Positions 1 to 39,530 of a stretch of DNA of 39,530 nt are shown here, in pieces. The position numbers and the translations under genes are program-made. The number at the start of each line of letters is the position of its first letter. Position 1 is the first letter of the stretch. The notes under the pieces were generated by a model. The model had not been told where the DNA came from and did not search any database. It saw nothing but the letters and a program-made list of their open reading frames with translations. The DNA lies in NCBI GenBank assembly GCA_902628635.1, contig CACONQ010000004.1:112082-151611 (forward strand). The letters are read 5' to 3'. The stretch comes from an uncultured Pelagibacteraceae bacterium (GTDB lineage: Bacteria; Pseudomonadota; Alphaproteobacteria; Pelagibacterales; Pelagibacteraceae).

Positions 1-242
1 GAAGCTTGAATTTAAGTAAAGCTGATGCGGAGCGTACTTTTGATACTATTACCAACACAATACTGGATGCTTTAAAAGGCGATGATTCAGTGAAAATTGC
101 TGGTTTTGGTACGTACAAAGTAGCTAAAAGAAAAGCTAGAATTGGACGAAATCCAAGAACTGGAGAACAGATCCAAATCGCTGCATCGCAAAAAGTTAAG
201 TTTTTGCCTGCGAAAGCACTTAAAGAAATATTTAATAAATAA
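1..242 (+). CDS. hup: HU-family DNA-binding protein, 5' partial
   Basis: This is a nucleoid-associated HU/IHF-type protein that binds and bends DNA as a dimer. The reading frame is open to the left edge, so the N-terminus is cut off; about 80 residues remain of a protein that is usually about 90. The visible part holds the end of the first helix (LSKADAERTFDTI), the turn GDDSVKIAGFGTYKV, and the DNA-binding arm with the hallmark RIGRNPRTGEQIQI, followed by the C-terminal helix. The TTG at 6 is an internal Leu codon and not a start. A strong hairpin terminator follows 10 nt after the stop. HU rather than IHF is chosen from the arm sequence, without certainty. Confidence 0.93.
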   Translation, partial: SLNLSKADAERTFDTITNTILDALKGDDSVKIAGFGTYKVAKRKARIGRNPRTGEQIQIAASQKVKFLPAKALKEIFNK

Positions 243-251
243 TTTCTTCCT

Positions 252-288
252 ACAGCCTTTATTAATGAAAATTGATAAAGGCTGTTTC
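252..288 (+). terminator. Rho-independent terminator after the HU gene
   Basis: A perfect 11-bp stem (ACAGCCTTTAT at 252-262 pairing with 275-285) encloses a 12-nt loop and is followed by a short T run. It lies 10 nt after the HU stop codon, so it should end HU transcription and separate it from the ammonium channel gene. Confidence 0.85.
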
Positions 289-380
289 TATATGCAATAA
301 CCGCATACCTATTTTTTACAATCAACATTAGTTTTTTTTAAAAAAAATAATAAAAAAATTCTGATTAACATGGAGGCAAT

Positions 381-1682
381 ATGATTAAATTTTTAAATAA
401 ATTGGTTTGTCCAGCAATTAGTTTGTTTTTTTTATTAAATATGAGCAATACGGCTAATGCTGATACAACTGTTTCAGCAGAAGTAAGCTTTATCTTTAAC
501 ACTTTTCTTTTTTTGATATGCGGTTTCTTAGTGATGTTCATGGCTGCAGGATTTGCAATGTTAGAGTCAGGTATGGTTACATCAAAAAGTGTTTCCGTAA
601 TTTGTGCGAAAAATATTGGGTTATTTTCAATAGCCGCAATAATGTTTTGGTTATTTGGCTATAATCTAGCTTATGGAATCCCAGAAGGTGGATACATAGG
701 TAAATTTTTACCTTGGTCGGATTCTAGCAAAATTGGAACTGGTTATGCCGACGGCTCTGATTGGTATTTTCAAATGGTCTTTTGTGCTACAACCGTCTCA
801 ATAGTCTCAGGTACAATGGCAGAAAGAGTTAAACTTTGGCCATTCTTTTTATTTGCCGCAATTTTATCAGGAATACTTTATCCAATTGTAATGGGATGGC
901 AGTGGGGTGGTGGCTGGCTTGCTGCTAGAGGTTTTTCAGATTTTGCGGGCTCAACTTTAGTCCATTCTACAGGGGGAGCAGCAGCTTTAGCAGGAGTGCT
1001 TTTATTAGGTCCAAGATTGGGCAGATTCACTAAATCAGGATCTCCAGCTCCATTAAAGCCATTCGCAGCATCATCCATACCATTAGTAACATTGGGTGTG
1101 TTTGTATTATGGTTAGGCTGGTTTGGTTTTAACGGAGGTTCCCAACTTGCAATGGGAACAGCTACAGATGCAATTGCAGTATCTAAAATTTTTATTAATA
1201 CGTTACTAGCCGGTGCCGGAGGTGTTATGGCTGCTGGAATAGTTACACGTTTAGTTTTGAAGAAAACCGATGTAGTACAAATGCTTAATGGTTGTATTGG
1301 TGGATTAGTTGCAATTACTGCTGAGCCATTAATGCCAACTCCGTTTGCATCTATAATTATCGGTGGAATTGGTGGTGTTATAGTTGTGTACGGGACTAAA
1401 CTTTTATTTTCTTTAAAAATTGATGACGTTGTAGGGGCAATTCCAGCACATTTATTTGCGGGAATTTGGGGAACATTAGCTGTTCCGATATCAAATCCTG
1501 CAGCAAATTTTGGAACTCAGCTATTAGGAATTGTAGCAATTAATGTTTCAGTTTTTATCGTTTCATATGTCATTTGGGCAATAATGAAAAATACAATTGG
1601 TATAAGATTGAGTAGAGAGGGTGAAACCAAAGGTACGGATGTGACAGAAACAGGCGTAATTGCGTATGCTATTAGAGACTAG
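381..1682 (+). CDS. amtB: Ammonium transporter (Amt/MEP/Rh family)
   Basis: A trimeric inner-membrane channel that conducts ammonium for nitrogen assimilation. The first 27 or so residues look like a cleaved signal peptide (hydrophobic stretch ending ANA-DTT), as in many Amt proteins, and eleven or so membrane spans follow. The pore twin histidines are visible in LVHSTGG (H195) and IPAHLFAG (H357). Family motifs include GFAMLESGMV near residues 57-66 and GWFGFNGGS near 246-254. The length, 433 aa, is typical. The ATG at 381 is fixed by a clear Shine-Dalgarno GGAGG at 372-376. No glnK/glnB PII gene is next to it, unlike the classical glnK-amtB pair. It is monocistronic, with terminators on both sides. 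Confidence 0.95.
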   Translation: MIKFLNKLVCPAISLFFLLNMSNTANADTTVSAEVSFIFNTFLFLICGFLVMFMAAGFAMLESGMVTSKSVSVICAKNIGLFSIAAIMFWLFGYNLAYGIPEGGYIGKFLPWSDSSKIGTGYADGSDWYFQMVFCATTVSIVSGTMAERVKLWPFFLFAAILSGILYPIVMGWQWGGGWLAARGFSDFAGSTLVHSTGGAAALAGVLLLGPRLGRFTKSGSPAPLKPFAASSIPLVTLGVFVLWLGWFGFNGGSQLAMGTATDAIAVSKIFINTLLAGAGGVMAAGIVTRLVLKKTDVVQMLNGCIGGLVAITAEPLMPTPFASIIIGGIGGVIVVYGTKLLFSLKIDDVVGAIPAHLFAGIWGTLAVPISNPAANFGTQLLGIVAINVSVFIVSYVIWAIMKNTIGIRLSREGETKGTDVTETGVIAYAIRD

Positions 1683-1712
1683 TTAACAAAATTTCCCTTT
1701 TTTAGTTAACTG

Positions 1713-1746
1713 AAAAAAAAGGTCCAACAAAAGTTGGGCCTTTTTT
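1713..1746. terminator. Bidirectional terminator between amtB and a glycosyltransferase gene
   Basis: The stem GGTCCAAC/GTTGGGCC (1721-1728 with 1733-1740, one G-T wobble) has an AAAA loop. It is flanked by an A run on the left (1713-1720) and a T run on the right (1741-1746), so it can end transcription in both directions. The convergent gene stops inside it at 1745. Confidence 0.87.
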
Positions 1747-2737
1747 ATTTGTAATCATTTTCATCCCATAATTTTTTATAATCTAAAAAAGGTGATAAAC
1801 CATAACCAGAATTAATATTTGTAATATGCACGGTTAAAGATTGAACTGGAGAGATACAAACTTCTTTTTCGTATATTTCGTTAAAATATTTTTCCCAAGG
1901 ATTATTCAGGTCAGAACAAGTTTTAAAAAAAATATCCCAATACTTATCAATAAAAGCTTTTGAAACCATAAATGTCATCAAACTTTTTGATGTTGTTCTC
2001 CAATGTCTTTTGCTACCTATCAAAAGGTTAGTTTTTTCATTGTCCATGTATAAAAAAGGGTAATCAGCTGGACAAATAAATAAATCTTTTTTTAATTGAG
2101 AAGCAATTCTCTCGTATGAGGACACCATTTCTTCTAATGCACTTTCAATGTGAATATAATCATCCTCTAAAAAATATACCAAATCCTCACCCTCTTTTTT
2201 CCCAATTTCAAAAGCTCGAAGTAAAGTTGATAGATTTGAAAAGGTTTCCCTTTTTTCTTGTTTTTTAATCACGTTTTCATGAATTGACAATTCATGATTA
2301 ATTATCTCGGCATTAATTTCATATTTTTTTAATAAATTTTTAATAGAGGATAAATTTTCTTCTGTTGACTTGTCGTCAATTATTTTTAAATCAACTTTAA
2401 TATCAGGTTTATTTCTTTTTAAAAATTGGATTGATCTAATTACTGAATTTAAAGCTCTACATACATATTCTATCTTGGATTTATCAAATATTCTTTTTCT
2501 ATTTTGGTTCCACATCTCTACATTTGTATTTGTTCTAAAAATAATTAATAATGAACTTATCTTTCTAGTAAGCTTTACTTCTCCTAAAGGCAAAACAATA
2601 GATTTTTTTATATTTGATAAATTTTCGTTGAGTCTTTTATCAAGTGTTGGAGATTTAAATTCGTTTTGATCTATTAATTCTAGGTCTAAAGCTTTAGCAA
2701 ATTTAATAAAAAACTTTTTTAGGATGTTTTTTTTCAT
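1745..2737 (-). CDS. Putative glycosyltransferase (GT2-like)
   Basis: A cytoplasmic protein of about 330 aa without clear membrane spans. It has features of a GT-A nucleotide-sugar transferase: LKIIDDKSTEE in the first half resembles the family-2 motif after the first strands, and VYFLEDDYIHI near the middle is a plausible metal-binding acidic motif. A lysine-rich N-terminus precedes a segment starting LIIFRTNTN. The open frame extends upstream to a TTG at 2755, but the ATG at 2737 (MKKNILKK) is preferred and leaves room for the divergent rhodanese gene at 2767. Its transcript probably ends at the hairpin shared with amtB. The sugar and acceptor are unknown; assignment to a particular GT family is tentative. 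Confidence 0.6.
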   Translation of the reverse strand: MKKNILKKFFIKFAKALDLELIDQNEFKSPTLDKRLNENLSNIKKSIVLPLGEVKLTRKISSLLIIFRTNTNVEMWNQNRKRIFDKSKIEYVCRALNSVIRSIQFLKRNKPDIKVDLKIIDDKSTEENLSSIKNLLKKYEINAEIINHELSIHENVIKKQEKRETFSNLSTLLRAFEIGKKEGEDLVYFLEDDYIHIESALEEMVSSYERIASQLKKDLFICPADYPFLYMDNEKTNLLIGSKRHWRTTSKSLMTFMVSKAFIDKYWDIFFKTCSDLNNPWEKYFNEIYEKEVCISPVQSLTVHITNINSGYGLSPFLDYKKLWDENDYK

Positions 2738-2766
2738 TTTTTTTGATATTAACAATCTAATTTATT

Positions 2767-3150
2767 ATGAATGTAAAATCATCACAAAATCTTGTTGAGG
2801 ATGCTCTTAAAGAGGTTAAAACTATTTCACCTGAGGAAGCTTTAAGTAAATTTAATGAAAATAAGTGTAATTTAATCGACATTAGAGATATTAGAGAACT
2901 TGAAAACTCTGGTAAAATCGAAAACTCATTGCATATTCCAAGAGGCATGCTTGAATTTTGGATGGATCCAAATAGCTCCTATTTTAAAGAAGGCAAGGTT
3001 GATATGAAAAAAGAAATTGTTTTATTTTGTGCTGGCGGACTTAGGTCAGCATTGGGTGCTAAGTCTTTAAAGGATATGGGTTTTGAAAAAGTTTCGCATG
3101 TTGATGGTGGTTTCGGTGCAATGAAAACTAAAGGTTTTAAAATAACCTAA
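2767..3150 (+). CDS. Single-domain rhodanese-like protein
   Basis: A small cytoplasmic sulfurtransferase-type protein of 127 aa. It shows the rhodanese pattern: LIDIRDIRELENSGKIENS early, HIPRGMLEF in the middle, and the catalytic loop FCAGGLRSALGA with the active-site Cys88. The ending HVDGGFGAMKTKGF is typical of the family. Such proteins move sulfane sulfur or act in tRNA thiolation and sulfur detoxification; the acceptor cannot be told. It is divergent from the glycosyltransferase gene and meets the ABA4-like gene tail to tail, 2 nt apart. With mnmA and a cysteine lyase nearby a sulfur-trafficking role is reasonable, but this is inference. Confidence 0.88.
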   Translation: MNVKSSQNLVEDALKEVKTISPEEALSKFNENKCNLIDIRDIRELENSGKIENSLHIPRGMLEFWMDPNSSYFKEGKVDMKKEIVLFCAGGLRSALGAKSLKDMGFEKVSHVDGGFGAMKTKGFKIT

Positions 3151-3152
3151 GT

Positions 3153-3626
3153 TTAATCAAACAAAGTAATTCGCTTAGAATAAAAAATTCTTATTATCCA
3201 ATATAAAAATATTCCTAAAACACCAATAAAATAAGTTATCAGAAGAGGCATAATAACTAAAAATTTATTTATTAGCAATTTCTGACTATCTTTTACTATC
3301 CATGATCCACAAAACAAGTTAATTGCCAGAAAATGAGTCCAAAAAGTAATTAGAAAAAAGTTATCACTAAATAGATCATTCAATTCAATTATACCCAGGT
3401 ATAATTTAAAATTATCTAAAAAATTATAATCAAATTTATATAAAAGAAATAATAAATAAGTATAAACCGAACCAAGCACCAGATAAGGAAAGATAGAAGT
3501 TACAAAGTATCTACAAATATTTGATTGTGGAAAAAAAATTAAAATGAACCAAAATGGCAAAACACCAATGTTCAACCATAGATATATCATTTCCATACTA
3601 AAAAAATCAGATATTTGCTCGATCAT
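3153..3626 (-). CDS. ABA4-like (DUF4281) integral membrane protein
   Basis: A 157-aa protein with about four membrane spans. The segment FWTHFLAINLFCGSWIVKDS matches the hallmark of the ABA4/DUF4281 family (usual pattern WxHxLaxDLFvGxWivxD). Plant ABA4 is needed for neoxanthin formation; bacterial members are uncharacterised, and a link to carotenoid or retinal chemistry is only a possibility. It meets the rhodanese gene tail to tail and is divergent from recX with only 28 nt between the two start codons, so at least one promoter must lie within coding DNA. Confidence 0.65.
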   Translation of the reverse strand: MIEQISDFFSMEMIYLWLNIGVLPFWFILIFFPQSNICRYFVTSIFPYLVLGSVYTYLLFLLYKFDYNFLDNFKLYLGIIELNDLFSDNFFLITFWTHFLAINLFCGSWIVKDSQKLLINKFLVIMPLLITYFIGVLGIFLYWIIRIFYSKRITLFD

Positions 3627-3654
3627 AAAAAAATATAATATATTAAATTACTAA

Positions 3655-4218
3655 ATGATTCCTATTAAAAATAAAAAAAAATCTCTAGAGGTTACTGTAG
3701 AAGAAATGCGTAATTTTTCATTAATTTATATAGAGAAATATGCACCCTCAAAACAACAATTAAAAACATATTTATTGAAGAAATATTTAAAAACTAAAAT
3801 ACCAAGTGTAAATAAAAAAAATATAAGTGATTTAATAGATGTTGTCCTTGAGGATCTAGAGAAATCACAGTTTATAAATGATAAATTTTATTCAAAATCA
3901 AAAGCTAAAAGTTTAATTAGAAAAGGGAGTTCAATTAATAAAATTCGGAACTATCTCTTTTCAAAAGGAATTAATGATAAATACATCAAAGATACTATTG
4001 AGGAAATCCAAGACAATAACGAGGATCAGGATTTTTTTTCTGCGATCAAAGTTTGTAAGAAAAAGAGAATTGGACCAGCAAGAGTAGAGAGTAATAGGCC
4101 ATTGTTTTATAAAAAAGATATATCCGTTCTTGCCAGAGCAGGTTTTGACTTTGAAATATCCAAAAAAGTGATGGATTTGACAGAAGATGAATATTCCAAA
4201 ATAATTAACCTACTTTGA
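3655..4218 (+). CDS. recX: Regulatory protein RecX
   Basis: RecX binds RecA filaments and modulates recombination and SOS activity. The 187-aa protein is all-helical with the repeated three-helix layout: an N-terminal lysine-rich extension, SLIYIEKYAPSKQQLKTYL, then VVLEDLEKSQFINDKFYSKS (equivalent to the family's LIDD-YA region), SKAKSLIRKGSSINKIRNYL, and a C-terminal RAGFDFEISKKVM, which matches the RecX ending (RRGFxxxxIxxVL). recA is not adjacent. The gene overlaps nothing and ends 4 nt before the stop of the convergent GFA gene. Confidence 0.82.
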   Translation: MIPIKNKKKSLEVTVEEMRNFSLIYIEKYAPSKQQLKTYLLKKYLKTKIPSVNKKNISDLIDVVLEDLEKSQFINDKFYSKSKAKSLIRKGSSINKIRNYLFSKGINDKYIKDTIEEIQDNNEDQDFFSAIKVCKKKRIGPARVESNRPLFYKKDISVLARAGFDFEISKKVMDLTEDEYSKIINLL

Positions 4219-4222
4219 CAAA

Positions 4223-4726
4223 TTATAATTTTCTGTCTTTGATGTGATTTTGTCCATCATTTACTCTAACATTTAATTCAAATAAATCTTTAGGACTTAT
4301 CCCATCCAAGCAACCCACATTAATTCCAAAAGTATTTGGATCACTTCTTCTTTGATTATGAGTATTTATTCCACAAGTATTACAAAAAAAATGTTTAGCA
4401 ACATTTGTATTAAACTGATAAAATTTTAACTGATTTTCACCTTTTAGGATTTTAAGATTATCTTTTGGAATAACAGCAGTTATAGCACCCTTTCTTTTAC
4501 AGATTGAGCAATTGCATCTGTAAAGATTATTCAATCCATCTACTAACTTAACATCAATTTCAATTTTATTACAATGACAAGTCAGTTTATAATTAATATT
4601 ATTTTTAACATTTAAATAATAATTTAATTTTTTTTTGATATAGTTTTTTACAAAAACGAAAACCAGTAGTCCAAAAATAGATACTGATACAATTATAATT
4701 AATATTGTTCTTAATTGCTCACTCAT
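4223..4726 (-). CDS. Membrane-anchored GFA-family (CENP-V/Mss4-like) zinc protein
   Basis: A 167-aa protein with one N-terminal membrane span (about residues 7-27) followed by a GFA domain. The zinc ligands are visible: C50 and C52 (TCHC), C71/C73/C76 (CNCSIC), and C115/C118 (CNTCG). The family is named for glutathione-dependent formaldehyde activation, but most members have no proven reaction. A membrane anchor is unusual because GFA proteins are normally soluble. Its start codon overlaps the cysQ stop by 1 nt, so it is the last gene of the DUF3553-cysQ-GFA operon. Confidence 0.82.
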   Translation of the reverse strand: MSEQLRTILIIIVSVSIFGLLVFVFVKNYIKKKLNYYLNVKNNINYKLTCHCNKIEIDVKLVDGLNNLYRCNCSICKRKGAITAVIPKDNLKILKGENQLKFYQFNTNVAKHFFCNTCGINTHNQRRSDPNTFGINVGCLDGISPKDLFELNVRVNDGQNHIKDRKL

Positions 4727-5499
4727 TATAAATTTTCAGATCTCCTCAAAATAAGCCCTGGATTTTTAAAATCTTTTTTACCATATAAAATTTCTTTACC
4801 ATCGTGATCAGTTACAATCCCGCCTGCATTTGCTAGAATTGCATGTCCTGCAGCAATATCCCATTCAGACGCTCTAGGCTCAGCAACATATAAATCATAT
4901 TCTCCGGTTGCGATAACACAAAATTTAAGAGAGCTTTTCATTCTAACATGTTCAGTTACCCCAAATTTTTTATGTATTTTAGATATTGCAGGTTTTAAAT
5001 TATTAGAGTATGCAACAGCTTTTATTACATCTTTAGGATTTTTTTTTTCACAATGAATTTTTTTTTCTTTCCCATCAGAATATTCGTAACTAAAATTTTT
5101 TCCAAAACTATAAAATAATCTATTTTTTGCAGGAGCAAAAATAATACCCATTACAGACTTTTTATTAATTATCAGTCCTGCATTTAATGTAAATTCTTCA
5201 CCATCGTTTATATAATCGTAGGTTCCATCAATTGGGTCTATTAACCAAAAATCTTTTAAATTTAAATCTTTTTTATTTTGAGAACTCTCCTCAGATACAA
5301 TTGGTATATTTGGTGTGAGTTTTGATATTTTTTCTATTAATATTTTATTAACTTCAATATCACCGTTTGTGACAGGGGTTCGATCTTTTTTTATTTCCTC
5401 TTTCAAACCCTTTTTTCTAAGATCTAAACATAACTTTCCTGCAGAGAGAAAAGTTTCGATAAGCTCATAGTTTATTTTTTTAAATTTTTCTTGATTCAT
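4726..5499 (-). CDS. cysQ: 3'(2'),5'-bisphosphate nucleotidase (CysQ-type inositol-phosphatase family)
   Basis: A Mg2+-dependent phosphatase that hydrolyses 3'-phosphoadenosine 5'-phosphate (PAP) to AMP. The metal-binding motifs are all present: E70/E71 in SEES, WLIDPIDGTYDYI (D88, D91) and EWDIAAGH (D214). The FTLNAGLI and GIIFAPAKNRLFY segments fit CysQ better than inositol monophosphatase or SuhB. The length, 257 aa, is usual. In an organism that may not reduce sulfate, PAP would still arise from phosphopantetheine transfer to acyl carrier protein. It overlaps the DUF3553 gene by 20 nt and the GFA gene by 1 nt. A HisN-type histidinol-phosphatase is the main alternative. Confidence 0.8.
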   Translation of the reverse strand: MNQEKFKKINYELIETFLSAGKLCLDLRKKGLKEEIKKDRTPVTNGDIEVNKILIEKISKLTPNIPIVSEESSQNKKDLNLKDFWLIDPIDGTYDYINDGEEFTLNAGLIINKKSVMGIIFAPAKNRLFYSFGKNFSYEYSDGKEKKIHCEKKNPKDVIKAVAYSNNLKPAISKIHKKFGVTEHVRMKSSLKFCVIATGEYDLYVAEPRASEWDIAAGHAILANAGGIVTDHDGKEILYGKKDFKNPGLILRRSENL

Positions 5500-5662
5500 T
5501 TACTTTTTCTAGCTGAATATTTTTAGCATTGATTACTTTTTTACCAGCATTTTCAAAATTTACAGTTACTTTTCCATTAATTATTGATTGAACCTGTCCT
5601 ACACCCCAATCTTTATTATTGGGATGTATCACTTTTTCACCTGGTTCATAATCTAAAATCAT
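5480..5662 (-). CDS. DUF3553-family small protein
   Basis: A 60-aa soluble protein with the DUF3553 pattern: [20 protein letters not shown] followed by [14 protein letters not shown]. The shape resembles the small Tudor-like/CarD-type beta fold found at the C-terminus of UvrD/PcrA helicases, which suggests a protein-protein or RNA-polymerase contact module, but no function is established. It is the first gene of a three-gene overlapping operon (20-nt overlap with cysQ) and is divergent from mnmA with 42 nt between the starts. Confidence 0.78.
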
Positions 5663-5704
5663 TTAATATTATTTATATTAGAAATAAGTATAAATACCAT
5701 CATT

Positions 5705-6823
5705 ATGAGTTTTAAAAAAAATTCACTAGGAATAAATAAAGATCCAAAAGATACGACTATAGTTGTCGCAATGTCTGGAGGTGTTGACTCATCTACTGTT
5801 GCAGGAATGATGAAAAGTGAGGGATATAATGTTATTGGAATAACTTTAAAACTTTATGATGATGGAAAAGAAGCAGTACATTCTAAGCAATGTTGTGCTG
5901 GACAAGATATTATGGATGCAAAAAGAGTAGCAGATAAACTAAAAATCAAACATAAAATTTTATATTATCAAAATAAATTTAAAGAGGGTGTGATAGATAA
6001 TTTTGTTGATAGCTATTTAAGAGGAGAAACCCCCGTACCATGTATACAATGTAACAAAACTGTAAAATTTAATGATTTATTTAGTGAAGCAAAAAAATTA
6101 AATGCCGATGCATTAGTTACTGGCCATTATGTAAAGAGTGTAACTAATGACAATATAACTAACATGTATCGAGCAATCGATGAAAATAGAGACCAAAGTT
6201 ATTTTCTATTTAATACCACTAGAGAGCAATTAAATTTTTTACGATTTCCCCTAGGCGGAATGTTAAAGTCAGAAACAAGAGAGATTGCAAAAAATTTAGA
6301 GCTAAATGTAGCAGATAAGCCTGACAGTCAGGATATATGTTTTGTACCAAATGGAGATTATGTATCAGTAATTAGCAAACTAAAGCCCCACTCATTCAAA
6401 AAAGGAAATATTAAAGATAAAAATGGAAAAGTTTTAGGTGTTCACAATGGTATTATAAATTTTACTATTGGGCAAAGAAGAGGAATAAAAGTTGCTGCTG
6501 AGGAACCATTGTATGTTATAGATATTAAACCTGAGTCAAATGAAATAATAGTTGGTAATAGAAAAGATTTAATAAAGAGACATATTTTACTTAAAGATAT
6601 TAATCTTCTTTGTGAAAAAAAAGTATTTGAAAATGAAATTCTTGTAAAAATAAGATCTACAGGAAAGTTAATTAGGTCGAAACTATTAATAAAAAAAAAT
6701 GATGCTAAATTAGAATTATTAGAAGATGAATATGGTATTTCTCCAGGACAGGCTTGTGTATTTTATTCAAAAGATAAGTACGGTGATAAAGTTTTAGGAG
6801 GAGGGTGGATATCTAAGACTTAA
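5705..6823 (+). CDS. mnmA: tRNA-specific 2-thiouridylase MnmA
   Basis: MnmA activates U34 of tRNA-Lys, -Glu and -Gln with ATP and inserts sulfur to give s2U. The PP-loop motif SGGVDSS lies at residues 24-30. The two catalytic cysteines are in CIQC (C113/C116 region) and DICFVP (C212). GHYVK and PDSQDICF are family signatures, and the C-terminal barrel ends with SPGQACVFY. The length, 372 aa, is normal. The start carries a short lysine-rich extension before the PP-loop. The gene meets the next one tail to tail with stop codons overlapping by 4 nt. Confidence 0.96.
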
Positions 6824-7530
6824 TTTTTTTTCCACATTAAATAAGTCAATAAATAAAAAGTTATTACACCAACAAAATAATCCCACTCCAATGCATGTTT
6901 GAAAGACTTTAAATTAAAACCTAAAAAATCATCACCTGGCAAGCTCACGATTGGAATACTTATTACTGCTACAATGATTAAAAAAGAAACTAAGTATATT
7001 TTAATTGTTAAAACTTTGAGATTTATAAAATGTTCCAATTTACTTTTAAAAGAATATAAAGCAGAAACTAAATATGCTTGAGCCGCAATTTCAAATATAA
7101 TAAATAATAACATCACAACTCTTCTAAAAAGTTTATACAAATCATTATCAAACTTAATACCTAAAAAAATTGAGTGTAAAACTAAAAATATTGCTGAACC
7201 AATTCCAAAAAATAAAAACTTATTTATATTCTTATGATCACCATTAATATTTTGGATAATAGACTTATTATAAACCCAATATCTAATTAATAAGTATGCA
7301 GTAAAAAACATGGCTGGTTTAAAAATTAAATATGTTGGAAAAACTCTAGCAGTTCTGCTAATTGATGCTCCACCATCAATATAAGGAAATATAAACCCAA
7401 CCAAAACATCTTCCCTATTTGGGAAAAGATCATGAAAATTTGTAATAATTACTAAACAAGCGTTTACAGCAATTAGAGGGATGATAAAAATCCAAACACT
7501 TATGGATTTTACCTTTTGAATACTATCCAT
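6820..7530 (-). CDS. Polytopic membrane protein, possibly Frag1/DRAM/Sfk1-like
   Basis: A 236-aa protein with about six predicted membrane spans. The first loop contains [18 protein letters not shown], which resembles the conserved region after the first span of Frag1/DRAM/Sfk1 proteins (P-x-I-S/D...F), and a span near the C-terminus is preceded by [15 protein letters not shown], again like that family. The match is weak and by eye only; otherwise the protein is unrecognised. It starts 12 nt after the stop of a 27-codon basic micro-gene on the same strand, so the two probably form a transcription unit. It is convergent with mnmA. Confidence 0.5.
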
Positions 7531-7541
7531 TTTGAGCTAGA

Positions 7542-7625
7542 TTATTTTTTCTTATTTTTTTTTCTTGCTCTTCTCTTTTTTGAGCCCATTTTTCTTCGGC
7601 CTCTATGTTTCTTGGGGTACCCCAT
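7542..7625 (-). CDS. 27-aa highly basic protein, AURKAIP1/COX24-like ribosomal small-protein candidate
   Basis: A 28-codon frame from ATG at 7625 to TAA at 7542. The product begins MGYPKKHRGRRKMGSKKRRA and ends RKKNKKK; more than half the residues are Lys or Arg. The RRKMGSKKRRARKKNKKK part resembles the AURKAIP1/COX24 motif of tiny ribosome-associated proteins such as bacterial bS22-type proteins. The frame is supported by an excellent Shine-Dalgarno (TGAGGTGATT directly before ATG), which is rare in this window, and by its position 12 nt before the next gene. It overlaps a spurious N-terminal extension of the plus-strand lyase frame. The family placement is by motif only. Confidence 0.62.
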   Translation of the reverse strand: MGYPKKHRGRRKMGSKKRRARKKNKKK

Positions 7626-7628
7626 AAT

Positions 7629-7634
7629 CACCTC
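7629..7634 (-). promoter_or_regulatory. Strong Shine-Dalgarno for the basic micro-gene
   Basis: On the minus strand the sequence GAGGTGATT immediately precedes ATG at 7625. This is an 8-base match to the canonical AGGAGGTGAT and decides both strand and start for the 27-aa gene. Confidence 0.7.
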
Positions 7635-7700
7635 AATTTTAATATTTTATTGACTTATTTGAGGGATATAGCATTGTCATCAAAACATATCAATTTTTTT

Positions 7701-8876
7701 ATGGATAAATCGTTTAAAACATTTTTAAAACACACTGCAAAAGATTTTCATAATCATTCAGTAAATCCTCCAGTAGTCAGAGCTTCTACAATAATTTTTA
7801 AATCGATGAGTGATATTAGAAGAACACAGGCTAAATATAAAAGAGATCCTAGGGGCGGACATTTTGATTATGGTCGTCAAGGGACCTCTACAACACATAT
7901 ACTTTCAAAAATATTAACAAGACTTGAGGAATCTTATCATGTATTTTTGACCCCAACTGGTTTTGGAGCAGTCTTTTTGGCGATATTTAGTATTGTTAGA
8001 CCAGGTGATGAAATTTTAACGGCAGATCCAGTTTACAATCCAACAAGAATGCTTACTCAGGACTATCTTACAGAATTCGGGGTTAAAACAACTTTTTATA
8101 ATCCACATGATCTGAATTCTATTAAGAAGAATATAACTAAAAAAACTAAATTAATTTTTGTTGAAAACCCAGGGAGTAATACATTTGAGTTTCAGGATTT
8201 ATCCAAAATTATTAGTATTGCCAAAAAAAATAAAGTATTAACAGCAATAGATAATACCTGGGCAACACCATACTTTTTTAAACCAATAAAATTGGGATTC
8301 GATATGGCAATTGTATCTGCAACAAAATATTATTCAGGACATTCTGATGTTATGGGTGGAAGTTTAGCCGTAAATAAAAAAGTTTTTAAACACGTTGAAA
8401 AAGCTCAAAAGATTACAGGGTTAAGACTAGGACCTGACGATGCATATCTTATTACAAGAGGATTAAGAACTCTTGATGTCAGATTGGATAAGCACGAAGA
8501 GAATGCTAAAAAAGTTGCAGCATTTTTATCTAAAAATAAAAAAATTAAACTTCTATATCCTTACAAAAAAGGTTCATTTAATTATAAAATGTGGAAAAAA
8601 TATTACTCAGGAGCTTCAGGTTTAATGGGTATTAAAATAAAAACTAAAAATAAAAATTCTGTAATTAAATTTGTAAACTCTTTAAAATTATTTGGCTATG
8701 GATATAGCTGGGGTGGTTTTGAAAGTCTTGCTTTACATCAAGGAAAATCTGAAAGAGGAAATAGAAAATACCTAAATTTAGATAATGATGAAAGACTTGT
8801 TAGATTACACATAGGCCTTGAGGATCCAAAAGATTTGATTGAAGATTTAAGGAAATCCCTTAAATTTGTTAAATGA
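7701..8876 (+). CDS. metC: Cystathionine beta-lyase (PLP, Cys/Met metabolism family)
   Basis: A PLP-dependent enzyme expected to split cystathionine to homocysteine, pyruvate and ammonia. Family marks are NPPVVRAST near the N-terminus, YGRQGT, the PLP-lysine site VSATKYYSGHSD (K209 counted from this start) and the C-terminal GYGYSWGGFESLALHQ, which is typical of MetC rather than cystathionine gamma-synthase. The ATG at 7701 (MDKSFKTF) is chosen: it gives 391 aa and aligns with the normal family start, while the frame upstream to 7605 overlaps the minus-strand micro-gene. Its TGA overlaps the MFS start as ATGA, so it heads a six-gene overlapping operon. Confidence 0.85.
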   Translation: MDKSFKTFLKHTAKDFHNHSVNPPVVRASTIIFKSMSDIRRTQAKYKRDPRGGHFDYGRQGTSTTHILSKILTRLEESYHVFLTPTGFGAVFLAIFSIVRPGDEILTADPVYNPTRMLTQDYLTEFGVKTTFYNPHDLNSIKKNITKKTKLIFVENPGSNTFEFQDLSKIISIAKKNKVLTAIDNTWATPYFFKPIKLGFDMAIVSATKYYSGHSDVMGGSLAVNKKVFKHVEKAQKITGLRLGPDDAYLITRGLRTLDVRLDKHEENAKKVAAFLSKNKKIKLLYPYKKGSFNYKMWKKYYSGASGLMGIKIKTKNKNSVIKFVNSLKLFGYGYSWGGFESLALHQGKSERGNRKYLNLDNDERLVRLHIGLEDPKDLIEDLRKSLKFVK

Positions 8877-10093
8877 CGACTGAAAAGTTTATAAGAAACA
8901 ACACGGCCTTAGTTACATTAATAGCTGCATGCCTTGTTGTTTTAATTTCACTTAGTGTAAGGCAAGTATTTGGGTTGTTTTTCATGGATTTTAATACAGA
9001 TCTAGGAATAACAAATACAGAATTTGGTCTAGCAATTGGTATCCAAATGTTAGGATGGGGTCTTTCTGGTCCAATTTTTGGAGCTATCGCTGACAAGTAT
9101 GGTGGACACAAAGCTATTAGTTTAGCATTTTTATTTTATATTTTAGGGATATATTTTTTATTTGCTGGTCCAAACACAGGTATTTATTTTCAAATGAGTT
9201 TAGGTGTATTGATTGGAATTGGATGTGGTGGGACCGCAATAAGTATACCAATGTCAGTTGTTGGAAAACACTTTCCTTTGTCAAATAGAACAATTGCAAT
9301 GAGCATCGTTACAGCAGTTGGTTCATTTGGATATTTCATCTCTCCACTTTTCACAAATTATTCTTTAGAGAATAATGGCTGGGTTCAGACTTTAATTTAC
9401 TTTATGTTATTCTTAGTTGTAGGTTTGATTGTAGCATTTTTTGTAAGGTCTCCAAATTTAAGTGAGTCTTTAGAAAAACCTACCGACCAAAATACTGTAA
9501 GCGCACTAAAAGAAGCTTTTCAAACTAAAAGTTATGTACTACTTGTGGCTGGATTTTTTGTATGTGGATTTCATATTACTTTAGTTGGAACCCACGTTCC
9601 AAAGTATGTAATTGATAGAGGATTAGATGATTGGACTGCAGCAATGATCTTATCTTTAATAGGTTTATTTAATATATTTGGATCACTTTTAAGTGGATAT
9701 CTTTCAACTAAAATGAGTAAAAAAATAATTTTAAGCGCAATTTATTTATTAAGAGGACTATCTATCTGTTTATTTATATTTACGCCGCCAAGTACAATAA
9801 GTTCTATAATTTTTGGAGCTAGCTTCGGCTTTTTATGGCTATCAACAGTTCCAGCGACTAGCGGGATAGTGGCTCATATATTTGGAACAAAGTATTTGGG
9901 ATTATTATACGGATTAGTTTTCCTCAGCCATCAAATAGGTTCTTTTTTTGGAGCTTATCTAGGTGGTTTATTTTATGATTTGTATGGATCTTATGACTAT
10001 GCGTGGTATTTGGCAATTGCATTGTCTATATTTGCTGGTTTAATACATTTACCAATAAAAGAGCAACCAGTTGAAAGATTACAAAAAGCATAA
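8873..10093 (+). CDS. MFS transporter
   Basis: A 406-aa major facilitator with about twelve spans. GPIFGAIADKYGGHKAI between the second and third spans is the classical MFS motif A, and SGYLSTKMSKK repeats it in the second half. The overall look (SVRQVFGLFF, GLLYGLVFLSHQIGSFFGA) is that of the oxalate:formate antiporter/monocarboxylate branch, which carries small organic anions. The start overlaps metC by 4 nt (ATGA), and the next gene begins within its last codons. The substrate is not evident; given the neighbours, an amino-acid or keto-acid product is possible but unproven. Confidence 0.85.
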   Translation: MTTEKFIRNNTALVTLIAACLVVLISLSVRQVFGLFFMDFNTDLGITNTEFGLAIGIQMLGWGLSGPIFGAIADKYGGHKAISLAFLFYILGIYFLFAGPNTGIYFQMSLGVLIGIGCGGTAISIPMSVVGKHFPLSNRTIAMSIVTAVGSFGYFISPLFTNYSLENNGWVQTLIYFMLFLVVGLIVAFFVRSPNLSESLEKPTDQNTVSALKEAFQTKSYVLLVAGFFVCGFHITLVGTHVPKYVIDRGLDDWTAAMILSLIGLFNIFGSLLSGYLSTKMSKKIILSAIYLLRGLSICLFIFTPPSTISSIIFGASFGFLWLSTVPATSGIVAHIFGTKYLGLLYGLVFLSHQIGSFFGAYLGGLFYDLYGSYDYAWYLAIALSIFAGLIHLPIKEQPVERLQKA

Positions 10094-11285
10094 ACTAAAA
10101 TTTAACCCATTTTTAGAAAGACTTTATCAGTCTGATAAAGCACTTATTATTTATAAAGTTGATGGTGGTTATAATATTTATACAGATTTTTCGAAAAAAA
10201 TTATTTTAAATAATAAAAATATTAATAATTTTTTAAATAGTTTTAATAAAAAGCGACCATGCAAAGAAACTGATCTATATATTGGTTTTTTTGGATATGA
10301 GATTTTATGCAATCTATTAAATATAAAAATAAAAAAACAAAAAAGGATTAATTTTTACAAAGGTATATTTTATAAACCAGAAACTATAATCAAAATAAGA
10401 AAAGACATAAAAATTGTTTCAAGGGCTAAAAAATTTAAATTTAAAAATTCATTTCATGACACACAAATACTGTCGTCTTTTAAACTGAATATTGATTATA
10501 AGAAATATAATAAAATATTTAATATTTTCTCTAAAAAAATAAGGCAGGGTGAAACTTATCAAATAAAAATATGCACAAAGTATAAAAATAAATCGAAAAT
10601 AAACCCTGTTAATTTTTTTTGGAAATTAATGAAAGTAAATGCAGCTCCTGAGTCATTTATGATTAGAGATAAAGATTATTCAATTGTTAGTTGTTCGCCA
10701 GAAACATTGATAAATAAATCTAACAATAAAATTATTACAAAACCAATAGCAGGCACTTTAAAAAAATTAAACAAAATAAATATTAATAAAGCATTAAAAT
10801 TCTTTAAAAATAACAACAAAGAAACAAAAGAGCATAATATGATTGTTGATATGGAAAGAAATGATCTTTCAAGAGTATGCAAACCAGGTTCTGTCAAAAT
10901 TTTAAGGGAAAAATTTGTTGAGGAATATAAACATCTTTTTCATTATGTTACATCAATACAAGGAATACTTAAAAAAAATATTACAATTAAGGAAATTATA
11001 AAATCAATGATGCCAGGTGGTTCAGTTATCGGGTGCCCAAAAATCAGAACGCTTGAACTTTTAAATAATCAGGAAAAGGAAGATAGAAATATTTTTACTG
11101 GGAGTTTTGGATACATAAAATTCAATCAAGATATGAGGTTTAATATAATTATAAGATCAATTTTAAATTTTAAGAAAATTTCCGAAATATCTGCAGCCTC
11201 TGGCGTGGTTTTAGATAGTAATTCAAAGAAAGAGTTTAATGAAAACTTCTTAAAAGCAAAATCTTTGTTGGAGCTGTACAAATGA
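10071..11285 (+). CDS. pabB: Chorismate-using component I (PabB/TrpE family; probable aminodeoxychorismate synthase)
   Basis: It belongs to the PabB/TrpE/MenF chorismate-binding family and acts with the glutaminase encoded next. Visible motifs are IRQGETYQIKICTKY, KPIAGTLKK, NMIVDMERNDLSRV, PGGSVIGCPKIRTLELL and the C-terminal GVVLDSNSKKEFNENF. The 404-aa length is shorter than E. coli PabB (453). No ATG exists near the start, so TTG at 10071 is taken; this overlaps the MFS gene by 23 nt. The operon context (amidotransferase, then class-IV lyase) argues for p-aminobenzoate synthesis. Ala227 sits in PI(A)GT where PabB enzymes usually have the catalytic Lys of PIKGT, which is an anthranilate-synthase-like state, so the reaction is uncertain. 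Confidence 0.75.
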   Translation: MKDYKKHKLKFNPFLERLYQSDKALIIYKVDGGYNIYTDFSKKIILNNKNINNFLNSFNKKRPCKETDLYIGFFGYEILCNLLNIKIKKQKRINFYKGIFYKPETIIKIRKDIKIVSRAKKFKFKNSFHDTQILSSFKLNIDYKKYNKIFNIFSKKIRQGETYQIKICTKYKNKSKINPVNFFWKLMKVNAAPESFMIRDKDYSIVSCSPETLINKSNNKIITKPIAGTLKKLNKININKALKFFKNNNKETKEHNMIVDMERNDLSRVCKPGSVKILREKFVEEYKHLFHYVTSIQGILKKNITIKEIIKSMMPGGSVIGCPKIRTLELLNNQEKEDRNIFTGSFGYIKFNQDMRFNIIIRSILNFKKISEISAASGVVLDSNSKKEFNENFLKAKSLLELYK

Positions 11286-11839
11286 TCTATATTATTGATC
11301 ATAAAGACTCTTTTACTTGGAATGTGGTTCATCAATTTTCAAAATTTGATGAGGTTTATTGTTCTAACTTTGACGATATAAATGAAAATAAAATTAGAGA
11401 AAGTAATACTATAGTTCTATCACCTGGCCCAGGCTCCCCTAAGGATTATCCAAAGACAGCAAAAATATATAAAAAATATAAAAACAAAAAAAAAATAATT
11501 GGAATATGCTTGGGGTATCAACAAATATTGTTTTGTGAAAAAGGTAAAATTGTTCAACAAAAGAGAATTTATCACGGATATCAATCAAAAATAAAAATCA
11601 CATCACAAAGTAAATTATTTAAAAAAAATAAAACTTTTTTTGTAGGCAGATATCATTCTCTTAAATTATATGAGCCTTATAATTCAAAAGATATTAAAAT
11701 AACAATGAGATGTTCAAAAACAAATATAGCAATGGGTTTTGAGGATATTAAAAATAATATATTTGGATTTCAATTTCACCCAGAATCTTTTTTAACAAAA
11801 AATGGCGACACTATTATTAAAAAAATCCTATCTAATTAA
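11282..11839 (+). CDS. pabA: Glutamine amidotransferase component II (PabA/TrpG)
   Basis: A class-I glutamine amidotransferase that supplies ammonia to the chorismate enzyme encoded upstream. The triad is complete: C76 in GICLGYQQ, and H166/E168 in FQFHPESF. The N-terminal IIDHKDSFTWNVVHQF and SPGPGSPKDYP are normal for PabA/TrpG. The length is 185 aa. It overlaps pabB by 4 nt (ATGA) and the next gene starts 38 nt before its end. The sequence alone does not separate PabA from TrpG; the following aminodeoxychorismate-lyase-like gene supports the folate role. Confidence 0.87.
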   Translation: MIYIIDHKDSFTWNVVHQFSKFDEVYCSNFDDINENKIRESNTIVLSPGPGSPKDYPKTAKIYKKYKNKKKIIGICLGYQQILFCEKGKIVQQKRIYHGYQSKIKITSQSKLFKKNKTFFVGRYHSLKLYEPYNSKDIKITMRCSKTNIAMGFEDIKNNIFGFQFHPESFLTKNGDTIIKKILSN

Positions 11840-12557
11840 AGATCTAAAAGAAATAAAATTTAAAGATCTTTGGAACGATCATGGTGTTTTCACAACCATG
11901 CGAGTTATGGGTAAAAATAAAAAAATTCTTTTTTTTAAAGAGCATATTGAAAATTTAATAAGATCATTAAAAATTTATGGGTTAAATCAAAAAAATTTGA
12001 AAATAAATATTTTTAAGCTTATTAGAGTTAATTTATCTAAAAATCTTAATTATAATCACCTTTTAAGAGTAGCAATAAATAAAAAAATGATTTCAATCTC
12101 ACTAAGAAAAAGAATCAAACCTAAATTAAATTTTAAATTAAAATTGTTAAATTACAAAAGAATAGATCCAAGTTATAAAAATCTTAAGTATAAAAAGATA
12201 TTAAGTTATTTAAAAAAGCTTGATAATGCAGAGTATGATGTAGCCCTTCACAAGAATAAAAAATTTTTAGAGACAGGTACCTCTAATTTGTTATTTATTC
12301 AAAATAACAAAGTATACTCACCTAAAAATAATTTTTATAGTGGTATTACATTTAAATTTTTTCGTAAAAAAATTAAAATAAATTTAAGAGATGTCTATTT
12401 AAAAAATATCAATAGCTTTGACGAAATCCTTTTAATAGGATCTGGTAAAGCAGTAACATCAGTATTAAGAATAGATGAATTGAAATGGAAAAGAAAAAGT
12501 CTAAATTTTTTTAACAAATTAAACAAAATTTATCAAAAAAAAATTAATTATGCGTGA
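11802..12557 (+). CDS. pabC: Class IV PLP enzyme, probable aminodeoxychorismate lyase
   Basis: A fold-type IV PLP protein of 251 aa, the family of aminodeoxychorismate lyase, branched-chain and D-amino acid aminotransferases. Motifs seen are WNDHGVFTTMRV near residue 25, a lysine-rich segment YKNLKYKKILSY expected to hold the Schiff-base Lys, and ETGTSNLLFI with SGKAVTSV near the C-terminus. Following pabB and pabA it most likely releases pyruvate from aminodeoxychorismate to give p-aminobenzoate. The ATG at 11802 gives a 38-nt overlap with pabA, long for this genome; a non-ATG start nearer 11840 cannot be excluded. The gene is notably lysine-rich and A-rich. Confidence 0.75.
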   Translation: MATLLLKKSYLIKDLKEIKFKDLWNDHGVFTTMRVMGKNKKILFFKEHIENLIRSLKIYGLNQKNLKINIFKLIRVNLSKNLNYNHLLRVAINKKMISISLRKRIKPKLNFKLKLLNYKRIDPSYKNLKYKKILSYLKKLDNAEYDVALHKNKKFLETGTSNLLFIQNNKVYSPKNNFYSGITFKFFRKKIKINLRDVYLKNINSFDEILLIGSGKAVTSVLRIDELKWKRKSLNFFNKLNKIYQKKINYA

Positions 12558-12948
12558 TCCAAATAACCCTTGTTTATTTTGTAATATCAATAGCCAAGAT
12601 TTAGTATTTGATAATAATTTCGCCTTTGTAAGTTTTGATAGCTATCCTGTTTCAAAATATCATTCTTTAATAGTTCCTAAAAGACACATTTTAGATTATT
12701 TCGAACTTAATAATGATGAACTGCTAGCATGTAATGACCTTATTAAAAAAATTAAAAAAAAAATTCAAAACGAAGATAAAACAGTTGACGGTTTTAATAT
12801 CGGTACAAACTCAGGGGTAGCAGCTGGACAATCTATAATGCACTGTCATATACACTTGATTCCAAGAAGAAAAGGTGATGTGGACAATCCACAGGGTGGA
12901 GTTAGGGGCGTAATACCATCAAAACAGCATTATATTAGAAAAAAGTAA
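12550..12948 (+). CDS. HIT-family nucleotide hydrolase
   Basis: A 132-aa histidine-triad protein. The triad is H98-C-H100-I-H102 in MHCHIHLIPRR, the N-terminus has CLFCNI with a zinc-type cysteine pair, and SKYHSLIVPKRH is the conserved middle strand. Such proteins hydrolyse AMP or GMP conjugates (HinT/Fhit type). It overlaps the lyase gene by 8 nt and is the last gene of the overlapping metC-to-HIT operon; no obvious terminator follows. Confidence 0.9.
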   Translation: MRDPNNPCLFCNINSQDLVFDNNFAFVSFDSYPVSKYHSLIVPKRHILDYFELNNDELLACNDLIKKIKKKIQNEDKTVDGFNIGTNSGVAAGQSIMHCHIHLIPRRKGDVDNPQGGVRGVIPSKQHYIRKK

Positions 12949-13033
12949 ATAATTAACTTATATTAATAACTTAAAAATGTGCCATATCACTGTTGAACTA
13001 AAACTTTATCTGTATTAAAAAGTTCAAATTATT

Positions 13034-13828
13034 ATGATTACAACAAATCCTTTTTCATTACTTTCTGAAACAATACCATCAATCGCATTACAAGCTTTTG
13101 TGTTAGTAATGGTTGGATTGGTTGCTGCAGGAACAATTTTGGATATCATCCATAAAAAAAATGTAAAATATTTTTTTAATAATGCAAAAAAAGCAAAAAA
13201 AAATGCAACAAGAGAATTAGGAACTGGTGAAAGAATAGCTATCATTGGAAAAACAATCGTTCACGACATTGGAACAACGTCTGAGTTGGGAATGGGCAAA
13301 AGAAGAATTGCTCACGTGTTAGGAATGTATGGTACAATTTTATTTTGGGCTGGCTCAGCTGTGATGATATTTTGTTATTCATCAGCAAATGCAGAAACAC
13401 CAATTTTTTGGCCAGCTATATGGCACTTAGGTGCGTTTATGACTTGCCTTGGTGGTTTTTGGTTTTGGTTTTTTCTTAGAGTTGATGTAGCTGCAGAAGC
13501 TCACTCAGTTTTTAGAATCATTCAAGCAGATTTATTTGTATTAGCACTTCTAGCGTCATCACTGTTTGGTTTATTGTGGTCATTTTTTCAAGCAAAAGGT
13601 ATGTTTGGATGGGACACTTTATTTCTAGTTCTATTCGTAGTTTCTAATATAGTTCTCTTTGGGGGGGTATATTGGTCAAAATTTGCTCATATGTTTTATA
13701 AACCAGGAGCTGCTATTCAAAAAAATCTAGCAGAAGCGGATGGCTCTAGAGATAATCTACCTGAGCCTGCTGATGCACCTGAGCAGTTTGGTTTAGGGAT
13801 AAAAAGAGAGCAACCCAAACATTATTAA
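13034..13828 (+). CDS. aprM: AprM, membrane anchor of APS reductase
   Basis: A 264-aa inner-membrane protein with about five or six spans and a polar region near residues 45-90. It directly precedes aprB and aprA, the arrangement described for the AprM membrane subunit of sulfur oxidisers and Pelagibacter. Histidines within or near spans (HVLGMYG, WHLGAF) could ligate heme b, as in related NarI/HdrE-like subunits. It would pass electrons between AprBA and the quinone pool. It ends 31 nt before aprB. No clear promoter motif is seen in the 85 nt upstream. The identity rests mainly on context and general architecture. Confidence 0.82.
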   Translation: MITTNPFSLLSETIPSIALQAFVLVMVGLVAAGTILDIIHKKNVKYFFNNAKKAKKNATRELGTGERIAIIGKTIVHDIGTTSELGMGKRRIAHVLGMYGTILFWAGSAVMIFCYSSANAETPIFWPAIWHLGAFMTCLGGFWFWFFLRVDVAAEAHSVFRIIQADLFVLALLASSLFGLLWSFFQAKGMFGWDTLFLVLFVVSNIVLFGGVYWSKFAHMFYKPGAAIQKNLAEADGSRDNLPEPADAPEQFGLGIKREQPKHY

Positions 13829-13859
13829 TATGATACAGTTGAAAGGAAAAAATTAAATT

Positions 13860-14330
13860 ATGTCAACTTTTGTTTATATGACTAGATGCGATGGATGTGG
13901 ACACTGCGTAGATATTTGTCCGTCAGACATCATGCACATAGACGAGACAATTAGAAGAGCAAAAAATATAGAACCAAATTTTTGTTGGGAATGTTATTCG
14001 TGTGTTAAGGCGTGCCCTAACCATGCAATTGACGTAAGAGGTTATGCAGATTTTGCTCCAATGGGTCATAGTGTTAGAGTTAGAAGAGAAGAGGAAAAAG
14101 GAACAATTTCTTGGAGAATAAAATTTAGAAATGGTACAGAAAAAAATTTTGTATCACCCATCACAACTAAACCTTGGGGAAAATTTATTCCTAAACTTGC
14201 AGAAGCAGACACGCCTAATCAGGGTGAAATAAATTCTCAAATTCTTTATAATGAACCACATGGATTAAATACTGAGAAAGACTTACCAACTGTTGATAAA
14301 AGTAAATTTAAAAAAGGTGTTTACTATTAA
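13860..14330 (+). CDS. aprB: Adenylylsulfate reductase beta subunit
   Basis: The iron-sulfur subunit that relays electrons between the AprA flavin and the membrane partner. Two [4Fe-4S] motifs are evident: C10-x2-C13-x2-C16-x3-C20 (CDGCGHCVDICP) and C42-x2-C45-x2-C48-x3-C52 (CWECYSCVKACP). The C-terminal tail (SWRIKFRNGTEKNF and beyond) is the extension that wraps around AprA in the known family structure. The length, 156 aa, is normal. A purine-rich GAAAGGA lies upstream, and its stop overlaps the aprA start by 1 nt, so the two are translated together. Confidence 0.93.
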   Translation: MSTFVYMTRCDGCGHCVDICPSDIMHIDETIRRAKNIEPNFCWECYSCVKACPNHAIDVRGYADFAPMGHSVRVRREEEKGTISWRIKFRNGTEKNFVSPITTKPWGKFIPKLAEADTPNQGEINSQILYNEPHGLNTEKDLPTVDKSKFKKGVYY

Positions 14331-16189
14331 TGCCTAAATCAAAAACAGTATACGAAGAATGTGATGTACTTGTTGTTGGTGGAGGAATGGCAGGCACCGG
14401 TGCAACCTTTGAAGCAAGACACTGGGGTAGGGATTTAAAAATCATTTGTGTAGAAAAAGCAAACATCGATAGAAGTGGAGCAGTTGCTCAAGGGTTATAT
14501 GCAATTAACTGTTATATGGGTATGCAGTGGAATGAAAATCAACCTGAGGACCATGTACGTTATGCAAGGAACGATTTAATGGGTCTTGTCAGAGAAGACT
14601 TAGGTTACGACATGGCTCGTCATGTTGATTCAACAGTACATATGTTCGATGAATGGGGTTTGCCTATGATGAAAAATAAAGAGACAGGCAGATACCAAAG
14701 AGAAGGTAAATGGCAGATAATGATCCATGGTGAGAGTTATAAACCAATTGTTGCTGAGGCAGCAAAAAAATCTGCAGATAAAATTTACAATAGAATTATG
14801 ATCACTCATTTATTAATGGATGAGACAAAAGAAAATAGAGTAGGTGGCGCAGTAGGATTTAATATGAGAACAGGTGATTACCATGTTTTTAGATCAAAGA
14901 CAGTAATTGTTGCTGCGGGTGGAGCATCTCACATATTTAAACCTAGAGCAGTGGGAGAAGGAATGGGTAGAACATGGTATGCACCATGGTCTAATGGATC
15001 AGCTTATGCACTCCCGATTGCTGCTGGAGCAAAAATGACTCAAATGGAAAATAGAATTGTTTTATGTAGATTTAAAGACGGATATGGTCCTGTTGGTGCA
15101 TACTTTTTACATTTAAAAACGTATACTCAAAATGCAAATGGAGAAAACTACGAAAAAAAATGGTATAACCAAACAAAAGAATTAGTTGGCGAATATATAG
15201 ACCATCACCCAACACCAACTTGTTTAAGAAATCATGCATTTGTTCAAGAAGTAATGTCTGGTAATGGACCTATACACATGGTTACAAAAGAAGCATTTCA
15301 AGACCCACATTTAGAAACAGTTGGATGGGAAAATTTTTTAGGAATGACTGTAGGTCAAGCTGTGGTATGGGCTTCTCAAAATATCGATCCAAAATATACT
15401 AATCCGGAATTAACCACTTCTGAACCATATGTGATGGGATCTCATGCAACTTGCTCAGGAGCATGGGTTAGTGGACCAGAAGATATATCACCACCTGAAT
15501 ATTTTTGGGGCTATAATAGAATGACAACTGTGGAAGGTCTTTTCGGTGCAGGAGATACGGTTGGAGGTAGTGCACACAAATTTTCATCAGGTTCTTTCAC
15601 TGAAGGAAGATTGGCTGCTAAAGCAGCTGTAAAATATATTGAGGAAAAAAAAGCAAAAGACTTAAAAGTATCAGATAAACAATGTGAGGATTTTAGGGAA
15701 GTTATTTATAAGCCATTAGATAATTACACAATAGGTAGAAACGAAATTACGGGTGGAACTGTATCACCTAGTTATATTTCTCCTATACAGGGCCTACAAA
15801 GATTACAAAAAATAATGGATGAATACGTAGGTGGTATTTCAGTAAACTACATGACCAATGAAAATTTACTTAAAAAAGGTTTGGAATTATTAGATTGGTT
15901 AACTGAGGACTTAGAGAATGTTGGAGCTGAGGATTATCATCAATTAATGAGAGCGTGGGAACTGAAACATAGAACATTAACTTCTCAGTGTGTAACTGAG
16001 CATACTTTGTTTAGAAAAGAAACTCGTTGGCCTGGCTACTATTACAGAGGCGATTATATGAAATTGGATGATGAGAATTGGCATTGTCTAACAGTTTCTA
16101 GAAGAGATCCAAAAACTGGTAAGTTTACGATGGAAAAACAACCCGTTTATCATATTATTGACGAAAAAGAAAAAAAGCAGGCTTCTTAA
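14330..16189 (+). CDS. aprA: Adenylylsulfate reductase alpha subunit
   Basis: The FAD-containing catalytic subunit, which interconverts sulfite plus AMP with APS. The dinucleotide fold is at VVGGGMAGTGA (residues 15-25). RSGAVAQGLYAINCYMG and RHVDSTVHMFDEWGLPM are characteristic AprA segments, followed by GAGDTVGGSAHKFSSGSFTE near residues 405-425 (second FAD-binding region) and the C-terminal WPGYYYRGDY. The length, 619 aa, is typical. With no sulfate-assimilation genes here and with two sulfite-releasing enzymes downstream, the oxidative direction is most likely. ATP sulfurylase (sat), the usual next step, is not in the window. Confidence 0.95.
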   Translation: MPKSKTVYEECDVLVVGGGMAGTGATFEARHWGRDLKIICVEKANIDRSGAVAQGLYAINCYMGMQWNENQPEDHVRYARNDLMGLVREDLGYDMARHVDSTVHMFDEWGLPMMKNKETGRYQREGKWQIMIHGESYKPIVAEAAKKSADKIYNRIMITHLLMDETKENRVGGAVGFNMRTGDYHVFRSKTVIVAAGGASHIFKPRAVGEGMGRTWYAPWSNGSAYALPIAAGAKMTQMENRIVLCRFKDGYGPVGAYFLHLKTYTQNANGENYEKKWYNQTKELVGEYIDHHPTPTCLRNHAFVQEVMSGNGPIHMVTKEAFQDPHLETVGWENFLGMTVGQAVVWASQNIDPKYTNPELTTSEPYVMGSHATCSGAWVSGPEDISPPEYFWGYNRMTTVEGLFGAGDTVGGSAHKFSSGSFTEGRLAAKAAVKYIEEKKAKDLKVSDKQCEDFREVIYKPLDNYTIGRNEITGGTVSPSYISPIQGLQRLQKIMDEYVGGISVNYMTNENLLKKGLELLDWLTEDLENVGAEDYHQLMRAWELKHRTLTSQCVTEHTLFRKETRWPGYYYRGDYMKLDDENWHCLTVSRRDPKTGKFTMEKQPVYHIIDEKEKKQAS

Positions 16190-16204
16190 TTTTAATTATT
16201 AATC

Positions 16205-16555
16205 ATGAGCTTAATCGAAAAGTCAGATGAGGATATCATCAAGATAGCCGACCCTATTTGGAATAATCTAGTTAAATCCTCAAACATAAAAGACTATGGA
16301 GGATTTACTAAAGATTTTTCATCACAAATGCTTTATGGAGCCAATGAAGTTGAGCTTGGAAAACAGTGGGCAAATAACGATTTAATATCAAGTCTTAAAG
16401 AAAATTGTAAGCCTATGGGCTGTTTAAGAAGAGGAGCTTATGTAACAGTAATCTATAAGCAAAACAGCTCTAAGATACCCGGAGACTTTATTGGTAGGCT
16501 TGTTCTGGGAGAGGAAGGCGGCGATATAAAGGTATTTGGAGCTACAATTTTTTAA
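16205..16555 (+). CDS. Conserved-looking uncharacterised protein in the apr operon
   Basis: A 116-aa soluble protein that starts 15 nt after the aprA stop and so is presumably co-transcribed. I do not recognise the family. It has an acidic N-terminal helix (SDEDIIKIADPIWNNLVKS), a two-cysteine segment ENCKPMGCLRRGAYVTVIY, and a beta-rich C-terminus (GRLVLGEEGGDIKVFGATIF). It has no signal peptide and no membrane span. Its position suggests a role tied to AprBA, for example maturation or regulation, but that is inference only. Confidence 0.7.
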   Translation: MSLIEKSDEDIIKIADPIWNNLVKSSNIKDYGGFTKDFSSQMLYGANEVELGKQWANNDLISSLKENCKPMGCLRRGAYVTVIYKQNSSKIPGDFIGRLVLGEEGGDIKVFGATIF

Positions 16556-16621
16556 AAAAAAATTCTATCAATTAGTAATTTAATCTTGCAAACTTAGGTA
16601 TATTTGTGCTATTCGGCGGAT

Positions 16622-16765
16622 ATGCTTAATTATTTAAACTTAAAAAAAACATTTAAGCATATACCTCAAAACTTTAGTTCTTTTAACTCAAAAATACTAA
16701 TTTACTTAGGCTTGATAGCTTATTGGGGAGTAATTTTAGTAGGAACATTATTTCACATTAATTAG
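16622..16765 (+). CDS. 47-aa single-span membrane protein between the apr genes and tauE
   Basis: A 48-codon frame (ATG 16622, TAG 16765). The N-terminal half is basic and polar (MLNYLNLKKTFKHIPQNFSS) and the C-terminal half is one membrane span, ILIYLGLIAYWGVILVGTLF. GGCGGA lies just before the ATG but closer than usual for a ribosome site. A helix topped by positive residues with a Trp-Gly pair looks like a genuine small membrane protein, and it fills an otherwise empty 255-bp gap between two sulfur genes on the same strand. The function is unknown; it could be a small subunit of the AprM complex or of the exporter. Confidence 0.6.
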   Translation: MLNYLNLKKTFKHIPQNFSSFNSKILIYLGLIAYWGVILVGTLFHIN

Positions 16766-16794
16766 CAATCATAAGTTGACTTTAATATTCTACA

Positions 16795-16808
16795 GGAATA
16801 ATTATTCC
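16795..16808. repeat. 14-bp perfect palindrome before tauE
   Basis: GGAATAATTATTCC ends 2 nt before the tauE start codon at 16811. A TTGACT at 16776-16781 lies upstream at a plausible -35 position. It could be an operator, a hairpin over the start region, or chance in A+T-rich DNA. Confidence 0.35.
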
Positions 16809-16810
16809 TA

Positions 16811-17908
16811 ATGGAGTATTTTCTTCCAATTGCAGAGGTCTATGTAAGTTTACCTTTAATATTTCTTTTAAGTTTATTTGTAGGAGTTTTGTCAGGTCTT
16901 TTTGGTGTTGGTGGAGGATTTTTAATGACTCCGTTTCTTATTTTTATGGGCATTCCACCAGCTTATGCAGTCCCTAACGAAGCTAACAATATTTTAGGAA
17001 CTTCAATATCAGGGTCAACAACTCACTATTTAAAAGGAACTTTAGACTACAAAATGGGTTTGATGATTGTTGTTGGAGGTACTGCGGGAACTTTACTTGG
17101 AATTTTAACTTTTACTTATTTTAAAGATATTGGAAAAATCAATGTCGTTATTTCATTATCTTATATGTACATACTTGCAATAATTGGAACGTTAATGCTT
17201 GTTCAAGGCATCACTGAAATAGATAGGGCAAGAAAAAAAATTGTTGTCAAAAAAAAACTCCACGAACATTATTGGATACACGGATTACCATTTAGAATGA
17301 AATTTAAAAAATCTAAACTTTACGAGAGTGTTTTTACACCAATAATAATCGGATTAATCGTTGGATTTATTGCAGCAATAATGGGTATTGGAGGTGCATT
17401 TATACTTGTTCCAGCAATGATTTATATAATTGGGATGCCCACCAAATTAATTCCTGGCACATCTTTATTCGTAACTATTTTTATAAGTGCAATTGTAACT
17501 GTTTTACATGCTTTTAATTATGGATCAATTGATCTTATTTTAGTTACTGTATTGATATTAGGATCAATTTTAGGTGTTCAAATTGGTCAAAAAATTGGAG
17601 AGAAAGTAGATAGTTCAGAATTTAAAACAATTTTAGCGGTTCTATTATTATTAGTAGGAATAGCAGTAGCATACGACTCATTTTTTGCGGAGCAAGCCTA
17701 TAATGAGACTAAAAAAATTGGAACTGAAACATTAGATCCAATAGCAACATTCGTTAGAGATTTATCAAAAGAAATGCCAATACTTTATGGAATGTTTTCA
17801 ATTGTATTGGCCCTTGTACTTGGTGTGGGTGCGGCAATCTTGAGAAGATTTCTGTCAAATATAAGAAAGAAATATATTCATACTGCTCCTCCTGCTTCAC
17901 AAAAGTAA
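16811..17908 (+). CDS. tauE: TauE/SafE-family sulfite or sulfonate exporter
   Basis: A 365-aa membrane protein with the duplicated TauE/SafE architecture. The first half carries GLFGVGGGFLMTPFLIFMGI and the second half IMGIGGAFILVPAMIYIIGM, the signature glycine-rich repeats; a charged cytoplasmic linker (residues about 135-175) separates them. An extra C-terminal span follows. The family moves sulfite, sulfoacetate or related anions out of cells that degrade sulfonates. Between apr and xsc/suyAB genes, sulfite efflux is the natural reading. It begins 45 nt after the 47-aa gene. Confidence 0.87.
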   Translation: MEYFLPIAEVYVSLPLIFLLSLFVGVLSGLFGVGGGFLMTPFLIFMGIPPAYAVPNEANNILGTSISGSTTHYLKGTLDYKMGLMIVVGGTAGTLLGILTFTYFKDIGKINVVISLSYMYILAIIGTLMLVQGITEIDRARKKIVVKKKLHEHYWIHGLPFRMKFKKSKLYESVFTPIIIGLIVGFIAAIMGIGGAFILVPAMIYIIGMPTKLIPGTSLFVTIFISAIVTVLHAFNYGSIDLILVTVLILGSILGVQIGQKIGEKVDSSEFKTILAVLLLLVGIAVAYDSFFAEQAYNETKKIGTETLDPIATFVRDLSKEMPILYGMFSIVLALVLGVGAAILRRFLSNIRKKYIHTAPPASQK

Positions 17909-17943
17909 TATCAATTTTTAAAAAATTCTGTTAATTTTTTAAA

Positions 17944-18312
17944 ATGAAAAAAATTCTAATTTTAATATTTTGTATCTTCAGTTTCCAATCAATCGCAATG
18001 GAAAAACAAACGACTTTTGATATTGATTTATTTAAAAAAGCTCAGTCTGATGGAAAAGTGGTAGTAGTAAGCTCATGGATAAAGTATTGCAGCTCCTGTG
18101 CAAGTCAAATGAAAGTTTTAAATAAAATTGAGGAAGACTTCAAAAATATAGTTTATCTAAACTTTGACGTAAGAAATGAAGATATTTCAAATTTACTAAA
18201 TGTTGAATATCAGACAACTTTATTAATTTTTAAAAATAATAAAGAGGTTTATAGAAGCATAGGCGAAACTACTAAGGAAAAAATATATAAAGCTATAAAT
18301 TCATCTATTTGA
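17944..18312 (+). CDS. Exported thioredoxin-like protein
   Basis: A 122-aa thioredoxin-fold protein with an N-terminal hydrophobic signal sequence (about residues 1-19), so it is probably periplasmic. The redox motif is C49-S-S-C52 in SSWIKYCSSCASQMKVL. The fold is supported by VYLNFDVRNEDISNLLNVEY and QTTLLIFKNNKEVYRSIGE, with Thr before the usual cis-Pro region (YQTTLL replaces the common TP), so a proline is missing there. It resembles SoxW/DsbD-gamma type thioredoxins that act with sulfur oxidation or cytochrome maturation. It lies 35 nt after tauE and is convergent with the suyB-like gene. Confidence 0.75.
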   Translation: MKKILILIFCIFSFQSIAMEKQTTFDIDLFKKAQSDGKVVVVSSWIKYCSSCASQMKVLNKIEEDFKNIVYLNFDVRNEDISNLLNVEYQTTLLIFKNNKEVYRSIGETTKEKIYKAINSSI

Positions 18313-18314
18313 AA

Positions 18315-19481
18315 TTAAGCACTTCTGTAAAGTTTAGTCATAACAAACTCTTTATGACCTAAAGCCTCTGCACAAGTAAGTCTACCGTTAGCAACTCTTA
18401 AAGTTGCCTTTATCAATTCATCTCCAGCTTGATCAAGATTCATTTGACGAGAAAGTATTTTTGAAACATCCACATCTATGTGTTCACTCATAGTTTTAGC
18501 TGTTAATGGATTTGCTGTTAACTTAATCACCGGTTCAATTGGGTTACCAATAATATTTCCTTGTCCAGTCGGAAATAAATGAATATTAAAACCACCTGCA
18601 GCTTGTAATGTTACACACTCTGCTGCAGCAGATGAAGTATCCATGAAATATAATCCTTTTCCCTTTGTTGGTTCTTCAGCAGGTTCTAAAACATCAATAA
18701 ATTGTCTAGAACCAATTTTTTGAAAGTTTCCAAAAGCTTTTTCCTCAATTGTGGTTAGCCCTCCAGCTATATTCCCTGCTGTTGGCTGGCTTTCAGATAA
18801 ATCATCAGTTGCTTCTTTTAATATAAAATCATTATAATCACTCCAAGTTTTCATAAATTTCTTTTGAGCTTCAGGAGTTTTTCCTCTTTTGGCACACACT
18901 GTTTCAGCGCCAGTTAACTCTGAAGTTTCGCCGAAACATAAATGAACACCAAAAGGTTCTAATTTATCCATTAAATTTCCAACGGTAGGGTTTGAAGCAA
19001 GTCCGGATGTTGTATCTGACTCACCACATTTTACAGAGATCCACAAATCGCTCATTGGACATTCCTCTCTTTGTTTTTCTGATGCCCACATTGAAAACTC
19101 TTGCGCTTTTTTTGAAACCTTTGCAATTGTGTCTATATCTCCAACTCCCTCAATACTAAAACCTTCTACTGGCTTTCCAGTTTTTGCGATAGCATCCACA
19201 ATTCTTTTTGTCCACTTTGGCTCAATTCCAATAACAATCACCGCTGCAACATTTGGGTTTTTTCCAGTACCGATCATTGTTCTAAAATGCAATTCTAAAT
19301 CTGCCCCAAACTGAAGTCGTCCATAGGAGTGGGGAAGTGCAATTGTTCCTTTTATATTATTTGCTACTGCTTCAGCACATGCATTTGAAATATCATCAAC
19401 TGGTAAAATAATTACATGGTTTCGAGTACCAGCTCTTCCATTTTCTCTTTTATATCCTAAAAAACTTTTTGGTATTTCCAT
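18315..19481 (-). CDS. suyB: UxaA-family large subunit, probable (R)-sulfolactate sulfo-lyase SuyB
   Basis: A 388-aa protein of the UxaA (altronate/galactarate dehydratase) C-terminal family. Recognisable segments are [79 protein letters not shown], and [20 protein letters not shown] stand-alone small subunit encoded just upstream is the layout of SuyAB, which cleaves (R)-sulfolactate to pyruvate and sulfite. Location between a sulfite exporter/APS reductase and xsc strongly favours this over sugar-acid dehydration; uronate genes are absent. It starts 1 nt after the small-subunit stop. A dehydratase role remains the alternative. Confidence 0.76.
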
Positions 19482-19482
19482 A

Positions 19483-19770
19483 TTACCACTTTTTTGTTTT
19501 TACGTTATGAACATGAACATGCTCACCTTTTTTGATATTTTTAACAACCTTACCAATATCGTGCCCATATTTTAATATTGTGTCTCCCTCTTTTAAATCG
19601 GTCATTGCTATCTTATGTCCCAGGGGTATTTCGCTGATAGATTGGATTTTTGCCGATTTATCATTTTCCATTATCCAGCAATTACACTCTTGATTTGGCT
19701 TAATTTTTTCTATTACAACCACCCCAACGTTATCTTTTTCATCGTGGATTATGACTTCTGTACTGCTCAT
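19483..19770 (-). CDS. suyA: SAF-domain small subunit, probable SuyA
   Basis: A 95-aa protein corresponding to the N-terminal SAF domain of UxaA-type lyases. It contains [16 protein letters not shown], the conserved [25 protein letters not shown], and the ending [14 protein letters not shown], all typical of the small subunit that sits against the large catalytic chain. The SuyA/SuyB proportions (about 95 and 390 aa) match. The gene is divergent from xsc across an 81-bp gap, so the two sulfonate enzymes may share control. Confidence 0.77.
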
Positions 19771-19851
19771 TATTTATTTCTTGTTTGAAATTCCTAAGAT
19801 CTTATATATTAATCACATTCATTAACAAATAAAAAATTGTAGAGAATTCTT
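19771..19851. promoter_or_regulatory. Divergent control region between suyA and xsc
   Basis: This 81-bp gap must hold promoters for both sulfonate genes. On the plus strand TTGTTT (19781-19786) and TATATT (19805-19810) are 18 nt apart and form a passable sigma-70-like pair for xsc; AGAGAA lies near the start codon as a weak ribosome site. No clear operator palindrome was seen. Confidence 0.4.
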
Positions 19852-21639
19852 ATGACTAAAATGACTACAGAAGAAGCTTTTATAAAAGTTCTTCAAATGC
19901 ACGGTATAGAACATGCTTTCGGTATTATTGGTTCTGCATTCATGCCTATATCAGATTTGTTTCCAAAAGCTGGAATTACTTTCTGGGATGTTGCACATGA
20001 AACTAACGGGGGATTGATTGCTGATGGTTACACAAGAGCAACAGGTAAAATGTCAATGGTAATTGCTCAAAATGGTCCAGGTATAACTGGATTAGTAACA
20101 CCAATAAAAACCGCTTATTGGAATCATACACCACTTTTATTAGTCACGCCACAAGCAGCTAATAAGACTATGGGCCAAGGTGGCTTTCAAGAAGTAGAGC
20201 AGATGAATTTATTTAAAGATATGGTTTGTTATCAAGAAGAGGTAAGAGATCCATCAAGAATGGCAGAAGTATTAAATAGAGTTATTGAAAAAGCAATTAG
20301 GGGATCTGCGCCAGCACAAATAAATGTTCCAAGGGATTATTGGACACAAGTCATAGATATTGATTTACCACCGATAGTTAGATTTGAGAGACAAGGTGGT
20401 GGTAAAGATGCAATCGATCGTGCAGCAAAATTATTATCAGATGCAAAATTCCCAGTAATATTATCTGGGGCAGGAGTTGTTATTGGAAATGCTATTGAAG
20501 ATTGCAAAAAACTAGCAGAAAAATTAGATGCTCCAGTTTGTAACGGTTACCAACACAATGATAGTTTTCCAGGAAGTCATCCATTAGCGGTTGGACCTTT
20601 AGGATATAACGGATCAAAAGCTGGCATGCAACTGATCTCTAAAGCTGATGTTGTATTAGCATTAGGAACTAGATTAAATCCGTTTTCAACTTTACCTGGT
20701 TACGGAATAGATTACTGGCCAAAAAATGCAAAAATTATTCAAGTTGACATGAACCCAGATAGAATAGGGCTTACAAAAAAAGTTACTGTTGGAATTTGTG
20801 GTGATGCAAAAATGGTAGCACAACAAATTTTGGAGAAATTATCTAAAAATGCAGGAGATGGTGGTAGAGAAGAGAGAAAAAACCTAATTCATCAGACTAA
20901 ATCTGCGTGGTTACAAACTTTAACTGGATTAGATCATGAGGAAGATGATCCAGGAACTGTTTGGAACAAAGAAGCAAGAGAAAGAGATAAAGATAGAATG
21001 TCTCCAAGACAAGCATGGAGAGCAATACAAGAAGCGATGCCTACTGATGTAATTATATCAAGTGATATCGGAAATAATTGTGCGATTGGTAATGCTTATC
21101 CTACATTTGAAAAGGGAAGAAAATATTTAGCACCTGGATTATTTGGTCCTTGTGGATATGGCTTTCCAGCAATTCTTGGTGCAAAAATCGGTTGTCCTGA
21201 TACACCAGTTATTGGTTTTGCAGGAGATGGGGCTTTTGGAATAAGTATGAATGAAATGAGTTCATGCGCAAGAAAAGAATGGCCAGCAATCACTATGGTT
21301 ATTTTTAGAAATTATCAGTGGGGTGCTGAAAAAAGAAATTCAATTCTATGGTTTGATGATAATTTTGTTGGTACCGAACTTGATCCAGAACTAAGTTTTG
21401 CAAAAGTAGCAAATGCTTGTGGTTTAAAGGGGGTTACAGTGAAAACAATGGCAGAAACTACAACAGCCATAAAGAAATCATGCGAGGATCAAAAAAAAGG
21501 AATTACAACTTTTATTGAAATTATTCTGAATCAGGAATTAGGGGAACCTTTTAGACGAGATGCAATGAAAAAACCAGTCGAGGTTGCTGGTATTAAAAAA
21601 GAGGATATGAAGCCCCAGATTTCTGAAAATAATAGATGA
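19852..21639 (+). CDS. xsc: Sulfoacetaldehyde acetyltransferase Xsc
   Basis: A thiamin-diphosphate enzyme that converts sulfoacetaldehyde and phosphate to acetyl phosphate and sulfite. The 595-aa length and sequence fit Xsc rather than acetolactate synthase: FWDVAHETNGGLIADGYTRA near the N-terminus, SMVIAQNGPGITG, TMGQGGFQEVEQM, and NPFSTLPGYGIDYWP. The ThDP/Mg motif begins at GDGAFGISMNE near residue 458. Xsc is the common end point of taurine, isethionate and sulfoacetaldehyde catabolism. No taurine aminotransferase or pta/ackA gene lies nearby. Its stop codon overlaps the start of a sugar aminotransferase-like gene by 4 nt, an odd partner. Confidence 0.93.
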   Translation: MTKMTTEEAFIKVLQMHGIEHAFGIIGSAFMPISDLFPKAGITFWDVAHETNGGLIADGYTRATGKMSMVIAQNGPGITGLVTPIKTAYWNHTPLLLVTPQAANKTMGQGGFQEVEQMNLFKDMVCYQEEVRDPSRMAEVLNRVIEKAIRGSAPAQINVPRDYWTQVIDIDLPPIVRFERQGGGKDAIDRAAKLLSDAKFPVILSGAGVVIGNAIEDCKKLAEKLDAPVCNGYQHNDSFPGSHPLAVGPLGYNGSKAGMQLISKADVVLALGTRLNPFSTLPGYGIDYWPKNAKIIQVDMNPDRIGLTKKVTVGICGDAKMVAQQILEKLSKNAGDGGREERKNLIHQTKSAWLQTLTGLDHEEDDPGTVWNKEARERDKDRMSPRQAWRAIQEAMPTDVIISSDIGNNCAIGNAYPTFEKGRKYLAPGLFGPCGYGFPAILGAKIGCPDTPVIGFAGDGAFGISMNEMSSCARKEWPAITMVIFRNYQWGAEKRNSILWFDDNFVGTELDPELSFAKVANACGLKGVTVKTMAETTTAIKKSCEDQKKGITTFIEIILNQELGEPFRRDAMKKPVEVAGIKKEDMKPQISENNR

Positions 21640-22874
21640 ATTATAACAAAAAACTTCAACTTATAAAAAAAATATTTATCCAAAAAAAGAGTAAGAACAA
21701 AAAGTTTACTTATCCTCTTTTAACAGATGGATACTCAAGTTCTGATTTACAAGAAGCATCAAAAGTATTGTTAAGTGGCAGACTGACCATGTCTAATATA
21801 ACAAAAAAGTTTGAAAAGTATTTTGCAAAAAAAATTGGCTCAAAATATGCACTGATGGTAAATTCAGGCTCATCTGCAAACTTACTAGCTTTATTTTGTT
21901 TAATTAATCCTTATAAAAAAAATAGACTTAAAAAAGGCGATGAGTGCATTGTTCCATCACTATGCTGGTCCACATCCTTATGGCCAATTATTCAGGCTGG
22001 GTTAAGCCCTGTTTTTGCTGATGTAAATCTAGAAACATTTACACTTGACTTAGAAACTATAAAAAAAAATATTACAAAAAAAACTAAAGCTATAATGATA
22101 CTTAATGTTCTCGGTAATTGCTCTGAAATGGATAGAATAAAAAATTTTTGTAATAAAAAAAAAATCTATTTAATCGAAGACTCTTGCGAGGCGCTCGGTT
22201 CGAAATATAAAAATAAATATCTTGGAACTTTTGGAAATTTTGGAACCTTTTCTTTTTATTACTCACATCAAATTACATCTGGAGAAGGAGGAATGATAGT
22301 TTGCGACTCTAAGCAAGATTTTAATATATTAAAATCATTAAGAGCTCATGGATGGGACAGAGAGATAAATAAAAAAAACGTTAAGGATTTTAATTTTATA
22401 AATGAAGGTTTTAATCTAAGACCATTAGACATAACAGCTTCCGTTGGATTAAATCAATTTAAAAGATTAAACAAATTAAAGAGCACAAGAGCTAAAAATA
22501 GAGATAATTTAATAAAATCTTTAAAGTTATCAAAGAAATGGAACAATCAATTTTCATTTTTTAATCCTCAAAAAAATCTAGATCCAAGTTGGTTTGGCTT
22601 TCCTCTTATGATCAATAAAAACAAAATAAAATCAAAGGTAAATTTTTTAAAATTTCTTAATAAGAATCAAATTGAAACCAGACCGATAATAAGTGGGAAT
22701 TTTATTAACCAGCCGGCAATTAAAAAATATAAGATAAGATATAGAAGAAGTGATTTAAAAAATTCACAAGATATAGAGGATAGAGGTTTTTTTATTGGTT
22801 TACCGACAGAAATTCTTGACAGATCAAAAATAAACAGGATTACAAATTTGTTGCTTAATGTTAATAATTTCTAA
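21636..22874 (+). CDS. DegT/DnrJ/EryC1-family PLP enzyme of the sugar 3-dehydratase (ColD/RfbH) type
   Basis: A 412-aa sugar-nucleotide PLP/PMP enzyme. NSGSSANLLAL, LIEDSCEALGSKY and GTFGNFGTFSFYYSH are family marks. The position that holds the Schiff-base Lys in aminotransferases (ATKNxTTGEGG) is His211 here (SHQITSGEGG), the replacement found in ColD and RfbH/E1, which remove the C3 hydroxyl to make 3,6-dideoxysugars. It is therefore predicted to be a GDP- or CDP-4-keto-6-deoxyhexose 3-dehydratase and not an aminotransferase. The RfbH [2Fe-2S] cysteine pattern is not obvious, so the ColD type is more likely. It overlaps xsc by 4 nt and the SDR gene by 1 nt. Confidence 0.78.
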   Translation: MNYNKKLQLIKKIFIQKKSKNKKFTYPLLTDGYSSSDLQEASKVLLSGRLTMSNITKKFEKYFAKKIGSKYALMVNSGSSANLLALFCLINPYKKNRLKKGDECIVPSLCWSTSLWPIIQAGLSPVFADVNLETFTLDLETIKKNITKKTKAIMILNVLGNCSEMDRIKNFCNKKKIYLIEDSCEALGSKYKNKYLGTFGNFGTFSFYYSHQITSGEGGMIVCDSKQDFNILKSLRAHGWDREINKKNVKDFNFINEGFNLRPLDITASVGLNQFKRLNKLKSTRAKNRDNLIKSLKLSKKWNNQFSFFNPQKNLDPSWFGFPLMINKNKIKSKVNFLKFLNKNQIETRPIISGNFINQPAIKKYKIRYRRSDLKNSQDIEDRGFFIGLPTEILDRSKINRITNLLLNVNNF

Positions 22875-23707
22875 TGTTAAAATGTGGAATTACTGGAGCA
22901 ACAGGTGTTTTGGGTAGACGAATTATTAAAAAATTACCTTATAAATTTTTAATTTTTAAAGAAAAAATTGAAAATTATAAAAAAGTTAAAAAATGGGTAA
23001 ATTTAAATAAATTTGATATAGTTTTACATTTAGCAGCCATTGTACCAACAAATAAAGTAAATAAAAATTATAAAAAAGCAAAATCTGTAAATATTTATGG
23101 CACTAAAAATTTAGTCAAAGCTATATTAGAAACTTCCAATCCTCCCAAATGGTTTTTTTATGCCTCTACATCTCATGTTTATCCGTCTACTTTCAAAAAA
23201 AAAAAATTTTCTGAAAAAGATAAAGTAAAGCCTTACTCTCAATATGGTAAAACAAAACTTGGTGGAGAAAAAATTGTAGAAAAAAATTTTAAAAATAAAA
23301 AAATTAATTTTTGCATAGGAAGAATTTTCAGTTTTACTGATAAAAATCAAAAAATACCTTTTGTAATTCCAGGCCTTATATCAAAAATTCAATATACAAA
23401 ACAGAAACAACTAAGATTAAGCAATTTAAATCATTATAGAGATTTTTTATCAACAGAGGATATTGCGTTAGCAATTAAAATTCTTGGTAAACACTGCAAA
23501 AAGGGCACTTATAATATTGGTAGCGGCAAAGAAATAAATTTAAAAAATATTGCAAAAATTATTGCAAAAAAATATAAGAAAAAAATATCTTTTGAAAAAG
23601 ATAATAAGCCAACATTTTTAATTAGCAACAGTAGTAAATTAAAAAGACTAGGATGGAAGCCTAAAAAATTTAAAAATAGTATAAATTATTTTTACTCAAA
23701 TGCGTAA
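22874..23707 (+). CDS. NAD-dependent epimerase/reductase (extended SDR)
   Basis: A 277-aa extended short-chain dehydrogenase acting on nucleotide sugars. The Rossmann motif is GITGATGVLGRRI (residues 5-17), followed by VLHLAAIVPTNK, the catalytic ASTSHVYP Ser and YGKTKLGGEK Tyr/Lys, and CIGRIFSFTD. It starts on the last base of the 3-dehydratase-like gene. Such a pair resembles ColD with ColC, where ColC epimerises C5 and reduces C4 to give GDP-colitose; another 3,6-dideoxyhexose is equally possible. Lys and Asn content is extreme, as in the other genes of this cassette. Confidence 0.78.
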   Translation: MLKCGITGATGVLGRRIIKKLPYKFLIFKEKIENYKKVKKWVNLNKFDIVLHLAAIVPTNKVNKNYKKAKSVNIYGTKNLVKAILETSNPPKWFFYASTSHVYPSTFKKKKFSEKDKVKPYSQYGKTKLGGEKIVEKNFKNKKINFCIGRIFSFTDKNQKIPFVIPGLISKIQYTKQKQLRLSNLNHYRDFLSTEDIALAIKILGKHCKKGTYNIGSGKEINLKNIAKIIAKKYKKKISFEKDNKPTFLISNSSKLKRLGWKPKKFKNSINYFYSNA

Positions 23708-24413
23708 CATTTCTATTATAATACCTACTTATAAAGAAAAAGAGAACATATTCAAATTAACAAGCAAGATTTTAAGTCTTTACCCAAAAACGATTATATT
23801 TGTTATTGATGATACAAAAAATTCAAATTTAAAAAATAGATTTAGGAGTAATAGGATCAAATATTTTTCAAGAAAGAATAAAAAAGGAAGAGGATCAGCT
23901 GTTTTATATGGTTTCAAAAAATCTTTACAATATAAATCAAGTAATATTTTCATAGAAATGGATGCTGATTTTTCACACAATCCAATAGAATTAAAAAAAA
24001 AAATAGAATTTTTTATTAAAAATGATTTAGATTTATTAATTTCGAGTAGATATTTAGAAAAAAGCAAGATTATTAATTGGCCAATTCAAAGATTAGTATT
24101 TTCAAAATTATCAAATATGTTTGCTCAATTGTTATTAAATGTTGGAGTAACAGATTATACAAATGGTTTTAGGATTTATTCAAGAAGATCTGTAGAGTTA
24201 ATTGTAAAAAGGTGTGGCAAGATTGGTGACGGATTTATTGTACTTTCTGAAATTCTGCTGACTATAAAATTAAATAAATTTAAAATAAGGGAATTACCAA
24301 CAATTTTTGTAAATCGAAGAAGAGGAGAAAGCTCAGTTAACTTTAAACTTATTATTCAATCATTAATTGGAATACTAAAGTTATATTTTATCAAAATTAA
24401 TAATTCACCGTGA
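23700..24413 (+). CDS. Family 2 glycosyltransferase, polyprenyl-phosphate sugar synthase type
   Basis: A 237-aa GT2 enzyme resembling dolichol-phosphate mannose synthase. ISIIIPTYKEKENI opens the GT-A fold, FIEMDADFSHNP carries the DxD-type metal motif, and TDYTNGFRIYSRRSVELI with RRRGESSVNF matches the DPM1 C-terminal half. It lacks the C-terminal membrane spans of ArnC/GtrB types. It probably charges a polyprenyl phosphate with a sugar for use outside the membrane. It overlaps the SDR gene by 8 nt and ends the cassette; the convergent membrane gene ends 121 nt further on, with no clear terminator between. Confidence 0.82.
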   Translation: MRNISIIIPTYKEKENIFKLTSKILSLYPKTIIFVIDDTKNSNLKNRFRSNRIKYFSRKNKKGRGSAVLYGFKKSLQYKSSNIFIEMDADFSHNPIELKKKIEFFIKNDLDLLISSRYLEKSKIINWPIQRLVFSKLSNMFAQLLLNVGVTDYTNGFRIYSRRSVELIVKRCGKIGDGFIVLSEILLTIKLNKFKIRELPTIFVNRRRGESSVNFKLIIQSLIGILKLYFIKINNSP

Positions 24414-24534
24414 AAAAGAGTTAGGCATAGTGAATAATAAAATAATATATTTATAAAATAATCCTAAAAAAATTTAATTAAATAAATGAAAATTTGAATT
24501 TACTTAATTTTTTTATAGTATCGATATATAAAAT

Positions 24535-26355
24535 TTAATTTTTTCTTTTTAATACTATTCTATCATCAAATTTTTTTAAAATAGTATAATTATTATCTAA
24601 ATGTTTATATATATAAGGATATCGGATTCTTGGATTAATAGCCCAAGCATCGTATTTTCCACCAATCACTATATATTCAACATTTTTTTTACTTATCTCA
24701 TTTAATAAATTTTTTTGAGTTAATTTTGAGCCCACAGCATATATTAAATTATATTTTGTACATGATCTTTTTTTAAATAGATAATTTAAAGCTGACTCAT
24801 AATTTAATACTTGAATACAATTTGATTTATTTAAAAAATTATTTGAATCTGATAAGAAAATTTTATCATTTTCACTTAAAAAAAAATTATCGTTAGCAAT
24901 TATAAGTTTTTGAAAATTTTTTTTATAATTTCTAATATTATTTAAATCTAAGAAGAAAAAGGATATAAAAATAAAAAAAATTATTGGCGAATATAAATAC
25001 GTCTGTTTAGCAAAAATTTTAATATTATTTTTTTCATTTATATAAACTTTAATTACAATTACTAAAAAACTTAAAAATTGAATATACCCAAGCGAAATCC
25101 CTTGCTTTAAGTGACCACCATCAGATCTAGAAAGACCAGTTTTGTAAAATACTAAACTTTCAATAAAAAATAATATTGAAAAAATTTTAAAATTATCAGA
25201 GATTTTATGAGTACTTTTTACAAATAATGAAATCAAAAAAATGCCATTAGCCAATAATACAATAAGGTTTTTGGTTGCTCTTGAAGAGTCCTCTAATCCA
25301 GAAAAAGGCTTTGGATATATGACTCCATTTGAAGAGTCCATATGTTTTAAAATTTCAATTGAATTTGATATAAACAATATAAATTCTTCTTTACCAATTA
25401 TAATGTAAAGGATAATCCATGATAGTAATATAAATATTATAAAATATAAACACCATTTATATTCTTTGATAAGAATAAAAACTAATATTAAAAAAAAAAA
25501 TAAAAAATTTAAATATATTCCTTTATCTAAGCTCAGAAGAATTGATGATGGTGAAAGTATTCCTAAAGTTAAAATTTTGAGTAAAAAACGATCACTTCTT
25601 TTAATCAATAAGATTATTATTAACGAGAAAGAAAGAATAATCGGAATATCTCTAAAATTTAAGTAACCTGAATTTACTAAATATAAAGAAATTGAAAAAA
25701 AAGGTATTAAAAATAATAATCTTAAGTATTTTTCAAAATTAATTAAAATTATAAGATTATAAAAAAAAAATAATAAAAAGAAATGCAATATTAAGTTTAA
25801 AATACTTATTAACAACCTAGTGGATCCAATTGATACTTGATTAAAAATATCCCAAGAAACAGGAGATAACAGAACATCAACAAATAAGCCAGTTCCAACA
25901 AAATTATCAACCCATAAATTTCCAGTTTCTAAAAAGTTAAAACCACCACCTAAATATTGACCTTCATGAAAAAGATCAAGTTCATAAAAAATAATGTCTT
26001 TTGAAAAAAAAAAAAAAATTAAAAGTATTAAAAAAGAAACTGAAAATATTATTGAATCTCTGTTTTTTTCAATATTATTTTTATTGTTTTCATTAAATGT
26101 TGCAAAGAATTCTTTAATAATTTTTTTATTGAAAAAAAAACAATTAAATAAATAAATCAATAAGGGTAACGATATAAATATTATAAATCTAAGGGTATCA
26201 TTAAATTGGTGATGATTATTTTCAGAATAAGTACCAACAACTTCATATTTATTAGAGTAGGGTAAACTTATTTTATCCCATAAAATTACAATCAAGATAA
26301 TACTTATTAAAATTGAGAACAAGCTAGATAAAAAAAATTTTTTATTTTCACTCAT
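24535..26355 (-). CDS. Large polytopic membrane protein, possible GT-C glycosyltransferase
   Basis: A 606-aa protein with about twelve or thirteen spans and a C-terminal soluble portion from about residue 490. I do not recognise a named family. The segment FYELDLFHEGQYLGGG (E125-x-D127) after the third hydrophobic stretch sits where GT-C glycosyltransferases, which use polyprenyl-phosphate sugars, carry their acidic ExD/DxD motif. The C-terminal domain (KIFLSDSNNFLNKSNCIQVL, VEYIVIGGKYDAW) looks extracytoplasmic. Its start overlaps the hydratase stop by 1 nt, ending a six-gene operon. The neighbouring GT2 gene, which would make a polyprenyl sugar donor, makes the GT-C reading attractive but unproven. 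Confidence 0.55.
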   Translation of the reverse strand: MSENKKFFLSSLFSILISIILIVILWDKISLPYSNKYEVVGTYSENNHHQFNDTLRFIIFISLPLLIYLFNCFFFNKKIIKEFFATFNENNKNNIEKNRDSIIFSVSFLILLIFFFFSKDIIFYELDLFHEGQYLGGGFNFLETGNLWVDNFVGTGLFVDVLLSPVSWDIFNQVSIGSTRLLISILNLILHFFLLFFFYNLIILINFEKYLRLLFLIPFFSISLYLVNSGYLNFRDIPIILSFSLIIILLIKRSDRFLLKILTLGILSPSSILLSLDKGIYLNFLFFFLILVFILIKEYKWCLYFIIFILLSWIILYIIIGKEEFILFISNSIEILKHMDSSNGVIYPKPFSGLEDSSRATKNLIVLLANGIFLISLFVKSTHKISDNFKIFSILFFIESLVFYKTGLSRSDGGHLKQGISLGYIQFLSFLVIVIKVYINEKNNIKIFAKQTYLYSPIIFFIFISFFFLDLNNIRNYKKNFQKLIIANDNFFLSENDKIFLSDSNNFLNKSNCIQVLNYESALNYLFKKRSCTKYNLIYAVGSKLTQKNLLNEISKKNVEYIVIGGKYDAWAINPRIRYPYIYKHLDNNYTILKKFDDRIVLKRKN

Positions 26356-27131
26356 TAATTTATGAATGCTTTTACACGACCAATTTTTTCAATTCTTGCT
26401 TCATAAAGTCCTTTGGCAAGTATAGGAACTACACCAACAGTCGATCCTGTAAATACATAAAAATTCGTATTTAGAACAACCTTATCTTTTCTGAGTTTAT
26501 TTAAAACAAATTTTAATGAGTTCAGTGGATTGACATAAACTGTATTGGTATTTCCACTTACACTTTGATTTATTTTTTTATTTTTAATTATTGTCTTTAA
26601 ATTATTAATATTAATTTTTTTATATTTTTTCTTTTTACCTATAACAAATTTAATATTTGCACCAAAGTCACTGCTCAAATCACCAAAAGATTTTATTCCT
26701 TTTTTTCTCTGTCTGTAACCAACAACTTCTATACTAGGTGCAATATGTGAAATAAATTTTAAAATATTATTTTTTGTTATATTTTTTTTAAAATTAAAAA
26801 ATTCTTTTTTTATAAGATATGTTACTTCTAACTCGATGCCTAAAGTGAATTTATTTATTTTTACATTTTTCCCATTTTGTAAAAAATTTCTTTTATACAC
26901 TGAAGCATAAAAAGGCTCTTTTTCTCTTAATTTTTTCATTACTGGTAATGCTGTACCACCTGCTTTAAAACCAATTATTGGCTCATTTACTTTACTCTCA
27001 CATAACTTTCTGAATTTATCAGCATTCTTGAGCTGCTTTGTAAATTTTAAAGGTAATGGAGATATAATTTTATTCTTTAAAAAAGCTTTAACTAATTTGT
27101 TACTTAATTTTTCTGCAGAATTTATTTTCAT
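26355..27131 (-). CDS. 2-keto-4-pentenoate hydratase/FAA-hydrolase-family protein
   Basis: A 258-aa protein resembling MhpD/XylJ-type hydratases. GFKAGGTALPVMKKL corresponds to the family's GWKxGLTS region, GIELEVTYLI to the metal-binding ExE strand (IExEIAF), and HIAPSIEVVGYRQ to the next acidic strand; TGSTVGVVPILAKG near the C-terminus matches the family GS/TG loop. Metal ligands appear retained. No aromatic degradation genes are near, so the substrate is unknown. A TTG one codon upstream is in frame, but the ATG at 27131 (a TGATG overlap with the M23 stop) is preferred. Confidence 0.72.
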   Translation of the reverse strand: MKINSAEKLSNKLVKAFLKNKIISPLPLKFTKQLKNADKFRKLCESKVNEPIIGFKAGGTALPVMKKLREKEPFYASVYKRNFLQNGKNVKINKFTLGIELEVTYLIKKEFFNFKKNITKNNILKFISHIAPSIEVVGYRQRKKGIKSFGDLSSDFGANIKFVIGKKKKYKKININNLKTIIKNKKINQSVSGNTNTVYVNPLNSLKFVLNKLRKDKVVLNTNFYVFTGSTVGVVPILAKGLYEARIEKIGRVKAFIN

Positions 27132-27937
27132 CAATTCATCTCTAATACTGTTGCCGGATCCAATCTCACGTTAAACCAATTAAGTCTAATATCCAAGTGG
27201 GGTCCTGTCGATCTCCCACTGGATCCAACAGTTCCGATTATATCACCTTGTTTAACAATATCATCTTTTTCTACAAATATTTTATCCATATGCATGTATA
27301 AAGTTGAAATGCCATGACCATGGTCAAATATTAAAGTCGCACCAGTATAATATAAATCTTTTTCGGCCAAAGTTACAATACCGTCAGCCATAGCCTTAAT
27401 TGGTGTACCTAAATCTCCAGCAAAATCTAATCCATAATGTGGCCAACGTGGTTTTCCATTGAGTATTCTTTGACTTCCATATACTCCGGTTATAATTGCA
27501 TTATCTAGCGGCTGAATAAACTTTTCTTTAAAAAAAACTAAATTACTATTTATGGATCTAGCTTTACCTATCAATTTATTCTCATTTTTAATTCTTTCAT
27601 ATACCTCCTCAGGAGGTGTTACTTTTTTTTTATCTAACCCATCAATCCTTTGTATTTTGTATTCTCTTTTAAAAACTTTTTTAATAATTTTTTTCTCCTC
27701 TCCATTTAAACTTTTTATAATTAGAACGTCATTTTTCCTGTCTCGTCCTAAACCAAAAGCAAAGAAACCATCTTTTGTTACTTTAATTTTTTTTTTATCA
27801 ATTGTTATTTGAGCTCCAGGATCAGTTTTACCAATAATATAATGACCTTGAATGAATTTTCCCTTAAATTCAACGGCTTGAGCGGTTGATGTTAAAAATA
27901 TTAAAATTAATAGTATATTAATTATTTTGCTGTCCAT
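27131..27937 (-). CDS. M23-family (LytM-type) metallopeptidase, exported
   Basis: A 268-aa cell-wall hydrolase-like protein. A signal peptide (about residues 1-21, ending AQA) is followed by an N-terminal beta domain (residues about 22-90), a linker, and the LytM domain from about 140. HYGLDF gives H167 and D171, and HGHGISTLYMHM is the central motif. The last motif is GPHLDIRLNW: the usual HxH is H247-L-D249 here, so one zinc ligand position is Asp. It could act as an endopeptidase on peptidoglycan cross-links or be an activator. It overlaps the SDR gene upstream by 16 nt. Confidence 0.85.
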   Translation of the reverse strand: MDSKIINILLILIFLTSTAQAVEFKGKFIQGHYIIGKTDPGAQITIDKKKIKVTKDGFFAFGLGRDRKNDVLIIKSLNGEEKKIIKKVFKREYKIQRIDGLDKKKVTPPEEVYERIKNENKLIGKARSINSNLVFFKEKFIQPLDNAIITGVYGSQRILNGKPRWPHYGLDFAGDLGTPIKAMADGIVTLAEKDLYYTGATLIFDHGHGISTLYMHMDKIFVEKDDIVKQGDIIGTVGSSGRSTGPHLDIRLNWFNVRLDPATVLEMN

Positions 27938-28689
27938 CCACCATCAACTAATAAAGAGGTTCCATTTATCATTGATGCAGCATCTGATGCTAAAAAAACT
28001 GCTGCACTTGCAACATCGGAAAGCTCAGCGAATCTTCCAAGCGGAATATTTCCTAAAACTTCCTTTTTGAATTTTTTACTTTTTAGAAATTTTTTTGTCA
28101 TTGGTGTCACTACAAAAGTAGGACAAACTGTATTTACTCTAATATTATATTTTGCTAAATCTATGGACATACCTTTTGTCAAACCTTCAAGACCAAATTT
28201 GGTCATATTATAAACGCTTCTTATAGGTCCACCAACATGGCCCATTTGTGAAGACATATTTACAATTGCTCCACCAACTTTTTTTCTATTTTTAAGTTTA
28301 ATCATTTTTAAAGTGCAAAGTTGAGCAAGATTAAAGGCAGCAATAGTATTAACTTTGACCAAATACTCCATATTTTTTCTTTTAACTTTTGTAAAATGTT
28401 CTGGAATATTATTACCTGCATTATTTATAAGAATATCTATTCTTGGCTGTTTATTAATAAAATTTTTTAAATGATCATAATTAGTTATGTCACAAACAAA
28501 CGACCTACATTTTACTTTTAATTTTTTGATTTTTTTTGAAACCTCATCAAGATCTTTCTTAGTTCTACTAATAATAATTAGATTACAACCTGCTTCCGCT
28601 AGAGCAATGGCACAAGCTCTACCTAGACCTTTGCCAGCACCAGACACTAAAGCAATCTTATTTTTTAAGTTATATTTTTTTAAAAACAT
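27922..28689 (-). CDS. Short-chain dehydrogenase/reductase
   Basis: A classical SDR of 255 aa. VSGAGKGLGRACA is the NAD(P) motif, INNAGNN the NNAG motif, VNMSSQMGH holds the catalytic Ser, and YNMTKFGLEG the Tyr and Lys. The C-terminus VDGGWTAK is typical. It resembles gluconate 5-dehydrogenase/3-oxoacyl reductase types, but the substrate cannot be set. An in-frame TTG at 28701 would overlap the TerC gene; the ATG at 28689, 1 nt after the TerC stop, is preferred. It is co-operonic with TerC, M23 and GMC genes. Confidence 0.85.
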   Translation of the reverse strand: MFLKKYNLKNKIALVSGAGKGLGRACAIALAEAGCNLIIISRTKKDLDEVSKKIKKLKVKCRSFVCDITNYDHLKNFINKQPRIDILINNAGNNIPEHFTKVKRKNMEYLVKVNTIAAFNLAQLCTLKMIKLKNRKKVGGAIVNMSSQMGHVGGPIRSVYNMTKFGLEGLTKGMSIDLAKYNIRVNTVCPTFVVTPMTKKFLKSKKFKKEVLGNIPLGRFAELSDVASAAVFLASDAASMINGTSLLVDGGWTAK

Positions 28690-28690
28690 T

Positions 28691-29269
28691 TTATAAAACA
28701 AGTATTTTTAAATCAGTATAAATCAAATCAATAGCCACTGCCAGTATAGCTATCAATCCAACCCATCCAATCCAAGTATATTTTTTTATCCATCCAGAAA
28801 TTAGCGTTGCAGCTGTTGCCATTAGAATTATTGACAATACTAAACCAAAAATTAATAAACCATAATGATCTTTAGCAGCTCCTGCTACACCTAAAACGTT
28901 ATCTAAACTCATAGTAAAATCTGCTAAAAGAACTGTCCAAATTGCTTTTAAAAAACTTGAACTATCAACTTTAATATTTTCACTTTCATTAGACGATTTT
29001 TTTATCACATCGACATAAAGTTTATAGCATATGTACAATAGTGCTATCCCTCCTATTAATCTTAATCCTGTAATCTGCAGAAGATAAGCAGTCATTAATG
29101 TTAAAATAATTCTTAAAAGAACAGCACCACCTATTCCCCAAAAAATTATTTTTTTCCTTTGCTCGGGAGGAAATTGGGATGCAACCATTCCAATTATAAT
29201 TGCGTTATCACCAGCAAGGACTAGATCAATAAATACAATTTGAGAAAAAATTATTATTTGTTCACTCAT
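28691..29269 (-). CDS. TerC/YjbE-family membrane protein
   Basis: A 192-aa integral membrane protein of the TerC superfamily, YjbE subgroup. [14 protein letters not shown] and [16 protein letters not shown] are the two repeated acidic motifs (D-N) that identify the family, with about six or seven spans. TerC-type proteins have been linked to manganese export and metal loading of exoenzymes. Its position in an operon with an exported zinc peptidase may be relevant, but that is inference. It overlaps the GMC stop by 4 nt. Confidence 0.87.
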
Positions 29270-30885
29270 GATTGATTATCTTCTAGTATCATGTCAGAAG
29301 CTTTCTCTGCAATCATAATAGTTGGTGCATTAGTATTACCTGATGTAATATTTGGCATAATAGAGGCATCTACCACTCTTAAATTTTCTATACCATGAAC
29401 TTTTAATCTATCATCTACAACCGCATTTTCATCACTTCCCATTTTACAGGTACCAACTGGATGAAATATTGTTTGAGTGAAATCACTCCCTGCTTTTACA
29501 AGCTCTTCATCATCTTGAATGTGTAAGCCTGGTCTATATTCCTCAGGTTCATATTTTTTAAAAGTTTTTGTTTCAAGCATAATTTTTCTGACTAATTTTA
29601 GTCCTTGTGCAGCTACATATCGATCATCGTCAGTTGAAAGGTAATTCATTTTAATTTTTGGATTATCGTTAATATTTTTACTTACTATATTAATCTCGCC
29701 TCTGCTTGTCGGTCTAACATTAGCTACAGTTGGGGTAATCCCCTCAAAATCATGTAGCTTTGTTGCTCCAAGTATATCAGTACTTATTGGCTGAACATGA
29801 AATTGTAAATTTGGTGTAGCTCTTGAACTATCACTTTTTGCAAAACCACATACTTGACTTGCTCCCATTGTCATTGGACCACTTTGATTGAAAATGTATT
29901 CTAAACCAATTAAAAAATTTCCAAATAGACTATTAATTTTTTTATTTAAAGATTTTAGGTTTTTCACCTTATAAACAGGTCTAAACATAAGGTGATCCTG
30001 TAGATTCTTTCCGACCCCTTTAAGATCTTTTTTAATATCTATACCGTGCTTTTTCAGTTTTTGAGCATCACCGACCCCTGAAATTTGTAATATATGTGGA
30101 GATCCAATTGAGCCTGCTGATAAAATTATTTCTTTGTTTGATTTTACCTCAAATATTTTATCTCCAACCATATAGCTTAAAGCAACTGCCTTTTTATTTT
30201 CAAAAGTAATTTTTTGTACGACCGCATTTGTTACAATTTTGAGATTCTTTCTATTCTTAACTGGATTTAAATATCCCTTGGCAGAACTGCATCTTAATTT
30301 AAGACCAAACTTACTGTGTGATGTTGTGAATTGATAAAAACCAACTCCAAAATTGTCTCCTGTGTTAAAATCATCGGTTTTTGGAATTCCACTCTCTTCA
30401 GCTGCATTTATAAATTCATCAAGCATTTTTAATTTAATTTTCTTATTAGCAACCATGATTGGACCTGAGTCACTATGGTATTTACTTTTACCAAGCTCAT
30501 TATTTTCTGATTTTACAAAGTAAGGCAAAACATCATCCCATCCCCATCCTTTGTTTCCTTGTTGTTTCCAATTATCATAATCATTACTTTGGCCTCTAAT
30601 CCACAAAAGTCCATTTATTGAAGAACTACCACCCAAAGTTTTGCCTCTTGGATATCTAATTGATCTATTATTCATTGTCTCATCTTTTTCAGTGTGAAAA
30701 CACCAGTCTACTTTAGGATTATGCATCGTTTTATAATAGCCAACTGGTATATGTATCCATGGATAATTATCTTTACCACCAGCTTCTATTAATAAGACTT
30801 TATTATTTATATTTTTTGATAACCTGTTTGCTAATACACATCCCGCTGAACCTGCACCTATAATAATATAATCAAAATTTTCCAT
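29266..30885 (-). CDS. GMC-family FAD oxidoreductase (alcohol/choline dehydrogenase type)
   Basis: A 539-aa glucose-methanol-choline oxidoreductase. The FAD fold opens with [17 protein letters not shown] (GxGxxG at 10-15), followed by [41 protein letters not shown], and the C-terminal active-site region [13 protein letters not shown] with [20 protein letters not shown]. It oxidises an alcohol to an aldehyde; choline dehydrogenase is the best-known relative. It is first in its operon and divergent from the TRAP transporter. Because isethionate dehydrogenase (IseJ) is reported to be a GMC enzyme paired with a TRAP system, a sulfonate alcohol is one possible substrate, but nothing in the sequence proves it. 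Confidence 0.88.
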
Positions 30886-30954
30886 AGAAACTTAAATAAT
30901 TTTTTTTTTTATTAAATATCAGGAGTTTTTATCAACAATATTTATAAATGTAAC

Positions 30955-30979
30955 TTGTCAATTATGTAAATTTTTGACA
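30955..30979. promoter_or_regulatory. Inverted repeat and -35-like element in the GMC/TRAP divergent gap
   Basis: TGTCAA (30956-30961) and TTGACA (30974-30979) form a 6-bp inverted repeat with a 12-nt spacer. The right half is also a perfect -35 hexamer for dctP, although no good -10 lies 17 nt on (TAAATA starts after 14 nt, TAAACA after 18). It is a candidate operator or promoter for the divergent pair. Confidence 0.4.
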
Positions 30980-31018
30980 GGATAGCTAACTTTTAAATAA
31001 ACAATAAGGGGTATAAAA

Positions 31019-32110
31019 ATGAAAAAAATCATTACATTAATGTTTTCTGCGTTTTTATTAGTTGGATTTATATCTAATGCAAATGCAAAAACACTTAAAT
31101 GTCAGACCGTCCTTAACACTAAAGCCGATGAGGTAAAAATGTTAAAAGACTTTACTGACACTGTAACGACATTGACTGATGGATCACTAAAATTTGAAAT
31201 TTTACCAGCAGGTGCAGTCGTTGGAGTTAAAGAAACATTAGATGCAGTTGATAAAGGACTTATCGATTGTGGATTTGCCTGGACACACTATTGGTCAGGA
31301 GATCACCCGGCTGCTATGTTATTTGGTTCGCCAGTTGCAGGTGGTGGTGTAGGTATAGATAACTTAGCATTCTTATCATGGTTTCAATATGGTGGTGGTA
31401 AAGAACTTTACGACCAACTATGGAAAGAAATGGGAAGAGATATTAAAGGATTTATGCTTCAACCAGTTGGCCCTGAGGCTTTAGGATGGTTTCCTAAGCC
31501 AATAAAAAACATGGCTGATTTTAGAAAATATAAATTTAGAACTCCTCCAGGAATTCCAGGACAAACATATAAAGATATTGGAATTGCATCTGTAGCAATG
31601 GGTGGTGGTGATATTTTACCAGCACTAGAAGCGGGAACAATTGATGCAGCAGAATGGTGTTGCCCAAAGCCAGATTTAACATTTGGTTTCCAAAAAGTTC
31701 TTAAACATTACTATCTACAAGGTCTTCACCAAGTAGTAGTTAATGCTGACTTTTATATTACTGGAAAAACATATAACGCGATGACTGCTCATGAGAAAAA
31801 ATCTCTTGAAGTGGCAGCAAATGCTTCACTAGCTAAATCTTTAAGCTACAGAATCTATGAAAATGGAAAAGCTTTAAGAGAACTTACTACTAAGCATGGA
31901 GTAATTTTAGAAGATACTCCAACTGACTATTTCACAGAATATATGGCTGCAGCAAAAGCAACTTTAAATAAAAATGCTGAGAAAAATGCATTTTTCAAAA
32001 AAGTTTATGACTCTATGAAAGAGTTTGCTGATGTAGCTGTGCCTTTCTGGGCAGGTGCTCAAATGTCTAATGCGAAGCTAGGAATGGCTCACGCAGCAAC
32101 ATTAAAGTAA
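31019..32110 (+). CDS. dctP: TRAP transporter solute-binding protein, DctP family
   Basis: The periplasmic binding protein of a tripartite ATP-independent transporter. A 23-residue signal peptide ends NANA-KTL. Family regions are AVVGVKETLDAVDKGLIDCG, the binding-site strand KYKFRTPPGIPGQTYKDIG with the conserved Arg, and GGGDILPALEAGTIDAAEWC. The mature protein resembles the mannitol/chloroaromatic/2-oxo-acid (TakP-like) group, so an organic anion is expected. The ATG is fixed by AAGGGG at 31006-31011. A strong terminator follows directly, so much of its mRNA should be monocistronic and abundant. Confidence 0.92.
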   Translation: MKKIITLMFSAFLLVGFISNANAKTLKCQTVLNTKADEVKMLKDFTDTVTTLTDGSLKFEILPAGAVVGVKETLDAVDKGLIDCGFAWTHYWSGDHPAAMLFGSPVAGGGVGIDNLAFLSWFQYGGGKELYDQLWKEMGRDIKGFMLQPVGPEALGWFPKPIKNMADFRKYKFRTPPGIPGQTYKDIGIASVAMGGGDILPALEAGTIDAAEWCCPKPDLTFGFQKVLKHYYLQGLHQVVVNADFYITGKTYNAMTAHEKKSLEVAANASLAKSLSYRIYENGKALRELTTKHGVILEDTPTDYFTEYMAAAKATLNKNAEKNAFFKKVYDSMKEFADVAVPFWAGAQMSNAKLGMAHAATLK

Positions 32111-32130
32111 TCAGTAATTAATCTTGATTT

Positions 32131-32166
32131 AACTAGAGCGGACTTTACAGTCCGCTCTAGTTTTTT
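32131..32166 (+). terminator. Strong hairpin terminator between dctP and dctQ
   Basis: A perfect 14-bp stem (32131-32144 with 32149-32162) closes a TTAC loop and is followed by a T run. Its G+C-rich core stands out in this A+T-rich DNA. It lies inside the transporter operon, so it probably works as a partial terminator that raises binding-protein mRNA above that of the membrane subunits. Confidence 0.92.
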
Positions 32167-32178
32167 GTAAAAAAATTT

Positions 32179-32793
32179 ATGTCAGAAGAGCCATCAAAAC
32201 TAGATATATCAGACGAAATGATAGCCGAGAGGCGAGGTGGTTCTAATAAAATGCCAAATGATATGCCTAGATGGATGGCAAATTCAATAATTAGAATCGA
32301 CAAATTTAGTAAGATAGTTGGAAATGTTGTTTGTTGGATTTTAATGCCTTTAATATTTGCGATGACTTATGAAGTCTTAGCAAGAAAATTATTCTTAGCA
32401 CCTACTATATGGGCTTATGATATTAGCCGATTTCTTTATGGAGCTTTATTTATGCTTGGTGCAGCTTATGCTTTATCAAAGGGTGTTCACATAAGAGCAG
32501 ACTTTTTATATAGAAATTTTAAAACTAAAACACAAGGCCTCATAGATTTTTGGTTATATATTTTATTTTATTTTCCAGGATTAATTGTTTTTCTTTATAT
32601 GACTATTGGATTTGTTGAGGAATCAATTAGGAGAGGTGAAAGAGGAATGGATACCACCTGGATGCCTTTTATGTGGCCAATCAAGTCTTGTTTATTAATT
32701 GGAATAATATTTTTATTAATTCAAGGATTTTCTGAACTTCTCAAAAGTTACTGGGCAGCAAAAAAAGGAGAATGGCCAGGAGATAATAAATGA
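32179..32793 (+). CDS. dctQ: TRAP transporter small membrane subunit, DctQ family
   Basis: The small permease subunit, 204 aa, with four membrane spans after an unusually long polar N-terminus of about 45 residues (acidic, with ERRGG). Typical features are TYEVLARKLFLAPTIWAYDI after the first span, and ALSKGVHIRADFLY, in which the conserved HIRxD motif is clear. It starts 17 nt after the terminator stem, so its translation depends on readthrough or an unseen promoter. It overlaps dctM by 4 nt (ATGA). Confidence 0.9.
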   Translation: MSEEPSKLDISDEMIAERRGGSNKMPNDMPRWMANSIIRIDKFSKIVGNVVCWILMPLIFAMTYEVLARKLFLAPTIWAYDISRFLYGALFMLGAAYALSKGVHIRADFLYRNFKTKTQGLIDFWLYILFYFPGLIVFLYMTIGFVEESIRRGERGMDTTWMPFMWPIKSCLLIGIIFLLIQGFSELLKSYWAAKKGEWPGDNK

Positions 32794-34124
32794 TTGCAGA
32801 GTTTATTGATCCAGCAATATTAGGTTTTATCTTAGTTGGAGTAATGTTATTTGCAATTTTCGTTGGGTTTCCAATTTCTTTTACATTAATATTTTTAGGT
32901 TTTGTATTTGGATATTTAGGTTTTGGAAAATTAGTATTCTATTTAATGACGCTACAATTTTCCATGGTAATGACAGAGCAAACACTCGCCGCCGTACCAT
33001 TATTTGTTTTTATGGGAATTATGATGGAACAAGCTGGATTAATGGAAAGATTATTTTCAGCATTTCAAATGATGTTATCAAGGGTTAGGGGTGCATTGTA
33101 TTATGCTGTATTATTTGTTTCAGTTATATTTGCAGCTGCTACAGGAATAGTTGGTGCATCGGTTACAATTCTTGGAATAATGGCAGCAAAGTCCATGAAT
33201 AGATCCAACTATGATGTAAAACTTGCAGCAGGAACTATAACTGCTGGAGGCACACTAGGAATTTTAATTCCTCCTAGTATTATGTTGGTAGTAATGGGAC
33301 CAATAATGGAGATACCAGTTATCGATCTTTTTGCTGCAGCAATTATGCCAGGAATATTACTAGCTTCATTATACGCAGCTTACACTACGATTAGATGCAT
33401 GATTAATCCAAAATTAGGACCAGTTTTACCCGAAGATCTGAGGGCAACAAGTATGAAAGAAGTATGGATCGAATTTTTCTTAGGTTTGGTACCTCCAGCG
33501 GCATTAGTTTTTGCTGCCTTAGGAAGTATTTTATTTGGTTTTGCAACACCAACAGAGGCAGCAGGATGTGGAGCCATGGGAGCTTTATTATTATCTTTAT
33601 GTTATAAAAAATTAACTTTGTCCAAACTTCAAGAAGCCTTAGTAAAAACTTTAGAGATTACTGCTTTGATCATGGTTTTAGTTGCAGCATCAAATTTTTT
33701 TGGCGCTGTTTTCGCAAGATTGGGTACTCCAACTTTACTCACAGAATTTTTATTAAGTTTGGAAATGAATAAGTATCTAATTTTAGGAATGATTATGGTG
33801 ATGATATTTCTTTTAGGATGGCCACTAGAATGGGTGCCTATTGTAATGATAATTATACCTATAATATTACCATTAGTAGAAGCTTTAGGATTTAATCTCA
33901 CTTGGTTTGCAATCTTAGTAGCTGTCAATCTCCAAACCGCCTGGCTATCACCACCTGTTGCACTTTCTGCATATTTTTTGAAAGGAGTAGTTCCAGAATG
34001 GGATTTAAAGGATATTTATCTTGGAATGATGCAATTTATGGTTCTTCAAATAATTGGATTGATACTAATCATTGTGTTCCCAAAAATTGCCTTATGGTTA
34101 CCAACTCTCTTGTATGGACAGTAG
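32790..34124 (+). CDS. dctM: TRAP transporter large membrane subunit, DctM family
   Basis: The ion-coupled large permease subunit, 444 aa, with about twelve spans. FVFMGIMMEQAGLMERLF, ATGIVGASVTILGIMAA and AGTITAGGTLGILIPPSIML are DctM signatures (the GxLGxLIPPS re-entrant loop), and FATPTEAAGCGAMGAL is the second-half repeat. Transport is expected to be driven by Na+ or H+. It overlaps dctQ and ends 25 nt before an NCS1 permease gene, with no hairpin between, so the two are likely co-transcribed. Confidence 0.93.
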   Translation: MIAEFIDPAILGFILVGVMLFAIFVGFPISFTLIFLGFVFGYLGFGKLVFYLMTLQFSMVMTEQTLAAVPLFVFMGIMMEQAGLMERLFSAFQMMLSRVRGALYYAVLFVSVIFAAATGIVGASVTILGIMAAKSMNRSNYDVKLAAGTITAGGTLGILIPPSIMLVVMGPIMEIPVIDLFAAAIMPGILLASLYAAYTTIRCMINPKLGPVLPEDLRATSMKEVWIEFFLGLVPPAALVFAALGSILFGFATPTEAAGCGAMGALLLSLCYKKLTLSKLQEALVKTLEITALIMVLVAASNFFGAVFARLGTPTLLTEFLLSLEMNKYLILGMIMVMIFLLGWPLEWVPIVMIIIPIILPLVEALGFNLTWFAILVAVNLQTAWLSPPVALSAYFLKGVVPEWDLKDIYLGMMQFMVLQIIGLILIIVFPKIALWLPTLLYGQ

Positions 34125-34149
34125 GACTTTTTTTGTTTAATATAAACAT

Positions 34150-35616
34150 GTGAGTCAAGATTCACCTAAATTTCAGCTATCAAATTGGGAGATTGTTTCA
34201 GTAAATCCTATTGATAAAACCTGGTCCTGGAAAGATTATTTTTGTTTTTGGGCAAATACAACACAAAGTTTAATTGCATTCTCTTTGATTGCATCTCTTT
34301 ATATATTGTACGATTTAAATATTATAATTGTTTTTAGCGGAAGTATTTTTGCAGGTCTTCTAGTTTATTTCTTCTCAAATTTAATTGGTAAACCATCAAG
34401 TAAGCACGGTATTCCTTTTGTTGTATTTCTCAGAACTTCAATTGGTTTAAACGGTGCAAGGTATTTTGGAATAATAAGGGGTTTTGTTGGAATATTTTTT
34501 TTTGGAGTTCAAACTTATTTTATTTCAAAATCGATAGGTTATTTAATTAGAATTTCATTATTCTCAATCGACAGCAGCTTTTTAGAACATGAATATCTGC
34601 TCTTATTTTTTATGGGTTTAAATTTAATTGATTGGATAAGTTTATTATTTACTTTAATTTTTCAGTATTATCTTTTTTCGAAAGGACATAAGTTTATGAA
34701 GTATTTTATAAATTTTTCAGGTCTTTTAGTTTATTTTGGTATTTTGTTTTTTTTTATTATTTTATTTGCAGAATATAATCAACAATTACAAGACAGTTTT
34801 TTTGAAATATTAGAATTTGAAAATATTTTTGTTGAAAACAATATTGTACCCTTTTTAACAATTACCAGTACAATGTTTGCTTATTATTCAATAGTGATCT
34901 TAAACTTTGGAGACTTTTCAAGGTATGCAAAAAATGAGAAGGAATTGAATAAAGGAAATCTTACTTTACTTCTAAATTTAATAATTTTTTCTTTTTTAGC
35001 AATTTTTATTACTTTAGGATCAGATATAGTTATTAATAAAGAACTTGCCGAACCAAATAGATTTCTTACAAATCCAACCGATATAATCGGTAAAATAAAT
35101 AATACTTATTTAACAGTTACCTGTCTTATATTTATATTATTAGCTTCTTTATCTTCAAATTTAATAGCTAATTATGTTCCCTCTCAAAATACTTTAATAA
35201 ATTTTTTTCCAGCAAAACTTGGGTTAAAAAGTTCTGGCATTATTATAATAATCTTGGGTTTAGTAATAGGATCTCTTTGGTTAACATTTATAAGCCAATT
35301 AGGAATTTTATCATTTGTTGATACTATTGGATCATTTTTTGGTCCATTATTTGGATTAATTATTTGTGATTATTATTTCATTAAAAATAAAAAGATTATC
35401 AATAAAGATATTTTTTCTTCAAACAAAGATGGTGCTTATTATTACTCAAATGGGTGGCATATAAAAGGTTTATACGCAGTTTTTATTGGCTTTATTTTTT
35501 CTGCCGCAACAATTTGGAATTCTAATTTAAATTTTTTACAATCTTATTCTTGGATAATTGGTGCAGTTGTAAGCTTTATAATATACTTTTTATTAGTTCC
35601 TAAAAATAATGAATAA
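34150..35616 (+). CDS. NCS1-family nucleobase/allantoin-type permease
   Basis: A 488-aa permease with about twelve spans. Marks of the NCS1 (cytosine, purine, uracil, allantoin, hydantoin) family are WANTTQSLIAFSL after the N-terminal tail, GKPSSKHGIPFVVFLRTSIG (residues about 78-98), GIFFFGVQTYFISK, and LNFGDFSRYAKNEKELNKGN. The start must be GTG at 34150, since the overlapping ATG at 34148 runs straight into TGA. A second importer of a different class right after a TRAP system is unusual. The substrate may be a nitrogenous base or derivative; no degradation genes for one are adjacent. Confidence 0.85.
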   Translation: MSQDSPKFQLSNWEIVSVNPIDKTWSWKDYFCFWANTTQSLIAFSLIASLYILYDLNIIIVFSGSIFAGLLVYFFSNLIGKPSSKHGIPFVVFLRTSIGLNGARYFGIIRGFVGIFFFGVQTYFISKSIGYLIRISLFSIDSSFLEHEYLLLFFMGLNLIDWISLLFTLIFQYYLFSKGHKFMKYFINFSGLLVYFGILFFFIILFAEYNQQLQDSFFEILEFENIFVENNIVPFLTITSTMFAYYSIVILNFGDFSRYAKNEKELNKGNLTLLLNLIIFSFLAIFITLGSDIVINKELAEPNRFLTNPTDIIGKINNTYLTVTCLIFILLASLSSNLIANYVPSQNTLINFFPAKLGLKSSGIIIIILGLVIGSLWLTFISQLGILSFVDTIGSFFGPLFGLIICDYYFIKNKKIINKDIFSSNKDGAYYYSNGWHIKGLYAVFIGFIFSAATIWNSNLNFLQSYSWIIGAVVSFIIYFLLVPKNNE

Positions 35617-36355
35617 ATTTGATTTAAAAAATAAAACTGCAATAATTACTGGTGGTGCACAAGGATTTGGGCTTGATATAGCAAAAAAATTTTTAGATTT
35701 TGGTGCAAAAGTCAGATTGTGGGATATTGACGAAAATGAGTTAAAAATAGCCCAAAAAGAAATCTCAAATGTAAATCTTGATTATGATGTAGTCGACGTA
35801 TCGAATTATAAAGTTGTAAATAGCACTGTAGTCAATATTTCGAAAAAATCAAAAATCGATATTTTAATAAATAGTGCTGGGATTACTGGCTCAACAGCTG
35901 AATTATGGAACTATAATGTTGATGAATGGAAAAAAATTATTGATATAAATCTCCACGGAACATTTTACTGCTGTAAAGCAGTGGCCCCTGTGATGATTAA
36001 AAATAATTATGGGAGAATTGTAAATATTGCATCAGTTTCAGGTAAAGATGGAAATGCAAATGCAAGTGCCTATAGTTCCTCAAAAGCAGGAGTAATAGGT
36101 CTAACCAAGTCTTTAGGTAAAGAGTTAGCCCAGTATAATATTGCAGTAAATGCAGTTACGCCAGCTGGAGCAAAAACAAGAATTTTAGATCAGATGTCAA
36201 AGGAGCACGTCCAAAGAATGCTTTCAAAGGTGCCACGAGGCAGGTTTTTAGAGGTAGAGGAACTATCTTCTTTGGTAAGTTGGCTTTCCTCTGAAGAAAA
36301 CTCTTTTTCAACTGCAGCAGTTTTTGATATAAGTGGCGGCAGGTCTACTTATTAG
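35609..36355 (+). CDS. Short-chain dehydrogenase/reductase (FabG-like)
   Basis: A classical SDR of 248 aa. IITGGAQGFGLDIAKKF is the cofactor motif, with an acidic residue at the end of the second strand (LWDID) favouring NAD. INSAGITG is the NNAG equivalent (Asn-Ser), NIASVSGKDG holds the Ser, and YSSSKAGVIG the Tyr-Lys pair. It overlaps the NCS1 gene by 8 nt, so it is the last gene of the TRAP-NCS1-SDR unit and might act on what these importers bring in. The C-terminus overlaps a convergent 42-codon gene by 11 nt. Confidence 0.86.
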   Translation: MNKFDLKNKTAIITGGAQGFGLDIAKKFLDFGAKVRLWDIDENELKIAQKEISNVNLDYDVVDVSNYKVVNSTVVNISKKSKIDILINSAGITGSTAELWNYNVDEWKKIIDINLHGTFYCCKAVAPVMIKNNYGRIVNIASVSGKDGNANASAYSSSKAGVIGLTKSLGKELAQYNIAVNAVTPAGAKTRILDQMSKEHVQRMLSKVPRGRFLEVEELSSLVSWLSSEENSFSTAAVFDISGGRSTY

Positions 36356-36473
36356 GTTTTTTTTTCGGATAAATAAAATTTTCAACCTTTTTTTGATTTT
36401 CTTTAGCTATAACTGGTGCCAAAATCATTACAGACCAGTAAATTAGAAGAGTTATCACGGTGAAAATCTTCAT
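36345..36473 (-). CDS. 42-aa small membrane or exported protein
   Basis: A 43-codon frame from ATG at 36473 to TAG at 36345. The product starts with a hydrophobic stretch, MKIFTVITLLIYWSVMILAP, that could be a membrane anchor or a signal peptide (VIA-KE), followed by a polar lysine-rich tail ENQKKVENFIYPKKKPNK. Its start overlaps the stop of the lipoprotein gene upstream as ATGA, and GGAG lies 7 nt before the ATG, so translational coupling is likely. It runs 11 nt into the convergent SDR gene. The family is unknown. Confidence 0.62.
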   Translation of the reverse strand: MKIFTVITLLIYWSVMILAPVIAKENQKKVENFIYPKKKPNK

Positions 36474-36676
36474 GAATTATCTCCGTTTTTTTCACAGTTT
36501 TCTTTGTTAATCTTTTTATCAAAATCGTTAACACTTTTTTTATCAATCAACCATATCAATGATTTTTCGTAAGTATTATCTGCAGCAAGCTTAGTACACC
36601 TTTTACCTAATTTTACTGTGTGTGTGCTACAATTTGTCAAAAATAATAAAAGGATTGTAAATGCGATTAATTTCAT
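36470..36676 (-). CDS. Small putative lipoprotein
   Basis: A 68-aa protein with a signal sequence of the lipoprotein type, MKLIAFTILLLFLTNCSTH; the lipobox LTNC has Asn before the Cys, which is tolerated but not typical. The mature part of about 52 residues has two more cysteines (RCTKLA and ENCEKNG) that could form a disulfide. No family is recognised. It is first in a two-gene unit with the 42-aa membrane protein and is divergent from the DUF3047 gene. Confidence 0.68.
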   Translation of the reverse strand: MKLIAFTILLLFLTNCSTHTVKLGKRCTKLAADNTYEKSLIWLIDKKSVNDFDKKINKENCEKNGDNS

Positions 36677-36787
36677 AGTTTATATTTACGTACAAATTTT
36701 GATTTTAGATTGTCTTAAAAATGTCAAAACTATGAAAATTGATTTTTTTTATTGTTTCATTTTAACCTTAATGTATATGAATTACTT

Positions 36788-37429
36788 ATGAAAATTTTAT
36801 TCAAAATATTTCTTGTACTTCTTATTTTTAGCCTGCCAGCCAATGCAGACATAGTAAAAATTTTTCAATTTACTGAGGAAGAATTTAAACAACTGAAAGT
36901 AAGAAAAGTAAAGGGTGAAACAAAATGGGCCTTAGATAGCAATGAAAATGGAAACTATATAAGAGCTGAAGCCGAGGGTACAGGCTCAGGTCTAGGCAAA
37001 GAAGTAATAATAGATCTAAACAAAACGCCGTTTATTAACATTACTTGGAAAGTTGAGAAAAATTTGTCAGGTATAATTGAAAACTCTAAAAAAGGTCACG
37101 ATTACGCTGCAAGAGTATTTGTTGTAAAAAAAACTGGATCAACAGCACTGTCTAATAGAGCAATTAATTACGTTTTTTCTAGCAATAATAATGTTGGTGA
37201 AACTTGGAGAAGTCCATATACCAAGAAATCTATTGATTATGTTCTATCCACCACATTAAAAAATGACAATGAATGGATAACAGTAAAATCAAACGTTAAA
37301 GAAGATTTTAAAAAACTCCATGATTTAGATATTAGTGAACTTAATGGAGTTGCTATAATGACAGATACAGATAATTCTAAACTAAAAGCAGTGGCTTATT
37401 ACCAAAATATATTTTTCTCATCAGAGTAA
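36788..37429 (+). CDS. DUF3047-family exported protein
   Basis: A 213-aa secreted protein. The signal peptide MKILFKIFLVLLIFSLPANA starts at the ATG at 36788; the open frame extends to a TTG at 36752, but the signal peptide decides for the ATG. The mature part is beta-rich. FINITWKVEKNL and KKGHDYAARVFVVKKTG correspond to DUF3047 signature regions (W-x-W/V and KxGDDYaaRvyvvF), and GVAIMTDTDNSKLKAVAYY closes the domain. The fold is thought to be a periplasmic jelly-roll; no function is known. It is convergent with a 46-aa membrane protein gene. Confidence 0.77.
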   Translation: MKILFKIFLVLLIFSLPANADIVKIFQFTEEEFKQLKVRKVKGETKWALDSNENGNYIRAEAEGTGSGLGKEVIIDLNKTPFINITWKVEKNLSGIIENSKKGHDYAARVFVVKKTGSTALSNRAINYVFSSNNNVGETWRSPYTKKSIDYVLSTTLKNDNEWITVKSNVKEDFKKLHDLDISELNGVAIMTDTDNSKLKAVAYYQNIFFSSE

Positions 37430-37570
37430 TTAAAGTTTAGTATATTTTTTTAAGGCCAAAGTTAATAAAGATAGCAATATCGCAACTATTACATCCTCCA
37501 AAGGACTAGCCTTAGGAACTCCAAAATTCCAAATTACTACACCGATAAGCCATATTATGTAAATATTCAT
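37430..37570 (-). CDS. 46-aa small membrane protein
   Basis: A 47-codon frame from ATG at 37570 to TAA at 37430. The protein has two short hydrophobic stretches, MNIYIIWLIGVVIWNFGVP and VIVAILLSLLTLAL, joined by KASPLED, and ends KKYTKL, which is a hairpin of two membrane helices with positive residues at the end. It exactly fills the gap after the DUF3047 gene and meets it tail to tail. No strong ribosome site is visible. The coding case rests on the protein-like pattern alone. Confidence 0.52.
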   Translation of the reverse strand: MNIYIIWLIGVVIWNFGVPKASPLEDVIVAILLSLLTLALKKYTKL

Positions 37571-37623
37571 ATAATTAAGTCTTCATTTGTATAAAATATT
37601 TTAGTAATTTTATATTAATAATT

Positions 37624-38016
37624 ATGATTAAAGGGGAATTAAAAATTAAAATCTATTACGAGGATACCGACTCTGGTGGAGTGGTATATTATGCAAATTA
37701 CTTAAAGTTTTTAGAAAGAGCAAGAACAGAAATGATATCATCATTAAATCTTTCAAATCGAAAATTATTAGATGAATATAAAGTGTTAATAATAGTTAAG
37801 TCTTGTAAAATTGAATATAAGAAACCATTAATGTTAGAGGATTTAATAGTTGTTAAATCAAAAATTAAATCAATGAGCAAATCATCTTTTGTAATGGAAC
37901 AATTAATTCAGAAAGATGGAATTCTAGCGTCTGAGGCGGAAGTTGTTTTGGTGACAGTTAATTCGTCTGGAAAACCAGTTAAAATTCCAGATATATTAGC
38001 TAAACAACTAACTTAA
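37624..38016 (+). CDS. ybgC: YbgC-family acyl-CoA thioesterase
   Basis: A 130-aa hot-dog-fold thioesterase. YYEDTDSGGVVYYANYLKFL near the N-terminus contains the catalytic Asp16, and ERARTEMI and FVMEQLIQKDGILASEAEVV are family regions. YbgC hydrolyses short acyl-CoAs and in most proteobacteria is the first gene of the tol-pal operon. Here no tolQ follows, so it is a displaced copy. Its stop codon overlaps that of the convergent DNA glycosylase gene by 4 nt. Confidence 0.9.
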   Translation: MIKGELKIKIYYEDTDSGGVVYYANYLKFLERARTEMISSLNLSNRKLLDEYKVLIIVKSCKIEYKKPLMLEDLIVVKSKIKSMSKSSFVMEQLIQKDGILASEAEVVLVTVNSSGKPVKIPDILAKQLT

Positions 38017-38678
38017 ACTAGCCTTAGAACTTTTTTAAATAATTTTGTCATTTTTTTTTCGTCTATACGTCCAGTATTAACATTTCTAGGACTAGGATGA
38101 TAACAGCCAACTAAAAGTATTTTATTTGTTAAATGATAGATTTGATTATGTTGAAATTTAATTTTACCACTAAAATTGTAATTAGTTTTATAAAAAGATA
38201 CACAAGCATCAAAAGCTATTTTGCCTAAAGCTACAATTACCTTTAAATTTTTAAGATTATTAATTTCTTTATCAAAGAAATTAAAACAATTATGTAATTC
38301 CTCTCTGGTAGGTTTGTCCTCTGGGGGGACACATTTTAGTGCTGTTGTGATATAAGCATTATTCAATTTAAGACCATCGTCAACATGTGTTGAAGTAGGT
38401 TGATTTGAAATTTTTACTTTATGAAGGCATTTATATAAGAATTCAGAGGATTTATCTCCAGTAAATACTCTTCCAGTTCTAGTTCCTCCATGTGCTGCTG
38501 GCGCGAGCCCTACAAATAAAATTTTTGCACTTTTATCACCAAATCCAGTTATTGGCTTTGCCCAGTAAGTTTGATTTAAGTATTGTTTTCTTTTGTTTTG
38601 AGCTATCTTTTTTCTAAACTTTACTAACCGTGAGCATTTGTTACATTTTATTATTGAATTATTTAAATTAGAAAGCAT
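38013..38678 (-). CDS. Uracil-DNA glycosylase family 5 (UdgB type)
   Basis: A 221-aa base-excision repair enzyme with an iron-sulfur cluster. Four cysteines fit the [4Fe-4S] site: C12, C15, C116 and C131. Motif A is VGLAPAAHGGTRTGRVFTGD (residues 57-75), which has Ala rather than Asn/Asp and is typical of family 5; the other motif is HPSPRNVNTGR (194-204). The family removes uracil and some deaminated purines from DNA. Its ATG follows directly after the stop codon of a 57-aa membrane protein gene on the same strand. Confidence 0.9.
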   Translation of the reverse strand: MLSNLNNSIIKCNKCSRLVKFRKKIAQNKRKQYLNQTYWAKPITGFGDKSAKILFVGLAPAAHGGTRTGRVFTGDKSSEFLYKCLHKVKISNQPTSTHVDDGLKLNNAYITTALKCVPPEDKPTREELHNCFNFFDKEINNLKNLKVIVALGKIAFDACVSFYKTNYNFSGKIKFQHNQIYHLTNKILLVGCYHPSPRNVNTGRIDEKKMTKLFKKVLRLV

Positions 38679-38852
38679 TTAAACATCTTTATCTTTCTCG
38701 GCATAAAATAACGCAATTAAAAATATAGCTGTCCATCCAAGACCTAGAAGAGCTTTTTGAGGACTCGTTTCAGCGCCCCAAATATTCAGAAATAATGCTC
38801 CTATTACAAGACCAATTATATATATTATTATTACTAAGCTACTTCTACTCAT
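38679..38852 (-). CDS. 57-aa small membrane protein upstream of the DNA glycosylase
   Basis: A 58-codon frame from ATG at 38852 to TAA at 38679; the next ATG begins at the adjacent base, 38678. The product has two membrane helices, SLVIIIYIIGLVIGALFLNI and GLGWTAIFLIALFYA, with WGAETSPQKAL between and an acidic/lysine tail EKDKDV. The exact abutment with the glycosylase start and the clean two-helix pattern support a real gene. Function unknown. Confidence 0.64.
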   Translation of the reverse strand: MSRSSLVIIIYIIGLVIGALFLNIWGAETSPQKALLGLGWTAIFLIALFYAEKDKDV

Positions 38853-38964
38853 AAAATATTTCTTTTAGGAATACCATTTTTTAATTTAAATTCATAAGAT
38901 TCTTTAAAAGTTTTATACAAATTTCAATTTATACTATATTTTAACAATTAAAATATTATTGAGA

Positions 38965-38993
38965 TTGGACAAATCATATCAATATTATATAAA
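38965..38993 (+). promoter_or_regulatory. Candidate sigma-70 promoter for tRNA-Leu
   Basis: TTGGAC (38965-38970) and TATAAA (38988-38993) are 17 nt apart, placing transcription start near 39000, just before the tRNA at 39008. An alternative pair, TTGAGA (38959-38964) with TATTAT (38983-38988), has an 18-nt spacer. Confidence 0.5.
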
Positions 38994-39007
38994 GCAGCAG
39001 GAATTAT

Positions 39008-39092
39008 GGGCGAGTGGCGGAATTGGTATACGCGCTAGTCTTAGGAACTAGTGCCGCAAGGCTTAAGAGTTCGAGTCTCTTCTCGCCCACCA
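39008..39092 (+). tRNA. tRNA-Leu (anticodon UAG)
   Basis: An 85-nt tRNA including an encoded CCA end. The acceptor stem GGGCGAG (39008-39014) pairs with CTCGCCC (39082-39088), followed by discriminator A and CCA. The anticodon stem CTAGT/ACTAG encloses the loop CTTAGGA, giving anticodon TAG at 39042-39044, which reads CUN leucine codons. The long variable arm (TGCCGCAAGGCTTA region) is as expected for tRNA-Leu, and the T arm holds GAGTTCGAGTCTC. The trigger factor gene starts 6 nt after the tRNA end. Confidence 0.97.
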
Positions 39093-39098
39093 AAAATT

Positions 39099-39530
39099 AT
39101 GAAAGTAACAGTACAAAATAAAAAAGGTTTAAGTAAAGATCTAAAAGTTTTAGTAGATAAAAAAACTTTAGAAAAATATTTAAATGAAAAATATGAAGAA
39201 GTTTCTAAAACTGTTCAATTAAAAGGTTTTAGACCTGGTAAAGTTCCAAAAGAAATCCTAAAAAGACAATTTGGAAAAGCAGTTTATGGAGAAGTTTTAG
39301 ACAAAGTTCTTAAAGAAACCTCAACACAAGCATTATCTGATAATAAAATTAAACCAGCAGGACAGCCAAAAATAGATTTGAAATCTTTCGGAGAAGATAA
39401 AGATTTAGAATACATAATTTCAGTCACAGAACTTCCTAAAATAGATTTAAAACAATTAGAAAATATTAAAGCAGATGAATATGATGTTACAATTGATAGC
39501 AAAGAAATAGATAAAAGAATTAATGATATT
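39099..39530 (+). CDS. tig: Trigger factor, 3' partial
   Basis: The ribosome-bound chaperone that meets nascent chains at the exit tunnel. The window holds the first 144 codons, which cover the N-terminal ribosome-binding domain and the beginning of the next. The signature GFRPGKVPKEILKRQFG (FRxGxxP loop, near residues 44-60) makes contact with the ribosome. MKVTVQNKKGLSKDLKVLV is the usual start, and LEYIISVTELPKIDL leads out of the domain. It runs off the right edge with no stop. The ATG lies 6 nt after tRNA-Leu, so it may be co-transcribed with it. In many alphaproteobacteria clpP, clpX and lon follow. Confidence 0.94.
   Translation, partial: MKVTVQNKKGLSKDLKVLVDKKTLEKYLNEKYEEVSKTVQLKGFRPGKVPKEILKRQFGKAVYGEVLDKVLKETSTQALSDNKIKPAGQPKIDLKSFGEDKDLEYIISVTELPKIDLKQLENIKADEYDVTIDSKEIDKRINDI

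Follow-up and report, generated by a model that had tools for sequence, protein, structure and literature searches.

SAR11 bacteria, the commonest bacteria of the ocean, consume taurine and other sulfonates in surface waters. To our knowledge, no enzyme that releases sulfate from APS in this group is known so far. The production and removal of sulfite in SAR11 are already in print. In the portion of PMC12636525 drawn on here, suyAB and xsc are core or near-core sulfite producers and aprAB is core, and this set has the same genes, lineage and proposed logic as the locus described below; that portion, section 19, is silent on a shared locus, on a HIT gene, on a 116-aa gene and on the fate of APS. 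The AprBA of P. ubique has been assigned to lineage I (PMC2211403, in excerpt). According to passages of PMC10356861, ATP sulfurylase is missing from most SAR11 and sulfate excretion on taurine has not been shown for cultured members. The same passages describe Ca. Taurinisymbion (tauABC, tpa, xsc, aprAB, sat), in which Xsc-derived sulfite is likewise oxidized through APS; however, this organism has Sat and Qmo/Hdr, whereas SAR11 carries AprM and in most cases lacks Sat.

Two further systems resemble parts of the present locus. The sat-aprMBA operon of the Allochromatium vinosum type, as presented in an extract of PMC3779200, has the same aprM-aprB-aprA order, but our locus lacks sat, carries a HIT gene upstream instead, and has desulfonation genes attached. 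The hpsRNOUPsuyAB cluster of Cupriavidus pinatubonensis (PMC11382572, in extract; strain HN-2 plasmid, our locus L004) likewise encodes a split SuyAB, with a SuyB 64% identical to ours; in contrast, our block is without hps genes and has apr beside suyAB. As for the HIT gene, human and Arabidopsis Fhit free AMP from APS according to the relevant text of PMC7072326, and Hint4 and DcpS are APS hydrolases and phosphorylases according to a title that both PMC7072326 and PMC8704414 list among their references. These enzymes have the HIT domain and the HxHxHxx motif in common with our protein, although they are eukaryotic and ours, a candidate for such activity, belongs to a bacterial subfamily. What is new lies beside and inside the block, namely the HIT gene and the 116-aa gene. 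A sequence-only reading of this DNA had called the linking of APS reductase to both desulfonating enzymes a notable combination; for SAR11 it is unsurprising, because suyAB and xsc together with core aprAB are already reported in the cited portion of PMC12636525.

We analysed a stretch of 39,530 nucleotides from an uncultured Pelagibacteraceae bacterium (hereafter the window), in which all named genes of the block at 13034–21639 have intact reading frames with one terminal stop apiece. On the forward strand, aprM (13034..13828), encoding a membrane protein with approximately five hydrophobic helices, is named by position, since no model in Pfam or NCBIfam fitted it; aprM lies 5′ of and adjoining aprB in all 17 apr loci that reach that far, the contig of the eighteenth (L059) stopping inside aprA. 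It is followed by aprB (13860..14330, +; TIGR02060 191.6 bits, cut-off 135.65; PF12139), whose product has eight cysteine residues at positions 10, 13, 16, 20, 42, 45, 48 and 52, and by aprA (14330..16189, +; TIGR02061 1001.2 bits, cut-off 641.75). With both subunits above the curated cut-offs and aprM directly upstream, the enzyme agrees with AprBA of lineage I. A TauE/SafE-family permease (16811..17908, +; PF01925 156 bits, cut-off 32.6), a possible exporter of sulfite or sulfonate, and xsc for sulfoacetaldehyde acetyltransferase (19852..21639, +; TIGR03457 972.3 bits, equivalog cut-off 676.4) also scored well above their family thresholds. No structured RNA was detected in the block at Rfam gathering scores, the only hit being a tRNA-Leu at 39008.

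Between the permease gene and xsc, the reverse strand carries suyB (18315..19481; PF20629 and PF04295) and suyA (19483..19770), which encode the large and small subunits of a split UxaA-type enzyme side by side, 1 bp apart. In a tree whose references were identified from their genomic surroundings, none of them by a tested accession, the large subunit fell into a 12-row SuyB clade (support 100/100) with homologues from sulfonate loci and separate from E. coli UxaA, GarD and six other UxaA-type rows. The identity of the best plasmid matches of SuyB falls from 60.5 to 40%, and SuyA is 41–52% identical to the small UxaA subunits adjoining four of the plasmid suyB homologues. On sequence grounds the pair is thus SuyAB, (2R)-sulfolactate sulfo-lyase, and the tree grouping rejects an altronate or galactarate dehydratase. 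The earlier assignments of aprBA, TauE/SafE, SuyAB and Xsc were accordingly borne out by family models and by the SuyB clade.

We then compared the neighbourhood across SAR11, using the best 80 of 585 aprA loci, nearly all of them assigned by title to Pelagibacteraceae or Pelagibacterales. One locus, L087, has an aprA 100% identical to ours and may come close to duplicating the window. Denominators are the loci with enough flank. Among these best 80 of 585, suyB was found within 5 kb of aprA in 66/67 loci, xsc accompanied suyB in 64/64, and a tauE family gene lay within 2.5 kb of aprA in 71/73; this exceeds chance, and the neighbourhood is strongly conserved. In the same set, a thioredoxin-like gene (17944..18312, +; PF00085 39 bits), encoding an N-terminal hydrophobic segment and a CSSC motif, occurred in only 10 of 69 loci with enough flank, and its earlier inclusion in the module is rejected. 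A poorly conserved ORF for a 47-aa one-helix membrane peptide (16622..16765, +; hydrophobic helix 25–43) was detected in 31 of the same best 80 loci, flank disregarded, and matched no family in PHROGs. In the window's family, suyB is present in 39 of 48 genomes and aprA in the identical 39; of these close relatives, only three have the block split, with gaps of 14.6–24.5 kb. A second family, f2, has aprA but neither the window-type HIT gene nor suyB. The conserved neighbourhood also starts further upstream than aprM, with a HIT gene (12550..12948, +) and an MFS transporter gene (8873..10093, +; PF07690 152 bits), the latter lying 5′ of aprA in 55/56 SAR11 loci having at least 8 kb upstream. 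An HpsU-like identity for this transporter is rejected, as it does not genuinely resemble the MFS protein encoded in the hps cluster of C. pinatubonensis. Taken together, the locus is very probably a conserved sulfonate-desulfonation and sulfite-disposal module of SAR11 (Pelagibacteraceae). The idea of one module holds in that its genes are conserved together, but they form at least three transcription units rather than one, because suyBA sits on the opposite strand.

Directly behind aprA, a 116-aa ORF (16205..16555, +) is found no more than 300 bases from where aprA ends in 80/80 SAR11 loci (the best 80 of 585). Homologues occupy the same position in other proteobacteria: outside the order, all nine strong matches (E 1.3e-39 or better) lie directly after aprA. 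No family in Pfam, NCBIfam or PHROGs matched it, and its matches to PDB sequences were at chance level (E 0.43 and 0.58). Its structure model (pLDDT 88) gave a best Foldseek match at E 8.7e-4 to an S1C-NTF2 protein, with further rows mostly NTF2-like and some PBP2a chains, and aligned with many NTF2/cystatin-like chains at Z 9–10.7 over ~100 residues. The model thus predicts an NTF2-like fold over most of the chain, which speaks to fold only. The protein may be an accessory of the AprMBA complex, in assembly, docking or product hand-off. It is a second partner, apparently without previous study, of an enzyme in wide use in the sulfur cycle.

From these identities, SuyAB would convert (R)-sulfolactate into pyruvate and sulfite, and Xsc would convert sulfoacetaldehyde into acetyl phosphate and sulfite. 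AprBA, with AprM as its membrane anchor, would then oxidize sulfite with AMP to APS, yielding two electrons, and TauE may export sulfite (or sulfonate). The usual next enzyme is largely missing: canonical ATP sulfurylase (PF01747) was found in only 5 of 97 genomes of the order and was absent from 66 of the 70 with strong aprA matches. A look for sat, suggested earlier, likewise gave no PF01747 match in the window's own genome (83.75% complete; the CysDN type was outside the search), so that AprBA plus Sat is not seen there as a complete pathway. The sequence-only reading overlooked this main gap, that APS is mostly formed without ATP sulfurylase, which the neighbouring HIT gene may fill.

The HIT protein scores 66.9 bits against PF01230 (cut-off 21.5) and carries the HxHxHxx motif as HCHIHLI, with the three histidine residues invariant in 23/23 aligned rows. 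Its gene ends 85 bp before aprM and shares 8 bases with pabC. Within the family, HIT was found in 36 of 39 aprA-bearing and 0 of 9 aprA-less genomes (Fisher 1.3e-7; our Fisher and hypergeometric values count related genomes as independent), at 1.4–1.5 kb from aprA in 35 of the 36. In 57/59 loci with HIT on that strand, the HIT match ends 86–119 bp before the aprM match. The association is incomplete: G028 and G070 have aprA without such a HIT, and among the best 80 of 585 loci, 18 of 70 have none within 3.5 kb upstream. In one of these 18 (L113), HIT lies behind suyB instead; in the sister genus g5 (G034, G094 and L113) a HIT gene immediately follows suyB in the same orientation. G332, which belongs to a different alphaproteobacterial family (genome estimated 8% contaminated), has HIT between aprBA and xsc, and in G716, outside the class, 2.1 kb separate HIT from the 116-aa gene that follows aprA. 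Both also encode ATP sulfurylase close to apr (PF01747 285.8 and 285.6 bits), so HIT there is no substitute for Sat. In G390, G451, G461 and G217, HIT lies away from apr. The HIT tree shows two subfamilies divided by a 100/99 branch, one with the window type, G716, G390, G451, G461 and G411, and the other with g5, G332, G217 and HNH fusions; thus at least two HIT subfamilies have entered the neighbourhood. In a phylum sample, four of the five genomes that encode a close stand-alone HIT carry aprA and the 116-aa gene as well. The comparison group for aprA was 60 further genomes, taken by lowest number in the sample rather than at random, of which 13 have aprA (p = 0.015); the split into stand-alone and fused HIT was made after the data were seen, and without it 4/8 non-own close-HIT genomes are positive. 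HIT does not accompany aprA in general, since those 13 genomes lack both the close HIT and the 116-aa gene. HIT homologues also occur on eight plasmids. In the open-licence papers searched, a set without subscription titles such as older work on Pelagibacter apr genes, no passage ties a HIT gene to aprBA.

HIT enzymes accept many adenylates. Since some are known to split APS, we propose that the HIT protein releases sulfate from it, a role we hold tentatively as quite possible, by analogy, with the linkage to pabABC as a real rival. Its target would be the P-O-S anhydride bond within APS, with AMP + sulfate as the products of hydrolysis or ADP + sulfate as those of phosphorolysis. As AMP (or ADP) would be recycled, AprBA and HIT together would amount to net oxidation of sulfite to sulfate without ATP sulfurylase. 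The explanation as a whole, a sulfonate/sulfite locus plus the HIT step, comes close to an even chance; that SAR11 and some other bacteria use AprBA and HIT-family APS cleavage instead of, or beside, ATP sulfurylase is put forward more cautiously still. If true, AMP would cycle as a cofactor and the route from sulfite to sulfate would be closed in the most abundant ocean bacteria; once confirmed, the HIT reaction would be the last step that has been lacking, account for the strong conservation of AprBA in the absence of Sat and provide a marker gene. With a named candidate adjoining the APS reductase genes, the APS question is testable with one purified 132-residue protein.

The same module could instead carry HIT as a bystander, a general Ap4A/phosphoramidate hydrolase of the pabABC (4-aminobenzoate) operon, which we consider rather unlikely. 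The 8-base overlap with pabC fits this reading, as does the presence of pab alongside the window-type HIT in every one of the 51 SAR11 loci with 3.5 kb or more of sequence upstream. Within the window's genus the two are inseparable, because both aprA-less relatives, G064 and G066, have also lost pabB. HIT relatives are moreover widespread, and some form fusions with HNH nucleases that show no link to apr. However, the g5 genomes have no window-like pabB, and yet G034 and G094 retain HIT behind suyAB, whereas G028 and 6/66 loci retain pab and apr without HIT. No pab match was found near the HIT homologues of G716, G390, G451, G461 or G411, and the presence of two HIT subfamilies at the locus also argues against a mere pab gene. 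A cleavage of APS would matter little if AprBA chiefly detoxified traces of sulfite and most of it left via TauE. The closeness of TauE to aprA (71/73 of the loci judged among the best 80 of 585) and the lack, in the passages of PMC10356861, of demonstrated sulfate excretion by cultured SAR11 on taurine agree with this. We regard it as very improbable: the substrate of TauE is unproven, AMP would be trapped as APS without a sink, and aprAB ranks with the core genes on which purifying selection is strongest in the cited portion of PMC12636525.

Compared with APS cleavage by HIT, a further route would have APS, fed from sulfite, handled by a 124–131-aa HXGH nucleotidyltransferase and a P-loop APS-kinase-like protein, as a minimal ATP-sulfurylase or PAPS-making unit. 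The HXGH gene adjoins the apr locus in the f2 loci read and is present in 29/31 aprA-bearing but 0/18 aprA-less f2 genomes. In L043 and L044 it immediately precedes aprM; in L151 and L164 the distance is one or two genes. One f2 copy of the kinase is best matched as adenylyl-sulfate kinase (PF01583 28.9 bits, cut-off 21.1), and an adenylyl-sulfate kinase is the best PDB match of another; the kinase stays below every NCBIfam cut-off. The HXGH protein itself matches PF01747 weakly (17 bits, below the cut-off of 24.3) but scores higher as an NMN adenylyltransferase-like protein, and its structure model is poor (pLDDT 62). In the window's genus the gene lies elsewhere; it also occurs without apr (G064 and G066; G038 and G090 of the family) and is missing from four of the family's 39 aprA-bearing genomes. 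We judge this route improbable. Homologues of the HXGH protein were also seen in five phages, two of them annotated as kinase.

All of the genes of the block at window positions 13034–21639 (aprM, aprB, aprA, a 116-aa ORF, a 47-aa ORF, tauE, a thioredoxin-like gene, suyB, suyA and xsc) were present as first noted, with every reading frame real and intact, in the 0.99-Mb, 84% complete genome G000, whose contig C4 carries the window. Curated family models backed the identities of AprB, AprA, TauE/SafE and Xsc, and the name AprM follows from the place of its gene, immediately ahead of aprB, and from roughly five hydrophobic helices. The two small unknowns were the 116-aa ORF (16205–16555) and the one-helix 47-aa ORF (16622–16765). 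As suyB and suyA lie on the minus strand, flanked by two plus-strand groups, the block is not one operon. At its far side (21636–24413), a DegT-type aminotransferase gene, which shares 4 bases with the end of xsc, opens a same-strand run of sugar/surface-polysaccharide-type genes.

A grouping of the UxaA-type pair with altronate or galactarate dehydratases would have counted against the sequence-only reading. No such grouping was seen: E. coli UxaA and GarD fell outside a branch (100/100) that set off 12 rows of a SuyB group, four of them from SAR11, in a 20-row tree; a Variovorax split pair and five further UxaA-type rows also lay outside. Despite some long outer branches, one of which met the SuyB group and drew a warning from the tree tool, we consider this group to be firm. 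The suyB product matched 316 plasmid records, 13 of them at 60% identity or more (60.5–70.3%) and the next best at 40%, and the close homologues were found in sulfonate loci. In Cupriavidus pinatubonensis HN-2 their neighbours are genes annotated as hpsN and hpsO (the cluster of this species is named hpsRNOUPsuyAB in PMC11382572), in Paracoccus a putative sulfate exporter, in Rhodobacteraceae SC52 a trio of histidinol-dehydrogenase-like, SDR and alcohol-dehydrogenase genes, and in Methylobacterium TauE.

Conservation was assessed across 97 genomes from the order: 48 belong to the window's family and 49 to a second family. In the window's family, suyB was detected at an identity of at least 87% in 39 of the 48 genomes and aprA in the identical 39, with 1.5–2.9 kb between the two genes in 36 of them. 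Wider gaps were seen in G096 (14.6 kb, contig C4), G024 (19.6 kb, C2) and G058 (24.5 kb, C6), where an insertion or rearrangement lies next to the conserved block. In the second family, aprA was present in 31 of 49 genomes (three being fragments) and suyB in none of the 49. Among 80 SAR11 aprA loci (the best 80 of 585, each gene being counted over loci with enough flank), the 116-aa gene directly followed aprA in all 80, tauE lay within 2.5 kb of aprA in 71/73, suyB within 5 kb of it in 66/67, xsc alongside suyB in 64/64 and an MFS gene upstream in 55/56, and the thioredoxin-like gene was found in just 10/69. Some loci (L139, 13402–15069; L151, 12455–13682) carry small cytochrome c and homocysteine-S-methyltransferase-family genes (PF13442 and PF02574 in L139) in the stretch from the apr group to suyBA; L151 gave no match to tauE, and its cytochrome gene stands in that position. 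A TENA/haem-oxygenase-like gene is found close to where the apr group begins in L043 (5640–6305), L044 (3033–3698) and L151 (7925–8608), assigned to PF03070 in L044 and judged by eye in the other two.

The gene arrangement described in the sequence-only reading was confirmed, and its interpretation as a sulfonate-to-APS module was supported in part and is largely known for SAR11. PMC12636525 names suyAB and xsc, both core or near-core in SAR11, as sulfite producers and counts aprAB among the core genes subject to strong purifying selection, with sulfite removal as their likely role; growth on taurine, with the apr genes proposed for sulfite detoxification, appears in a part of PMC5864207. Since these roles are already published, the module idea is not new, and interest shifts to the fate of APS. 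According to sections of PMC10356861, ATP sulfurylase is missing from most SAR11 and sulfate excretion on taurine was not demonstrated in SAR11 culture. PF01747 (ATP sulfurylase) was matched in 5 of the 97 genomes of the order and not in G000, and among the 70 genomes in which aprA matched strongly, 66 lacked it; the same model matched 5 of 14 control genomes.

What is new here is a testable candidate for the missing APS-to-sulfate step, a 132-aa HIT protein (PF01230) encoded immediately upstream of aprM (12550–12948), 85 bp separating the two genes. The close HIT type was found in 36 of the 39 aprA-bearing genomes of the window's family versus none of the nine aprA-less ones, the exceptions being G028, G070 and G040 (in G040 the contig breaks off within aprA). 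It lay 1.4–1.5 kb from aprA in 35 of the 36 (on the suyB side in G034 and G094), with G096 showing a distance of 4.5 kb. It is distinct from the remaining HIT copies in these genomes, which mostly matched it at 22–35%; an extra relative occurs elsewhere in G013 and G020, fused to an HNH nuclease domain in the latter. Activity towards APS is known among HIT enzymes: Hint4 and DcpS reportedly serve as hydrolases and phosphorylases of APS, and Bruser et al. 2000 reportedly dealt with ADP-sulfurylase. All three motif histidines were kept in 23/23 aligned HIT rows. According to PMC7072326, the Fhit proteins of human and Arabidopsis liberate AMP when acting on APS. Separately, we noted HNH nuclease proteins of ~330 aa with a C-terminal HIT domain (PF01844 plus PF01230) in L054 (4452–5444, near a C5 cytosine DNA methylase), L174 (7919–8908) and L218 (5636–6622), and putative further proteins of this type in L175 (3098–4096) and L219 (5820–6806); they look like restriction or defence nucleases.

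The HIT gene could instead be a bystander tied to pabABC and not to apr, which we regard as possible but doubtful. It overlaps pabC in the window, pab accompanies HIT in each of the 51 window-type loci open to assessment, and the two relatives without aprA in the window's genus also lack a window-like pabB, so that within this genus HIT and pabABC are inseparable. However, the sister genus lacks a window-like pabB, yet G034, G094 and L113 carry HIT immediately after suyB in the same orientation (it is absent from G070 of this genus). Furthermore, a 20-row HIT tree fell into two groups across a 100/99 branch: the window type, together with G716, G390, G451, G461 and G411, and the sister-genus type (its HIT gene in L044 being at 8836–9234), together with G332, G217 and the HNH-fused proteins, indicating that two subfamilies share this kind of neighbourhood, which a link to pab does not predict. 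G332, from another family and with a contamination estimate of 8%, has the order sat, several ORFs, aprB, aprA, a CxxCxxCC-domain ORF, HIT and xsc; in G716, from outside the class, sat lies upstream of aprM, and 2.1 kb separate HIT from the 116-aa gene that follows aprA. Across a phylum sample of 398 genomes, close HIT (E ≤ 1e-30) occurred in eight genomes besides the window's, at stand-alone size in five; four of the five also have aprA and the 116-aa gene, the three lying close together only in G716. In the class sample it occurred in six genomes outside the order, two of which (G332 and G217) were among the 13 with strong aprA. Counting against HIT as the APS-cleaving enzyme are the presence of Sat in both G332 and G716, the lack of close HIT throughout the second family, and its absence within 3.5 kb upstream of aprA in 18 of 70 SAR11 loci.

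Alternatively, APS might be handled by a 130–131-aa HXGH nucleotidyltransferase-like protein and its APS-kinase-like partner, which we think improbable. The two genes adjoin the apr locus in the five second-family loci read, and HXGH was found in 29/31 aprA-bearing versus 0/18 aprA-less genomes of that family, the two without it having aprA fragments only. In L043 and L044 HXGH immediately precedes aprM, whereas in L151 and L164 it is one or two genes off. The partner scored best as adenylyl-sulfate-kinase-like, above the Pfam APS kinase cut-off and below all NCBIfam cut-offs. However, the HXGH scores favour an NMN-adenylyltransferase-like protein, again below all NCBIfam cut-offs, and in the window's genus HXGH is sited elsewhere and is also found in aprA-less genomes. 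Among aprA-bearing genomes of the window's family, 4/4 without HXGH have HIT and 3/3 without detected HIT have HXGH, a complementarity that may be chance with so few misses per side. The pair (L049, 4289–5171; L050, 3611–4496; L151, 7048–7829; L085, 7778–8558), which also adjoins apr in some loci of the window's family, is possibly a minimal PAPS or NMN-type unit. Five phages also carry HXGH homologues.

Also new is the conserved 116-aa partner of AprMBA. Its AlphaFold2 model (pLDDT 88) was NTF2-like by Foldseek and VIA-align, a predicted fold that says nothing of function; the synteny suggests that it is an accessory of AprMBA. Its profile matched 17 of the 398 phylum-sample genomes. For all nine strong matches from beyond the order (E ≤ 1.3e-39), the gene comes right after the end of aprA, the contig of G505 including just the final portion of aprA; a tenth match, in G480, is truncated by a contig end. 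Weaker matches (E 2e-14 to 3e-8; 3e-20 for G522) came from genomes lacking aprA (G433, G466, G522, G544, G548 and G612), indicating that the wider family has other uses too. Of the 14 class-sample loci that lie outside the order, two (L070 and L083) have the gene after aprA, with no detectable copy nearby in the others, including lineage-I-like aprMBA loci. Outside SAR11, a conserved-looking ORF of ~170 aa follows the 116-aa gene in L191 (7657–8166), L189 (8606–9115), L196 (7926–8441) and L197 (7273–7809); the L191 copy gave no Pfam match, and the ORF is possibly another APS reductase accessory.
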